A stretch of 64,000 nt of DNA from a virus, in the IMG/VR virus record IMGVR_UViG_3300044988_001028, positions 1 through 64,000 of that record; one strand, written 5' to 3'. Position numbers and translations under genes: made by a program. The notes under the pieces are model-generated. The model was not told the DNA's origin, did not search any database, and saw only the letters and a program-made list of their open reading frames with translations. Below are positions 1 to 64,000 of the stretch, one piece after another. Positions within the stretch are counted from its first letter, which is position 1. Each line of letters begins with the position of its first letter.

Positions 1-266
1 TTCTCAAGTGGGATTATGCAGACCCAAAGGCTGTTCTGGTTGAAACTTTCGAAGTGGATGTTCTCGAATGGTTTTCTGAGTATTCCAGATTCTTTCGTAA
101 TGGTAATTTCTTGATTGAGGATTTCGCCAAAGACTTTGTGCAGGTTTTCTGGAACTAGGTTGAAGTCTACGATTTCTTCTCCGTAAGTGTTCTCCTTGAA
201 CTGGAGGTCTTTTACCACTTCATATAGATTTTGCGTGTTGTAGAAATTTTCTATCTGTATTATCAA
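1..266 (-). CDS. Unknown phage structural protein, 3' part missing at the window edge
   Basis: About 88 codons are open on the minus strand and run off the left edge, so only the N-terminus is seen. An in-frame stop lies just upstream, and the only plausible start is a TTG at 264-266. It overlaps the stop of the RCC1 gene before it and has an AGGA-like ribosome site. The peptide is acidic and contains the segments FYNTQNLYEVVKDLQF and FENIHFESFNQNSLW. I do not recognise the family. Translational coupling to the fibre genes suggests a virion or baseplate protein; this is inference from context. Confidence 0.6.
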   Translation of the reverse strand, partial: MIIQIENFYNTQNLYEVVKDLQFKENTYGEEIVDFNLVPENLHKVFGEILNQEITITKESGILRKPFENIHFESFNQNSLWVCIIPLE

Positions 267-1468
267 AAATCACCGTCCTTTATTGCTGCTGTATTTACTG
301 ATCCGCAAGAAACACTTTTCCAGTTTTGTCCATATAAAATAGTCTGCACAGGTGATGATCTGCTTGCCGATGAGTTGTCGCCAAGTTGACCAAAAAAATT
401 TCTTCCCCAAGTCCACAAAGTTCCATTGTTCTTTATTGCTGCGGTAAATTTTTCTCCACAAGAAACGGATTTCCAGTCAGTTCCGCCACAAATTGTTTGA
501 ACAGGTGATGATTTATCAACAGTTGTGTTGTCACCTAATTGACCATTTGTATTAGAACCCCAACACCATAATGTGCCATCAGTCTTTATTGCTGCTGTAT
601 TTTGATAGCCAGAAGCTACTTGTTTCCAGTTTGTACCATATGCAATCGTTTGAATTGGTGATGATCTATTTGTAGTTGTATTGTCGCCTAAGCCACCAGA
701 ATTGTTATACCCCCAAGTCCACAAAGTTCCATCTGTCTTGATCGCTGCTACATTGTAACTTCCACAAGCCACTTGTTTCCAATTTGTTCCTCTGGTTACC
801 GTTTGAACAGGTGAAGATTTATTTACACTTGTATTGTCCCCTAATTGACCATAAGAATTTCCGCCCCAAGTCCAAAGTGTTCCATCATTTTTTATTGCTG
901 CTGTTGTAGATCTATATCCAGCAGAAACTTGTTTCCAATTTGTGCCAAATGCAATCGTTTGAACTGGTGAAGATCTATTTGTACTTGTATTGTCACCAAG
1001 CTGTCCGCTTGTATTTCTGCCCCAATTCCACAAAGTTCCATCAGTCTTTGTCGCTGCACAATGGTACGATCCAGAAGACACACTTTTCCAGTTTGTTCCA
1101 CCTGCAACTGTTTGCACTGGAGATGATCTTTTTACAATTGTATTGTCGCCTAATTGTCCACTGCTATTATCTCCCCAACACCATAAGGCTCCGTCTGTTT
1201 TTATTGCAAGTGTAGAATACCCACAAGCAACACTTTTCCAATTTGCACCATAAGTAATTGTTTGGACTGGTGATGATCTTGAAGTCTGTGTGTTATCGCC
1301 TAATTGACCATAAGTGTTTCTTCCCCAAGTCATCAGCATGGGAGTATCCATTTGATTTACAATATTTGGGTATACGGAGATGAGGTAGTCCTTCTCGATC
1401 AAGGTCTTTCCAAGATCTAGTCCTTTCTCATCTATGAATCTAGTTGTGATGCTTCCTGTAACTGCCAT
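263..1468 (-). CDS. RCC1-like seven-bladed beta-propeller tail protein
   Basis: The 401-residue protein has a short N-terminal region (about 1-45) and then seven repeats of about 50 residues. Each repeat carries the pattern WGxNxxGQLGDNT...SSPVQT...NWKxV.CG...[10 protein letters not shown]. This is the RCC1/BLIP-II repeat type, which folds as a beta-propeller; seven copies match a closed seven-bladed ring. No signal peptide or enzyme motif is visible. It is the last complete gene of a minus-strand fibre cluster and follows the DUF4376-like gene with a 1-base gap. A receptor-binding or adhesin tip is the likely role, inferred from fold and context. Two more seven-repeat relatives lie upstream. 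Confidence 0.85.
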   Translation of the reverse strand: MAVTGSITTRFIDEKGLDLGKTLIEKDYLISVYPNIVNQMDTPMLMTWGRNTYGQLGDNTQTSRSSPVQTITYGANWKSVACGYSTLAIKTDGALWCWGDNSSGQLGDNTIVKRSSPVQTVAGGTNWKSVSSGSYHCAATKTDGTLWNWGRNTSGQLGDNTSTNRSSPVQTIAFGTNWKQVSAGYRSTTAAIKNDGTLWTWGGNSYGQLGDNTSVNKSSPVQTVTRGTNWKQVACGSYNVAAIKTDGTLWTWGYNNSGGLGDNTTTNRSSPIQTIAYGTNWKQVASGYQNTAAIKTDGTLWCWGSNTNGQLGDNTTVDKSSPVQTICGGTDWKSVSCGEKFTAAIKNNGTLWTWGRNFFGQLGDNSSASRSSPVQTILYGQNWKSVSCGSVNTAAIKDGDF

Positions 1469-1469
1469 A

Positions 1470-2135
1470 TTATCCTTCTGGTGTAGGTGTAGGCATGATG
1501 GGATCAGGCACTACTTCTTTCATTATTATAGTATCAACAGAAATATGATCTGCTGCGTTTTCTATTTCGTTTAATTTTGCGAATTCCCAATCGAAAGCAG
1601 CTTGAACAACCTTGTCTATTTCTGAGATGATTATTTCCAAGTCAGACTTCGTAATTTCCATCCAAGTTTCAGGGAATTTCCAATATGCCGTGAGTTCGCC
1701 TATAGACAATATTTTTGACGCATATACAGCACGACTTTCCCTGTCTGTGCTTACTGTTACTTCCTGTCCTTTAAGGGTTATCTTTATGTCTTTTATTTCC
1801 CTTGATCTTCTTTCTGAAGATAGTTGTTGTATCAAATTAGCTTTTGCTATTTGTAGTATAAGAGGTTTAACTTCATAGTTTGCTATTGCAAGGTCTTCTG
1901 TTATTTCCCAGTTAGGTCCAGTCAATTCCTCTATCTTTGGGTTGTATTCTGGTTTTATTTCCCTTACTTGGAATATCTTTGTTTCTTCGTTTATAGTCCA
2001 TGGAACATTTGCTTCGTCTGGGAAATGAACCTTGATGTCTAGCTCAAGCTCCTCTTGGAGAATTGAACTGATCATCCTTGGATTCCATTTCAATAAAGTC
2101 TGAATTATATTTCCGTTGCTTATTATTGCGTACAT
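1470..2135 (-). CDS. DUF4376-like tail fibre-associated protein
   Basis: The 221-residue protein resembles phage tail proteins with a DUF4376 domain. The C-terminal half has the typical helical run (KGQEVTVSTDRESRAVYAS, then LTAYWKFPETWMEITKSD and EIIISEIDKVVQAAFDWE). The first 90 residues (MYAIISNGNIIQTL..., VPWTINEETKIFQV) look like the N-terminal part of fibre-assembly or short fibre proteins that read a position-dependent expected value. It sits between two RCC1-propeller genes, 3 bases after one and 1 base before the other, so it is co-transcribed with them. Assembly or connection of the fibres is the probable role. The family call is from memory of the motif, not a search. Confidence 0.6.
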   Translation of the reverse strand: MYAIISNGNIIQTLLKWNPRMISSILQEELELDIKVHFPDEANVPWTINEETKIFQVREIKPEYNPKIEELTGPNWEITEDLAIANYEVKPLILQIAKANLIQQLSSERRSREIKDIKITLKGQEVTVSTDRESRAVYASKILSIGELTAYWKFPETWMEITKSDLEIIISEIDKVVQAAFDWEFAKLNEIENAADHISVDTIIMKEVVPDPIMPTPTPEG

Positions 2136-2138
2136 GTT

Positions 2139-3304
2139 TTATATATCTCCGTTCGTTACTGCTACTGTGTGATAATAACCACAAGCAACTTGTTTCCAAT
2201 TTGTTCCATATGCTGTTGTTTGTACTGGTGATGATCTTCTAGTTACTGAGCTTTGATTGCCTAATTGTCCATTATCATTATTACCCCATGACCAAAGTGT
2301 TCCATCTGTCTTTATTGCTGCTGTAACCCCATTACCACAAGAAACTTGTTTCCAATTTGTATCAAAAGTAATTGTTTGAACAGGTGAAGTTCTTTGTGTC
2401 GTTGTATTGTCACCAAGTTCACCATAAAAATTATATCCCCAAGTCCATAAAGTACCATCTGTTTTTATTGCTGCTGTGTGATAAACTCCACAAGAAACAC
2501 TTTTCCAATTTGTTCCATATGTTATTGTTTGAATTGGCGATGATCTATTTGTATTTGTATTATCTCCTAATGATCCAAATGTATTATATCCCCAACACCA
2601 AAGTGTTCCATCTGTCTTTATTGCTGCTGTATTAGAGCCTCCACAAGCAACTTGCTTCCAATTTTTTCCAAGTGCTATTGTTTGAACTGGCGAACTTCTT
2701 TTCGTTGCAGAATTGTCACCCAACTGACCAGATGAATTAAGTCCCCAACACCAAAGTGTTCCATCTGTCTTTATACATGCCGTATAAGCGTAACCACAAG
2801 ATACTTGTTTCCAATTTATTCCAAAAGCAATCGTTTGAACTGGCGAAGATTTTTTTACAATTGTATTGTCGCCTAAACCACCATTTGTATTAGAACCCCA
2901 ACACCACAAAGTTCCATCTGTCTTTATTGCTGTTGTAATCACACTACCACAAGAAACGGACTTCCAATTTGTTCCAAATGCTATTGTTTGAATTGGTGAA
3001 CTTTTTCGTACAACAGTATTATCTCCAAGTTGACCATTTGTAACATTATCTCCCCAAACCCATAAAGTGCCATCTGTCTTTATTGCAGCGGAATTGTTAG
3101 AACATCCACTAACTTGTTTCCAGTTTATACCACCAGCCACTGTTTGTACTGGATTTGACTTGCTTACAATTGTGTTATCTCCTAAATTACCATAAGAATT
3201 TCTTCCCCAAGTAAACAGTGTGTTTCCCACGAATTGGTCGAGAAGAAAAGCGTCAGAAACGAAAGCGGTTTTGAGGTCGCCATCAGGACCAGAAATGAAA
3301 GGCA

Positions 3305-3305
<1 letters not shown>
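2139..3305 (-). CDS. RCC1-like seven-bladed beta-propeller tail protein
   Basis: The 388-residue protein has a 30-residue N-terminus (MPFISGPDGDLKTAFVSDAF) followed by seven RCC1-like repeats of about 50 residues with the signature Gx[30 protein letters not shown]. The last blade has a variant GNQSSVTRR turn. The start codon overlaps the stop of the large collagen/S74 protein (TAATG). A strong AAAGGAGG ribosome site lies inside the end of that gene, so translation is coupled. The N-terminus differs from the other propeller proteins, which suggests blades were swapped onto different attachment domains. The probable role is receptor recognition at the fibre tip. Confidence 0.85.
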
Positions 3306-6721
<3,416 letters not shown>

Positions 6722-6736
6722 TTATTTGCAATGATT

Positions 6737-7294
6737 TTAAGGTTTTATGGCAAATCCGAACATAAAAAGAGTTCTTGGTGTGTTTCCATGGCAAACATCC
6801 ACACTATGATAAAGTTCAGTTACCAAGTAACACATCATGTCGCCTTCATTTAAGTCATAGGTTTTATCTTCGACATGAATAGATCCACCACTTTCAGCTT
6901 TACTAGACAGAATATTACATCTCAATCCAACTAGTCCTTCACCAACACTTGGATCTTTGTGTCTGTAAACATCTCCATCGTTGTAAGTCACGCTAACCAC
7001 AACACCGTCTTTTCCATGTCCTTCTATGACTGGAGAAATTCCTACCAATGGAACCACTTGACGGATTCGATCTTGCAAGGTTTTAACTAGTTCTGGATAG
7101 TTTATATTTTGACTCATTCTGTTTGTGAGCCTTTTTTTTGTTGTGCTGAATTCTTTCTTATCCCAATCTCCAGTAATACCATCTACGAATTGACCTTCAG
7201 CAACAGCTTTTGCAGTCCAATCTTTTAGTATTTGAATTTCTTCAGAATTGATAAAGTTTCTTATAATCATTACATTTTCATCTTTTTCTATCAT
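6737..7294 (-). CDS. 2-oxoglutarate/Fe(II) oxygenase, prolyl-hydroxylase-like
   Basis: With the ATG at 7292-7294 (AGGCAG ribosome site, 2 bases after the previous stop) the product is 185 residues. It has the double-stranded beta-helix features of 2OG oxygenases. These are an HxD pair in YRHKDPS, a distal His in ELYHSVDV and an Arg for 2OG in TPRTLFMFGF. Such enzymes hydroxylate proline, lysine or other side chains using Fe(II), O2 and 2-oxoglutarate. It lies next to the collagen-like fibre gene and a sulfotransferase, so a virion protein or glycan could be the substrate. The collagen repeats contain almost no proline, so classical collagen prolyl hydroxylation is not clearly supported. Confidence 0.8.
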   Translation of the reverse strand: MIEKDENVMIIRNFINSEEIQILKDWTAKAVAEGQFVDGITGDWDKKEFSTTKKRLTNRMSQNINYPELVKTLQDRIRQVVPLVGISPVIEGHGKDGVVVSVTYNDGDVYRHKDPSVGEGLVGLRCNILSSKAESGGSIHVEDKTYDLNEGDMMCYLVTELYHSVDVCHGNTPRTLFMFGFAIKP

Positions 7295-7296
7295 TT

Positions 7297-7794
7297 TTAC
7301 TGCCTTTTGTTTAAGTGTGGATAATCTATATATGGCGTTTTCTTTTTTAAGAAATCGCATAGTTTATCGAATTTTTCATCTTCTTTTAAATCTAGAATCA
7401 AAAGATCATCTTGTCTGTTTTTGAAATACTCTGAAACTTTCGAATGATGTCTGTGATACCCTTCAATGAATTTATCTTTATCAAAAATGAAAGACTTCCA
7501 TAACATGAATCGAGTTTCTAATTGCCAAACAGGATCTGTGCTGGATCTATGAAGAGAAGCAGCACTTTCTATCCAAGAATCTATATCTCTGGTTGTTAGT
7601 ATGAATTTAGATTCTGGATACAATAAATCTAAAAATTCGAACCTTGCAGCAACCGCTGTATCTGTGCTTGCATCAAAACTGTCTATTTCTTTATAAGACA
7701 TTGGGCAATGAATAGCTGAATAACCAAGAACTTTCAATGCTTCAGTTAAAGAAGTAGTTCCAGTTCTGGTTAGTCCTATGCCAAATACTTTCAT
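7297..7794 (-). CDS. Sulfotransferase-family protein
   Basis: The 165-residue product begins MKVFGIGLTRTGTTSL, the 5'-phosphosulfate-binding loop of PAPS-dependent sulfotransferases. It also has the 3'-phosphate motif region FILTTRDIDSWIESAASLH. At 165 residues it is shorter than typical members (about 200-300), but both cofactor motifs are present, so it is probably a minimal enzyme. Its start overlaps the stop of the preceding sulfotransferase-like gene by 4 bases (7791-7794). It belongs to a four-gene run with two relatives and an oxygenase. Sulfation of a host or virion glycan or of a tyrosine is possible; the substrate cannot be read from the sequence. Confidence 0.8.
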   Translation of the reverse strand: MKVFGIGLTRTGTTSLTEALKVLGYSAIHCPMSYKEIDSFDASTDTAVAARFEFLDLLYPESKFILTTRDIDSWIESAASLHRSSTDPVWQLETRFMLWKSFIFDKDKFIEGYHRHHSKVSEYFKNRQDDLLILDLKEDEKFDKLCDFLKKKTPYIDYPHLNKRQ

Positions 7795-8318
7795 AGCTTG
7801 CTGAAAGCCTCACAATCATATGAATATGCTTGCTTGATGAGATCTATCTGCTCTTGGCTTAAAGTTGGCATATCTCCATCTTCAGGTAAAGTAACAGTCA
7901 CATCTAATCCAAGATATGTGCAGCAATCATTTAATCCCTTATCAGAATAAGGGAAATATTTAGCATTAACACAATCTAAAATTCCCATCTTTTTCAATGA
8001 CATGAAATGTATGTTGTCAAGATTGTTCAAGCCTTCTTCAACAGAACAAGACAATCTCAAACATGAGTTTTTGAATCTTTCAACTGGATCTCTGACAATA
8101 ACGGCAAATCCTAAGTTTAAACAGTCTGTTATGCTCAAGTCTTTGACCTCTGGAACATTTATGATGGGTTTCCATTCTGTTTCAGTATTCACAAAATCAG
8201 AATTGGCTTCTGGATAATTTTTTTTAATCAATTCTTTGAATATTACTTGTGATCCGCTTCTTGTAGCAAGAGCTAGACCTATGTTGTCCTTATGCCACAT
8301 AAAACCTTTATTTGCCAT
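7791..8318 (-). CDS. Sulfotransferase-like P-loop protein
   Basis: The 175-residue protein is a paralogue of the gene at 8308-8841. Both have a Ser-rich loop in place of the first cofactor motif (LALATRSGSQVIFKELI here) and a second motif VIVRDPVERFKNSC that matches the RxPxxRxxS 3'-phosphate-binding pattern of sulfotransferases. It overlaps its neighbours by 11 and 4 bases, indicating coupled translation. The substrate is unknown. The short size and the TRSGS loop are unusual, so a diverged activity or loss of activity is possible. Confidence 0.65.
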   Translation of the reverse strand: MANKGFMWHKDNIGLALATRSGSQVIFKELIKKNYPEANSDFVNTETEWKPIINVPEVKDLSITDCLNLGFAVIVRDPVERFKNSCLRLSCSVEEGLNNLDNIHFMSLKKMGILDCVNAKYFPYSDKGLNDCCTYLGLDVTVTLPEDGDMPTLSQEQIDLIKQAYSYDCEAFSKL

Positions 8319-8841
8319 GATAGTTTTCCTTTATTTTTAAGTACAATTCATTATCGTTATGATATTTTTCAATGATCAATTTAATCTGATTATCGTTTAA
8401 AGATGGTTTTTTCTCATCTTTTTCTTCGTTGAGTTTAGGAACTGGAGTTTGAAGTCCGAGCCAATTCGCACATTCGTCAATTTGTTCTGGAAAAAGGAAA
8501 TATTTTATTCTATCGTTTAAAAGACCCATGCTTTCCATAGTCCAAAAATGAACTTCATCTTCGACCAATCCTTCTTCTACTGTTTTGTTTCGTCTTGCAC
8601 ATGCACTTCTGAATCTTTCGATTGGGTTTCTTACCATGCAGCATACTTCACATTCTGGAAGACCTAGTGTTAAATCATGCCCTTGCAAGTTCATGATTGG
8701 ATGCCAAAGTTGTTCATTTAAAACTTCTGGTTTAAATTTAACATGGTCTTTAGGCAACATTAAATTCATCAAGGCATGACTTCCACTTCGTGTCACTAAA
8801 GCTAAAGCCTTATTGTTTATCAAAGAGCAAATGCCTCTCAT
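8308..8841 (-). CDS. Sulfotransferase-like P-loop protein (paralogue)
   Basis: The 177-residue protein shows LALVTRSGSHALMNLM as a probable phosphosulfate loop and CCMVRNPIERFRSACARR as the RxPxxRxxS motif. The order of motifs and length match the gene at 7791-8318, so the two arose by duplication. The start overlaps the end of the discoidin-like gene by 4 bases. Placed directly after a carbohydrate-binding-type tail protein, it may act on a glycan recognised or carried by the fibre; this is inference. Confidence 0.65.
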   Translation of the reverse strand: MRGICSLINNKALALVTRSGSHALMNLMLPKDHVKFKPEVLNEQLWHPIMNLQGHDLTLGLPECEVCCMVRNPIERFRSACARRNKTVEEGLVEDEVHFWTMESMGLLNDRIKYFLFPEQIDECANWLGLQTPVPKLNEEKDEKKPSLNDNQIKLIIEKYHNDNELYLKIKENYHGK

Positions 8842-10103
8842 GTTATAATCCCCATAAATTGAAGACCATAAACTTGTATTGTGTAGCCAGTACCACTTTT
8901 ATTGCTAAATGTCGCACCGTTTTTTAGTTCCATTTTGTAATATCTATAAGATGCGGGAGAGGATATAGCATAGTTCACCAAGCTATTGTTGTTCGATATT
9001 CCAGTCCTATTATCTATTGATGTCCAAGTCGAATTGTTACTGCTTCCGTACAGAGTCCACGCACCAGAATTAACATTACTATTAATCATATTGTAAGAAC
9101 TTATTGTTACTGCCACTCCAAAATCAAGATAACCAGTATCCGCTATTACTCCTGTTCCTGCCGTAAATGGACCCCAACTACTTTCAAAAAACTGACCCTC
9201 AAAGTAATCTTTAAATGGAGATACAGTACTAGTTCCGTTGGTAGGTACAATCCTATTCAGATATGGTTCGTTAGTTTTCCTTGATCTAATACTAAAATCT
9301 GAAAAAGCCTTCGGAAAGCTAGTCTTAAATGCTGTGCCAGCGGTTTCTGTCAATATAGTACCAGAACTATTTAAATACTTAAGGCTTGGAAATAGAGTAT
9401 ATCCACCATGAAGCTCACAAGAAGTTTCTGGGCTTTCGTAGCCCCATAGCTGGATTTCACCTATTTGAAAACCATTTACTAGTTCTACAACTCCGCTTTT
9501 AGTGTTACGAGTAGACCTTCCACCTTTTGTGATTATCAGTCTGTAAATCTTGTATGCAGATGCACCAGTTACGGTATATTCCGAATAAGAGCAGTTTTTC
9601 GCAAGCCTGTCTGTAGCATAAGGAAATCTACTTTGCGAAGATCTTGTGTCAATTGTTGTCCAATTAATTTGATCGTTGGAACCAGATAGAGTCCAGTCTT
9701 GTGGTGTCTCGTCAGCCATATTAGTGCTAACTGTGCCATAATAAGAATTTGTGATTCCATATACATTTTCACCAAAAGAATTGTACATTCTATATTTCGT
9801 AATCACTACTGGAAGACCAAAGTTGAAATATGCTTTTTTGGTTGCAGTTGCTACTTCGGTGACATTTTTATAATGTGAATCCCAAGGATTTTGATATGGC
9901 AAGACACCAGTAAAAAGATCGTTTACATAACTATTACTCTTTGCAGTTCCATCAATTATACTGTAAGCACTAGCACTAATAATATCTACATTCCATATGG
10001 TATTATCGCTAGTAGTGAATTCATAGTATGGTCGGTATTGCGAACTCACTTGCGTGTTGTCGTATGTTGTTCCACCTCCTACTAAAGCTCTTTCAGTCGG
10101 CAT
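8838..10103 (-). CDS. Discoidin (F5/8 type C)-like tail protein
   Basis: The 421-residue protein contains two beta-sandwich segments typical of F5/8 type C (discoidin) domains. The first has VITKYRMYNSFGEN, TPQDWTLSGSNDQINWTTIDTRSSQ and YKIYRLIITKGG...IGEIQLWGY; the second has WTLYGSSNNSTWTSIDNRTG and YRYYKMELKNG. Discoidin domains commonly bind galactose-type sugars or lipids. The short N-terminus MPTERALVGGGTTYD recurs inside the neighbouring gene (PRALVGGGVTYD), so it is a shared joining element. The role is probably recognition of a surface carbohydrate by the tail. The gene lies in a polycistronic minus-strand cluster. Confidence 0.75.
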   Translation of the reverse strand: MPTERALVGGGTTYDNTQVSSQYRPYYEFTTSDNTIWNVDIISASAYSIIDGTAKSNSYVNDLFTGVLPYQNPWDSHYKNVTEVATATKKAYFNFGLPVVITKYRMYNSFGENVYGITNSYYGTVSTNMADETPQDWTLSGSNDQINWTTIDTRSSQSRFPYATDRLAKNCSYSEYTVTGASAYKIYRLIITKGGRSTRNTKSGVVELVNGFQIGEIQLWGYESPETSCELHGGYTLFPSLKYLNSSGTILTETAGTAFKTSFPKAFSDFSIRSRKTNEPYLNRIVPTNGTSTVSPFKDYFEGQFFESSWGPFTAGTGVIADTGYLDFGVAVTISSYNMINSNVNSGAWTLYGSSNNSTWTSIDNRTGISNNNSLVNYAISSPASYRYYKMELKNGATFSNKSGTGYTIQVYGLQFMGIIT

Positions 10104-10112
10104 AATTCACCT

Positions 10113-11443
10113 TTATGTTAAATATCCTTGTAGCTGTATATCTCTTATTAGACCATAGAAGCCACCTCCAGACTTCTGGCTCGCAGTAGCCGAACTACCA
10201 AATATTGATATTCTGTAGTAAGAATATAAAGCTGGAGAAGCAATCGTAAAAGTAGCAGCAGAACCAACTGTTGCGAGTGTTCTTGTGTCTAATAATGTCC
10301 ATGTTCCAAAAGTGTTCGCACCATAAACTCTAAATGAATAAGTAGGAATAGCACCAAACACATTACTACTCCAAAGTTTATATGAAGTCAATGTGATAGG
10401 GTAATCAAATCCCAGATATCCCTCTTTCGTAGATCCAGCAGCAACAAAGAAAGCATTTGCGTTGTTTTTTGCAGTAGTCCATGCAGCTATACTATCAGTA
10501 AGGTTTAGAACAGTTCTCATGTTGAATGCGGAACTGAATGGATCAGTATTCGTAACCACACCAGAACTTGTTAGATATTTCACAGTAGGGAGTAAGGTAT
10601 TATATCCATGCAAAGCACATGGTGTTGTTGGGCTTTCATATCCCCACAATTGTACTTCTCCGAGTTGAGTGTCATAACTACAATTACCACTCTTGCCACA
10701 ATTCCAACCTGTTCTACCTCTTGCCGAGAGAACAAGTCTGTAAGATTTATAAGCTGCGGGTGATGATATCTCGAATTCCGAATAGCTGCTTGTTGCTGGA
10801 TCATTTGTGCTGGCATAAGGCAACATCGCTTGGCTAGTTCTTGTATCGACTGTTGTCCAACTTATTTCATCGTTGCTGCCTTGCAATGACCATGCTTGCG
10901 GAGTTTGATTGCCTAAATCAGAATAATTTTGATAAACTCCAATATTAGCCATGAACCCATTCCACATTCTATATTTCGTTATGACTGTTGGAATTCTAAA
11001 ATCAAAAATGAATGTCGGTAATGCTTTGCTCGAAACGGTATAGCTATAAGAACTATTCAAGGTGTTCTGTAGTGGGAGATAACCGTTTAAAATACAATTG
11101 TTAAGGTTGTTGTTTACAGATGTAAAATATTGTCTGTAATCAGCATTTATGAATGTTGGATCATAAGTCACACCACCGCCAACTAAAGCTCTTGGTGTCG
11201 AATTAACACTTAATATCATCGTGTTTGGTGCTGCTGTCGTTGTGGTAGTTGTAGTCGTGGTTGTAGGTGCTGCTGTCGTAGTAGTTGTAGTCGTGGTTGT
11301 AGGTGCTGCTGTAGTTGTAGTTGTAGTTGTAGTCGTAGTTGTAGGTGCTGCTGTCGTAGTAGTTGTAGTCGTGGTAGTACCAGAGCTAGTAAAGGCTTTA
11401 AGCTGACCTTTCAAAATCATGCTTCCTAGTATTTTCAATCCCA

Positions 11444-11444
<1 letters not shown>
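10113..11444 (-). CDS. Discoidin-like tail protein with Thr-rich mucin-like linker
   Basis: The chosen start is the ATG at 11442-11444, which overlaps the upstream stop (TAATG) and gives 443 residues. After about 20 residues (MGLKILGSMILKGQLKAF) comes a low-complexity linker of four poly-Thr tracts separated by AAP, about residues 25-80. Two discoidin-like beta-sandwich domains follow (TPQAWSLQGSNDEISWTTVD; YSFRVYGANTFGTWTLLDTR; YYRISIFGSS). Thr-rich linkers of this type are frequent O-glycosylation targets in other proteins. The gene directly follows a collagen-like fibre gene and shares the ALVGGGxTYD element with the next gene. It is a receptor-binding candidate. Confidence 0.75.
11224..11385. 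repeat. Trinucleotide repeat tract encoding poly-Thr/AAP linker
   Basis: The plus strand shows long runs of GTN/GGT triplets (GTTGTAGTCGTGGTTGTAGGTGCTGCT and variants) that read as poly-Thr with AAP interruptions on the minus strand. Four blocks are visible. Such tracts are prone to slippage, so linker length may vary between isolates. Confidence 0.8.
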
Positions 11445-12601
<1,157 letters not shown>

Positions 12602-12603
12602 TC

Positions 12604-12642
12604 AAAAAAAAATCTTTTGCCTTTTACAGCAAAAGATTTTTT
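12604..12642 (-). terminator. Rho-independent terminator of the collagen-like gene upstream
   Basis: Read on the minus strand, AAATCTTTTGC pairs with GCAAAAGATTT around an 8-base loop and is followed by a run of T. It lies 27 bases past the stop of the gene at 12669-14942. The plus strand also ends in T after the stem, so it may work both ways. Confidence 0.8.
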
Positions 12643-12668
12643 GGTTGCTTGATTAGAGCAAATTGAAA

Positions 12669-14972
<2,304 letters not shown>

Positions 14973-15015
14973 TTATCTCTATGTATTGGCTGTAAGCAAA
15001 ACAATAAATTTGTTA

Positions 15016-15043
15016 TCGGTGAAAATATGTAGTTCGGTGAAAA
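15016..15043. promoter_or_regulatory. Two direct TCGGTGAAAA repeats between fibre genes
   Basis: TCGGTGAAAA occurs at 15016-15025 and again at 15034-15043, 18 bases apart, in the gap between two minus-strand fibre genes. Near-two-turn spacing is what a dimeric DNA-binding protein would use, but no binding protein is known. It may be chance. Confidence 0.3.
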
Positions 15044-15045
15044 AT

Positions 15046-17263
<2,218 letters not shown>

Positions 17264-17267
17264 TAAT

Positions 17268-17792
17268 TTATATACCTATAATACAAAGTTTTTGGTTAAT
17301 TGAACTCGCTATTGCATACAATCTATTAGTATTATCAATAGAAATCGAAATGCTTTCTCCAGCGCTTAATTCAAATCCATTAGAGTTTGTTACACCAAAA
17401 ATTCCTAAATATACAACTCCATTATTAGAGTCCATAGATTTTATTGTTACTGATAATGATATTGCGTTATCTGAAAGTTGCGTTTCCGATGTTCCAATAA
17501 TTTCTTGAAATACAATTACATTGCTTCTTCCAACTGTTTGATCTGAAGCGACTACAACTGGTATACTGTTTGCACTTGTCGATTGCCCTTTCCTAGCTTC
17601 TCTAACAACTAAACCAATGTCTCCATCATTTGGCAAAGTTCCTGTTGTGGTGACAACATCATCGGCACCTTCTCCAGTCACAACAACACGAGGTCTTTTT
17701 CTAACAAGCGGAGCAGCATCATAAGATACTGCTGTTTCATCCATGACATCCCCGCCTATGCCGGGATTTAAAATTGTATAATCATCACTCAT
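17268..17792 (-). CDS. Small virion structural protein (tail or head decoration)
   Basis: The 174-residue protein contains SIPVVVASDQTVGRSN, a motif seen in many phage tail and baseplate proteins. A beta-rich C-terminal half follows (VTIKSMDSNNGVVYLGIFGV...LSAGESISISIDNTNRLYAI). It is the first gene of the minus-strand structural block and has a strong AAGGAGG ribosome site. A CATAAATA element at 17811-17818, close to the T4 late consensus, lies just upstream on the minus strand. The function is inferred from motif and position only. Confidence 0.6.
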   Translation of the reverse strand: MSDDYTILNPGIGGDVMDETAVSYDAAPLVRKRPRVVVTGEGADDVVTTTGTLPNDGDIGLVVREARKGQSTSANSIPVVVASDQTVGRSNVIVFQEIIGTSETQLSDNAISLSVTIKSMDSNNGVVYLGIFGVTNSNGFELSAGESISISIDNTNRLYAIASSINQKLCIIGI

Positions 17793-17810
17793 ATTTTCTT
17801 CCTCCTTGGA

Positions 17811-17818
17811 TATTTATG
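17811..17818 (-). promoter_or_regulatory. Candidate late promoter element (CATAAATA)
   Basis: On the minus strand CATAAATA differs by one base from the T4 late promoter core TATAAATA. It lies 18 bases before the ATG of the first structural gene of the block. The close spacing would leave a very short leader, so the call is tentative. Confidence 0.4.
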
Positions 17819-17886
17819 AAGCTTTTTTTAAAAACGATATTGAATAAATTGACTAAATATAAGAAAATATCTTTTTGGAGACAAAT

Positions 17887-19317
17887 ATGACCACTTTGCT
17901 GGTGATTGATAACGATTATTGTCAACTTTTAACAACCAATCATAAAATCAAACAAACTTTGTGGGATTGTCTGCGTTTTCGTGAACGGAACTACTTTCAT
18001 AGCAGACTGTATAAACAGCGACTTTGGGATGGTTACACAGAATTTTTTAAAAAAGAAACAGGAAGATTTTTGACTGGTCTTATTCCAGAAGTTTCTGCTG
18101 CACTGAAGCATTTCGATATTGAATATGAAATTCAAGATAATAGATCAGAATTTAAATTTTCAGAAAATTTAATTGAAGAAAATTTTCTCAATCAGTGGCT
18201 ACCAAAAGGACTTGAACCAATAAAACTTCATGATTATCAAGTTGAACTTATAAGCCAAGCCATAAAGCATAAACGAGGAATTGTATTCGCACCTACTTCG
18301 GCTGGTAAGACTTTAATTCTTTTGGGCATATTAAAATCATTGCCTCCAAAAACACCAACATTAATTCTTCAAAATCGTGTAGGTCTTGCAGAACAAAACT
18401 ACGCTGAATTAAAAAAATGGGATATTCCTAATCTTGGAAGATTGTGGGGCGGTGTAATTGAGCCAAACATAGTAACTGTCGCCAGCGTAATGTCTGTAAA
18501 AAAAATAGATAAAGCTTTAAGTAGATTTAAAGTTCTTATTGTTGATGAAATACATGACATGATGTCTAAAACTCCAATAGATGTATACAAAAAACTTAAA
18601 AGTACGAGCGTTAGAATTGCAATATCTGCAACGCCTTTCAAATTTGGAGAAAAAGATAAAGTTCAAAAACACCAAGTGAAAGGATATTTTGGACCTATAT
18701 TGAAAATAAAATCATCTGTCAATGGAGTCCTTACCACGGCACAACTTCAAGAAAGAGGAATTTTATCTTCAAGTAATTGCAATTTTTATCCTATCAATGA
18801 GCCAAGTATTCCTTACGACATATATCTTGATGCAGTCACAAGAGGCATTGCAGAAAATTTTTATTTCAATGACATAGTTACCAGACTTGCCAAAAAATGC
18901 AAAGGAAGGACATTGATTCTTGTTGATCGAATTGCACATGGAGACATTCTAAACAAGATGATTCCAAATTCGTTATGGGTTCAAGGTAAAGATAATGCAG
19001 ACACTAGGAAGGAAGTAATTCAACAGCTTCAAAAATCAAAAAAATCTTTGATTGCAATTGCGACACAACAAATATTCAATACTGGTATTAATGTTTTTAT
19101 TCATTCGCTTATAAATGCTGCAGGTGGTCAAGCAGATCATCAAATCATTCAAAGAATGGGTCGTGGGTTGAGAACTGCAAAAGATAAAGAAGAACTAAAT
19201 TATTATGATTTTGTTTTTAATATCAATCCATATTTGTTAGAACATAGCAAGAAACGCATCAAAATTCTACGAGAACAAGGACACAATGTTGTGGTCAACG
19301 AAACGACAGATATATGA
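17887..19317 (+). CDS. uvsW: UvsW-like superfamily 2 DNA helicase
   Basis: Start chosen at the ATG at 17887, 6 bases after GGAG; an in-frame TTG lies 12 bases upstream. The 476-residue protein has an N-terminal region typical of UvsW (FHSRLYKQRLWDGYTEFF). Helicase motifs follow in order: VFAPTSAGKT (Walker A, about residue 134), LIVDEIHDM (motif II, about 217), ISATPF (III) and IIQRMGRGLR (VI, about 420). T4 UvsW (about 500 residues) unwinds branched and R-loop structures and helps the switch from origin-dependent to recombination-dependent replication. It opens the plus-strand block and overlaps the next gene by 4 bases. It diverges from the structural genes. Confidence 0.88.
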   Translation: MTTLLVIDNDYCQLLTTNHKIKQTLWDCLRFRERNYFHSRLYKQRLWDGYTEFFKKETGRFLTGLIPEVSAALKHFDIEYEIQDNRSEFKFSENLIEENFLNQWLPKGLEPIKLHDYQVELISQAIKHKRGIVFAPTSAGKTLILLGILKSLPPKTPTLILQNRVGLAEQNYAELKKWDIPNLGRLWGGVIEPNIVTVASVMSVKKIDKALSRFKVLIVDEIHDMMSKTPIDVYKKLKSTSVRIAISATPFKFGEKDKVQKHQVKGYFGPILKIKSSVNGVLTTAQLQERGILSSSNCNFYPINEPSIPYDIYLDAVTRGIAENFYFNDIVTRLAKKCKGRTLILVDRIAHGDILNKMIPNSLWVQGKDNADTRKEVIQQLQKSKKSLIAIATQQIFNTGINVFIHSLINAAGGQADHQIIQRMGRGLRTAKDKEELNYYDFVFNINPYLLEHSKKRIKILREQGHNVVVNETTDI

Positions 19318-19625
19318 TAATTCCAGAATTTGAAAAAGAATATTACGAAAGACAAATAGAATGTATGTCTGAAAGATACAAGAAAATATTTGCTTCGTTG
19401 AAAATAAATTGGACTAAATTTTACAAACTGATTTCTTCTAAATTGAACGAAAGTACATTTAGAATTTGGATATTCTTATGTGGATTGGAACCAATACTAA
19501 AAGAATGCAGAACAAAAAGCTCTAAAAAAGAAAAGCTTCAGTATTTGACAGAAACATCGAAGAAAAGAATCTACACAATAACAAAAGATGATGATAAAAT
19601 TAAATTTTTCTTAAGGAACTTATGA
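19314..19625 (+). CDS. Hypothetical protein
   Basis: The 103-residue basic protein (MIIPEFEKEYYERQIECMSE...) begins in the ATGA overlap with the UvsW stop and is directly followed by the next gene. It is helical with many Lys residues; no domain is recognised. Coupling to UvsW and a nuclease-like gene suggests a role in DNA metabolism, without further support. Confidence 0.65.
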   Translation: MIIPEFEKEYYERQIECMSERYKKIFASLKINWTKFYKLISSKLNESTFRIWIFLCGLEPILKECRTKSSKKEKLQYLTETSKKRIYTITKDDDKIKFFLRNL

Positions 19626-20111
19626 ATGATTGAAATAGAAATTACTCAAGAAATGATCATTCGTGCCACAAAAAAATCATTGGAAATGGGAGAGATAAGA
19701 AACTCTATTACCAGTGGGATGGGAAATATAGCTGGCTTTATTGGAGAGCAAGTTGCAAATGAAGTTATAAAAGGAATTATAAATAACACTTATGATTATG
19801 ACATTATTGAAGACAACATACTTTGGGATGTAAAAACCAAAAGATGCACATCTAGACCAAGACCACATTATGAATGTTCTATTGCAGCTTTAAACACACA
19901 TCAAATATGCACAAAATATGCATTTGTTAGATTGGAATTCAGTAATGATACATGGCATAAAGCTTACATCTTAGGATGGCTTGATAAAGATGAATATTAT
20001 AAAAAAGCAAAATTTCTTAAAAAAGGAGATTTTGATCCAGACAATAATTTCACTGTAAAAGCAGACTGTTATAATGTTAAAATTTCAGATTTGAATCCTT
20101 TTGAAGTATGA
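19626..20111 (+). CDS. PD-(D/E)XK nuclease-like protein
   Basis: The 161-residue protein has the layout of small restriction-type nucleases. A helix with Glu comes first (GFIGEQVANEVI), then YDYDIIEDNILWDVKTKRCTSRP, in which Asp...Asp-x-Lys resembles the D-(D/E)xK core, and then YAFVRLEFS. It starts one base after the preceding stop. Similar proteins occur next to replication genes in T4-like phages, where their job is not settled. DNA cleavage is likely but unproven; the catalytic residues are inferred from pattern alone. Confidence 0.6.
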   Translation: MIEIEITQEMIIRATKKSLEMGEIRNSITSGMGNIAGFIGEQVANEVIKGIINNTYDYDIIEDNILWDVKTKRCTSRPRPHYECSIAALNTHQICTKYAFVRLEFSNDTWHKAYILGWLDKDEYYKKAKFLKKGDFDPDNNFTVKADCYNVKISDLNPFEV

Positions 20112-20387
20112 TCATTCAAATTTTTCTTCGCCATTTTCATCTTCAAAATGAAGAACAATTCTTCCTAAAGTTGTTGTATACTTTCTAAAAACTTTAATTT
20201 TACCTGAGTGGATTTTTCTGTGACATAAACAGCAAACTGTTATTGTGTTCATTTCATGGTATTTTCCACCATCTTTTCCTTCAATTATACGATGCACATC
20301 TAGAAGATCATAATCGCTTTCTCGACAAAAATAACAACTCTTGTCGGAAAGTTTTTTTATCTGTTTTTTGCTTTTTTTGCTTCGCAT
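20112..20387 (-). CDS. Small HNH endonuclease
   Basis: The 91-residue protein has CYFCRESDYDLLDVHRIIEG, GKYHEMNTITVCCLCHRKIH. This is the zinc-stabilised HNH core, with paired CxxC motifs flanking DVHRI and the final HRKIH. Free-standing HNH proteins of this size are usually homing endonucleases or nicking enzymes. It faces the previous gene tail to tail with no gap, an arrangement common for inserted mobile genes. Confidence 0.75.
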   Translation of the reverse strand: MRSKKSKKQIKKLSDKSCYFCRESDYDLLDVHRIIEGKDGGKYHEMNTITVCCLCHRKIHSGKIKVFRKYTTTLGRIVLHFEDENGEEKFE

Positions 20388-20405
20388 GCTAAATTATAAA
20401 GGTAA

Positions 20406-21170
20406 ATGTTCATAAATAAAAATATGCAATTCAAAGAATTTTTTAAATCTGATTCGAATCGTTATGATGCCTATGTTTCTAGGCTTGTTCGATGCACTCC
20501 AAAAGTTAAATTGGTAACTCTTTGTGAAAATAATTTTCCAATATACAGAGCCACCATTAATCCCGACAAATCAAAATCAATTTTTATAGTCGGTGGAATT
20601 CATGGTAATGAAATAGGTGGAATCACTGGAATTATCGATTACTTATCAAGAGGTAAATTTCCCAAAGATATAACACTTGAGTTTTTTCCTATTCTAAATC
20701 CAACTGGATTTATATCCAATAACAGATTTACTGATGAGGGGAACGATTTGAATCGAGATATGTGTCATCGTATAAAACAACCAGAAGTTAAAAGTATTCT
20801 AGAATTGGCGAAGAAAATGAAGCCATCTTTATTCTGGACACTACATGAAGATGAATCTACAGATGGTTTTTATTCTTACTACTCAGACGAAGATAAAAAA
20901 CCTCTTTGGGATAAATGCGTAAGAGAAGCATCGTCTTATTTTCCCATACTTGATGGAGAAATACATGGCGATAAATGCATTAATGGTTTGATATCTCATC
21001 CAAAAAAACAAAGAATAGAATCAGAGCCTAAACACAAATGTTCTATTGAAAATGGAATTCACGACATGGGTTTTCCATATTTGACAACTGAGACACCCAT
21101 GAAAAATGATTTAGCTAAAAGAACATTGTTTAATAGAAAGTTAATTGATATTATTGCACAATCTTATTGA
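20406..21170 (+). CDS. M14-type zinc carboxypeptidase / AstE-AspA-like, with capsid-targeting-like N-terminus
   Basis: The 254-residue protein has the metal site of the succinylglutamate desuccinylase/aspartoacylase branch of M14. The visible parts are GGIHGNEIGG (HxxE, about residues 63-72), DLNRDMC, and a later His in FWTLHEDESTDG. The enzyme would remove an acyl group or a C-terminal residue through a single Zn ion. The AAAGG site favours the first ATG. Residues 7-14 (MQFKEFFK) match the motif that opens six other small proteins here and resembles the T4 capsid-targeting sequence. Packaging with the DNA, or action on host peptidoglycan or peptides after entry, are alternatives. Confidence 0.72.
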   Translation: MFINKNMQFKEFFKSDSNRYDAYVSRLVRCTPKVKLVTLCENNFPIYRATINPDKSKSIFIVGGIHGNEIGGITGIIDYLSRGKFPKDITLEFFPILNPTGFISNNRFTDEGNDLNRDMCHRIKQPEVKSILELAKKMKPSLFWTLHEDESTDGFYSYYSDEDKKPLWDKCVREASSYFPILDGEIHGDKCINGLISHPKKQRIESEPKHKCSIENGIHDMGFPYLTTETPMKNDLAKRTLFNRKLIDIIAQSY

Positions 21171-21436
21171 TATCCAGCCATTGTTTTTATAATATCAAGA
21201 ACTGTGCCTTTATTATCGCTTTCAATTTTTTTACGAATCAAATCTTTTGTTTTTGTAGGCAACAATTTATAAACTTCCAAATTTTCTAATTTAGCCATTA
21301 GATTTTGTTGATTTAAAGAATCTATTGGCGTAGATGCTCCTTTTTTTGTGTCTAAATTAAGAGAATTTAAAACAACATCTAAATAATCTTTTAATTTTTC
21401 TTGTTTTGCTTCAATCCAAACTTTAAATCGTTTCAT
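21164..21436 (-). CDS. Small protein with capsid-targeting-like N-terminus
   Basis: The 90-residue protein begins MKRFKVWIEAKQEKLKDYLD, which closely fits the T4 capsid-targeting pattern MKTYQEFIAE (Met-Lys-x-aromatic-x-x-aromatic-Ile). The rest is helical with no known domain. An AAAGGAT ribosome site precedes the ATG. It overlaps the end of the M14-type gene by 7 bases and is divergent from the next gene, which starts with a related motif. A packaged internal head protein is the working idea. Confidence 0.6.
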   Translation of the reverse strand: MKRFKVWIEAKQEKLKDYLDVVLNSLNLDTKKGASTPIDSLNQQNLMAKLENLEVYKLLPTKTKDLIRKKIESDNKGTVLDIIKTMAGYQ

Positions 21437-21466
21437 TTTTATCCTTTTGTTAATCTATATATAATT

Positions 21467-22267
21467 ATGTATAGCTTCAAAAAATTTATCAGCTTAAAAG
21501 AATGGGCTGACTTTGGATTTGGTGAAAGATTAAAAAAACCAGCTGGTGGAACTAAGCCATCTGAAGGCAATATGCCCATTAATACTATTAGTTCAAGCAA
21601 AATTATTTCAGAATTACTTTCTACACCAGAAATTGGAAATTATATAGCAAACCCCAAATTTCAAAACCTTATAGAATGGGGCGATGAAGCTGGTGCATTG
21701 CAATTACAATTAACTCCTTTGGGTTCTTACAAGATTATTGCTAGAAGAAAAGTTATTGATGCTGTTGGTGAAAGTGCTTGGATTTGCAAAAAAGTATTTC
21801 CTTTGGATGAAGGATATCATAATACAAGAGAAGAAATATATGCTTCTGAAATCCACAATTATCTAGTTAATTTAAATGAACAGCTTATTGATTCTCCAAA
21901 TGTTCAATTTGAAGGATTTGATAAATTATCTCTAAAAATTTTTAACAATGTAAGAAAGGTATTTCCATCTTATTGTATGTTTCCAATTGGGATGTACAAG
22001 AAGAGTGAAAACTATCACAAATATGTTTTTGAATTTAGAGGACATGGCGTTGAAGCTCCTACTGGTGGTAGAGCAGAACAATTTAATATAGACTTATCGT
22101 GGAATCAAAAAAAAGGATTAATTCGTTGTTGGGGATACAATATAGATTCAACAATAAGGCAACATTCATGGAAAGTTCAACCATCTGAATGGGATGAATA
22201 TTTTGCTCCGACTCAAGATACAAAAGAAATTGTAGAATCTATATCTAGAATATTCATGACATATTAG
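21467..22267 (+). CDS. Unknown protein with capsid-targeting-like N-terminus
   Basis: I choose the ATG at 21467 because the sequence then opens MYSFKKFISLKEWADFG, the motif shared by several genes here; no Shine-Dalgarno is visible and TATATATAA lies 4-12 bases upstream. The 266-residue product has mixed alpha/beta character (LQLQLTPLGSYKIIARRKVIDAVG..., FEFRGHGVEAPTGGRAEQFN) and no recognised catalytic motif. Only about 30 bases separate it from the divergent small gene. Confidence 0.6.
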   Translation: MYSFKKFISLKEWADFGFGERLKKPAGGTKPSEGNMPINTISSSKIISELLSTPEIGNYIANPKFQNLIEWGDEAGALQLQLTPLGSYKIIARRKVIDAVGESAWICKKVFPLDEGYHNTREEIYASEIHNYLVNLNEQLIDSPNVQFEGFDKLSLKIFNNVRKVFPSYCMFPIGMYKKSENYHKYVFEFRGHGVEAPTGGRAEQFNIDLSWNQKKGLIRCWGYNIDSTIRQHSWKVQPSEWDEYFAPTQDTKEIVESISRIFMTY

Positions 22268-22274
22268 GAGTCAA

Positions 22275-22721
22275 ATGAAAAATGTAATCAATATTTTTTT
22301 AGCATCTATATGTCTTGCTTTGATATTCTTAACAAGAAACACTAATTCAAATAAAAGTGAAAATATATCTATAAATCAAACATCTAAAGATGTTGTCATT
22401 CAAAAAGATGACATTTATGAAAATGCGAAAAAAACAGCAAAAAAAGAAAACAAATCAATAATTCTTGTTTTTGGAGCAAATTGGTGTGTGTGGTGTCAAA
22501 AATTTGAGCATGATACATTAACTTCAAGTAGGTCAATTAGTGCTGTGGAATCTCATAATGCAATTATCGTTAAAATAAATGTTGATAAAAATCAAAGTAC
22601 TGCAGGAAAATATGGAGTTAAATCCATACCTTGCACAATTATTGTGGATAAAAATGAAAATGAAATTAAAAGAAAAGTAGGATATATGAATATTCGTGAT
22701 TTTATATCTTGGCTTGATTAA
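22275..22721 (+). CDS. Membrane-anchored thioredoxin-like protein
   Basis: The 148-residue protein has an N-terminal hydrophobic segment (about 4-20, VINIFLASICLALIFL), acting as signal anchor or signal peptide. A thioredoxin fold follows with the active-site motif WCVWC (about 74-78) and the cis-Pro segment VKSIPCTIIVD. This resembles DsbD-gamma or thiol-disulfide proteins of the periplasm. It could assist disulfide formation in the Cys-rich virion proteins encoded elsewhere in the window, or alter host envelope redox state. A TAGGAG site lies 4 bases upstream of the ATG, and the gene follows the preceding one by 7 bases. Confidence 0.82.
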   Translation: MKNVINIFLASICLALIFLTRNTNSNKSENISINQTSKDVVIQKDDIYENAKKTAKKENKSIILVFGANWCVWCQKFEHDTLTSSRSISAVESHNAIIVKINVDKNQSTAGKYGVKSIPCTIIVDKNENEIKRKVGYMNIRDFISWLD

Positions 22722-23407
22722 AATTCATATATGAATAAATTTTTAAAATGCTCTAAAGTAGTATCATCTATACCAGTCTTATATAGTTGAATATCAAAAT
22801 TCATCTTTTGCATCACACATTCTTTAGAAAGTTTTTCAAAGTATGGAGACAAAACTAAATAGTACGGAGATATTTTACCAAAATTAACATATCGGTATAA
22901 CGATCCATCTTTTTCAAATTCTTTAAATTTTTCATAAGTTGGTTTATTTCCAAAATGTAAGTCAAAAAATTCTTTTGTTTTTTTAAGAGCCTCAATGATT
23001 TTGGGATTGTTAACTTTAGTTGTAGCGGTTTTTGACCTAATTTGAACAGTGGTATCATATTTCTTCTTCCATAATTTCCATCGTTTCCAAGCTTTATCTC
23101 CAACCAAACAATTAACTTCTATAAGTGGATGACCTTTATCTAAACTTATATGTTTCAATATATCTAATTGCGCTCGAACATATAATGGATAATCGTCATC
23201 TCCTATAAATCCAGAAGTTTCACGAATTAGCTTATAGCAAACTTTAAACATTAAAGTTTTTCTTGGATCTCCTTTTCCAAATTTATTGTGATTATAACTT
23301 GGAAATATTTTTTTACTCATTTCCATCCATATTTGACATACTTTCAAAGCTTTTACTTCTAATTCATCCATCTTGTATTTCTCAGCTAGTTTTTTTAAAT
23401 CGATCAT
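22718..23407 (-). CDS. Hypothetical protein
   Basis: The 229-residue basic protein (MIDLKKLAEKYKMDELEVKA...) is helical and rich in Lys and aromatic residues. The second in-frame ATG has the better spacing from an AGGG site; the first adds two residues. A WKRWKLWKKK patch suggests nucleic-acid binding. No family is recognised. It overlaps the thioredoxin-like gene tail to tail by 4 bases. Confidence 0.6.
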   Translation of the reverse strand: MIDLKKLAEKYKMDELEVKALKVCQIWMEMSKKIFPSYNHNKFGKGDPRKTLMFKVCYKLIRETSGFIGDDDYPLYVRAQLDILKHISLDKGHPLIEVNCLVGDKAWKRWKLWKKKYDTTVQIRSKTATTKVNNPKIIEALKKTKEFFDLHFGNKPTYEKFKEFEKDGSLYRYVNFGKISPYYLVLSPYFEKLSKECVMQKMNFDIQLYKTGIDDTTLEHFKNLFIYEF

Positions 23408-23489
23408 TATCATACCCTATAAATGAAATTTCTCAAGATGGCATTTTATCTAGTTGAAAATTATCTTAGATTAAAGTATCATATCACAA

Positions 23490-23546
23490 ATGAATGAAAT
23501 TATTTTATTACTTTGGTTAGCATTGATTACGATAATCGTCATTTAA
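23490..23546 (+). CDS. Possible 18-residue membrane microprotein
   Basis: In the gap before the polymerase, ATG at 23490 opens an 18-codon frame, MNEIILLLWLALITIIVI, which is a perfect single membrane helix. No strong ribosome site is visible. Hydrophobic AT-rich codons can give this by chance, so it is only a candidate. Confidence 0.2.
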   Translation: MNEIILLLWLALITIIVI

Positions 23547-23704
23547 GTAATTGGAAAAATTCTTTCATTTTTATCAAAACAAGAATTAGATTAATCACAT
23601 TCGTAGTTTTTTAAATGATTATTGAAAATGAAATTATTTTTTCAAAATAATCGATTGCAATTTTATCTTACCTAAATTATAATAATCCTACTTGTCATAG
23701 AAAC

Positions 23705-23712
23705 TATAAATA
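23705..23712 (+). promoter_or_regulatory. Candidate T4-type late promoter TATAAATA
   Basis: TATAAATA matches the T4 late promoter core exactly. It lies directly before the structured segment that starts near 23713, with no protein gene for 500 bases downstream, so it would transcribe the candidate RNA. Confidence 0.55.
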
Positions 23713-24126
23713 ACTAAGACGGAAGCTTACTCTTCCCCTTTAGGTAATTGTTGAGGATACCCCAACGATAACTTACCGTGAAAAAAACTTGAGCAGCCCT
23801 GACGGGTAAGTCTTTGTAGTGAAAAACACGAATGGTGCAACGAGAACCATTGTTATGCTCGAAAAGCCAAGTCTTCCGCAGTTGTGTCAAAAATAGCCGA
23901 CTCTCATTTTGCAGACAAGAAATGGGAACAACTGTGAGTTATATGGCTTCATTGGTATCAATTGTTCAAAACACAAGGAATCTTATGATGTTCATAAGAA
24001 TTCATACTATGAGTTATCAGTTGAATCAAATGAATTACGATATGTTTAAACACAGAAACAATTCAATTGATTATGTATGTAATTTCATTTAATTCATACA
24101 TTAAACAGCAAGATAACTAAGTCGGC
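23713..24126 (+). ncRNA. Candidate large structured non-coding RNA upstream of DNA polymerase
   Basis: About 410 bases without a convincing protein gene contain many helices. Local ones are GGAAG/CTTCC (from 23721), GGTAA/TTACC (23743/23773) enclosing TTGTTGAGG/CCCCAACGA, AATGGT/ACCATT (23831/23846), CTTATGA/TCATAAG (23982/23992), AATTCAT/ATGAATT (23999/24030) and ATGTATG/CATACAT (24073/24095). Longer ones are CAGTTGT/ACAACTG (23879/23928) and GAACAA/TTGTTC (23926/23962), which are mutually exclusive. ATAACTAAGNCGG flanks both ends (23710 and 24113). GC content in the first 200 bases is above that of the neighbours. Size and setting recall large ornate phage RNAs such as GOLLD or ROOL, but I cannot match a consensus. 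A degenerate intron is an alternative. Confidence 0.5.
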
Positions 24127-24224
24127 AACTCGGTTTACAATATAAAGATATAAAAATAGTAGAAAAATATTTTGTTACGACTTTTCTCTATTGATTTAAG
24201 TTCAAGCTATGGTAGATTTTATGT

Positions 24225-25619
24225 ATGAGTTCCATGCATCCTAGTCAAATTGTTAAGCTGTTGTATGATCATGCAGCAACAGGGGCTGTTTACCTTTCAG
24301 CTACGGATGCTGTATTGGACTTTACGAGCAGAGAAAAGGCTAAAGAAGCCACGATATTTATTTGTTCTTCTTTTGGTTCGCATGAGATACCTTTGGATGG
24401 AGATTGGTCTGCAAGAATATTTTCCAAGGCTTTTTCTAATTCTTTGTGTTGTGAAGGCAAAAAGATACTTGTTTGGAACTGGAAAGTCATAGCTTCGTTT
24501 TTGTTGGGAATGTATGGGATTACTATTGAATTTAAGGGAACACTCATTGATCTTAAGATTTTGGAAAGCTACACAGATACGAAGCTCGAAAAGCCAAAAA
24601 CCATGATTGAATTCATGGGAAGATTGAAAAAGGTCATGTCTTCTGATAATTGGTCTAAAACACAAAAGATTTATAAGTCGGTTCATCTTCCCTTAGCTTT
24701 GGAAGTAGTTCCTTCGCTAGAAACGATTGGCATATTGACAACCGAAAAGCTACATGCCTTTTATGACATAACTGGTCAAGAAAATGGAAGAATGCTTTGC
24801 TATAAGGCTCTCACAAGATCATTCGTTCCGCATGTCATAAGTCCAGAACAGCGTGAATTATTGAAGCCTTTGGATTTTGATTCCGTATTTGTTTATATGG
24901 ATTACAAAAGCATGGAAGTTAAAATGTTGGGTTGGTTGTCTGGTGATGAGGAAATAAATGGTTTGTGTGATAGCGAAGACATCTACAGAGTTGCTTATGA
25001 GAAAATTTTGAAAACTCCTTGTGATTCCGAAGACAAAAGATCATTATGTAAAAAAATATTTTTACCTGTCTTTTATGGTATGAGTGCTTATGGAATATCA
25101 GAGAAGTTTGGATTACCAATAAAAGTCGCAGAAGCAATTGTTGACCGAATTAAAAATATATTTTTTAAAGCCTACAAGTGGATTGAAGATCACCAGAACA
25201 AAGCCGAAATCGATAAAAAAGTTGTGGATTATTGTGGCAAAATAAGGCATTTTCAAGATAAGTCTTATAGGGCTAGAAATTTTGCAGTTCAGTCTCCTTC
25301 TGCCATTTATTGTTTGTATCAATTGATTGGTCTTTACAAATCCTTGAATGGTATTGGGAGAATAGCTTATAATGTACATGACGGGTATATGATTTATGCA
25401 AACAGGGAAAAATTAAAAGAAGTTATTTTGGCTTCCCATAAATCGTTGGTTTCAGAATGTAATTTATTTCCAAATTTGAGCATGAGCATTTCTTGCTCTG
25501 TTGGAAGAAAAATTACTGAGATGAAAACAATTAAACTGCCAAATAGGACTAAGAATGAAAAATCAAAAGAATCCGAAAAACATTTGCCAATCGTTTCCGA
25601 TAACTCAATTGGAATATGA
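24225..25619 (+). CDS. Family A DNA polymerase with degenerate exonuclease domain
   Basis: The 464-residue protein has the three polymerase motifs. Motif A is FVYMDYKSMEVKMLGW (about 220-235), motif B is RSLCKKIFLPVFYGMSAYG (about 270-288), and motif C is AYNVHDGYMIYA (about 379-390), where the usual HDE is HDG. The first 200 residues align in outline with a proofreading domain (ILVWNWKVIASFLLGMYGI, LIDLKILESY). The acidic exonuclease residues, including the Asp of NxxxD, are missing, so proofreading is probably lost. It is short for the family. No strong ribosome site is seen; an in-frame stop 20 bases upstream limits the start. The large RNA candidate is directly upstream. Confidence 0.85.
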   Translation: MSSMHPSQIVKLLYDHAATGAVYLSATDAVLDFTSREKAKEATIFICSSFGSHEIPLDGDWSARIFSKAFSNSLCCEGKKILVWNWKVIASFLLGMYGITIEFKGTLIDLKILESYTDTKLEKPKTMIEFMGRLKKVMSSDNWSKTQKIYKSVHLPLALEVVPSLETIGILTTEKLHAFYDITGQENGRMLCYKALTRSFVPHVISPEQRELLKPLDFDSVFVYMDYKSMEVKMLGWLSGDEEINGLCDSEDIYRVAYEKILKTPCDSEDKRSLCKKIFLPVFYGMSAYGISEKFGLPIKVAEAIVDRIKNIFFKAYKWIEDHQNKAEIDKKVVDYCGKIRHFQDKSYRARNFAVQSPSAIYCLYQLIGLYKSLNGIGRIAYNVHDGYMIYANREKLKEVILASHKSLVSECNLFPNLSMSISCSVGRKITEMKTIKLPNRTKNEKSKESEKHLPIVSDNSIGI

Positions 25620-26130
25620 TCATCTTACTAAGTGCTTTGGAAAGCTTTGTTATTACGCAGCACATCAATTGCAAAAGAAAAATTCAAAAAATAATTACAC
25701 TGATGATTTTGAAGATATAAATCAAGAATTGCAATTGTCAATCATTCGTGCTGGATCTTATTATAAAAGACAGATATATATTGAGAAGTGTTTGGCTTCT
25801 GTAGATCAGCACAATATTGATGGCTTCATGAAGAAGATAATAGTGAAGCTTCAAGATTTGTGGAGCAATAGAACTAGGCATGGTGCGAACAGACAGAAGT
25901 TTGGATACAAGCAGGAACGCATGCTTGATTTGATTGTGAAGTCTGTAGTTCCAAAGAAATTTAGACCAGATAGAAATGAACGATTGAAAATAGACACAAA
26001 ATTTTCCACATACTGCAAAGCAATTGTTTGGAATGGGCAAAAAAGTATGGGCAAAAAAATAACAAGAGAGAAATCAATAAGATCGGGTCAGGTTTCTCTT
26101 TCTGAATATGATTATTTAAATGGCGAATAG
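25555..26130 (+). CDS. Sigma-factor-like protein, possible late sigma
   Basis: The 191-residue basic protein begins within the polymerase gene, 65 bases before its stop, with AGGA 5 bases before the ATG. It has a segment DDFEDINQELQLSIIRAGSYYKR that resembles sigma region 2 (DLxQEGxxGLxRA). A C-terminal part follows, FSTYCKAIVWNGQKSMGKKITREKS, like the DNA-facing helix of that region (FxTYaxxxIRxxI). The T4 late sigma gp55 is of similar size (185 residues). Candidate TATAAATA elements in the window fit such a factor. The similarity is weak, and an unrelated DNA-binding protein is possible. Confidence 0.45.
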   Translation: MKNQKNPKNICQSFPITQLEYDHLTKCFGKLCYYAAHQLQKKNSKNNYTDDFEDINQELQLSIIRAGSYYKRQIYIEKCLASVDQHNIDGFMKKIIVKLQDLWSNRTRHGANRQKFGYKQERMLDLIVKSVVPKKFRPDRNERLKIDTKFSTYCKAIVWNGQKSMGKKITREKSIRSGQVSLSEYDYLNGE

Positions 26131-26145
26131 CTATTATAAATCAAC

Positions 26146-26218
26146 GGAGTGGGGTATTAGGTTGCCGGGATAATATATATAATAATTTCAAAAGCCCAGT
26201 TTTGTAACCCCCCACTCC
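26146..26218 (+). promoter_or_regulatory. Long stem-loop between sigma-like and glycosyltransferase genes
   Basis: GGAGTGGGG (26146-26154) pairs perfectly with CCCCACTCC (26210-26218), closing a 55-base AT-rich interior that has its own GGG/CCC pairing. It is the only G/C-rich patch nearby. There is no T-tract, so it is not a classical terminator; a leader element or RNA-processing site is possible. Confidence 0.5.
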
Positions 26219-26231
26219 ATAATATAAAAAC

Positions 26232-27080
26232 ATGCGAATAGTTTATATTGTAAATGAATTCTGGTTTTATCTTTCTATGGCAAGGTGCAGCCTAATAACC
26301 TTGCGTAAGCATAATCCTTCTATTCCAGTCGATGTTTTTTACATCAAAGATAATAACGAAAATAATCGTAATATTGGCGGACTGCTTCAATGTGCCGCTA
26401 AAATCCCACAGATCACCACAAATGAATTTATGGAGTTGTGTAATCGTTTGAATGTAAATGTTAAAGTAATAGACGACATTCAGATGGGTCAGGAGAAAGG
26501 TTATTGTTCCGCACAACGAAAGTTTTTAGTTAATGCATCTGAAGAAAAAACATTGTTGTTGGATGCCGACACTTTTATCTTTGGTGATATATCACATCTT
26601 TTCAATTTGCTTGATGAGTATGATTTTGTTGCTGATAAGAATTGTTTTGGTGAAAGATATTCTATGACCTATAAATCTACGACTATGCGACCATTCAATA
26701 GTGGTGTGGTTTTGTGGAATAAAGGTTTGTTGAAAGAATATGCAACAAAGGTTTTTGATTTATGCCTTGCACTCAAAGATAGAACGCATGAATTGGGTGA
26801 TTGGTTGCACCAAGTTACTTCTGATAAGAATGAACCGCCACAAGGAAGGGAAGAACTTGCTTGTTCGATTTTTGTGCTTGATAAAAATTTAAAATACAAA
26901 TATTTTACAAAGCAAGATGTGCAGACAAACAATTATTATGGAGATTGTCTGATTTATCACACTTTGACGCAAAATTGGATGGATGGCTATTTTAGATTCA
27001 AGGATTTGATTGAAGGAACATCTTCTCCGCAAAAGAAGATGAAACTATCGCTTTTAAAACCAAAAAGCACCTTTACTTAA
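26232..27080 (+). CDS. GT-A fold glycosyltransferase-like protein
   Basis: The 282-residue protein has the outline of GT8-type transferases. An N-terminal Rossmann-like strand (MRIVYIVNEFWFYL) is followed by RKFLVNASEEKTLLLDADTFIFGDI, containing the DxD metal/nucleotide-sugar motif (DAD, about residue 114). FNSGVVLWNKG is typical of glycogenin-like enzymes. It would transfer a sugar from an NDP-sugar; acceptor unknown. Phage DNA, a virion protein (the Thr-rich fibres are candidates) or host surface are possible. The stem-loop at 26146-26218 is just upstream. Confidence 0.72.
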   Translation: MRIVYIVNEFWFYLSMARCSLITLRKHNPSIPVDVFYIKDNNENNRNIGGLLQCAAKIPQITTNEFMELCNRLNVNVKVIDDIQMGQEKGYCSAQRKFLVNASEEKTLLLDADTFIFGDISHLFNLLDEYDFVADKNCFGERYSMTYKSTTMRPFNSGVVLWNKGLLKEYATKVFDLCLALKDRTHELGDWLHQVTSDKNEPPQGREELACSIFVLDKNLKYKYFTKQDVQTNNYYGDCLIYHTLTQNWMDGYFRFKDLIEGTSSPQKKMKLSLLKPKSTFT

Positions 27081-27128
27081 ATTGTAAAATTTGGTAATCT
27101 CTGGAATCAAATAAAAACGGAGATGTAC

Positions 27129-28649
27129 ATGCGAGAGTTGACACCAGAAGAACAATCCAAATTCGATTCTTTTTCCGATCCAGATAATATAAAAACAAAT
27201 TTTGCATGGGATGATACATTTCAAAGAAGAATTCTTGGAATGTTGTTGATGGATCAGACTATGCTCATTCAAAGCATAGACAAATTAAAGCCCCATTATT
27301 TCAGCAATGAAGTTCATGTCACTATTACAAAAATATTATTCAATTATTTTCAAGAAAAAAGAATTTCTCCTCACATGGCTGTTTTGAAGCAAGAGCTTTT
27401 AAATCACCTCAAAGAAAAAGATAATTCAGTTCAATTGTATTATATTTCTGAACTTGAAGCCTTATATGACTACTATGTTCCCGGTATTGACACTCGTGAA
27501 TATCTTTTGGAAAGAGTTACATATTTTGCAAGGGTACAAGCAATTAAAGTAGCATTTCATGAATGTTTGCAAAAGATGTCGGAAGCACCAGAAGACGAAA
27601 AAACATGGTCTTATGTTTATGAAAAAATGCGTGAGTCTATGAGTGTGGATACGGACTACGAACCGGGATTAGAGTATTTTTTGAATATCGAAGAGATGTT
27701 CAGAAGAATGGAAGATCAATTTCAAGGCAAGGAAAGATTCACTAGTGGTTTTCCTTCCATCGATGATGCCTTGACGAATGGTGGCTTATTTCCCGGACAG
27801 ATTGCAGCTTGGATTGGTTTGCCGGGAACTGGAAAAAGTTTGGCACTAGTAAAGGCTGCTGTTGCAAATGTTCTTCTTGGTCACAAAGTTTTGTACATAA
27901 CATTAGAAATGGATGAAGTTGGTATTGCTCAGAGATTTACAAGTCAATTTGCAAAGATAGATATTAATCTTTTAAGAGAATCAAAAGAACAGATAAAAAA
28001 GACTATTGCCGAATTTGGAAAAGACAAAGATGATCAAAATCTTTTTATATTAAAGCAATTTCCGGGTGGTTCTATAGATGTGAATGGAATTCGTGGATAT
28101 TGTTCACGATTAGAGGCAATGGGATGGAAACCAGCATTGATTATTATAGATTATGTTGGTGAAATGAAAGATGATCCAACTGTGAAAAAGTATGAATCTG
28201 CTTATAGAATATTGAGAGATTTGCGTGGCTTTGGTGTCGAGAAACAACATTGCACATTAACTTGTGTGCAACCAAATCAAACCGCTGCAAAGTTAGAAAT
28301 ATCGCAATATATTGATGAATCAAATATCGGAACATCATTTGATCAGTTTAAACCTTTGGATGGATTCTGGTCGATCAATCAACAAACTATTGAAAAAGAT
28401 GCAGAGGTTGGTCGTGGATTTGTTATAAAACATAGAAATGGAAAATCAAGATTCCCATTCAAGATGGCTTTTGATTTTTCGATGGGAACTTTGGACATTT
28501 ACGAGATTAGTGTGGATACTTACAAGGAAAGGCTAACTAGGGTTCAAATGCAACGAAGCGAAGATATTGCTTTTGATACTTACTCTGTTGATAAGAAGAA
28601 GAAGAAAGTTACATCACCCAAAAACAGCGTCATAGATGCAGAGGAATAA
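27129..28649 (+). CDS. DnaB-like replicative helicase
   Basis: I use the second ATG (27129), 6 bases after GGAG; the first ATG abuts the ribosome site. The 506-residue product has a DnaB N-terminal domain (RRILGMLLMDQTMLIQSIDKL, about 35-60). A RecA-type motor follows with Walker A GLPGTGKSLALVKAA (about 229), Walker B ALIIIDYVGEM and the DnaB loop TCVQPNQTA. This is the hexameric 5'-3' replicative helicase of the phage fork. In T4 the corresponding enzyme is gp41. It leads an operon with the next three genes. Confidence 0.9.
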   Translation: MRELTPEEQSKFDSFSDPDNIKTNFAWDDTFQRRILGMLLMDQTMLIQSIDKLKPHYFSNEVHVTITKILFNYFQEKRISPHMAVLKQELLNHLKEKDNSVQLYYISELEALYDYYVPGIDTREYLLERVTYFARVQAIKVAFHECLQKMSEAPEDEKTWSYVYEKMRESMSVDTDYEPGLEYFLNIEEMFRRMEDQFQGKERFTSGFPSIDDALTNGGLFPGQIAAWIGLPGTGKSLALVKAAVANVLLGHKVLYITLEMDEVGIAQRFTSQFAKIDINLLRESKEQIKKTIAEFGKDKDDQNLFILKQFPGGSIDVNGIRGYCSRLEAMGWKPALIIIDYVGEMKDDPTVKKYESAYRILRDLRGFGVEKQHCTLTCVQPNQTAAKLEISQYIDESNIGTSFDQFKPLDGFWSINQQTIEKDAEVGRGFVIKHRNGKSRFPFKMAFDFSMGTLDIYEISVDTYKERLTRVQMQRSEDIAFDTYSVDKKKKKVTSPKNSVIDAEE

Positions 28650-28651
28650 AC

Positions 28652-29143
28652 ATGTCAGAAATACCGAGCGAAAAGATTAAGGTAATTGTAAATAATAAAG
28701 AAATAATTCTTGATCCAGATAATATGAAATTCAATGAATTTACATTGAGCGAATATATGGATAAGGAATATGCTTGGATTGATTATTACGGAAAACAACT
28801 TGAAATGGCAAATAAAGAACTATCACTAGCCGAACTTGCCTATGAGACTAAATATAACGAAATATACATTTCAAATAAAGACCAAGGAGGCTCTGACACT
28901 TATTGCAAGGCTAAATCTCAATGCAATCAGGAATGTGTTGAGTTATTCGGAAAAGTTATAGAAAGAAAATCTGCGGTTGGATTTTTAAAAATGTATTTAA
29001 AAGCTTGGGATAAAAATCATGATAATGCACAAAATCGTGGACATACTTTGCGTAAGGAGTTGGACAAATTAAATAAGGACATATACGAAGGCAGAGATGG
29101 AAATGATGGATTGTGCAATGCCGAAGACATTTTAAAACGGTGA
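28652..29143 (+). CDS. Hypothetical protein downstream of the helicase
   Basis: The 163-residue protein (MSEIPSEKIKVIVNNKEI...) starts 2 bases after the helicase stop with a GAGGAA site inside the helicase gene. It is helical and acidic, with a coiled-coil-like middle (YYGKQLEMANKELSLAELAYE). No family is recognised. Tight coupling suggests a replication accessory role. Confidence 0.65.
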   Translation: MSEIPSEKIKVIVNNKEIILDPDNMKFNEFTLSEYMDKEYAWIDYYGKQLEMANKELSLAELAYETKYNEIYISNKDQGGSDTYCKAKSQCNQECVELFGKVIERKSAVGFLKMYLKAWDKNHDNAQNRGHTLRKELDKLNKDIYEGRDGNDGLCNAEDILKR

Positions 29144-29149
29144 ATGTAG

Positions 29150-29692
29150 ATGAAATATAATATTCGTTGGATGATAAAAGATGATATTGATTTGGTTGTA
29201 GAAATTGAAAAAGATTCTTTTTCTCAACCTTGGTGTCATAAAGATTTCTTGGATTGTTTGAAAAATAGGGGCAACATTGGAAAGGTAATTATAGTTGATA
29301 ATAATATAGTTGGCTTTATTTTGTACGAATTGATGCCTAAAGGATTTTATATTATCAACATAGCAATAAATCCAAATTATCGTAGGCGTGGTTATGCCAG
29401 AGCGATGGTGGATCAATTGATTGACAAGCTAGGCTCAGAATCTTGCAATCCAGAAGAAAAAGATAAACGAAATTATATAAATTCTTATATTTCCGAAGAA
29501 AGATTTCATGCCCATCTTTTTTTCAAGAGCATGGGATTTAAAGCTGTATCTATAGAAAAAGATTTTTTTAGAGATGACGAGGGAATCTTTGATGCGTATC
29601 ATTTTTTGTATAAAACTAATTATTGCCAGCCACAAGACGAATTTGCAAGTAATTTAATGGCTTATGATGCTGAAGATTGCGAAGGAATTTAA
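29150..29692 (+). CDS. GNAT N-acetyltransferase (RimI-like)
   Basis: The 180-residue protein carries the acetyl-CoA-binding motif A, INIAINPNYRRRGYARAMVDQLIDKL (split here over about 66-91; the core is RRRGYA). An N-terminal acceptor region, RWMIKDDIDLVVEIEKDSF, is like RimI. It would acetylate an amino group of a protein or small molecule. The C-terminal 20 residues (QPQDEFASNLMAYDAEDCEGI) are an extra acidic tail. Its stop overlaps the dCMP deaminase start (TAATG). Confidence 0.82.
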   Translation: MKYNIRWMIKDDIDLVVEIEKDSFSQPWCHKDFLDCLKNRGNIGKVIIVDNNIVGFILYELMPKGFYIINIAINPNYRRRGYARAMVDQLIDKLGSESCNPEEKDKRNYINSYISEERFHAHLFFKSMGFKAVSIEKDFFRDDEGIFDAYHFLYKTNYCQPQDEFASNLMAYDAEDCEGI

Positions 29693-30129
29693 TGATTTGG
29701 GATATTAGATTTTTAGATTTAGCTAAACACATTTCTCTTTGGAGCAAAGATCCATCAACCAAAGTTGGTGCTGTTATTTTTGATTCCGACAAAAGAATAG
29801 TTTCTATAGGTTACAATGGATTTCCAAAAGGTGTTTGTGATGATCCTCAAAGATATGATGATCGAGATATAAAGTATAAAATGGTAGTCCACGCAGAGGC
29901 TAATGCTATTTTATTTGCTCAAAGGAATTTGGATGGATGTTCTATAGTTACATATCCATTTATGCCATGTTCTGGTTGTGCCTCTCTAATCATTCAAAGT
30001 GGAATTAAAAGATGCATAGCACCAAACTTATCAGAAGAATTGGCGAAAAGATGGAAAGATTCCTGTGACATTTCCAGAACAATGTTCAAAGAAGCTGGTG
30101 TTGAGTTGTGTCTATATGATCATGAATAA
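29692..30129 (+). CDS. Deoxycytidylate (dCMP) deaminase
   Basis: The start is the ATG at 29692 overlapping the previous stop, giving 145 residues. Zn-site motifs are VVHAEANAILFA (HAE, catalytic Glu) and FMPCSGCASLIIQSG (PCxxC), plus the N-terminal DPSTKVGAVIFDSDK of dCMP/ComE-type deaminases. It converts dCMP to dUMP, the substrate for the ThyX encoded further on, so the phage can make dTTP. Length and motifs are normal for the family. Confidence 0.9.
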   Translation: MIWDIRFLDLAKHISLWSKDPSTKVGAVIFDSDKRIVSIGYNGFPKGVCDDPQRYDDRDIKYKMVVHAEANAILFAQRNLDGCSIVTYPFMPCSGCASLIIQSGIKRCIAPNLSEELAKRWKDSCDISRTMFKEAGVELCLYDHE

Positions 30130-30131
30130 TT

Positions 30132-31244
30132 TCATTCAAAAGATTTAGCTTTTTGAAGAGCAGAAGCCATACTTTGATCCATGTCCAAATATTTATATTC
30201 TCCCAATCTTCCACCAAATGTTACATTGCTTGGTTTTATTGATGAATATTTTTGATAAATTTCAGAATTTATTTTATTTCTAATTGGGTATAATGGGTCT
30301 GGATTTTCTTCATATGTTGCTGGAATGTCGTAGGTTATTACGCTAGTGAAATCTTCTTTTTTACCAGCATAATGTTTGATAGACTCTCCGTGTTTGTAGA
30401 AGTGACGATGTTCTATGCTTCGAAGATATCGAACCGATTCATCAACATGATTTATAACTGCATTTCCTTGTTGATCTCCAATAAATTCTTTTTTCTCAAA
30501 TTTCATGGTGTTGTATTCAAGTTTCCCAAATTCAAAATCAAAAAATTCATCTATTCGACCTGTATAGACAATCTGTTTTGCGAGACGCATTAGTTTTTCT
30601 TTTTGCTTTATAAAATCTACACCAACCTCAACATCAATACCATCAAGCATATTATAAATTAGATTTGTATATCCATTTTTTGGAATACCTTGAAATTTCG
30701 TAGTAAAATAATTTTCGTCATATGTAAGTCGAATAGGAAGTCTTTGAATTATTGATGTTGGAAGTTCTTTTGGTTCTCGCATATATTGTTTTTTTGTATA
30801 TCCATAGAAGAATTTTTTATATATTTCTTCTCCAACCATGGATAATGCCCATTCTTCAAAATTACTTGGATTTTCGCATGGAATTTTTTTTTCTTCTAAT
30901 ATTTTTTTTGCTTCAGCTGGAGTTTTTATTCCCCAAAGTTGTTGAAGTGTCATCAAATTGATTGGAAATGAATATATTTTTTCATTCGATAGAACTTTCG
31001 GTCTATTTATAAATGGAATAAATTCAGAAAAGTTATTGGCAAATTCCCATACCTCTTCGCTATGTGTGTGAAATACATGTGCGCCATAAGATGAAACATA
31101 GTAATCATCTTGAGGCATATCGTGTGCTGCCCCTGCAATGTGTGGCTTTTTATCTAGAACTAAACATTTTTTTCCAAGGTCGGTAACCTTCCTTGCAAAT
31201 GTCGATCCAAAAAATCCAGACCCAACAATAATAAAGTCGTACAT
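30132..31244 (-). CDS. glf: UDP-galactopyranose mutase
   Basis: The start at 31242-31244 gives MYDFIIVGSGFFGSTFARK, an N-terminal FAD-binding GxGxxG loop, and a length of 370 residues, normal for Glf (about 367 in E. coli). Further family blocks are KKPHIAGAAHDM, YGAHVFHTHSEEVW, YTKKQYMREPKELP, and the C-terminal VTFGGRLGEYKYLDMDQSMASAL. The enzyme interconverts UDP-galactopyranose and UDP-galactofuranose. Together with the glycosyltransferase and HldE genes it points to phage-directed glycan synthesis. It lies on the opposite strand to its neighbours, tail to tail with the deaminase (2-base gap), suggesting later acquisition. Confidence 0.92.
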   Translation of the reverse strand: MYDFIIVGSGFFGSTFARKVTDLGKKCLVLDKKPHIAGAAHDMPQDDYYVSSYGAHVFHTHSEEVWEFANNFSEFIPFINRPKVLSNEKIYSFPINLMTLQQLWGIKTPAEAKKILEEKKIPCENPSNFEEWALSMVGEEIYKKFFYGYTKKQYMREPKELPTSIIQRLPIRLTYDENYFTTKFQGIPKNGYTNLIYNMLDGIDVEVGVDFIKQKEKLMRLAKQIVYTGRIDEFFDFEFGKLEYNTMKFEKKEFIGDQQGNAVINHVDESVRYLRSIEHRHFYKHGESIKHYAGKKEDFTSVITYDIPATYEENPDPLYPIRNKINSEIYQKYSSIKPSNVTFGGRLGEYKYLDMDQSMASALQKAKSFE

Positions 31245-31275
31245 AATATATCCGTGGTTAAAGCTATAATATTCT

Positions 31276-31902
31276 ATGCTTAATTTTGATATCATTCAAA
31301 AAGAAATTAAAGAGTTATTGAGAAAGAAACTTGTAAACGGCAAGATACTCCTTCAAGATTGCAAATTAATTGATGAAAATTCTAGAAGAAGTCCTTCATA
31401 TAGCGACCCGCTTTATGTTCCTTTTTATTATCATCTTGGCAAATTTATAAAGCCAAAGAGTGTATTATCTTTGAGTTTTAATTTGGGATTATTAGAGAAA
31501 TGCTTTTTTATGTCTTGTTTAGAAACAGAGTATTTTCTTGCTTTTCATCAAACCGATGAAAATGTTTACTTTTCTAATCGTATGGGCTTTTATAATATTA
31601 GGCAGTCTTACAAAAAAGATTTCGATTTTTTCACAGGCAATATGAAAAATGATGATTTCCACGATAGAATCGGGAAGAGAAAATGGGATGCAATTTTTAT
31701 AAATGAAGAAAAAAATTATGATTATATTCTCTATATGCTTGAAGTTTCATGGGAATATTTGTCCGATGATGGCTGTATTATTATTGACAATGCTTTGGAT
31801 CTAAAACCTGTGAAACAAGCGTATTTGGCTTTTGCTGATAGTGTTGGTGTAAAGCCAAATTTTTTTGAAACAAGATATGGAACTGGTATTTTGTTTAAGT
31901 AG
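31276..31902 (+). CDS. Putative methyltransferase-fold protein
   Basis: The 208-residue protein has the late strands of a class I SAM methyltransferase (KWDAIFINEEKNYDYILYML, WEYLSDDGCIIIDNALD). The N-terminal glycine-rich SAM loop is weak (PKSVLSLSFNLGLLEKCF). It may be a diverged or inactive relative. It diverges from the UDP-galactopyranose mutase gene with a 31-base gap. Confidence 0.5.
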   Translation: MLNFDIIQKEIKELLRKKLVNGKILLQDCKLIDENSRRSPSYSDPLYVPFYYHLGKFIKPKSVLSLSFNLGLLEKCFFMSCLETEYFLAFHQTDENVYFSNRMGFYNIRQSYKKDFDFFTGNMKNDDFHDRIGKRKWDAIFINEEKNYDYILYMLEVSWEYLSDDGCIIIDNALDLKPVKQAYLAFADSVGVKPNFFETRYGTGILFK

Positions 31903-31930
31903 TTACTTATTTAGTTCACTGGGGGTGCGT

Positions 31931-32656
31931 GTGGGCTACGAAATTATTTATTCTTATCATGAAAAACAGGATGGGAATTACAACAAAGAAGAAACAAAAA
32001 CCTTAAAGAAAAAGGTCGGAGATCCATTTGAAGATGTTTCTCTAGAAACATTAGCAAGTAGTGTCATGGGTCAATTGGCAAGAAGAGATATTTTTGTTAT
32101 TGGTGTTGAAATATTTGAACTCGCTAAAAAGAAAATTACTTTTAGAGAAGCTGATAATGGTGTGGTCATAAAGAACAAAAAATTCTTATTTGATCAGACT
32201 TCTGGAAATTTTATAACACAAGAAGTAGAGCCAGAAAAAAGCACCGCAGTAGTTCCATTGCAGGGGCAGAATACTCTTTATCCCCACGAACAATTGGCAA
32301 ATTCAAAAAAAGAATTAACTGCAAGTGGGCAGTCAGGAAAAAGAATTGTAGACAATGTGGTGTTTTTCCCAGAACCACAAATGATTACCGAAGTAAGGAA
32401 CAAGGGATATAGACTTACGGTGGATAAAAAGTATGCAGTTTATGGAAAGACTGGTTCTATACATGGTGAGATACTTACAATTATTGATGACACTAATCGG
32501 GAAATAAAAATAAGCGATAAGTTTTTTGTTCCCGGCAATGTGAATCTTTTGGCGGATAATGAGTTGAATTTTTCTGAAACCCAAAAACAAAGGGAACATG
32601 GCAACCTTTATTGGGGCGGAGCAGTTGCTGATAATGTGCCTAACCTAAGAAAGTAG
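31931..32656 (+). CDS. Hypothetical phage protein
   Basis: I prefer a GTG start at 31931 (VGYEIIYSYHEKQDGNYNKEE), preceded by GGGGGT; another GTG is 6 bases upstream. The 241-residue protein has an N-terminal acidic/basic alpha-beta part. A C-terminal beta-rich domain follows (YRLTVDKKYAVYGKTGSIHG, LTIIDDTNREIKISDKFFVP) like a small barrel. Function unknown; it precedes the gp32-like region and a coiled-coil protein. Confidence 0.6.
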   Translation: MGYEIIYSYHEKQDGNYNKEETKTLKKKVGDPFEDVSLETLASSVMGQLARRDIFVIGVEIFELAKKKITFREADNGVVIKNKKFLFDQTSGNFITQEVEPEKSTAVVPLQGQNTLYPHEQLANSKKELTASGQSGKRIVDNVVFFPEPQMITEVRNKGYRLTVDKKYAVYGKTGSIHGEILTIIDDTNREIKISDKFFVPGNVNLLADNELNFSETQKQREHGNLYWGGAVADNVPNLRK

Positions 32657-32663
32657 GATGATC

Positions 32664-33077
32664 ATGAAGAAAGAAGAAAAGATTGCAAAAAAGCGTAAAG
32701 AACGAGAAAAGAAGTCCAAAGCAAAAATTCTACTAAGGCGTGAAGCTATACGCAAAGATCGCAAGGAAGAATCCAAGAAATATATGCTTGAAAAATTAGT
32801 TCAGCCAAAACAAAATCCTATTATCAACATAAAAAAGAAAGATGAATCCATGGAAGATAGAGACGCAAAAATTAAAGAGCAGCTTTTGAAAAATCAACAA
32901 ATCTTGAAAGCATTAGAGGAAGAATTTTTAAAAGAACGACAAAACAGAGATGATCTCAATGGAGATTTGGAATCCAAAGGACACGGAAATTTGCAAGATA
33001 AACTCGCAGCAATGCACAAGGAAGTTGTTGAGTCAGAAGAGAAATTGCAGAATCCAGATTCGCCCATCAATATTTAA
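32664..33077 (+). CDS. Lys-rich coiled-coil protein
   Basis: The 137-residue protein is highly charged (MKKEEKIAKKRKEREKKSK...), with a long predicted helix and heptad-like spacing in KEQLLKNQQILKALEEEFLK. The second ATG is better spaced from AGG than the first at 32658. No family is recognised; a scaffold or nucleic-acid-binding role is possible. Confidence 0.6.
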   Translation: MKKEEKIAKKRKEREKKSKAKILLRREAIRKDRKEESKKYMLEKLVQPKQNPIINIKKKDESMEDRDAKIKEQLLKNQQILKALEEEFLKERQNRDDLNGDLESKGHGNLQDKLAAMHKEVVESEEKLQNPDSPINI

Positions 33078-33111
33078 TTTTTAAAAGAATAGTTTTTTTT
33101 ATAAATTAATC

Positions 33112-33140
33112 TTGCAATGAATTCTAGATAATGATACTAA
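33112..33140 (+). promoter_or_regulatory. Sigma-70-like promoter for the gp32-like gene
   Basis: TTGCAA (33112-33117) and TACTAA (33135-33140) are separated by exactly 17 bases in the gap before the single-strand binding protein gene. Transcription would start near 33147, just before the stem-loop at 33152. Confidence 0.5.
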
Positions 33141-33151
33141 TAAACGAAGTC

Positions 33152-33174
33152 GGACAACGAGTTGTTCGTTGTCC
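33152..33174 (+). promoter_or_regulatory. Leader stem-loop of the gp32-like gene
   Basis: GGACAACGA pairs with TCGTTGTCC around GTTGT, a perfect 9-base stem ending 33 bases before the ATG. T4 gene 32 is autoregulated through a leader RNA structure, so a similar role is plausible. The sequence before it (ACGAAGTCGG) resembles ACTAAGTCGG before the polymerase gene. Confidence 0.55.
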
Positions 33175-33207
33175 AAACTACTTAACTTTTTAACTACGAG
33201 GTGAACT

Positions 33208-34212
33208 ATGGGAATTGACTACGAACCACTAGACATTAACGAAATCAAAGCAGAAGCTAAACGAGTTAGCTCAGAAAGCGGCGGAGGTCTTGACAACGAG
33301 TACCTTCAAAAGTTTGTGAAGATGCCAGATCGGGATGGATTCGTAATGATGCGATTTCTTCCAAGAAAGAAAGGTCAGCGACTCTACTGTGCGACCAGAA
33401 TCCACACGCTGACAAATCCCACGACCAATCAAAAGAAAACCTATCATTGCCCTAGAGAGCTTTCCAAAAACGAAAAAGGTGTAGAATCTTGGCGTGGTGA
33501 ATGTATTATTTGCAAGTACTATTCTGACTTGTGGCAGAAGTCCGAAGGTCTTTCTGGAAAAGAACAGGAAAACCTTCAGAATAAAGCACGAGAACTCAAA
33601 CCTATAGAACGCTATTATTACAATGTAATTGTGCGTTCAGAGGTTGATCCGAAGAATAAAGCTACAGCAGCTAATGTTGGACCTAAGATTTATTCTTGTG
33701 GCAAGCAAGTTCATAGCAAGATTATGAGAGCTATAACTGGCGATGAAGCTGCAGGTGAAAAATCTTTAGGAGATATCACACATCCAAAAACAGGATGTGA
33801 TTTTAGGCTTGTAAAGAAGGTTGTTAAAAGTGGGAATAGAGAGTATCCAAACTATGATTTTTCAAAGTTTGAAGAAGAATCTCCCGCTGGAACACCAGAA
33901 GAACTGGAGAATTGGTTCAGCAATCTTAACGATTTGTCTGCGTTGAGAAAACTGAAGACTTCCGAAGAAATCAAGCATGGTCTTCGTGTTCATACAGGTA
34001 TGGTTGTTGAAGGTGATTCGGCTGGAGAACTCGATGAGTTTTATAGCAAGTCACCAGTTCAAGCTGCTGCAAAATCTGCAGAATCTGTAATAACTGGCTC
34101 TGATGTCATCAGAGAAGAAGTTCTTGTATCCAAGAAGGTTTCAAAGAGTGTTATTGGCGAAGATGAATCTCTTGCCGATGATGATTTCTTGAAGCAACTT
34201 GACGGAATCTAA
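33208..34212 (+). CDS. gp32-like single-stranded DNA-binding protein
   Basis: The 334-residue protein has the layout of T4 gp32 (301 residues). A basic N-terminal arm comes first, then an OB-fold core with a zinc site formed by YHCPRE and GECIICKYY. A C-terminal acidic tail ends GEDESLADDDFLKQLDGI, the part that recruits partner proteins. It coats single-stranded DNA in replication, recombination and repair. It has its own promoter-like sequence, leader stem-loop and downstream hairpin, so it is probably transcribed separately at high level. A GAGGTG ribosome site precedes the ATG. The recombinase gene follows. Confidence 0.85.
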   Translation: MGIDYEPLDINEIKAEAKRVSSESGGGLDNEYLQKFVKMPDRDGFVMMRFLPRKKGQRLYCATRIHTLTNPTTNQKKTYHCPRELSKNEKGVESWRGECIICKYYSDLWQKSEGLSGKEQENLQNKARELKPIERYYYNVIVRSEVDPKNKATAANVGPKIYSCGKQVHSKIMRAITGDEAAGEKSLGDITHPKTGCDFRLVKKVVKSGNREYPNYDFSKFEEESPAGTPEELENWFSNLNDLSALRKLKTSEEIKHGLRVHTGMVVEGDSAGELDEFYSKSPVQAAAKSAESVITGSDVIREEVLVSKKVSKSVIGEDESLADDDFLKQLDGI

Positions 34213-34224
34213 ACAATCACTTTT

Positions 34225-34256
34225 AGCGTGAACGCATCTATGGGTGTGTTCACGCT
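34225..34256 (+). terminator. Hairpin after the gp32-like gene
   Basis: AGCGTGAAC and GTTCACGCT form a perfect 9-base stem with a 14-base loop, 12 bases past the stop. Only a weak T-rich stretch follows (TTATCATATT), so it may be a partial terminator or mRNA-stabilising end rather than a full stop. Confidence 0.55.
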
Positions 34257-34290
34257 TTATCATATTAAAATAATATACAAAGGAGATACT

Positions 34291-35499
34291 ATGGCTCGTA
34301 AAAAAGTCGATGAAGATAATTTCTTTCAAGATTTAGCAAATGAAACTGGTGGAGATATTGTTGCTGAAATTGATAGCGTTAAATATTTTGTGGATAGTGG
34401 AAATTTGGCAATCAATTATATTTGTAGTGGAAAGTTTATGGGTGGTGGAGTTCCGGGCGGTAAGCTTACGGAAATTTATGGTCCTTCATCTAGTTCAAAA
34501 TCTTTGATTGGAACAAATGTTTTGTTCGGTTGCCAGCGTTCTGGTGGAATTGCAATTTTGGAAGATTGTGAAAATTCTGCCAATAAAGAATTTATTCAAC
34601 GAGCATCACATTGCGACTTGAATAAAATTGTCAGACATACTCCACAAGCATTGGAAGATGTCTTTTTGAAGATGTATAAATCCATTGAATTTGTTCGATC
34701 AAAAAGAAAAGAATGTCCGATTGCTATTGTTTATGACTCCATTGGCGTAAGTCCATCGGCTAGAGAGCTTAGAGAAGTTAATCTTCCAGAAAACGCTTCG
34801 AAAGCTGATTTCAAACGCATCGTTGGTGGGCATGAGCAACCCGGAGAAAGAGCTAAGATTTGTTCTAGAGAATTCCGAAAATTGAACACAGTTATGGAAA
34901 AGAATGATGCTACTGTTGTCATTTTGAATCAGACTCGTTCAAAAATTGGTGTTCTTTATGGAAATCCAACGACAACTGCTGGTGGTGGTAATGCTTTGCC
35001 GTTCTATGCTTCGTGTCGATTAGAAACATCGACAATGAAGAAAATAGAATATAAAATTAGTGCAAAAAAAACCAAGATTCTTGGCATTAACATTCGTGTT
35101 AAAAATGTTAAAAATAAGACTCACACACCATTTATTTCAACAGAAAACATTCAATTGCTTTTTGAACACGGAATAAATCCTGTTAGTGGCTTATTATCTT
35201 GTTTGCTTGATGCAAATAGGGTTATTGCTAAGAGTGCTGGAAATTTCATCGTTGCAGAGCCTTATAGCAATGGCGAGGAAATTAAATTCAAAGCCTCCTT
35301 GGACAAGAATGAAATTCCTCTCGAAATTTTGCTCAAATGCCCATCGATTATTGATGCAGCATCTGAACAAGATATAATTGATTATTTGGAGCCATTTAAA
35401 GCAGCTATGGAATTCCAGATTGGTGGTGATGTCATAGAAACAGACATAACCAATCAAGAAGGAATAGATGATGAAATTGATTCAGAGATAGAAGAATAA
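34291..35499 (+). CDS. uvsX: UvsX/RecA-like recombinase
   Basis: The ATG at 34291 follows AAAGGAG by 6 bases and gives 402 residues. Motifs are the P-loop GPSSSSKS (about 64-71; RecA usually GPESSGKT), Walker B AIVYDSIG, and the DNA-binding loop region RSKIGVLYGNPTTTAGGGNALPFYAS typical of RecA/UvsX. The C-terminus is acidic (GIDDEIDSEIEE). It would form the presynaptic filament for strand exchange with the gp32-like protein. The Ser in place of the P-loop Gly is unusual. Three-prime ends overlap by 46 bases with the opposing gene. Confidence 0.88.
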   Translation: MARKKVDEDNFFQDLANETGGDIVAEIDSVKYFVDSGNLAINYICSGKFMGGGVPGGKLTEIYGPSSSSKSLIGTNVLFGCQRSGGIAILEDCENSANKEFIQRASHCDLNKIVRHTPQALEDVFLKMYKSIEFVRSKRKECPIAIVYDSIGVSPSARELREVNLPENASKADFKRIVGGHEQPGERAKICSREFRKLNTVMEKNDATVVILNQTRSKIGVLYGNPTTTAGGGNALPFYASCRLETSTMKKIEYKISAKKTKILGINIRVKNVKNKTHTPFISTENIQLLFEHGINPVSGLLSCLLDANRVIAKSAGNFIVAEPYSNGEEIKFKASLDKNEIPLEILLKCPSIIDAASEQDIIDYLEPFKAAMEFQIGGDVIETDITNQEGIDDEIDSEIEE

Positions 35500-35936
35500 T
35501 CAATTTTATATTTGGTTTTTCCAAGCCTCTTTAAAGTTTTTCCTATATTTTTGATGTAATTTTTTGCTTTTGTTATTTGGGAATAGATGTTTTTTTCATC
35601 TATTCCTTTTTTTTTGAATTTTGCAATTAATTTATTTGTGTCTATTTCTTTTTTGCTTTGAAGTGTTTTTATTATATGTGAAAATATTAAATTGCTTTGA
35701 TTTGTTTCTTTTTTGTTCAAAGTTTCAATTGTTTTATATTCAAATTCTTCTTGTTTGCGATTTGTGTCGCAAATTTCATTTGCCAATTGTTCTAGTGATA
35801 GAGAATTTTTACTCTCAGTGCTTATTATTGAAAGATCTGCGTTAAATGTCTTAGAAAATTCGATTAAACTACTCAAATTTTTTTTATTTGTAATAAATTT
35901 TCTTTTGTCCTTCAATTCAATCATCAAATAATTCAT
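35454..35936 (-). CDS. Hypothetical protein antisense to the recombinase end
   Basis: The start at 35934-35936 has a clear AAGGAG site and gives 160 residues (MNYLMIELKDKRKFITNKKN...). The protein is Lys/Ser-rich and helical, ending SSISESISSSIPS. No domain is recognised. Its last 46 bases lie over the end of the recombinase gene on the opposite strand. Confidence 0.6.
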   Translation of the reverse strand: MNYLMIELKDKRKFITNKKNLSSLIEFSKTFNADLSIISTESKNSLSLEQLANEICDTNRKQEEFEYKTIETLNKKETNQSNLIFSHIIKTLQSKKEIDTNKLIAKFKKKGIDEKNIYSQITKAKNYIKNIGKTLKRLGKTKYKIDYSSISESISSSIPS

Positions 35937-36003
35937 AGAAACTCCTTGATTTAATATTACTGTATTATAAAAGAGATGTCGTTGACTTGGCAATGAGGTG
36001 ACC

Positions 36004-36999
36004 ATGAATAATTGTAATAATAAAAGGCGTTTTGGAGTTGAGTTGGAAATTAATGCCTTCGATGGCAGAAGTCGTCCATTTGATTATGAATTGGGAAATT
36101 TGCCAAAAGGAATTTTTTATGTTTCTTGGCTGGTTCAAAAAGTTGTCAAAGATAAGGTGTTTATTCAAAAGTGGGGAAATAATCACAATAATGATTCTTG
36201 GATTTTAAAGCCAGATAGTAGTTGTGGGATCGAAGTATGCACACCAGTATTAAAGGGAATTGATGGAGTGAGAAAAGTATCTGCTGTTGTCGATGCTTTT
36301 AGCAATGACGGCAATATAAAAGCAGATGAAAGATGTTCGTTTCATGTTCATGTTGATGTTCATGACCTTTCTGTTGATCAAGTCGCTTCTGTAATTAGTT
36401 GGTGGATTAAATGCGAATATGTGTTTACAAACATGGTTCCAATTAAAAGAAAAAGAAATAGATATTGCCAGTTATTGTCTTTTTCCGACATTATCGATGA
36501 AGTTGAACGCCCACTCATTAGTTCTAATACACTTATAAATTCAATTGGGATGCATAAATATTATTCGATTAATACATATCATTTCGTAAACAATAAAAGA
36601 CAGACTATTGAATTTCGCATAATGGATGCATCTGCTTGTTTGAATTATTTTGATGCAAAAAATTACATTTTATTTCTTCTTCATTTTGTAAATATTACTT
36701 CCAAATTACCATTATTGAAAAATTATGAAAAAAATAACCAAATGACTGGTTATGCTTGGTTAGATTTCAATAAAGTCATGGAATTGCTTGGATTTGATGA
36801 TGATTCTAACTTATCGTCTGGTCTGAAAGAGGTAAAAGAATGGCTTTTTATGCGTATGAAGCAGAATGTATCATGTGAGATTGATGGGGTATTTGGTAAT
36901 AATTTTAAATCTCATCAATATTATGATATTTTTCAATTAGAAAAAGGTTCAACTTCACTATTGAATAATAAATTTATAGAAGATAAGTTCTTGGATTAG
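36004..36999 (+). CDS. Amidoligase-family enzyme (COOH-NH2 ligase)
   Basis: The ATG at 36004 follows GAGGTG; product 331 residues. It matches the amidoligase family, a relative of glutamine synthetase and gamma-glutamyl-cysteine ligase. The matching parts are RRFGVELEINAFDGR (metal-binding Glu in GxELE), DSSCGIEVCTPVL, RCSFHVHVDVHDLS and RQTIEFRIMDASA. Such enzymes use ATP to join an amino group to a carboxylate and often modify peptides or make small conjugates. The next two unknown genes follow within 30 bases and could encode a partner or substrate. Confidence 0.78.
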   Translation: MNNCNNKRRFGVELEINAFDGRSRPFDYELGNLPKGIFYVSWLVQKVVKDKVFIQKWGNNHNNDSWILKPDSSCGIEVCTPVLKGIDGVRKVSAVVDAFSNDGNIKADERCSFHVHVDVHDLSVDQVASVISWWIKCEYVFTNMVPIKRKRNRYCQLLSFSDIIDEVERPLISSNTLINSIGMHKYYSINTYHFVNNKRQTIEFRIMDASACLNYFDAKNYILFLLHFVNITSKLPLLKNYEKNNQMTGYAWLDFNKVMELLGFDDDSNLSSGLKEVKEWLFMRMKQNVSCEIDGVFGNNFKSHQYYDIFQLEKGSTSLLNNKFIEDKFLD

Positions 37000-37027
37000 G
37001 ATATATACCTTCATAGAAGGTGAATAT

Positions 37028-37498
37028 ATGTCGGACAACATCACAAAGATAAAAAGTTCGATTCAAGAATTAAAAAATCTCTCAAAGATTTTGATTCCAT
37101 ACAATTATCCCATTAAAAATTCAGAAGCTTACGAAGAAGATCTACTTATTTTTAAAAGTAGAAAATATGTCGTTGATGGATATTCTGTAGTAGCTCATTA
37201 CCAAAGATGTGATTACGAACATTATTATATGGATGTTTTACAACTTTATGGTGACTATAGCACCTTTTTGCCGATTTCTGTTAATTGTAAGATTGCAAAG
37301 TTGTTTTTAGGAAATGATGAATTGTTTCTCATAGAGACCTATAAGCAACAAAAAAAGATATACTGTTGGACAGTTTGTTTGAACAAGGAGGAGAGGGTGA
37401 TTGAATCTCCAATTCGTAAAGATGGTGACTATACACATCGTTTCTATGATGGGTTCAAATACTTTTATATTCCTCCTAGCAAAGTTTTTTTCATTTAA
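37028..37498 (+). CDS. Hypothetical protein next to amidoligase
   Basis: The 156-residue protein (MSDNITKIKSSIQELKNLSK...) has a helical start and a beta-rich Tyr-rich remainder (YYMDVLQLYGDYSTFLPI). The GAAGGTG ribosome site lies in a small CCTTC-ATA-GAAGG hairpin, which might tune translation. No family is recognised. Position suggests a link to the amidoligase. Confidence 0.6.
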   Translation: MSDNITKIKSSIQELKNLSKILIPYNYPIKNSEAYEEDLLIFKSRKYVVDGYSVVAHYQRCDYEHYYMDVLQLYGDYSTFLPISVNCKIAKLFLGNDELFLIETYKQQKKIYCWTVCLNKEERVIESPIRKDGDYTHRFYDGFKYFYIPPSKVFFI

Positions 37499-37518
37499 AA
37501 ATTTTACGAGGTGTAATC

Positions 37519-37818
37519 ATGAGTCAAAATAAAATACAATCTATGATTGTAGAGCATCTTATGAGGCATGGGAAAATTGAATTACTTTTGCCGGACAATG
37601 TTACATTAGAAATAGGAATAACACAAGAAAATCAAAGAGGAAAATTTATAAAGAAAAATGACTATTGTTGGGTTATGGCATCACAAAATGATCGAACAGC
37701 ATGTATTGATGCATTCAATTTAGGGCTTCGTTTTGCGGATGATAAAAACGCCTTAATACTAGAAGACAGCTTCATCAATCAAGATGGAGACCATGTAAGA
37801 AGGCTAGATGTAGTTTAA
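37519..37818 (+). CDS. Hypothetical small protein next to amidoligase
   Basis: The 99-residue protein (MSQNKIQSMIVEHLMRHGKI...) has a helix then beta strands (IELLLPDNVTLEIGITQE). A good ACGAGGTG site precedes the ATG. No family is recognised; it could be a partner of the two genes before it. It overlaps the opposing gene by 4 bases at the 3' end. Confidence 0.62.
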   Translation: MSQNKIQSMIVEHLMRHGKIELLLPDNVTLEIGITQENQRGKFIKKNDYCWVMASQNDRTACIDAFNLGLRFADDKNALILEDSFINQDGDHVRRLDVV

Positions 37819-38153
37819 ATACAATCGTATATGTTGCCTAAAGTTTTGGAATGACTTAGAATTCCTGTAGATAGTAGGAACAACTCGGTAGTTCCTACGG
37901 CAACCTTGTTTTCTGCGAGTGGAACCAAAAAGTCTACCCATATAATGAATCCATTATTTGTAAGTTGGAATCTGGATATCATTATTTGTGTTCCTTTTTG
38001 TTTATATGATGTATTGGGAACAATGTCGAAATTATTTTTATGTTCTTGGACTAAATCATTGATTGTTTTCAATAATTTTGGAGCATCTAAGAACTCAGCC
38101 CATTTGGAGACTAGTAGTTCTTCAAACTTTTTTTGGTTAAAAATCTTTTCCAT
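37815..38153 (-). CDS. Hypothetical protein
   Basis: The 112-residue protein (MEKIFNQKKFEELLVSKWAE...) has an N-terminal helix and a beta-rich C-terminal part (FIIWVDFLVPLAENKVAVGT). No clear ribosome site is visible. It diverges from the next gene with only 14 bases between start codons. No family is recognised. Confidence 0.55.
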   Translation of the reverse strand: MEKIFNQKKFEELLVSKWAEFLDAPKLLKTINDLVQEHKNNFDIVPNTSYKQKGTQIMISRFQLTNNGFIIWVDFLVPLAENKVAVGTTELFLLSTGILSHSKTLGNIYDCI

Positions 38154-38167
38154 ATCTGAGGTATAGT

Positions 38168-38422
38168 ATGAAAAATATCGATCATTTTTTAAAAGAATAC
38201 TTTTATAGGCTTTCTGATGAGAATCTAAAAGTGCTTCATAGTAGACTTCATTTTAGGTATCAAGGCGACATTCCAGAAGTCTTGAATTTTGTTGGAAATA
38301 ACAAAGATCTTGACAGATGGCTTGGCGGAGCATCTGGATGCTTTGATTTTTATGGCATGGTTGACACTATGCACGAAGCTGTAAATCGTGAATATCAAAA
38401 GAGATTTGATATTCACCGCTAA
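38168..38422 (+). CDS. Hypothetical small protein
   Basis: The 84-residue protein (MKNIDHFLKEYFYRLSDENLK...) starts after GAGGT with 5-base spacing. It is helical with a conserved-looking RYQGDIPEVLNFV segment. No family is recognised. The opening MKNIDHFLKEYF is only loosely like the capsid-targeting motif. Confidence 0.6.
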   Translation: MKNIDHFLKEYFYRLSDENLKVLHSRLHFRYQGDIPEVLNFVGNNKDLDRWLGGASGCFDFYGMVDTMHEAVNREYQKRFDIHR

Positions 38423-38474
38423 TAAATTTAATAGCAGACAAGTCTAAATAATCATATCCAGACGATGGAGATAA

Positions 38475-38933
38475 ATGATTATTTGGACTTGTCCTATTTG
38501 TAAAACCGATGATTTGACATTGAGATATAGTTCTGGAAAAATGCGTACATGCAAAGATTGTCAGAAATATAAAAATATTCAAGCAAATTGTTCTGTCAAA
38601 AGAAAAAGAAAAAAAACTCCTCAAGTCGCTATCACTCAAGAAGAATTTCTCACATGGATAAAATCACATGTGAGAAAATGTTTTTATTGTGGTGTCACAG
38701 AAGCAGAACTTTTAAATTTATCAATATATTCACAAATTGGATTGTTAGTTGAATCATTGGGCGTAGATCGCATCGATAGCGATAAGGATTACACGCTTGA
38801 TAATATCGTTCTTTGCTGTCTCGCATGCAATAAAGTAAAGAGCAATAGTTTTAGCCAAGAGGAAATGGGATCTTTGGGAAAGACCATTTCGCAAATTTGG
38901 CAAATTAGAAAAGAAAATAAAATCAATTTTTAA
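38475..38933 (+). CDS. HNH endonuclease with N-terminal zinc ribbon
   Basis: The 152-residue protein has a CxxC zinc ribbon (WTCPICKTDD ... RTCKDCQ). An HNH core follows: CFYCGVTEAELLNL, then LGVDRIDSDKDYTLDNIVLCCLACNKVKS. It contains the DRID catalytic region, Asn-Ile-Val and the closing CxxCNxxKS. This is the recombination-endonuclease-like HNH layout common in phage genomes. Homing or DNA processing are both possible. Confidence 0.78.
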   Translation: MIIWTCPICKTDDLTLRYSSGKMRTCKDCQKYKNIQANCSVKRKRKKTPQVAITQEEFLTWIKSHVRKCFYCGVTEAELLNLSIYSQIGLLVESLGVDRIDSDKDYTLDNIVLCCLACNKVKSNSFSQEEMGSLGKTISQIWQIRKENKINF

Positions 38934-39000
38934 ATGTTATCTTTCCCAACAAAGCTGCTTTTGCTATCATGTGCAATTCAACCTTAAGAGAAATAATGTT

Positions 39001-41025
39001 ATGAGCGAATTGATTCAAATAATAGATCAGACCGATCTGGTTCCTTGTTCGAAATATCCATACGCAAAATGGGAATATGAAAATTTCAATCCAGTTCAAA
39101 GTAGAATTTTTGAAGTTTTTGAAAATGATGCTAATTTTTTGGTTTCCGCAAGAACTAGTGCCGGAAAAACTGTTATTGCTGAAATGTTTTTGGCTCAAGA
39201 AATTCGTAAGCGTGGTGGCAAAGGAATGTTTCTTGCACCATTAAAAGCCTTGGCTCAAGAAAAAATAGACCAATGGACAGACTTGTCATATCATTTTCAT
39301 GATTTGAATATTTCAATATGCACAGGCGATTATAGAATTACCGAAAAAAGACAACAAGAATTGTCAAAATCAAATCTAATCATTATGACTTCAGAAATGC
39401 TCAACCATAGGGCAAGAAATATCAATTCTGAAAAAAGTGCTTATCTGAAAGAAATAGGAACTTTAGTAATTGATGAATCTCACCTTTTGACAGTTCCCGG
39501 AAGAGGCGAACATCTTGAGGTTGGATTGATGAAATTCACTCAAATTAATCCAAATTGTCGGATTGTTCTTTTGTCTGCAACTATGCCAAATGTGAGTCAA
39601 ATCGCAGAATGGTTATGTGAACTCAATAAAAAGAAAACTTATATTTTGAATTCTGAGTATAGACCAGTGCCTTTAGGAATTCACTATGAAAACTACGATG
39701 ATGAGCATTGTTATTCTTATGATATTGAAGAAAAGGCAAAGATTGACAAAGCTTTGGATATTATAAACGATTATCCCGATGATAAATTTTTGGTTTTTGC
39801 ACACACAAAAAGAACTGGCGATTTGATAACTCGTACATTGAAAGCTAATTCAATTGATTCAGAGTTTCATAATGCAGATTTGGATAAAGATAAAAGAATT
39901 GATTTAGAAAGAAGATTTAAGAAAAAAGATGGCTTGAGAATTATTGTTGCAACTCCAACTTTGGCTTGGGGAGTGAATACACCTGCTAGGCGTGTGATTA
40001 TACTTGGAGTTCATCGTGGCAAGGATGAAGTAGAAACTTATAATGTGACTCAAATGGTCGGTAGATCAGGACGATTAGGAATTGATCCTCGTGGCGATGC
40101 TTATATCTTATTGCCAAACTCTAATGCAAAAAGACATCGTGACAGATTGAATACTCCACAGAATATTACTTCTAAACTTTTAGAGAAGCCAAGAAATCTC
40201 GCATTTCATTTGGTGAGTGAAATTCATCATAGATCAATTGAAAATGTTGCAGATATTAAGAAGTGGTATGAAAGATCATTGGCTAGTTTTCAAGCAAGGA
40301 ATCTTAATCAGACTTATATCAGCGAATTGCTTGTCGAAATGATCGATAGAAAAATTGTTCATAACGATGATGGTAATTTGGAAGTTTCTAGTGTTGGAAA
40401 AATAGCAAGCATTTTTTATTACTCTCCGTTTGACATTGCTGATTACAGTAGAAATTTTTATTTTCTATTTAAGGAAAAAAAACAAAACTCTGATTTACAT
40501 GTTGCTTTGGCTTTGGCAAAAATTGATACCAATAGAGCAAATATAGTCAACACTGCAGAAAAACAAGAAATGAGCTTGTTCGACAAAAGACTACAAAAAG
40601 ATTTTTATTCAGAATATAAATTTTTAACAGAAGGAATCAAGAAATCTGCCTTTTGTTATTTCAATTTGTTGAATGGATCGTATGTAACGGCTTTGGCTGG
40701 ATATCAAAGAAGTTTGCAAAGCGAATTTGAAAGAATACAGCAGATATTGATTGCACTTGATTCTATGAGTGGGAAATGGGGTCAAGAGTCATTTTTAAGG
40801 GATTTGGGAAGTCGCATTAGACATGGAGTGCCAGCACATCTTATAAATTTGTGTCAGTTGCCAAATGTAGGGAAAGTTAGAGCGACAAAGTTATATGATT
40901 TGGGATATAAAGATGTTGATTCTGTTGCCGAATTGGATGATGCCAAATTGAAAAAAATATTGAATCTTAAAGAAGATTTGGTCAAAGAAATAAAAAGCGT
41001 TGCATTAAGACTTTCTGCGCTTTAA
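39001..41025 (+). CDS. Ski2/Hel308-like DNA helicase
   Basis: The ATG at 39001 (MSELIQIIDQTDLV) gives 674 residues. Motifs are FNPVQS (Q motif), ARTSAGKT (Walker A, about 52), APLKALAQEK (Ia), VIDESHLL (DESH, about 158), LLSATMPN (III), ATPTLAWGVN (V) and QMVGRSGR (VI, about 351). A C-terminal helix-hairpin-helix segment LPNVGKVRATKLYDLGY matches the Hel308/Ski2 architecture. Such helicases unwind 3'-tailed and forked DNA. It is large and archaeal/eukaryotic-like for a phage. Its end overlaps the opposing gene by 21 bases. Confidence 0.85.
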   Translation: MSELIQIIDQTDLVPCSKYPYAKWEYENFNPVQSRIFEVFENDANFLVSARTSAGKTVIAEMFLAQEIRKRGGKGMFLAPLKALAQEKIDQWTDLSYHFHDLNISICTGDYRITEKRQQELSKSNLIIMTSEMLNHRARNINSEKSAYLKEIGTLVIDESHLLTVPGRGEHLEVGLMKFTQINPNCRIVLLSATMPNVSQIAEWLCELNKKKTYILNSEYRPVPLGIHYENYDDEHCYSYDIEEKAKIDKALDIINDYPDDKFLVFAHTKRTGDLITRTLKANSIDSEFHNADLDKDKRIDLERRFKKKDGLRIIVATPTLAWGVNTPARRVIILGVHRGKDEVETYNVTQMVGRSGRLGIDPRGDAYILLPNSNAKRHRDRLNTPQNITSKLLEKPRNLAFHLVSEIHHRSIENVADIKKWYERSLASFQARNLNQTYISELLVEMIDRKIVHNDDGNLEVSSVGKIASIFYYSPFDIADYSRNFYFLFKEKKQNSDLHVALALAKIDTNRANIVNTAEKQEMSLFDKRLQKDFYSEYKFLTEGIKKSAFCYFNLLNGSYVTALAGYQRSLQSEFERIQQILIALDSMSGKWGQESFLRDLGSRIRHGVPAHLINLCQLPNVGKVRATKLYDLGYKDVDSVAELDDAKLKKILNLKEDLVKEIKSVALRLSAL

Positions 41026-41775
41026 CCTGTTTACTCTTTCCATTAGCTTTGCTATGTTTAAATAGCCCTTTGCACCTTTTTTCACAGATCTAGCTCTAAA
41101 GAATACCTTTGCAGCAAGAAGGCTCTTTGGTGTGCATTGAGTGTCAATCCAGCAGGGTGTGCAACAATCTGCATTTATTCCTGTTGGCTCAAGTGAAACA
41201 ACAATTGGATCTCCATCGGCAACAAATACGCTATCTTCTTCTTCTGTTATTGTTGTGCCATTTATTACTAGATCGAATTCGCAATCACCATCGATTTTTG
41301 TGGCAAATACAAAGCCATCACCAACCATTCTTAACGACACATCTGGATCAAAGTTTGTTTGCCCTTCTGTTCCATCTACTATTTCTATGCAACAGCTATC
41401 AACAGTTAATTGAATTTCTACCACTTCGCATGGCACTGAACAGCTTCCCCCAAGAGCAAAAACATAATTATCTGAATTTTTATTTGATTTTTTTTTAAAT
41501 TTTGGAAAAGGTATGAGATGAGATCCAATGTTTATAGTTTCCCAATTTTCTTTTTCAAATAATTCTCTTAGTAATGGTGCCGGTTCTTCTGGCGGAGTTG
41601 GATCTTCGCATTTACATCCTTCGGGATAATCTACTTCGTCATAAGCTGGTCCTATTTCAAAAAAAAGACTAACACTAGTGCAGCATGGTGGTGGACAACA
41701 TTTAGAATCTGAGCATGAGCAACCACAGACTGGATCTCCTGCAATACCATTTTTAAAAGGACCTTCACAAGCCAT
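41005..41775 (-). CDS. Cys-rich protein, probably virion-associated
   Basis: The 256-residue protein opens with many Cys (CGCSCSDSKCCPPPCCTS, about 18-35). Acidic beta-rich parts follow (VEIQLTVDSCCIEIVDGTEG, DCEFDLVINGTTITEEEDSV) and a basic C-terminus (LNIAKLMERVNRLKRRKS). The Cys-rich start recalls the Stig1-repeat protein at the right end. It is on the minus strand with the next small gene, as the structural genes are. Family not recognised. Confidence 0.55.
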   Translation of the reverse strand: MACEGPFKNGIAGDPVCGCSCSDSKCCPPPCCTSVSLFFEIGPAYDEVDYPEGCKCEDPTPPEEPAPLLRELFEKENWETINIGSHLIPFPKFKKKSNKNSDNYVFALGGSCSVPCEVVEIQLTVDSCCIEIVDGTEGQTNFDPDVSLRMVGDGFVFATKIDGDCEFDLVINGTTITEEEDSVFVADGDPIVVSLEPTGINADCCTPCWIDTQCTPKSLLAAKVFFRARSVKKGAKGYLNIAKLMERVNRLKRRKS

Positions 41776-41778
41776 TAC

Positions 41779-42051
41779 TTATTGATTCTCTTGTTTTCCG
41801 AAGAAATTCTGTGGATATTCAATCTTAACAATGCCGTTTTCTTTTGTTGGATTGCCCTCCTTATCTTCTGTCCACCATCTGACTTGCTGAACTTCAATCC
41901 CAAGTTCATCCATATGACATCTATCATTTTTATCTACTGGCAGATGATGTTCAGTGCCATCAATTAGAACTGCAACTTTACATTCTTTTTTTTCATGATT
42001 GTAAAGCAAACAATTTTTACATATTGGTTCTATTTTTTTCATAGGTATCAT
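41779..42051 (-). CDS. Small Cys-containing hypothetical protein
   Basis: The 90-residue protein (MIPMKKIEPICKNCLLYNHE) has a CxxC...C...C arrangement (ICKNCLLYNHEKKECKVAVL, DRCHMDE) that could bind one zinc. It is 3 bases upstream of the Cys-rich gene on the same strand. Either of two ATG codons 9 bases apart could be used. Function unknown. Confidence 0.6.
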   Translation of the reverse strand: MIPMKKIEPICKNCLLYNHEKKECKVAVLIDGTEHHLPVDKNDRCHMDELGIEVQQVRWWTEDKEGNPTKENGIVKIEYPQNFFGKQENQ

Positions 42052-42096
42052 AAGAAATTATAAGTGACAATTGGTTATAAAAAACAGACTTGGCTG

Positions 42097-42125
42097 TTGA
42101 TAAAAATTTATAAATGATTTATGAT
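42097..42125 (+). promoter_or_regulatory. Sigma-70-like promoter for dNMP kinase gene
   Basis: TTGATA (42097-42102) and TATGAT (42120-42125) are spaced by 17 bases, 24 bases before the ATG, in a gap between divergent genes. This is the expected place and spacing for a host-type promoter. Confidence 0.5.
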
Positions 42126-42149
42126 TACTAAAACAACGAGGATTTCATT

Positions 42150-42782
42150 ATGAAAATTATTGGTTTTGCATCGCAATTAGCTATGGGAAAAGATACTGCA
42201 GCCGATTATTTGGCTATCGAACTTAACCGTGTTCAAACTACAGGAACATGGGAAAGAGGAGCATTTGCAAACGCTGTAAAAGACACATTTTGCAGGGCGT
42301 TCAATGTCGATAGAGATTTTCTAGAAAAATGGAAAAGAATTGATGATGCACCTCCCGGAATGAAAATGAATATCCGCAAGGCGTTACAATTCGTTGGTGA
42401 TGGATTTCGTCAAATTGTAAGCGATATATGGATTGATATAGCCTTAAGAGATAATGGCAAGCAACTTATTGTTTCTGATTGTCGATATATCAATGAGGCA
42501 AAAAACATTCGTGGTCGAGAAGGTATCAATGTTATCATGTATCGTCCTAATTATTTCAATAATGATACCAATCCTTCAGAATCTCAAATAAAACCAATCA
42601 TTGAATGGTGTTTAAAAACTCAAAAAGAAGGCGAAATCATGCATAATGATCCAAATGCACCAGAGGGAAGCGAACTTTATGATTATTTTCTTATAAATGA
42701 CAAAGAAATAGTCGATCTTCATTACAAAATTAGAGACCAATTAATTCCTTTTATTGAGAGGGCGTACAATGTCAGTAACTAA
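42150..42782 (+). CDS. Deoxynucleoside monophosphate kinase
   Basis: The 210-residue protein starts MKIIGFASQLAMGKDTAADYL, the modified P-loop (GxxxxGKDT) of T4 gp1-type dNMP kinases. KALQFVGDGFRQIVSDIWID and LIVSDCRYINEAKNI match the substrate and Asp-containing regions. It phosphorylates dNMPs to dNDPs for DNA synthesis, next in line after the deaminase and ThyX reactions. An ACGAGG site and a promoter-like sequence precede it. It overlaps the cupin gene by 14 bases. Confidence 0.85.
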   Translation: MKIIGFASQLAMGKDTAADYLAIELNRVQTTGTWERGAFANAVKDTFCRAFNVDRDFLEKWKRIDDAPPGMKMNIRKALQFVGDGFRQIVSDIWIDIALRDNGKQLIVSDCRYINEAKNIRGREGINVIMYRPNYFNNDTNPSESQIKPIIEWCLKTQKEGEIMHNDPNAPEGSELYDYFLINDKEIVDLHYKIRDQLIPFIERAYNVSN

Positions 42783-43137
42783 TTATACATTACATCCAAA
42801 TATTATTGTTCCAAAGGGTTGGGGACATGAACAATGGATATGTAATAACGAAAAATATTGTGGTAAGATTCTTTTTTTTAATCCAAAAAAGAAATGTTCT
42901 ATCCATTATCATGCTATAAAGGATGAGGTTTTATTTATTTTAGAAAATGATATAGAGATGTTATATGGATGGGGTGGAGAAGAATTAAAATCAATTATTT
43001 TAAAAGCAGGAATGTCTTTTCATATTCCTACTGGATTAAGACATCAAATGATAGCTGGAGAAAATGGAGCTAAAATTATAGAATTTTCTACGCATCATGA
43101 GGATAGTGATTCGATTAGATTGGAAAAAGGAGATTAG
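42769..43137 (+). CDS. Cupin, phosphomannose-isomerase-like
   Basis: The ATG at 42769 follows GAGAGGGCG and lies inside the end of the kinase gene. The 122-residue single-domain cupin has VPKGWGHEQWICNNE, KKCSIHYHAIKDEVLFIL (metal His pair in HYH) and FHIPTGLRHQMIA (second motif). This resembles type II phosphomannose isomerase C-domains and sugar isomerases. A sugar-phosphate substrate is likely and would fit the other sugar genes; the exact reaction is unknown. Confidence 0.78.
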   Translation: MSVTNYTLHPNIIVPKGWGHEQWICNNEKYCGKILFFNPKKKCSIHYHAIKDEVLFILENDIEMLYGWGGEELKSIILKAGMSFHIPTGLRHQMIAGENGAKIIEFSTHHEDSDSIRLEKGD

Positions 43138-43140
43138 ATT

Positions 43141-43812
43141 TTAAGACTTTGTTATCTCATCAACTCTTCTTTTAAGTTTTCCTATACCAACTTCCGTCAT
43201 AACTACAAACTGCCAACCTCTTGCTTGGCAGTGATGTTGACATGCAGCCCACTTAGCGTGATTTTTTGGCAATTGCGTTTGATTGGCTGGCTTTATTTCC
43301 CATATTTCTACATGTCCATCCATAAAGTAAATACTAAGATCCGGATTGTATTCGTGCTTTTCTCCTTCAAAAATATAATCAACTTTGAATGGTTCAACAT
43401 CGTATTTTATAACTTCTGGCAAATATTCTAATTGTTCATATACTTCTACTTCGTAGCCACTTCGATAATGCATTTCTTTTCTATTTTTTCCTGACATGAA
43501 ATAACCTTCACGAAATTTTGGCTTTTGCTGCTTTAATTTTCCACTTTTTTTATCAATATCTTTCCAGATTGTTGCTCGCATTTGTCCTATCTTTGGAATA
43601 TCTTTTTCATGCGGATGCTTTGATTTAAAATGTAGCCTTAGATCTCTGACTGGACAACCACATCTTTGTAGTGGGCATACAACATAATCACGACCAAGTT
43701 CGTGAGTATCCTTTATGTGTTTGCTATACTCGTCATATTCGTAATAGGCTCTGCCACATACGAAACATTGATATTTGCGAACATGATTATTTTTTTGAAA
43801 TGGCAATGTCAT
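43141..43812 (-). CDS. Zinc-finger plus PD-(D/E)XK (TnsA-like) endonuclease
   Basis: The 223-residue protein has a C2H2-like finger (YQCFVCGRAYYEYDEYSKHI..H) and a second zinc motif (VCPLQRCGCPVRDLRLHFKS..H), about 14-65. A nuclease domain follows: YRSGYEVEVYEQLEYL (catalytic Glu), YNPDLSIYFMDGHVEIWEIK (Asp and ExK) and WQFVVMTEVG. This order matches TnsA-type restriction-fold nucleases. A sequence- or structure-specific DNA nuclease in replication or packaging is likely. Its start overlaps the preceding gene's stop by 4 bases. Confidence 0.75.
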   Translation of the reverse strand: MTLPFQKNNHVRKYQCFVCGRAYYEYDEYSKHIKDTHELGRDYVVCPLQRCGCPVRDLRLHFKSKHPHEKDIPKIGQMRATIWKDIDKKSGKLKQQKPKFREGYFMSGKNRKEMHYRSGYEVEVYEQLEYLPEVIKYDVEPFKVDYIFEGEKHEYNPDLSIYFMDGHVEIWEIKPANQTQLPKNHAKWAACQHHCQARGWQFVVMTEVGIGKLKRRVDEITKS

Positions 43813-44180
43813 TTAATTTTTTTGTGCAGAATTTTTTCTGCTTCATCTCTGTCTAAAATTTTAATTTTTTTCATTTCTTTCATATTGAACATTGATTCTG
43901 ATTTTTCGTCATTGATACTTTTAACGATATTTATTGCAAGGACTCTAATTTCGTCTCGAACTCTTTTATCTTCTTTTTTGTCATTCATTGTGGCAAATGT
44001 CAATCTGCCATCTTCGTTTGCTCCATAGATATTGTCACCTTTTTGAAAAAAGAAAATTAATTCATTTTCATCAAAAAAATTTTGAATCTTATCTTCCTTA
44101 AGAAGATATGTATCCCAAGTTGCCATGGTGTTTTTAAAATTTTCTATATCGTTCATCATATATTTATATATCCACGCCAT
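43809..44180 (-). CDS. Hypothetical protein upstream of zinc-finger nuclease
   Basis: The 123-residue acidic/basic protein includes NTMATWDTYLLKEDKIQNFF and ENELIFFFQKGDNIYGANED. The true start could be one of the ATGs at 44159 or 44156 (MMNDIENF); no choice has a good ribosome site. On the minus strand TATAAATA occurs within the first codons of the long form, so a late promoter would favour a still later start. Family not recognised. Confidence 0.5.
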   Translation of the reverse strand: MAWIYKYMMNDIENFKNTMATWDTYLLKEDKIQNFFDENELIFFFQKGDNIYGANEDGRLTFATMNDKKEDKRVRDEIRVLAINIVKSINDEKSESMFNMKEMKKIKILDRDEAEKILHKKIK

Positions 44181-44269
44181 CCTAAAACAAAATTATTATG
44201 GAACAGTACAATAGTTTATTTTAATTAATTGTTTTTCATAAGTTAGCGGGTAATATTATATATAGAAAT

Positions 44270-44746
44270 ATGAGCTTCGCAGGATTCAAAAAATATATTG
44301 AAGAAATGGACCCTTCTCCTGAGAAAAAATCAGAAGATGAAGGCAGTGAATCTACGCCAGTTGGAAATGATTATATTGATACACTCGAAGATGAGTTTGG
44401 AATTAAATGGAAAGATTTATCTTCACTTTTGACTTCAGAGCCTTGGGTTGCAACTCATTTTATGATGGGCAAGCCAAATTATGAAATGTCATACAAAGCA
44501 TCTTCTTGGGAAATCGATCCAGAATCAATTTCTAAAAATGGAGCATATATTCGTTTAAAGCCAGACAAGAGAACGAGAAGTTTTCTTAAAAATGGAAGCC
44601 TTAATAGGGCTACACCAGATAAAAATAAATATTATTTAAGTCGTGACGAACTTGTAAAATTTTTGACAACCGCATGGGTTCCTGCACCACCACCAGCAGA
44701 TGCAGGTGGTATGCCTCCAGATGCAGGTATGGGAGGGATAACATGA
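44270..44746 (+). CDS. Small protein with capsid-targeting-like N-terminus
   Basis: The 158-residue protein opens MSFAGFKKYIEEMDPSPEKK, a variant of the Phe-Lys-x-aromatic motif seen in other genes here. A charged linker and a compact alpha/beta part follow (FGIKWKDLSSLL, ATHFMMGKPNYEMSYKASS), then a Pro/Ala/Gly-rich tail (PAPPPADAGGMPPDAG). No Shine-Dalgarno is visible; TATATATA lies about 7 bases before the ATG. It overlaps the next gene by 4 bases. Confidence 0.6.
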   Translation: MSFAGFKKYIEEMDPSPEKKSEDEGSESTPVGNDYIDTLEDEFGIKWKDLSSLLTSEPWVATHFMMGKPNYEMSYKASSWEIDPESISKNGAYIRLKPDKRTRSFLKNGSLNRATPDKNKYYLSRDELVKFLTTAWVPAPPPADAGGMPPDAGMGGIT

Positions 44747-44943
44747 TATCGTTCAAAGAATGGTTGAAACAAAATGAAGTCGCAACAGCAGCAGCACCAG
44801 CTGCGGGTGGCGGAATGACATCGACTGGTGATGTGGCTGTTTATGCAAGACCTATTGGCATTGGAACAGTGACTAGAAAATCACCAAGTTTGATAACTGT
44901 TGATGATCTTGAGAAAAAAAAAAGAAAAAAAGTAAAATTTTAA
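44743..44943 (+). CDS. Small protein with capsid-targeting-like N-terminus
   Basis: The ATG at 44743 overlaps the previous stop (ATGA) and gives 66 residues: MISFKEWLKQNEVATAAAPA, an Ala/Gly linker and a basic end (EKKKRKKVKF). The first ten residues closely match the motif of the genes at 47634 and 47928. A basic C-terminus would suit DNA binding inside the head. GGGAGGG precedes the ATG. Confidence 0.65.
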   Translation: MISFKEWLKQNEVATAAAPAAGGGMTSTGDVAVYARPIGIGTVTRKSPSLITVDDLEKKKRKKVKF

Positions 44944-45072
44944 AAATGTTTCCTAATCTGCCAGATGTTGTCATGGGAGACATAGGTTGGTTCTAATTGC
45001 TATTCTCATTTCCCTTTATTTTTTCTATAATATAACTCATAGAATAAGATTTAACTATTTTGGAGTTATCTC

Positions 45073-45957
45073 ATGCATGATGTTTTGACAAATGTTTCAG
45101 AAAAAACAATTAAATGCTTGGACAAGGGTCATGTGACGATTCTTGATGTTATGCCAAGACTTGTTCCAGATGACAGGAAGACCGCAGATTATGCAATAGT
45201 TCAAGCTGCTAGAGTTTCTTATGGAGATGGAACTAAGACCATTAATGAAGATAGAGGATTGATTCGTTACCTGCTTCGTCAGAAGCACACAACCCCATTC
45301 GAAATGATTGAAATAAAATTCAATGTGAAAATGCCCATATTCATAGCCAGACAAATGGTAAGGCATAGAACCGCTAACATTAATGAATACAGTGGAAGAT
45401 ATTCAATGATGAAGGATGAATTTTATAAGCCAGAAATTGAAAATGTGAGGCAACAATCATCAGTAAATAAACAAGGAAGTGGCGAATCAATAAATGAAGT
45501 TGATGCTTCTAACTTCATTGAAAAAATAGATTTTATCTGCAATCAATCATATGAGGAATACGAAAAAGCAATTCAAAATGGTGTGGCTAGAGAACAAGCC
45601 AGAATGCTCCTACCAGTCAATTTGTATACAGAGTGGTATTGGAAAGTGGATCTGCATAATCTTTTGCATTTTTTAGCCTTGCGTTGCGATGCTCATGCCC
45701 AATGGGAGATTAGAGTGTTTGCAAATGCTATGCTAGAACTTATCAAACCTATTGTTCCTTGGGCTGTTGAAGCTTGGGAGGACTATCATGAGCATCGTGG
45801 AGCGATTAGATTGACCAAATTGGAAGTAGATGCAATGGTCTCATCCTTGGGAGGAATATCTGTGAATTCTTTAAAAACAGATAATAAAAGGGAACAGGAA
45901 GAGTGGAAAACTAAAGCTGCAATGCTTGGCTTGTCTGTTAAAAATATAGAAAAATAA
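45073..45957 (+). CDS. thyX: Flavin-dependent thymidylate synthase
   Basis: The 294-residue protein contains the ThyX signature RHRTANINEYSGRYSMM (about residue 97-113; family pattern RHRxxSxNExSxRY, with Ala-Asn replacing the first Ser region). It also has ARVSYGDGTKTINEDRGLIRYLL and REQARMLLPVNLYTEWYWKVDLHNLLHFL typical of the FAD-binding tetramer. It makes dTMP from dUMP using FAD and methylene-tetrahydrofolate. The dCMP deaminase and dNMP kinase in this window supply and use its substrate and product. TATAAT (45026-45031) and GGAG lie upstream. Confidence 0.92.
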   Translation: MHDVLTNVSEKTIKCLDKGHVTILDVMPRLVPDDRKTADYAIVQAARVSYGDGTKTINEDRGLIRYLLRQKHTTPFEMIEIKFNVKMPIFIARQMVRHRTANINEYSGRYSMMKDEFYKPEIENVRQQSSVNKQGSGESINEVDASNFIEKIDFICNQSYEEYEKAIQNGVAREQARMLLPVNLYTEWYWKVDLHNLLHFLALRCDAHAQWEIRVFANAMLELIKPIVPWAVEAWEDYHEHRGAIRLTKLEVDAMVSSLGGISVNSLKTDNKREQEEWKTKAAMLGLSVKNIEK

Positions 45958-46003
45958 ATTGTGTAACTCAAATAATAGCAACATCTATTATTGGGCTGCA
46001 CAT

Positions 46004-47392
46004 ATGAAGAATATTATAGAATCAATTAATTCTAGCAATTTAAAAATTGGAATCGTTGGAGATTCTATGTTGGACGAATATTTCAATGTAAATGTTCGAA
46101 AAATATCTCCAGAATTTCCAATTCCAGTAATGCATTCAGAGGAATGCATGCCAAGTGCAATTCTTCCGGGCGGAGCCGCTAATGTTGCATATCAGCTTAA
46201 AAATATAAATAAAAATACATTTCTATGTTCTTTCTTAGATGATTCTGCGAATGAAATTTTACAAAAAAATAAAATTGATACATCATTATCGGTGAGTATA
46301 AGTCCTTATTTGGTTCCAAGAAAAAAAAGATTTTATAGTTCGGATTTTCCGACATATCGTTGGGATGTCGAGAAAAATAATTATGGCATGAACAAAGATG
46401 AATTGCAGGAGGCTTCTGAAAATCTTTGCAAAAAAATCATGTCAAAAGATTTTGATGTTTTGATATTTTCTGATTACGACAAAGGATTATTCGCCAATTC
46501 AATTGTTTCTTCTTTGGCAGAAAAACATCCATGCTCCATAAGGATTGTTGATCCAAAAAAAGATATTACAAAGTGGAAAGGATGCACACTCATAAAACCA
46601 AATACACAAGAAGCTTGTGCGATTACCAATGAAAAAGAAAAGCCTAAGCAAATTGATTCAATAATAAAACAAACTAATTGTAAGTCTGTAATTATAACTT
46701 CGGAAGGAAGTGGGTTTTTTGGATTTAATGAAAATTACTTTGAATATAAGAATCCAAAATCAGACAAACAAGCCAATAGTGTTATTGGTGCAGGAGACTG
46801 TTTTATTGCATTTTTGGGATTATGCTTGGGCAACAACATACCACTTGAAGAAGCTGCTGAATTCGCATTTTCTATGGGTTTAATTTATGTCACAGAAAAA
46901 CACAACAAGCCATTAGATATCGACACAATTAAAAAAACAGTTATTGGAAGTTCTTCCAAAATTGTTGATTACAAAAGATTTAAAAAAAGAGATTTTAAGT
47001 TGGTCGTTACAAATGGATGTTTTGATATTTTACATGCAGGGCATATAGAGAGTTTAGAATTTGCTAAAAAGCAAGGTGATAAACTTCTTGTTGCTGTCAA
47101 TAGTGATGAGTCGGTTGGGAAGTTAAAGCCGGGTCGCCCTGTGAATAAAATTCAACATCGAATGCAAATGCTCGCTGCGTTAGAGTGTGTTGATTATGTC
47201 GCTTGTTTTGAAGAAGACACACCAATTGAAATTATCAAACATTTAAATCCAGAGGTTTTGGTAAAAGGTCATGATTATATTGACAAGGAAGTAGTTGGCA
47301 GAGATTATGCTGGAAAGGTTGTTTTTGCTCCATTTGTCGATGGATTGTCAACAACAAATATAATCGATTCAATTGTCAGAAAAATAATTTAA
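46004..47392 (+). CDS. hldE: Bifunctional heptose 7-phosphate kinase / heptose 1-phosphate adenylyltransferase
   Basis: The ATG at 46004 (MKNIIESINSSNLKIGIVGD) gives 462 residues, close to E. coli HldE (477). The N-terminal PfkB/ribokinase-type domain has GDSMLDEYF, PGGAANVAYQL and the catalytic GAGDCFIAFLG (about 262). The C-terminal nucleotidyltransferase domain has TNGCFDILHAGHIESL (about 335), VKGHDYI and STTNIIDSI. The enzyme makes ADP-D-glycero-manno-heptose, a precursor of Gram-negative LPS core. Both domains look intact. It may support sugar decoration of virion or host surface or keep heptose supply during infection. Confidence 0.92.
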   Translation: MKNIIESINSSNLKIGIVGDSMLDEYFNVNVRKISPEFPIPVMHSEECMPSAILPGGAANVAYQLKNINKNTFLCSFLDDSANEILQKNKIDTSLSVSISPYLVPRKKRFYSSDFPTYRWDVEKNNYGMNKDELQEASENLCKKIMSKDFDVLIFSDYDKGLFANSIVSSLAEKHPCSIRIVDPKKDITKWKGCTLIKPNTQEACAITNEKEKPKQIDSIIKQTNCKSVIITSEGSGFFGFNENYFEYKNPKSDKQANSVIGAGDCFIAFLGLCLGNNIPLEEAAEFAFSMGLIYVTEKHNKPLDIDTIKKTVIGSSSKIVDYKRFKKRDFKLVVTNGCFDILHAGHIESLEFAKKQGDKLLVAVNSDESVGKLKPGRPVNKIQHRMQMLAALECVDYVACFEEDTPIEIIKHLNPEVLVKGHDYIDKEVVGRDYAGKVVFAPFVDGLSTTNIIDSIVRKII

Positions 47393-47592
47393 TCACACAA
47401 ACATTTGTTTTTACATTTGTCATTTTCGTGAGGACAATTGCATTTTTTTTCACACACACACATGCCACATGTTTTATGATCATGTTTAATTTGATTTTTG
47501 ACACCAGAAAGTTGTGAATACATTACGAAAATACTTAGAAAAAAACCAAAAATCATACCAAACAAAACTCTAGTTAAACAACATTTTTTCAT
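47389..47592 (-). CDS. Small membrane-anchored Cys-rich protein
   Basis: The ATG at 47590-47592 (AAAGGA site) gives 67 residues: a basic start MKKCCLTRVLF, one membrane segment (about 8-27, LFGMIFGFFLSIFVMYSQL) and a Cys/His-rich tail (CGMCVCEKKCNCPHENDKCK) with ten Cys in about 25 residues. The tail could bind metal or be exposed in the periplasm. It overlaps the HldE end by 4 bases on the opposite strand. Confidence 0.6.
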   Translation of the reverse strand: MKKCCLTRVLFGMIFGFFLSIFVMYSQLSGVKNQIKHDHKTCGMCVCEKKCNCPHENDKCKNKCLCD

Positions 47593-47633
47593 TTTATTCC
47601 TTTCTTCTATATATATGTTTATAAGGAGTAAAT

Positions 47634-47924
47634 ATGAATTCATTCAAAAATTGGTTGAAAATTACAGAAGAGGGCGATTTTGATGCACAACTTTCTGGAG
47701 CCATCCAAGGAAAATCAGCGATGCTTTCTGCAGACCCAAAGATTGGGAACAATCCAAGTGCAATTGCCGACAAGATCATAAAAGACACAGAAGTTAAAAA
47801 TCTAATGTTAAAATCTAAAAATCCAGTAACACTTAATCCAGCAGCATTACAAAAAACAATTAAGACTCAATTGGATGCTGCTCAAAAAGATCAGGGTAAA
47901 GCTACAGCTGGAGTTCTAAAATAA
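47634..47924 (+). CDS. Small protein with capsid-targeting-like N-terminus
   Basis: The 96-residue protein begins MNSFKNWLKITEEGDFDAQL and continues as an Ala/Lys-rich helical protein (PAALQKTIKTQLDAAQKDQG). AAGGAG lies 7 bases before the ATG and TATATATA about 20 bases before. In T4, internal proteins with such a leader are cleaved after a Glu by the prohead protease; TEE at residues 11-13 would fit. It is 3 bases upstream of another motif-bearing gene. Confidence 0.65.
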   Translation: MNSFKNWLKITEEGDFDAQLSGAIQGKSAMLSADPKIGNNPSAIADKIIKDTEVKNLMLKSKNPVTLNPAALQKTIKTQLDAAQKDQGKATAGVLK

Positions 47925-47927
47925 TAA

Positions 47928-48083
47928 ATGAAAACTTTTCAGCAGTTTTTAAATGAGAAGATGTATGGCTTCAATTCTAGAGGGTCAAATTCTCCCACAC
48001 AATTAATGTCTAAAAGTGTAAAGCCAGCAAAGCCAATTTTTAGTCTCTTTTCTCCTTTACACTTGAATAAAAAGAAAAAATAA
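47928..48083 (+). CDS. 51-residue protein with capsid-targeting-like N-terminus
   Basis: A short frame of 51 codons starts 3 bases after the previous stop. It opens MKTFQQFLNEKMYGFNSRGS, the closest match here to the T4 capsid-targeting leader MKTYQEFIAE, and ends in a basic run (HLNKKKK). Except for the leader it resembles nothing known. The match to the T4 sequence and the position next to a second motif gene support that it is real. Confidence 0.6.
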   Translation: MKTFQQFLNEKMYGFNSRGSNSPTQLMSKSVKPAKPIFSLFSPLHLNKKKK

Positions 48084-48095
48084 CTCCATTAGATC

Positions 48096-48713
48096 ATGAT
48101 AAGTTACACAGGTGAAAATCTAAGCGTTTTGATTTGTTGTTCGCATCTTTTGCATCATGATTGGATGACATTTCTTAGTTGGTATTCTTTCCAGCAAAAT
48201 CTTCCAGATGCAAAAATTTCAATATTGTGTAATCGAAAAGATATGAAATTCAATTTATTTAATTGGACTAAGCGTCTTGGCGTTACATTTGAAATAACAA
48301 AGAATGATAATCCAATCTCTTGCTTGAACTATGCTCTTAAAAAATCTTATGTTAAATATCCCGTGCTTGTCATATCACCAGACATAATTTGCTTGCAAGA
48401 ATTAGATGATGAAGAAAGCATTATCAGTTCAAAGCAAAATTATAAAAAAGAAAATTGTTATATTTTGTATAACGAAGTTGATGATATTGTAAAAAATGAA
48501 AATTTATTTGCTAATGTCAAAGAAAATAAATTTTCTAGATTTGTTTCATATTCTTCTGGGTGGGGGAACTTTAATACAGATTCATGGATAAATAAACTTG
48601 GGAATCCATTGAGTGTCTATTCCAAACATGACAATGTGATGCTTACTATTAATGAAAGACGATTTTCAAATATATGGAAAGATGCATGTAATGTTTTCCA
48701 TAGTGTTTGTTGA
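48096..48713 (+). CDS. Glycosyltransferase-like (GT-A fold) hypothetical protein
   Basis: The 205-residue protein has alternating strands and helices like the start of GT-A enzymes (LSVLICCSHLLHHDWMTFLS, AKISILCNRKDM, YPVLVISPDIICLQEL). No DxD motif is seen; SPDIIC occupies its place. It could be an inactive relative or an unrelated Rossmann-type protein. It follows the motif-bearing genes and precedes small unknowns. Confidence 0.45.
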   Translation: MISYTGENLSVLICCSHLLHHDWMTFLSWYSFQQNLPDAKISILCNRKDMKFNLFNWTKRLGVTFEITKNDNPISCLNYALKKSYVKYPVLVISPDIICLQELDDEESIISSKQNYKKENCYILYNEVDDIVKNENLFANVKENKFSRFVSYSSGWGNFNTDSWINKLGNPLSVYSKHDNVMLTINERRFSNIWKDACNVFHSVC

Positions 48714-48722
48714 GGAGAAAAA

Positions 48723-48998
48723 ATGAAGCGATTTGATTATTATGATGACGAAGAGAATGAAGACGAATCAAACGAACCTCCAATTTCACCGCAAGAATAT
48801 AAAGAATTGATTGCAGAAGATCAAGCTTTACAGCAAGAAGGTGTCGAACTTACATATTTGGCTTTGAATCAAAAGTTAATTGCTAAATCTATAAAAGTCT
48901 GTGAAAAATCTTTCTTTTGGAAGTTTTATAGTTTGCAAACTCAATTAAGCATGATCTCGAAGGTATATTTTCAGTTGCGAGATCTACAAGAAATTTAG
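48723..48998 (+). CDS. Hypothetical acidic small protein
   Basis: The 91-residue protein (MKRFDYYDDEENEDESNEPP) is strongly acidic at its start and helical afterwards (ALQQEGVELTYLALNQKLIA). GAGGAG precedes the ATG. No family is recognised. It forms an operon with the zinc-ribbon gene. Confidence 0.6.
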   Translation: MKRFDYYDDEENEDESNEPPISPQEYKELIAEDQALQQEGVELTYLALNQKLIAKSIKVCEKSFFWKFYSLQTQLSMISKVYFQLRDLQEI

Positions 48999-49009
48999 GA
49001 ATATATATC

Positions 49010-49357
49010 ATGCCAACATATGCGTTCGAATGCAAGAAATGTACAAAAGTATGGGAAGAAGTAGCGGAATACGATAAAACTGGAAAATATTCAAAAGTTT
49101 CCTGCCCTAAATGTAAATCAAAATCCAAAAACAAATTATTGACTACTTGTCGTTTTAGTTTCACAAATCCAGTAGGAACAGATGTTTGGAATAGTGAATC
49201 AAAAGGGCATGATTATCGACATAATTTCAATGTTGATCGTCCCGGCGGTGTCCGAGACCAAAGAAAAAATGCAAAAGAAAATAGCCATATGGGATCAGAA
49301 CCATATAGTCCAATAAATGATATTGATAGTGATTCTTCATGGGGCGAAATAAAATAA
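49010..49357 (+). CDS. FmdB-type zinc-ribbon protein
   Basis: The 115-residue protein starts MPTYAFECKKCTKVWEEVAE and has a second CxxC pair (VSCPKCKSKSKNK), the FmdB/CxxC_CXXC_SSSS regulatory-type zinc ribbon. The remaining 65 residues are polar and low in structure (SESKGHDYRHNFNVDRPGGV). Small zinc ribbons of this type are common in phages; binding to nucleic acid or protein is probable. Confidence 0.72.
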   Translation: MPTYAFECKKCTKVWEEVAEYDKTGKYSKVSCPKCKSKSKNKLLTTCRFSFTNPVGTDVWNSESKGHDYRHNFNVDRPGGVRDQRKNAKENSHMGSEPYSPINDIDSDSSWGEIK

Positions 49358-49440
49358 TCATTTATATGTCTTTTTTAATTTTGTGAACTCACCTTATAAT
49401 AATGCAGATCTAATTAACTAGATTTTTATTGGAGATTTAA

Positions 49441-51513
49441 ATGGACGAACTTAAAAGATTCATAGGCAGATTCAATCAAAGCAAATTTAAAATTCTTAAC
49501 GGAGAAATGTCATTTTCCGAATACATTGATCTGTGCTATCAGCAACCAAGACTTGTTCGTAATTCTTGGCAAATGATTTACGACATGATTATGGAAAAGG
49601 GTTGTCATGCCGTTGAAGAATACAGAAAGACATACAAACATTATAATTTTTTTGATAATCAGGAATGTCCAATCATTGGTCTGACACCAACTAAGGATTC
49701 TTTGGTTAAGTTCATCAAAGGTGCAGCTGGATATTTTGGTACTGAAAAAAGAATTCTTCTTTTGCACGGACCTGTAGGTAGCTCTAAATCTACAATCTGT
49801 AGATTGTTCAAGCGAGAATTGGAAAATTATTCCACAACCGATGCTGGTGCTTGGTATACTTTCAAATGGATAAATCTTCCGACTGGACAAGATGGAATTT
49901 ATGTCAAAGAAGAAGACGAATGCCCAATGCATGAGCAGCCACTTAAGTTGCTTCCTCCAGAAATTCGTAAACCTATTATGGATGATTTGAATCGAGTTCT
50001 TTCTGAGTCTGTATCTGCAGAAGAGAGAAATGAACTATATGCATTGAAGTGCGAGGGAGAGCTTGATCCAAGATGCAAGTTCTTTATGAAAGAACTTTTG
50101 ATTAGGTATGATGGAGATCTCGAAAAAGTTCTCGAAAAACATATTCGAGTAATTCGAAAAACATATAGCGAAGCAGATCGTGTTGGTATCGCCACATTCC
50201 AACCGAAAGATGAAAAAAATCAAGACTCTACAGAACTTACAGGTGATATTAATTTTAGTCGTATCAGCACCTTTGGTTCCGACTCTGACCCAAGAAGTTT
50301 TAATTTTGACGGAGAATTTTGTGTCGGAAACAGGGGAATTATAGAGTTTATAGAAGCTTTGAAGTTAGATCAAGCATTTTTATATGATCTCTTGGGAGCA
50401 AGCCAAGAGCAAAGTATTAAGCCGAAGAAGTTTGCACAAGTCTCTATTGATGAGGCAATATTTTGTCATACCAATAGCCCTGAATACGAAAGGCTTAGAA
50501 GCAATCAATATATGGAAGCGTTGCGTGACAGGACTGTAAAGATCGATGTTCCTTATACTCTTCGATGGGGCGAAGAACTTAAAATCTTGGAAAAAGATTA
50601 TGGTGTAGATAGGGTCAAACAACATATCGCACCACACACACTTGAAGTTGCTGCTCTATGGGCAGTTTTAACCAGACTTCATGATGATAAGGATGGTAAA
50701 ATTTCCTTAGTCGAAAAGGCAGAGCTTTATGACGGCAAACTTCTTTCTGGATGGACAGAAGAGCAAGTCAAAGAATTAAAGGATAGGTATCCTGATGAGG
50801 GTATGACCCGTGGTGTTTCAGTTCGTTATGTTCAAGATAAGCTTTCAAACTGCCTAGCCAATAATCATGACTATGTAAATATGTTCATGGTTCTAAATGA
50901 GCTTCGTGAAGGTTTAGAAGGAAGTTCTTTGTTGAACAATAAGGATGATGTTGGTCGATACATCACATGTATTGATTTAGTAGTTAAGAAGTTGACTGAA
51001 ATTTTAAAAGCCGAAGTTCAGAAGGCTCTTGTTGGTGATGAAGATGCGATTATTCGCCTTTGTGCTAATTACATTGATAATATCATGGCGTATATCAACA
51101 AAAGTAAGATTAAAGATCCAATCACAGGGCAAGATAGAAAGCCTGATGAAAGATTGATGCGAGCCATTGAATCTAAGATCGACATACCAGAACCGGGTGC
51201 TGATGATTTCCGTAGGCAGATAGCTGCTTTTATTGGCGACCTTGCAATCAAGCACAAGCAATTTAGTTGGGATTCTAATCCAAAATTGAGAAAAGCTTTA
51301 GAAGCAAAGCTTTTTGAAGATGTAAAAGATACCATTAAGTTGTCCGCACTCAATGTTAGCGGAGCAACTGTGGTTGATAAGGATATTCAAGAAAAAATAG
51401 ATGCGATTAAAACTCGCCTTATCAAACAGTATGGTTATAACGAAAGATCTGCAACTGATGTTCTAGATTTTGTTGGATCTATATTTGCAAGAGGCGATCT
51501 AGCCGAGGAATAA
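49441..51513 (+). CDS. prkA: PrkA-type serine protein kinase
   Basis: The 690-residue protein corresponds to PrkA/YeaG (about 640 residues). An AAA-like ATPase N-domain has LLLHGPVGSSKSTICRLFKREL (Walker A, about 108-129) and ISTFGSDSDPRSFNFDGEFC. The central conserved part is ANRGIIEF-like (VGNRGIIEFIEALK) with IDEAIFCHTNSPEYERL, then the C-terminal kinase-like region. In E. coli YeaG is a stress and nitrogen-starvation kinase co-expressed with YeaH; in Bacillus PrkA affects sporulation. The next two genes are the same partners as in bacteria. A TATAAT box and GGAG site lie upstream. Confidence 0.9.
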   Translation: MDELKRFIGRFNQSKFKILNGEMSFSEYIDLCYQQPRLVRNSWQMIYDMIMEKGCHAVEEYRKTYKHYNFFDNQECPIIGLTPTKDSLVKFIKGAAGYFGTEKRILLLHGPVGSSKSTICRLFKRELENYSTTDAGAWYTFKWINLPTGQDGIYVKEEDECPMHEQPLKLLPPEIRKPIMDDLNRVLSESVSAEERNELYALKCEGELDPRCKFFMKELLIRYDGDLEKVLEKHIRVIRKTYSEADRVGIATFQPKDEKNQDSTELTGDINFSRISTFGSDSDPRSFNFDGEFCVGNRGIIEFIEALKLDQAFLYDLLGASQEQSIKPKKFAQVSIDEAIFCHTNSPEYERLRSNQYMEALRDRTVKIDVPYTLRWGEELKILEKDYGVDRVKQHIAPHTLEVAALWAVLTRLHDDKDGKISLVEKAELYDGKLLSGWTEEQVKELKDRYPDEGMTRGVSVRYVQDKLSNCLANNHDYVNMFMVLNELREGLEGSSLLNNKDDVGRYITCIDLVVKKLTEILKAEVQKALVGDEDAIIRLCANYIDNIMAYINKSKIKDPITGQDRKPDERLMRAIESKIDIPEPGADDFRRQIAAFIGDLAIKHKQFSWDSNPKLRKALEAKLFEDVKDTIKLSALNVSGATVVDKDIQEKIDAIKTRLIKQYGYNERSATDVLDFVGSIFARGDLAEE

Positions 51514-51519
51514 TAGAAC

Positions 51520-52716
51520 ATGTGTCCACGCAGAATTGAAGAAGATCATAAAGACTTTATAGATGTTGTCTCAGGCAAACTTCGTAAAGCACTTAAAAAG
51601 TTTATCAAATCTGGACAGATAGTAAAATCTCGTGGCAAACGAGGTAAAATTTCTATCACAATTCCAAAAATTGATATTCCTCAAATTCTTTATGGTGATA
51701 ACGGCAATGGCATCGGCAGAGGTAAAGGCAAGGATGGCGATGTTATTGATAAGGGCAAAAAAGGAAAAGGCAATGGAGCAACTCAGGATGAAGGTGAAGG
51801 AATCACCGTAAGTCTTGATTTGGAAACTGTATTGAAGTTCATGCAAGATGAACTGGAATTGCCAAATTTAAAGCCAAAAGTAAATGATACATTCGATGAA
51901 GTAAAAATCAAATATAATAATATATCTTTGGTTGGTCCCGAATCTTTGCGTCATAATAGAAGAACTTTTATCGAAGCTTTAAAAAGGCAATGTGCAGATG
52001 GAACTGCTAATAATTTTGAAATAGTTCCGGGTCTTAGCATGCCTATGAAGACAATCAAGCCAATTAAGCGTGACAAGCGTTATAGGCAATACAAAGAAGT
52101 TAAAGTTCCTTCTAGCAATGCTTTGATCATTTATGCCCGTGATGGATCTGGATCGATGGATCAAGCTAAATGTGAGATCGTATCAGATATGGCTTGGTGG
52201 ATTGATGTTTGGATTAGACAATTTTATAAAAGAGTTGATCGACTTTTTGTGTGGCACGATTCTCTTGCCATGGAAGTAGATGAAGAAAAGTTTTATAACT
52301 ACCGATATGGCGGAGGAACAACTTGTTCTTCTGCTTTGAAATTTATTCAAAAGCAATTTGAGAATAGATACCCTCCGCAAAAGTGGAACATTTATGTTTT
52401 TTACTTTACGGATGGAGATAATTGGGGCGATGATAATCAAGTATTTATCAACACATTAAAAGAATCATTTCCAGAAAAGGATATTAATTTAGTCGGGATC
52501 ACACAAATTTTGCCTTATAACTATACCAATAGTGTTAAGTATCATGTCGATAAGGCATTGGAAACTGGAGAGCTTGATAAAAATAATATTCGTACCACCG
52601 AAATTAACTTTGGAAATGGAAATCCTAATGATTCGAATATGCGTGATGATGAAATTAGAAATAATCAAATTTTAGATGCAATTAAAAGTTTGATGGGTAA
52701 TCAAAAATCAAAGTAA
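51520..52716 (+). CDS. yeaH: DUF444/YeaH-family protein with von Willebrand A domain
   Basis: The 398-residue protein has a basic N-terminus and a Gly/Lys-rich linker (GNGIGRGKGKDGDVIDKGKK, about 65-85). A VWA-type domain follows with the metal-site motif YARDGSGSMDQAK (about 204-216, DxSxS). TDGDNWGDDNQVFIN and the closing segments match YeaH. In bacteria YeaH is encoded between PrkA/YeaG and often near SpoVR and is thought to work with the kinase. The gene begins 6 bases after the kinase stop. Confidence 0.88.
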   Translation: MCPRRIEEDHKDFIDVVSGKLRKALKKFIKSGQIVKSRGKRGKISITIPKIDIPQILYGDNGNGIGRGKGKDGDVIDKGKKGKGNGATQDEGEGITVSLDLETVLKFMQDELELPNLKPKVNDTFDEVKIKYNNISLVGPESLRHNRRTFIEALKRQCADGTANNFEIVPGLSMPMKTIKPIKRDKRYRQYKEVKVPSSNALIIYARDGSGSMDQAKCEIVSDMAWWIDVWIRQFYKRVDRLFVWHDSLAMEVDEEKFYNYRYGGGTTCSSALKFIQKQFENRYPPQKWNIYVFYFTDGDNWGDDNQVFINTLKESFPEKDINLVGITQILPYNYTNSVKYHVDKALETGELDKNNIRTTEINFGNGNPNDSNMRDDEIRNNQILDAIKSLMGNQKSK

Positions 52717-52734
52717 AATTTAAGGATTTATAAG

Positions 52735-55700
52735 ATGTCTAATAAGTTCATGCATGGTTCTTCGCTTCTTATTGGCGACAACACAATTCCCGGAGTTCAG
52801 CTTCCAAAACAATTAAAAGAATATGCTCAAATAATTTTAAATGTTTGTAAAGATTGGGGTTTGGACTTTTATCCAACCGTAGTGCAACTTCTTACCTACG
52901 ATGAAATCTCTGAAGTAGCAGCGTATGGTGGTTTTCCAGTACGATATCCACATTGGTCATTTGGCATGCAATATGAAGAATTGCAGCGTGGATATGAAAA
53001 TCAAATGCACAAAATATATGAGATGGTTATCAATTGCTGTGAACTTGACGCTCCGGTTTTGACTAAGCGTGGTACAATTCTAGCTGGAGATGTGAAGGTA
53101 GGAGATCAAGTTATTGTTGGTAGTGAAACTAGGAATGTTGTCGCCATAAAAAAACAAAATTCTTCTCAAACCAAGAAAATTTTTCTTAAAGGTGGTCAGA
53201 CATTAGTTTGTACGCCAAATCACAAGTGGCGTATACTTTCCGATAAAGGTTTGATCTGGAAAAAGACATCTGAAATTATTTCTGGTGACATTTTTGTAGG
53301 AACTGATTCTTATGAAAATAATTGGGATGCACCAAGTATTGACTGGTCATCAAAACAAGTCATTGAATCAACAAGACCAAACATTAGACATTGTGTCAAA
53401 GAAATTTATCCGCCAAATCAGATTACTATGGAATTGGCAGAACTTCTTGGAATTTTGGTTGGAGATGGATCAGTAGGAGTAAAGTCGGCTGAAAATATGT
53501 TGACTGTTGCTGTTGGTAAAAAACATAGGTCATACGCAGAACATGTTGTATTTTTGTTTGAAAAGGTATTTGGAATCGGAGCAGATATTTACGAAAAGCC
53601 AAATTGTTTCAATGTAACATTATGCTCAAAAAACGCAGTTGATTTTGTTAATTCGATTGGTTTAAAGAAAGGCAACACATTTAAAGAAAAAGTAATTCCA
53701 GATATTATTTGGAAGTCTCCTCCTGCCTATAGATGTGCTTTTATTCGTGGTTTGTTCGATACTGATGGCTATGTGGTTAACCATGTTGGTTTTAGTTGCT
53801 ACAATAAAAAATTGGCAGATGATGTTCAGATTATGCTTTCAGAAATGGGAATTCTTTCTAATTTAAAAACATTAAAAAATGGCAAGGGTAAAAAAGGTGA
53901 TCAAAAATATATTAATGTTGTTAAAATTAAGGGAATTTGGGCTGAAAATAAATTTTACAATAGAATAGGTTTTGTGCTTAACTATAAGCAAGAATTACTT
54001 AAAAAATTACTTGATAGAAAATTTTGTCGTAATGGAGGTATGGAGTTGCCATATATTCAACAACAATTGATTATGTGGGCAAAAAATCTAAACATTACAA
54101 CATATAACAACCATAGTCTTGGCTATTCAATTAAAATGTTCGAGAAACAAAAAGTTGGGATTAATTCTTTTTCTTCATTTGTACAAAGAGCAGAAAATCA
54201 AGGATTAAGTGTTCCAAATGAAATTAAAGATATTATTTCAAATCCTTTATTTGTTGTTGAGCATGTTGTTGATGGAGATGAGATCGAAACTGTTGATATT
54301 GCATTGGATCATGATGCTCATGATTTTATTGCATATGGATTGATTACTCATAACACATCGCCATGTTACATCTATTGCTTAGATAGCAACACATTATTGG
54401 ATCATCTGACTGTTATCGCTCACGCCACTGGTCATAATGATTTCTTTAAAAATAATATTCACTTTTCTGCTACTGATACAAACATGTTGAACAACATGGC
54501 AAATCATAGTAGCCGTATTAAAAAATATATGGCTAGATGGGGCAAGGAAAAGGTTACTGAATTTCTTGATTATTTACTTCGCATTGATACTTTGGTTGAT
54601 GGAGCATCGGCTTGGCATCAAAAAGTTATCAAAGATAGAAATATTATTGATAAAAGAAATTATAGATTTCCAAAAAGACTTAAAGTTGATAGTGATCGAT
54701 TTTATATGGATAATTACATCAACACAAAAGAGTTCAAAGAAAGAGAAAATGAAAAGGTAAAAGATAAGGATCTTGCAGAAGAACTTGGATTTTTTATAGA
54801 ACCAGTTAAAGATATATTTGGATTTTTGCGTGATAATGCTCCACTTAAGCCTTGGCAACAAGATATCATGTCTATGATCTATGAAGAATCAATTTATTTT
54901 TTCCCACAGAGACAAACCAAAGTATTAAACGAAGGATGGGCTTGCGGACGAAAAGATTCTCTTGTATCTACAAATATGGGCATTTTGACATTAGGTGAAA
55001 TTGTCGATAAAAAGTTGCCTGTTATGGTTTATGATGGTGAAAAATCTAGAAATGTTACAAATTGGTTCACTTTTGAAAATCGTGATGTTTATAGGATTGA
55101 AACTAGAAGAGGATATGTTTTTGAGGGTTCAAATAATCATAGAATTATGGGTAATAATGATTGGGTTCGTCTTGATAAAATGAATGTAGGTGAAAAAGTT
55201 AAAATATCATTTTCAAATATTTGGACGAAAAAATATCAAAAAATCGATTATAAATTGCCCAATAAAAGGATAGAATTGAAGCAAATTTGTAAAAAAGCAT
55301 CAGTGACTATGTCTCAAGTCGTTTATAGAAAATATCATTATAAAGGTGAAGAAAAAAATGACAATTTAGACAAATTGCTCAAGCAATATGATGATCAGTC
55401 TATGACATGCATGAGAAATAAAAGGAAATGTATATCTTTGCCTTTTTTTATGGATGAAGAATTTGCTTCATTTGTTGGATATATGATTGGAGATGGTCAT
55501 ATATCTAAAAGCAAGAGAACTCTTGGCTTAACAACTGGAGATAAAGATCAAGCCGATAATTATATTCGTCTTACAAAGAAATTATTTAGTATAGATTGTA
55601 AATCTAGTTGGGATGACACATCTAAAAATGGTCGATATAGAATTTCTGTAACTTCAAAAGAACTTGAAGAACTACTTGTTTATTTGGGAATGAAAACTGG

Positions 55701-56841
55701 AGTCTGTGCTAGGATTAAGCAAATACCAGAAATTATTCTTAAATCGCCCAAGAGTGTTATCGCTTCTTTTGTAAGATCGTATTTTGATTGTGATGGTTAT
55801 GCGGGGAATGCTGGTGTCATTCTTTCCACCGCAAGCGAAGTTCTTTCCAGACAAATACAAAATGTTTTGTTGAATTTTTGCATATTATCAACAAGACGCA
55901 AACAAAAAGATTCTTGTTGGCATGTACGCATAACCGGACAGGAAGCGGTAAAGTATTATGAGCAAATAGGTTTTGGATTATCTAGAAAACAGCAAAAGTT
56001 AAAGAAGTATATTGACAATCATAAATGGTTTATTGATCAAAAACTTGAAGATGAAATTGTTTCTATCGAAAAAATTGGAAAAGATACAGTGTATGACATT
56101 ACAGTAGAAACAAGTCATCGATATTCGGCTTGTGGATTTATGAATCATAATAGTATGACTGACCATGTTATCATGGCAGAACAGGGTTATGTCGGCTTGG
56201 GTCAAAAGACTCATGATTCTGGAATCATTGAATACGCTGCACACAAGATGGGTGTTCTTGGTGGAAAATATAGCACCAATCCTTATAAGCTAGGATATAA
56301 TCTTTTGTCCGATATTCGCAATCGTTGGGATAAAGGTCAATTCGGCAATGAATGGGATGATTGCACAAATTCTAGCAAGAAAGAAAAATGGGATACCAAG
56401 GCAATGCTTGGTAAGGAAAAAATATTTGAAGTTAGAAAGTATTACGATGATCTAACTTTAATACATGAATTTTTTACCGAGGATTTCTGTCGAGAACAAG
56501 AATACTTTGAACATAAGCGTTATCCAAGCGGAGAGACGATTCTTGAAAGTCATGATTACAATAAGATAAAAAAATTGTTGATGGCTCGCCATGTAAATGG
56601 AGGACTGCCAGATATTCGTTTAACAGAGCCTAATTATCGTGGTAAGGGCTATCTGATGCTTGAGCATACATTTGAAGGCAGACCGCTTCATGAGCCTTAT
56701 GTTCGAGATGTATTGGTTGGTCTAAGATTCATTTGGGGAAATGATGTTTTTCTTTCCACTAAAGGTCATGATGGTACTGATGTCGTATTCGAATGTTTCG
56801 ATAATGATCCTGCTAATGTAAGAATTCGAGAAAAGAAATAA
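52735..56841 (+). CDS. spoVR: SpoVR-family protein interrupted by two inteins
   Basis: The 1368-residue precursor splits into three extein parts: residues 1-100, 541-736 and 1140-1368. Joined, they give 525 residues, close to E. coli YcgB (510). Extein motifs are YPHWSFGMQYEELQRGY, then after splicing VIN-TSPCYIYCL, AHATGHNDFFKNN, LNEGWA-SMTDH and PYVRDVLVGLRFIWGN. SpoVR has no settled biochemistry but is genetically linked to PrkA and YeaH. Both inteins sit at highly conserved points, so activity requires both splicing events. TAAGGATT precedes the ATG, 18 bases after YeaH. The family call is secure; splicing is inferred from intact motifs. Confidence 0.92.
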   Translation: MSNKFMHGSSLLIGDNTIPGVQLPKQLKEYAQIILNVCKDWGLDFYPTVVQLLTYDEISEVAAYGGFPVRYPHWSFGMQYEELQRGYENQMHKIYEMVINCCELDAPVLTKRGTILAGDVKVGDQVIVGSETRNVVAIKKQNSSQTKKIFLKGGQTLVCTPNHKWRILSDKGLIWKKTSEIISGDIFVGTDSYENNWDAPSIDWSSKQVIESTRPNIRHCVKEIYPPNQITMELAELLGILVGDGSVGVKSAENMLTVAVGKKHRSYAEHVVFLFEKVFGIGADIYEKPNCFNVTLCSKNAVDFVNSIGLKKGNTFKEKVIPDIIWKSPPAYRCAFIRGLFDTDGYVVNHVGFSCYNKKLADDVQIMLSEMGILSNLKTLKNGKGKKGDQKYINVVKIKGIWAENKFYNRIGFVLNYKQELLKKLLDRKFCRNGGMELPYIQQQLIMWAKNLNITTYNNHSLGYSIKMFEKQKVGINSFSSFVQRAENQGLSVPNEIKDIISNPLFVVEHVVDGDEIETVDIALDHDAHDFIAYGLITHNTSPCYIYCLDSNTLLDHLTVIAHATGHNDFFKNNIHFSATDTNMLNNMANHSSRIKKYMARWGKEKVTEFLDYLLRIDTLVDGASAWHQKVIKDRNIIDKRNYRFPKRLKVDSDRFYMDNYINTKEFKERENEKVKDKDLAEELGFFIEPVKDIFGFLRDNAPLKPWQQDIMSMIYEESIYFFPQRQTKVLNEGWACGRKDSLVSTNMGILTLGEIVDKKLPVMVYDGEKSRNVTNWFTFENRDVYRIETRRGYVFEGSNNHRIMGNNDWVRLDKMNVGEKVKISFSNIWTKKYQKIDYKLPNKRIELKQICKKASVTMSQVVYRKYHYKGEEKNDNLDKLLKQYDDQSMTCMRNKRKCISLPFFMDEEFASFVGYMIGDGHISKSKRTLGLTTGDKDQADNYIRLTKKLFSIDCKSSWDDTSKNGRYRISVTSKELEELLVYLGMKTGVCARIKQIPEIILKSPKSVIASFVRSYFDCDGYAGNAGVILSTASEVLSRQIQNVLLNFCILSTRRKQKDSCWHVRITGQEAVKYYEQIGFGLSRKQQKLKKYIDNHKWFIDQKLEDEIVSIEKIGKDTVYDITVETSHRYSACGFMNHNSMTDHVIMAEQGYVGLGQKTHDSGIIEYAAHKMGVLGGKYSTNPYKLGYNLLSDIRNRWDKGQFGNEWDDCTNSSKKEKWDTKAMLGKEKIFEVRKYYDDLTLIHEFFTEDFCREQEYFEHKRYPSGETILESHDYNKIKKLLMARHVNGGLPDIRLTEPNYRGKGYLMLEHTFEGRPLHEPYVRDVLVGLRFIWGNDVFLSTKGHDGTDVVFECFDNDPANVRIREKK
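53035..54354 (+). mobile_element. Intein 1 in SpoVR with LAGLIDADG homing endonuclease
   Basis: Residues 101-540 (440). The intein starts with Cys101 (CCELDAPVLTKRGTILAGDV) and ends VDIALDHDAHDFIAYGLITHN before Thr541. The splicing blocks are present: N-terminal Cys, CTPNHKW with its His, and the terminal His-Asn. The endonuclease motifs are ELLGILVGDGSV and CAFIRGLFDTDGYV. Joining VIN to TSPC restores the SpoVR sequence VINxxPC without gaps, which fixes the borders. Confidence 0.88.
54943..56151 (+). mobile_element. Intein 2 in SpoVR with LAGLIDADG homing endonuclease
   Basis: Residues 737-1139 (403). It begins Cys737 (CGRKDSLVSTNMGILTLGEI) and ends TVYDITVETSHRYSACGFMNHN before Ser1140. 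Block B has GSNNHRIMGN with its His. The endonuclease motifs are FVGYMIGDGHIS and SFVRSYFDCDGYAG. It is inserted inside the SpoVR signature NEGWAS, between Ala and Ser. The two inteins share little sequence, so they are independent insertions. Confidence 0.88.
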
Positions 56842-56852
56842 AGGAAAAAATT

Positions 56853-57074
56853 ATGGATTGGCTATTATCAGATGAATTTGTCACTTTTTCTCAGCGAGTT
56901 TCTGAAATTCACAATGAGAAAAAACAGATTAAACAACAATTAAAAGAGTATTATGAAAAAACACAGGTAAAATTAAAAGAACTTGAAGCTCAAGCTCAAG
57001 CTTTATCTGATGAATTTGAAAAATGGAAAAAAATACAGTCTGAAGAACCTACAAAGGCATCAATTAAGAAATAA
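56853..57074 (+). CDS. Small coiled-coil protein
   Basis: The 73-residue protein (MDWLLSDEFVTFSQRVSEIH...) is almost all helix with heptad spacing (KKQIKQQLKEYYEKTQVKLKEL split across the centre). It follows SpoVR by 11 bases with an AAAGGAAA site, so it belongs to that operon. No family is recognised; a partner or adaptor for the PrkA-YeaH-SpoVR set is possible. Confidence 0.65.
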   Translation: MDWLLSDEFVTFSQRVSEIHNEKKQIKQQLKEYYEKTQVKLKELEAQAQALSDEFEKWKKIQSEEPTKASIKK

Positions 57075-57120
57075 CTTTTAATTCTGCAGAACCGTCTAAA
57101 AGATTGAAATAATTGTGAAG

Positions 57121-57143
57121 CCTCCAACTAAATATATTGGAGG
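57121..57143 (+). promoter_or_regulatory. Stem-loop covering the ribosome site of the HNH gene
   Basis: CCTCCAA (57121-57127) pairs perfectly with TTGGAGG (57137-57143), the Shine-Dalgarno of the gene starting at 57148, around a 9-base loop. In T4, several homing endonuclease genes are kept silent early by such hairpins, with late transcripts starting inside them. Confidence 0.6.
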
Positions 57144-57147
57144 TTTT

Positions 57148-57936
57148 ATGAAATATTCAAGTCAAAGACTTACCTATCAATTCGTTCAAAGTTTCTTCTT
57201 AAAAAATGGTTGCAAATTATTAGAAGATACTTATATCAATGCTCGCACACCAATGAGGTATCGTTGTTCTTGTGGAAACGAATCTAAAATTGTTTTTTAT
57301 AGTTTCAAATCTGGCAATAGATGTAAAAATTGCGGTTCTCGCAAAATAAGCGAACGATTCTCTTATTCTCATGAAAAAATAAAATCTGAATTCGCAGCCG
57401 TTGGTTGTACGCTTTTGGATCAATACGAAAAGTCTTCCAAGAATATGCGATATATTTGTTCTTGTGGCAAAGAAGCAAAGATCTCTTGGAATAATTTCAG
57501 AACAGGTAAAAGATGTTGGGATTGCGGAATTGCCAAACGATCTGGAGAAAATCATTATGAATGGGTTGATGATCGAGAGAAATTTAAAATGGACTTGATA
57601 TTTCGACAGAGATCGTATAAATTATTGAGTATGAGTTTGGCGGTTACTGGCAGAGTAAAAAAGTCTAAAACTTCAGCTTTACTTGGCTATGATTATAAAG
57701 AATTGCAAAATCATATAATCAATCATGAGAATTATGAAAAGGTAAAAAATGGAAAGTGGCATATTGACCATATTTTCCCAATCAAGGCGTTTTCAGATCA
57801 TAAGATTTGGGATTTGTCTTTGATCAATTGTTTGGAAAATTTACGACCAATTTCAGCTTCTGAGAATTGTCGTAAAAATGCAAAGTACGATAAGCAAGAA
57901 TTTTTAATTTGGCTTCAAACTAAACAAAGAGATTGA
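57148..57936 (+). CDS. Free-standing HNH homing endonuclease with zinc-finger repeats
   Basis: The ATG at 57148 follows GGAGG by 4 bases, 262 residues. Two repeats of about 65 residues each carry a CxCG...CxxCG zinc finger (YRCSCGNESKIVFYSF..RCKNCGSRK and YICSCGKEAKISWNNF..RCWDCGIAK), probably DNA-binding. The C-terminal HNH domain has KWHIDHIFPIKAFSDHKIWD, LINCLENLRPISASENCRKN. It lies between the SpoVR operon and the broken polymerase III gene, whose start is damaged; homing endonucleases often target the gene next to them. Confidence 0.8.
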   Translation: MKYSSQRLTYQFVQSFFLKNGCKLLEDTYINARTPMRYRCSCGNESKIVFYSFKSGNRCKNCGSRKISERFSYSHEKIKSEFAAVGCTLLDQYEKSSKNMRYICSCGKEAKISWNNFRTGKRCWDCGIAKRSGENHYEWVDDREKFKMDLIFRQRSYKLLSMSLAVTGRVKKSKTSALLGYDYKELQNHIINHENYEKVKNGKWHIDHIFPIKAFSDHKIWDLSLINCLENLRPISASENCRKNAKYDKQEFLIWLQTKQRD

Positions 57937-57954
57937 ACAATGACATTTACGAAA

Positions 57955-58020
57955 GGAGTAACAATGAAGGTGGAGATTGTTGGTTTTGAACATCTCCACC
58001 TTCATTAGTTACTCCGACTT
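57955..58020 (+). repeat. 23-base quasi-palindrome over the polymerase III gene start
   Basis: GGAGTAACAATGAAGGTGGAGAT (57955-57977; the last base falls at the loop edge) is the reverse complement of ATCTCCACCTTCATT(A)GTTACTCC, with a single extra A in the right arm. The left arm contains the ribosome site and start codon, the right arm the His-rich PHP motif and the TAG at 58006-58008. Confidence 0.75.
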
Positions 58021-59326
58021 TTCCGTCCTCGATGGGCTTGGAACATGCGAAGAATATTCGGTTCGTGCTACAGAAATAAATCAAAATTTTCTTACAATTA
58101 GTGATCATGGCATGTTGGGAGCAGTTCCCAGACAAATCAAAGCATGCGAAAAGATATGTGATAAATATGGGAAAAATAAACTTTCTCCCATATTCGCTGC
58201 GGAACTTTATGTAAATAGATTGCAACCACAATCCTCTTCTTTGTCGGACATGCAAAAATTTTCTGAATCTCTCTCTCCAAGTGAATTATTGGAACTGAGA
58301 GCAAGTCCACACTTATTAGCCATAGCATATAATGAAACTGGATATAAAAATCTTGTTCGTTTGACATCTTGGGGTTGGACGAAAGGATTTTATAGAAAGC
58401 CAAGAGTAAATTACGAACAACTTGAGAAGCATAAAGAAGGCTTATTTTTTACAAGTTGTTGCTATAACAGCGAAGTTGGCAGAGCATTTGATGCTGGCGG
58501 AGAAGAAGCTGGATTTCAAATGATAGAACGATACATTCAGATGTTTGGTAAAGAAAATTATCTGCTTGAAATTATGCTTTTAGATTTTGTTAAACAAAAA
58601 CCTTATGACGCTTTTATTGTTAAAGCAAAGCAAAAATTTGGATTGAAGATTATTCTTACGCAAGATTGTCATTATTGCCGTAAAGAAGATAGTCACTTGC
58701 AAAGACTTATGTTGATGGTTCAGACCAACAGAACATTAAAAGAAATTCAAAGGGCAATGAAAGAAGATTCAATGCAGGATTTCTTCGAATTGCAGGATGC
58801 TAATCTATGGATGAAATCTGAGGAAGAACTTAATGAAAAGTGGCTGAGTGATTATAAAGATATTATTCCTTATGAAATTTTTTGCGAAGCTAAAAAGAAT
58901 ACAGTAGAGATTTGTCGTAAAGCAAAAGGTGTCGAATTAGATAGAAGTCTGAAACTACCTATATTTCCAGATTGTGACCAAAGGCTTAAGGATGAAGTCT
59001 TGAGAGGATTTAAACATCGTAATTTGCCAATGACTACAGAATATAAAAATAGAATAATTGAAGAGTTGAGCCTTATAACTCGCAAAGGTTTTAGTACATA
59101 TTTTCTTATTCAAAAGATGATGACTGACGAAGCAAGAAAATGGTGTAGAGAAAATATCGGTGGTGATGGAACTCAAGCTGTAGGACCCGGAAGAGGAAGT
59201 GCTTGTGGATCTTTGGTTTGTTATTGCCTTGGAATCACTGATGTCGATCCAGTATATGAAGGTCTTTTGTTTAGTCGATTCATGTCTGAGGCTAGAGGCG
59301 GTAGATCTATTTGTTTTGATTTGTAA
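57964..59326 (+). pseudogene. dnaE: DNA polymerase III alpha-like (PHP plus start of polymerase domain), frameshifted and truncated
   Basis: From ATG 57964 (AAAGGAG site) the frame reads MKVEIVGFEHLHLH and stops at TAG 58006. The +1 frame then continues SYSDFSVLDGLGTCEEYSV to 59326. The parts fit the PHP domain of polymerase III alpha (HLHLH, SDFSVLDG, ISDHGMLGAV, LTQDCHYCRKED). They then reach the palm entry VGPGRGSACGSLVCYCLGITDVDP and GLLFSRFMSEARGGRSI. It ends with CFDL and a stop where the catalytic PDIDxDF should begin, so it is about 455 of 1100-1200 residues. Either a decayed gene, a +1 programmed frameshift product, or one piece of a split polymerase. Confidence 0.7.
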
Positions 59327-59378
59327 AAAAATATTTTTAAAAATCAAAAAAATAAAACAATAAAACTATATTAATTTT

Positions 59379-59798
59379 ATGGAAACTACAATCACTGTAG
59401 ATCTCGGCACGATGCCAGATCTCATCTATATGATCATCAAGGATGAAACCTTATTCGCTGAACTAAAGGCGGAATTTCCAGATATTCTTGCCGACCTAAC
59501 AACATTAAAAACCAACCCAAACTGCTCATGCAGAGGAAAGGTTGGCAAGTTTTTTTCCGACAAAGTAGCTGCTGATCCGAACATTTTGGAAAAGTACTAC
59601 AAGGATAAAGCTGCGATAGTTAAAGAACTTGAAGCCATTAAGCTAAAAAGAGTAAATAACGCAATTAATGGTAAGGTTTTCAAGGTGCAGCTTGGTGATG
59701 AAGCTTGGGCTAATTTCAACAAGACTATTACCGGAAAAACTTTTAGAAGCTTCTCGGTTGTTCGAGAGTTCGATTATATGTGGGTTTATTTCCTATGA
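59379..59798 (+). CDS. Hypothetical protein
   Basis: The 139-residue protein (METTITVDLGTMPDLIYMII...) is helical with a Cys pair (NPNCSCRGKVGKFF) and ends VREFDYMWVYFL. No ribosome site is clear; the 52-base gap before it is A/T only. It overlaps the membrane protein gene by 4 bases. Family not recognised. Confidence 0.6.
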   Translation: METTITVDLGTMPDLIYMIIKDETLFAELKAEFPDILADLTTLKTNPNCSCRGKVGKFFSDKVAADPNILEKYYKDKAAIVKELEAIKLKRVNNAINGKVFKVQLGDEAWANFNKTITGKTFRSFSVVREFDYMWVYFL

Positions 59799-60082
59799 TA
59801 TTTTTAATTTATCTAGTTGCATGTCTCGGTGTCGCATACGCTTGGTCCGACACCGATGTTGCACGACCATTTAGAAACTTGGTAGCTAAGATACCATATG
59901 TTAATGTTCCAATGCTTTGCCATGAATGCAGCAGTTTTTGGTTTTCTTTAGGAATCTCATTTTTGCTCAATCCGGTAGGTGAACTATATGTTCCATTTGC
60001 TGGAAATCTGATTTCTGCCTTTTGTGGGTTTTTTGCAAATCTTTTATTCGTTCGTAACCGATGGGTATCCTACAAAGAATAG
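59795..60082 (+). CDS. DUF1360-like membrane protein
   Basis: The ATG at 59795 overlaps the previous stop and gives 95 residues. Three hydrophobic segments are visible (IFLIYLVACLGVAYAW, SFWFSLGISFLLNP, LISAFCGFFANLLFV), with MLCHECSSFWFSL matching the CxxCxxFW motif of DUF1360 proteins. Such small membrane proteins occur in T4-like phages without known function. The bidirectional terminator follows 25 bases later. Confidence 0.7.
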   Translation: MIFLIYLVACLGVAYAWSDTDVARPFRNLVAKIPYVNVPMLCHECSSFWFSLGISFLLNPVGELYVPFAGNLISAFCGFFANLLFVRNRWVSYKE

Positions 60083-60107
60083 AAAAAATTCTAAATTAAA
60101 GAAAAAA

Positions 60108-60136
60108 AACAGGCTTGAAAATCAAGCCTGTTTTTT
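60108..60136. terminator. Bidirectional Rho-independent terminator
   Basis: AACAGGCTTGA pairs with TCAAGCCTGTT around AAA. A runs precede it and T runs follow it, so it ends transcripts from both sides. It separates the plus-strand membrane protein gene from the minus-strand giant Cys-rich gene. Confidence 0.9.
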
Positions 60137-63100
60137 TAACATGCATTATTATCTGCAGTTTTAACAGCACCAGTATAAGTCATTTGACCAGATGCTCTAG
60201 TGCTACCAATAATTGCCGACCCAGCATACCCACTTATATTTATATTAAATGATGTTCCTGTTGGAATCGTAATTGATGCTAAGGTTGCTGCAACTCCTCC
60301 GGGTCCAATGTTTGAAACAGAACCACTGGCAAAAGTAGTTCCACCAACAGTGATTGTGAAATTAACACTTCTAGATCCAGCAGGAAGTTCATTTGGAAGA
60401 TTTGAAAAATCACTTGCACATACGAAAGCACGGAAAACTAATTTTACCGTTAGTGGAGGCAGATAACAAATTCCTTCTTCGCAAGTTTCGCCAGCTGGAC
60501 ATGCATTTCCGCAAGATCCACAATTAGATGAACTTGTTTCTGTATTTGCACAAACACCAGAGCAACAAGTTTCTCCAGCAGCACAAGCGTTTCCGCAAGT
60601 TCCGCAGTTTGCTTCATCTGTTTGAAGTGCTTTGCAGACACCATCGCAACATGTGTAGCCAGCAGCACATACAGTTCCACAAGTTCCACAGTTAGCTTCA
60701 TCTGTTTGTAATGCTTTGCAAACACCAGAACAACATGTGTAACCAGCAGCACAAGTGTTTCCACAAGTTCCACAGTTTGCTTCATCTGTTTGTACGGCTT
60801 TACAAACACCAGAGCAACATGTTTCGCCAACAGCACATTCTATTCCGCAATCACCACAATTTAATTCATCCTCATATGTCGCTTTGCAAAAGCCGTTGCA
60901 ACATGTTCCGCTACAAGAGCTTCCGCATGTTCCACAATTGCTGAGATCGGTTGCTGTGTTTCTACAAACACCAGAACAACAGGTGTAGCCAGCAGCACAC
61001 TCTATTCCGCAACCTCCACAACTAGCTTCATCTGTTTGTACGGCTGTGCAAATACCACCGCAACATTCTTGACCAGCAGCACATACAGTTCCACAATTTC
61101 CGCAATTTTCTTCATCTGTTTGTACTGATTTACAAACACCAGAGCAACATTCTTGACCAGCACCACATATAGTTTCACATGTTCCGCAATTAGCTTCATC
61201 TGTTTGGAGTGCTTTACAAACACCAGAACAACATTCTTCGCCAGCACTACAAGCGTTACCGCAAGCTCCGCAATTAGCTTCATCTGTTTGAAGTGCTTTG
61301 CAGACACCATCGCAACACTCTTGACCAGCAGCACAAGCGTTACCACAAGTTCCGCAGTTTGCTTCGTCTGTTTGTACAATTTTACAAACACCACCACAAC
61401 ATAGTTCGCCAGCAGCACAAGCGTTGCCACATGTTCCGCAATTAGATTCATCTGTTTGTACTGATTTACAAACACCAGAGCAACACTCTTGACCAGCACC
61501 ACATACAGTTTCACAAGTTCCGCAATTAGATTCATCTGTTTGTACTGATTTACAAACACCAGAACAACATAGTTCGCCAGCAGCACAAGCGTTACCACAT
61601 GTTCCGCAATTAGATTCATCTGTTTGTACTGATTTACAAACACCAGAGCAACACTCTTGACCAGCACCACATACAGTTTCACAAGTTCCGCAATTAGATT
61701 CATCTGTTTGTACTGATTTACAAACACCAGAACAACATAGTTCGCCAGCAGCACAAGCGTTACCACATGTTCCGCAGTTAGCTTCGTCTGTTTGTACTGA
61801 TTTACAAACACCAGAACAACATTCTTCGCCAGCAGCACAAGCGTTACCACAAGCTCCGCAATTAGATTCATCTGTTTGAAGTGCTTTACAAATACCAGAA
61901 CAACATTCTTCGCCAGCAGCACAAGCGTTACCACAAGTTCCGCAATTAGATTCATCTGTTTGTAATGATTTGCAAACACCAGAGCAACATTCTTGACCAG
62001 CACAAGCGTTTCCGCAAGTTCCGCAATTAAATTCATCTGTTTGGAAAGAGCTAGTGGCAATACATGAGCCATTGCAACATTCTTGACCAGCACCACAAGC
62101 GTTCCCGCAACTTCCACAATTAGATTCATCTGTTTGGAAAGAGCTAGTGGCGATACATGATCCATTGCAACATTCTTCGCCAGCAGCACAAGCGTTTCCG
62201 CAGCTTCCGCAGTTGGAACTATCAGTTTGGAAAGAGCTAGTGGCAGTACATGAGCCAGAGCAACATGCAAAATCTGGCAGACTACAACAGGCAGTTCCTT
62301 CGCAACATTCTTCTCCCACGACACATTCTGGATCACACCCTAGATGTTTGGGTGTGCATACACCATTTATACAATGCTCGTTAACAGTACAAATTATGCC
62401 ACAATCGCCACAGTTATTTTTGTCAGCGCCCATTACTGGTATGCATAAGTTTTCAACTCCATCAAAGCAACATTTCGTTCCCGCAGCACAAGCATTGCCA
62501 CAACTAATACAGTTTTCGTCTGTTCCAAGATCGGTGCAAGTTAGATTTGGAGGCGTACCACAACATCCCTGACCTTCGGTACATGCAGTAGGACAAGTTC
62601 CGCATTGGTTTTCGATACATACGCCAGAGCAACATGTTTCGCCAGCAGCACAAGTTACTCCGCAATCGCCGCAGTTAGATTCGTCATCGCCCATCACCTC
62701 TGTGCAATCACCATCACAACATTTTTCACCAGCATCACATGTTCTTCCGCACCCTCCGCAGTTGAATTCATCAGAAGGTGTGCAGTTATTGTTGCAACAG
62801 AGTGGTTCAAGGACAGTACATACTCTTCCGCATTGTCCGCAATCAGCTGGAGTGTTTAGAACTTTGCAGCTGCCATTGCAACATTCCGAAACTCCAGTGC
62901 ATTTTATACCGCAACCGCCGCAATTGTCATTGTCTGTGTTGGTATTTTTACATGAGCTATTACAGCATGTCTCTCCTGCGGCACAAACATTTGGACATGA
63001 TCCGCAATGATTTTCATCGGTTTTTGTGTTAACACATGTATCGTCTGGAAAATCTCCGCAACATGTAAATCCAGTAGCACATGATCCGCCACAAGGTGCG

Positions 63101-64000
63101 CATGGAGGAAAATGTTGAGATCCGTCTTCGTGTACAGTTGGACAACCACCAGTACACATGTTTCCTCCTAAGTGGGTATCATCACAACAACTATATTGAT
63201 ATGCTTCGCCCGGGTTATTCCACCATGCGTAGCATATTCCTCCCATTCCAAATGGAGCAGGGCATATGTAAGAACTAGGATTTTCATAGTCTAAATAAAA
63301 ACATCCAGCACAAGGTCCTTCTCCAGAAGAGCAGGTTCCCTGCGAAGGGCAAGGATATCCGAATGTTTCTGCAAATGCTCCACTGCATCCCGGAAAGTTG
63401 CAGGAATCGTAGCATTCACAGGAAATTAATTCCCATTGCAATGCACCTACATTTCCTACTGCCTTATATGAGCAGCCACCATAGCAACTCTTCGCAGGTA
63501 CAGCTGCTCCTGAAGAACCGACAGATCCGCATGAATCATAAGTGCATGGTATGGTCGTTCGTTGACCCCATGAGGTTGGTGCAGATCCCAACAAACTAGC
63601 CTGTTGTGCTTCTGTCGGAAGCTTGCATGTTCCACATGGCACACATTCACCATCCTTGCACTTCGTAGTTGGTGCAGCTCCGGGTTCTGGACATTCAGTG
63701 CCATTATCTATTGGTGTTGAAACAGGAGGAAGTGGGTCGCCATTTCCATCTTCTCCCGGAGATAACATGGCTGTAGGCGTGTTGCACGGTTGGTTGCAAC
63801 CACCGCAGTGGTTGTTGTCTGTCTGTGGGTTCACGGGACCGGAAGTTGGAGGACCGACATCTCCATATTGATTAGGCGCTGGATATGTCGGGCAGCAAAT
63901 TTGAGGATCGGCAACTCTGACACCACAAGCACCACAGTTGTCGTTGTCAGTCAAAAGGCTTACGATCTCGCCCTCGCAGCATTTCTCCTGCACTTGATCG
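60136..64000 (-). CDS. Giant Cys-rich Stig1-repeat protein, 5' end beyond the window
   Basis: At least 1287 codons are open to the right edge with no stop, so the start lies outside; a GTG at 63993 is probably internal. About thirty repeats of 25-30 residues follow the pattern CCxGxC...QTDExNCGTCGxxCxxGxxCC, the layout of Stig1-type domains found in plants and in large proteins of some Deltaproteobacteria. The last 110 residues (LTVKLVFRAFVCASDF...) form a beta-rich domain without the repeat. With more than 150 Cys it is probably an extracellular or virion fibre held by disulfides. The thioredoxin-like protein at 22275 could be relevant. Confidence 0.75.
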   Translation of the reverse strand, partial: DQVQEKCCEGEIVSLLTDNDNCGACGVRVADPQICCPTYPAPNQYGDVGPPTSGPVNPQTDNNHCGGCNQPCNTPTAMLSPGEDGNGDPLPPVSTPIDNGTECPEPGAAPTTKCKDGECVPCGTCKLPTEAQQASLLGSAPTSWGQRTTIPCTYDSCGSVGSSGAAVPAKSCYGGCSYKAVGNVGALQWELISCECYDSCNFPGCSGAFAETFGYPCPSQGTCSSGEGPCAGCFYLDYENPSSYICPAPFGMGGICYAWWNNPGEAYQYSCCDDTHLGGNMCTGGCPTVHEDGSQHFPPCAPCGGSCATGFTCCGDFPDDTCVNTKTDENHCGSCPNVCAAGETCCNSSCKNTNTDNDNCGGCGIKCTGVSECCNGSCKVLNTPADCGQCGRVCTVLEPLCCNNNCTPSDEFNCGGCGRTCDAGEKCCDGDCTEVMGDDESNCGDCGVTCAAGETCCSGVCIENQCGTCPTACTEGQGCCGTPPNLTCTDLGTDENCISCGNACAAGTKCCFDGVENLCIPVMGADKNNCGDCGIICTVNEHCINGVCTPKHLGCDPECVVGEECCEGTACCSLPDFACCSGSCTATSSFQTDSSNCGSCGNACAAGEECCNGSCIATSSFQTDESNCGSCGNACGAGQECCNGSCIATSSFQTDEFNCGTCGNACAGQECCSGVCKSLQTDESNCGTCGNACAAGEECCSGICKALQTDESNCGACGNACAAGEECCSGVCKSVQTDEANCGTCGNACAAGELCCSGVCKSVQTDESNCGTCETVCGAGQECCSGVCKSVQTDESNCGTCGNACAAGELCCSGVCKSVQTDESNCGTCETVCGAGQECCSGVCKSVQTDESNCGTCGNACAAGELCCGGVCKIVQTDEANCGTCGNACAAGQECCDGVCKALQTDEANCGACGNACSAGEECCSGVCKALQTDEANCGTCETICGAGQECCSGVCKSVQTDEENCGNCGTVCAAGQECCGGICTAVQTDEASCGGCGIECAAGYTCCSGVCRNTATDLSNCGTCGSSCSGTCCNGFCKATYEDELNCGDCGIECAVGETCCSGVCKAVQTDEANCGTCGNTCAAGYTCCSGVCKALQTDEANCGTCGTVCAAGYTCCDGVCKALQTDEANCGTCGNACAAGETCCSGVCANTETSSSNCGSCGNACPAGETCEEGICYLPPLTVKLVFRAFVCASDFSNLPNELPAGSRSVNFTITVGGTTFASGSVSNIGPGGVAATLASITIPTGTSFNINISGYAGSAIIGSTRASGQMTYTGAVKTADNNAC
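61441..61776. repeat. Two identical tandem 168-base units in the Stig1-repeat gene
   Basis: The 168 bases at 61441-61608 recur at 61609-61776 with no difference that I can see. Each encodes two Cys-rich repeats (56 residues). Identity including third codon positions indicates a recent duplication. Confidence 0.85.

Follow-up and report, generated by a model that had tools for sequence, protein, structure and literature searches.

A structured, pseudoknotted RNA of ~430 nt lies directly upstream of polA, the gene for a family-A DNA polymerase, in the 64,000-nucleotide stretch of viral DNA analyzed here (the window), and its fold, its place and its polarity are conserved among related phages. 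That it represents a new large RNA class is near certain. Its function we infer chiefly from the polA neighborhood, which is the main clue: tentatively, and with a likelihood somewhat short of even, we read it as a free-standing RNA that sits at the replication origin in big to huge phages of one large clade, where it would take part in the start of DNA synthesis.

A pseudoknotted RNA with a covarying fold

The structured core spans window positions 23712 to 24137 on the plus strand. The segment 23700-24160 had a predicted minimum free energy of -109.7 kcal/mol, beating 100 of 100 dinucleotide shuffles (z -3.86). G+C content was 0.40 to 0.45 in the 5' half of the RNA (23700-23949) and 0.17 to 0.29 in the AT-rich DNA upstream (23400-23749); the 3' half, at 0.23 to 0.34, was without contrast to that upstream DNA. 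The original prediction had claimed a large structured RNA, perhaps of a new class, encoding no plausible protein, and on these points it held: the stems covary in relatives, no Rfam match was found in the window, and conserved protein coding across the region is ruled out, as an 86-amino-acid plus-strand frame contained 3 to 10 stops, and a 58-amino-acid minus-strand frame a frameshift or new stop, in 6 of 6 diverged relatives. ARAGORN identified no tRNA or tmRNA gene in the 64-kb window. There was one clear copy of the RNA per contig, and no second copy was seen in whole-contig searches.

The fold covaries among relatives. Across 7 aligned sequences, 99.4% of 168 cells were paired; across 26 sequences, in the 5' part of the RNA, 98.4% of 574 cells were paired, 23 of 24 pairs had changes on both sides (153 cells in all) and the covariation score was 0.667 versus 0.205 when shuffled (0 of 500 shuffles as high), values that lean toward the covariance model structure, to which this alignment was fitted. 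Slid controls of the same alignment were 37 to 49% paired, with at most 27 double-change cells. Unfitted MAFFT alignments gave double changes at 20 of 45 and 29 of 68 pairs.

Consensus folding placed more than nine helices in the RNA, all on the plus strand. In the P1 hairpin (23721-23725/23732-23736), all five pairs had double changes and 100% of cells were paired. The P2 hairpin (23750-23766; GTTG...CAAC), taken from the sequence, presents in its loop the 5' strand of a first pseudoknot, PK1 (23756-23761 with 23954-23959), which was recovered by pair counts and also by the RNAalifold consensus. Pair counts likewise gave the P3 junction (23790-23861), composed of P3 (23790-23795/23856-23861), P3b (23796-23799/23804-23807), P4 (23819-23821/23827-23829) and P5 (23831-23836/23846-23851), the last with ACGAGA in its loop (23840-23845). 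P6 (23864-23868/23945-23949) and P7 (23877-23885/23928-23936), together spanning 23864-23949, were both predicted by RNAalifold and both had double changes. A second pseudoknot from pair counts, PK2, joins the interior of P7 (23896-23901) to the 3' end of the RNA (24121-24126). Relatives' alignments also revealed a TGTTTAAACA mini-hairpin (24043-24052), conserved with variants. Two longer pairings proposed earlier, CAGTTGT (23879) with ACAACTG (23928) and GAACAA (23926) with TTGTTC (23962), are both present as sequences at these places; as structure, the former survives within covarying P7, whereas the latter was predicted in neither of two consensus folds.

With strands chosen by eye from the 26 sequences, and with L203, L211 and L223 entered in neither count, PK1 was scored in 23 of 26 sequences and paired in 129 of 138 cells, with 2 to 4 pair types per position (slid controls, 22 to 47%); PK2 was scored in 18 of 26 and paired in 97 of 108 cells (slid controls, 14 to 47%). 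The PK2 strands varied together, reading GCCGAC/GUCGGC in the window, GCUGAC/GUCAGC in L212, L219, L224 and L229, and GGCUGA/UCAGCC in L221. L164 fails this pairing (1 of 6 paired), and by eye no partner strand was found in L166-L168, L215 or L222.

Inspection by eye further showed a possible stem closing the 5' and 3' ends (window 23712-23718 with 24129-24135, one A-C mismatch), similar to AACUGAG/CUCGGUU in L164 and L166-L168, and an extra 5' hairpin between promoter and RNA core in L166-L168 and L215. The near-identical flanking sequences noted previously proved to be exact copies of ATAACTAAGNCGG at 23710-23722 and 24113-24125. The 3' copy was kept in nearer relatives, the 5' copy no more than loosely, and since the latter is not conserved the repeat was dropped as a processing or mobility signal.

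Distribution among phages and comparison with known RNA classes

Relatives were gathered in several ways. The polA protein retrieved 9 loci, namely eight near-identical strains and L010 (82% identical to the window), and pattern searches of DNA contributed L056, L079 and four further contigs of equal score, which form a group 68% identical. The first such pattern, 14 bases long, was unspecific; among the matches listed, those judged to be chance were discarded (L133, L143 and all first-pattern loci other than L035, L045, L056 and L079). Searches with the conserved neighboring protein p191 yielded 33 and then 80 loci (80 of 127 relatives), among which nhmmer identified the RNA in L154, L155, L163 and L165, and weakly in L164. 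A covariance model built from 7 sequences, the window's own included (R1), detected L164 and L166-L168, all outside the model, at the same place (E 2.4e-6 to 1.1e-3). On 63 sources R1 gave 30 matches at E<=0.003, of which 23 were not in the model (some being near-identical copies); all 30 were before polA and on its strand, the partial L204 (E 0.12) likewise fell at this position, and all other matches had E>=1.3. A second model built from 26 sequences (R2) gave 31 matches at E<=6.4e-10 on 73 sources, 26 of these in the model, with the other four at E>=0.42. At 31 of 31 positive loci the RNA was encoded just upstream of polA, by a few hundred nucleotides, and on polA's strand. Whole-contig searches with R1 missed the RNA at its own position in G007 and, down to a cut-off of E<=1, in G005 and G006 too; locus-level searches find it in these.

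In these searches the RNA was found in viral contigs alone. No match at E<=0.1 was present in the 80 pattern stretches of bacterial genomes listed, of at least 118, and the p191 search of genome contigs returned no relative. Among phage records, p191 had one relative, LR756511, and polA matched 77 records, all but LR756511 far more distant. A match in LR756511 (240298-240469; E 0.0075) was attributed to chance, as it overlies predicted frames on the other strand and its P1 is broken. Weak DNA matches to 18 records of named phages, none covering more than 7% of the query, were likewise judged to be chance.

Rfam covers RNase P, tmRNA, introns and 6S RNA. The covariance models of Rfam 15, the check called for by the original prediction, gave no gathering-level match in the window or in 7 related loci, and at E<=10 or E<=5 the RNA regions of the window, L163, L229 and L167 had far sub-threshold matches only (snoRNA, snRNA, lncRNA, miRNA and one bacterial sRNA). 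Together with the ARAGORN negatives, these rule out a known Rfam class, a tRNA and a tmRNA. Profiles for GOLLD, ROOL and OLE are among those in Rfam, according to PMC12286853. Large structured phage RNAs are few. GOLLD and ROOL are described as large ornate RNAs found from covariation, of unknown function, with multiple pseudoknots in ROOL and lengths above 800 nt in many GOLLD RNAs (PMC12286853). The RNA described here is likewise large, ornate, pseudoknotted and found by covariation, but differs from GOLLD in its length of ~430 nt (conserved body, 23712-24137) and from both in having no Rfam match and in being tied to polA. It differs also in setting: GOLLD and ROOL RNAs often lie near tRNA islands, and the window has 0 tRNA genes. 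Among the open-licence PMC articles listed on huge or jumbo phages, on phage origins, on GOLLD/ROOL and on ICP1/GOLLD, no title or opening of an abstract described such an RNA, which does not show that it is unpublished.

The slot beside polA and its other occupants

In the window, the slot that holds the RNA is bounded on the left by a conserved divergent gene with no Pfam match (p231; 22718-23413, minus strand) and on the right by polA (24225-25619, plus strand; PF00476, E 2e-19), which is followed by p191 (25555-26130, plus strand), the probe for relatives, itself with no Pfam or PHROG match. We classed this slot in 74 loci, leaving out near-identical copies of the window, L010 and L056 groups. 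It held the RNA in 31, a protein termed ORF394 in 6, an AEP-like protein in 5 and a Prim-Pol in 1; 21 had neither an RNA match nor a recognized priming gene (classed as other), and in the remaining 10 the slot was cut off by the contig end. The Prim-Pol and AEP-like genes occupy the same slot before polA as the RNA, differing from it in that they encode proteins, and in some phages a Prim-Pol is present alongside the RNA.

The Prim-Pol, in L172, was well supported (PF09250, E 2.5e-23; PHROG annotation, DNA primase). The slot proteins of L217, L218 and L239 matched AEP-TOTE below the Pfam cut-off (E 6e-5 to 9e-5), with no PHROG match in L217 or L239; they retain DxD and S...GIH residues, which we take to be AEP motifs, and by profile L214 and L233 share the same protein. 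Its structure model (pLDDT 42) was too poor for a structure search. ORF394 (384 to 402 amino acids) lies just before polA in six loci, including L169 (3473-4657), L170 (3505-4659), L171 (3483-4658), L175 (1522-2730) and L011 (2784-3947), and it is the slot protein of LR756511. Copies tried had no Pfam or PHROG match. The top listed solved structures for its AlphaFold model (pLDDT 69; residues 230-317 mostly below 50) were family-A DNA polymerases (E from 2.3e-5, query TM 0.22 to 0.37), and hhalign gave no link between ORF394 and polA (probability 2.9%); as modeled, ORF394 may be polymerase-like.

A tree of 60 p191 proteins placed four loci with the AEP-like protein (L217, L239, L214 and L233) in one clade (96/89, starred) with L227, whose slot is cut off by the contig end. 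This clade is close to the RNA-bearing L201 and falls within a larger one of 39 rows (88/89, not starred), to which all 26 RNA rows belong; on the tree, presence of the RNA required 6 changes versus 19.7 when shuffled. Provided that midpoint rooting is correct, the RNA was ancestral in the 39-row clade and then replaced. The AEP-like protein was absent from 9 long sequences searched, 7 of them with the RNA, and ORF394 occurred solely in G008 and G009 among these 9 and in G008, G009 and LR756511 among 12 records; since the contigs are fragments, such absences are weak evidence. A 246-amino-acid Prim-Pol is encoded elsewhere in G005 and G011, both RNA-bearing, and in G012, whose slot was classed as other, so that the RNA is not simply the only primase, and a strict swap of RNA for primase is weakened by the two RNA-bearing contigs. 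LR756511, G008 and G012 gave DnaG zinc-ribbon matches, all of them below threshold.

Several slots classed as other are long and noncoding, and 8 of 9 of them folded at z -2.3 to -4.9 relative to 40 shuffles (L245, -1.9), from which diverged RNAs may be present there; the evidence is weak, as 1 of 5 RNA-bearing sequences was unremarkable in the same test (L221, z -0.1) and 1 of 3 control gaps reached -2.3. Separately, L246 encodes a Cas12f/TnpB-like protein (1707-3989; TNB domain, E 2.5e-14) upstream of polA.

Strand asymmetry and candidate functions

Strand asymmetry of such a kind serves to infer replication patterns in huge phages, as PMC7162821 describes it. We read GC skew at third codon positions, corrected for gene direction, in 8 long sequences, 6 with the RNA and 2 with ORF394; G003, with its RNA 6 kb from the contig end, was excluded, and G004 was read minus its last 1533 bases. 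In 4 of the 6 RNA contigs, which come from related phages and are not independent, the best changepoint fell within 3 kb of the RNA: the window (shift at the RNA +0.236, rank among changepoints 1/48; best 23993, RNA 23712), G004 (+0.225, rank 2/103; best 56695, site 58002), G014 (+0.183, rank 2/104; best 27548, site 24909) and G011 (+0.218, rank 4/215; best 147840, site 148721). The signal was weak in G005 (+0.064, rank 20/401; best 269937, site 70241) and G007 (+0.023, F 0.8, rank 7/115; best 8063, best positive 40567, site 37863). For the ORF394 slots, values were +0.228 (rank 2/187; best 119890, site 118693) in G009 and +0.082 (rank 8/382; best 45570, site 279032) in G008; because the switch is found at ORF394 slots too, it marks the place and not the RNA. 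Up to 80 kb from the site, noncoding DNA and genes on the minus strand shifted upward in the rightward direction in G005, G011 and G007, as did plus-strand genes in G011 and G005, with no shift of the latter in G007. In uncorrected skew, the best changepoint lay close to the RNA in G011 (148200) and G007 (38600), at a distance of 6 kb in the window (17800) and a long way from it in G005 (379100, at the contig end) and G003 (159400 versus RNA at 5932). These data support a switch in strand composition at the slot, with the G-rich side having the RNA's own polarity. Its occurrence near both RNA and ORF394 suggests that the slot looks like an origin with either occupant, and that the RNA's polarity is that of a rightward leading strand. 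Shared iterons were not found: short tandem arrays near the RNA occurred in 5 of 24 loci (L155, L164, L168, L222 and L236), with differing units and places. In L155 (1-240), a 43-nt direct repeat at the contig start, perhaps an assembly effect, is accompanied by 11-nt tandem repeats (CAGACTAATAC) immediately before the RNA.

Upstream of the core, a sigma-70-type promoter (TTGCAA-17-TATAAT; 23655-23683, plus strand) predicts a start near 23691. The best such site ended 27 to 33 nt before the core in 13 of 26 RNA loci and 43 to 48 nt before it in 5 more (L166-L168, L215 and L222). Single sites barely beat shuffles (mean 8.19 versus 7.37; 7 of 26 at p<=0.1), and window positions 22700-25700 contained 13 sigma-70-type sites versus 14.5 expected.

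On these grounds we think it possible, though below an even chance, that the RNA is an origin RNA that helps start replication as primer or scaffold. The transcription start, the origin and each step of this working are ones that we infer. A host-type RNA polymerase would transcribe the RNA from the 23655-23683 promoter; the transcript would fold into P1, P2, the P3 junction and P6/P7, plus PK1 and PK2; and its 3' end, or a point nearby, would prime the rightward leading strand for the family-A polymerase, whose gene comes next. Alternatively, the RNA could hold origin DNA and replisome together. The fixed place and strand, and the priming-type genes in the slot of some relatives, argue for an origin role; against this reading, the RNA's 3' strand is engaged in PK2, and no DNA-hybridizing tract was identified in the RNA. 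By analogy, such a working would resemble the ColE1 RNA II preprimer (origin transcript, family-A polymerase, same polarity) and T4 R-loop origins (origin transcript priming the leading strand one way); to our knowledge, T4 origins include no conserved ornate RNA fold. As the sources describe them, RNA II is made at an origin, where a family-A polymerase extends it in the transcript's own polarity (PMC4555960), and the annealed transcript at T4 origins is a leading-strand primer in one direction (PMC3016281). The likeness to RNA II is drawn from the proposed working, not from sequence; the ColE1 system further comprises an RNase H step, an antisense RNA I and a persistent DNA hybrid. The narrower proposal of a new origin-RNA class, in which a pseudoknotted primer or initiator for family-A polymerase was replaced in place by primase-type enzymes, we consider unlikely. 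If a role in replication start is true, the RNA would be a conserved, elaborate phage origin RNA and the slot a natural RNA-protein exchange.

Other functions must be weighed against the same evidence. A trans-acting or structural RNA of the GOLLD/ROOL sort (a scaffold, a cage or a binder of ribosome or polymerase), merely located beside polA, would fit the style of the molecule, which is large, pseudoknotted, present in one clear copy per contig, free of conserved protein and confined in our searches to viral contigs; it is nonetheless rather unlikely, given a place beside polA that is fixed across very divergent phages, a skew switch at that place, no tRNA genes in the window and no Rfam match. 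That same proximity is what a long 5' leader or riboswitch-like element controlling the polA operon would predict: the RNA is on the polA strand, directly upstream, at 31 of 31 loci, and a promoter scan from RNA to polA was not clearly above chance (mean 8.27 versus 7.75; 1 of 26 at p<=0.1). Against such a leader, the 3' strand closes on the interior through PK2, giving a self-contained body, and by eye TTG...TATACT-like sites lie between RNA and polA in many relatives; we regard it as distinctly unlikely.

A role in regulating translation or the RNA polymerase of host or phage (as a 6S-like mimic or a sponge) is improbable: it has nothing in its favor beyond the consensus-like promoter, it would leave the polA slot unexplained, and the RNA has no match in Rfam, 6S included. 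Least credible, and very improbable, is an RNA made late, in bulk or for packaging, from a T4-type late promoter, as originally suggested from an exact TATAAATA at 23705 (23705-23712, plus strand). The box is indeed there, a conserved TATAAATA at -10 is a feature of T4-type late transcripts, and the window encodes gp32-like and RecA-family proteins. Late expression from it is not supported, on three counts: the 7 copies in the window compare with 5.07 expected, the other six being inside genes; L010 reads TTTATTTA at this position; and the box lies inside the transcript predicted from the 23655-23683 promoter. The box was judged a chance match and rejected as a late promoter. Across these readings, the RNA's fixed place, the polymerase gene, the skew switch and the priming-type genes in the slot leave its function open to direct test.

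Elsewhere in the window, a 326-nt gap before a ThyX gene (44747-45072) was more stable when folded than all 40 of its shuffles (z -2.3). A run of probable fiber genes at 263-17232 encodes several proteins with collagen or RCC1 repeats, one of which ends in an endosialidase chaperone domain. A PrkA-type kinase adjoins a DUF444 protein at 49441-52716, a pair that is usually cellular.
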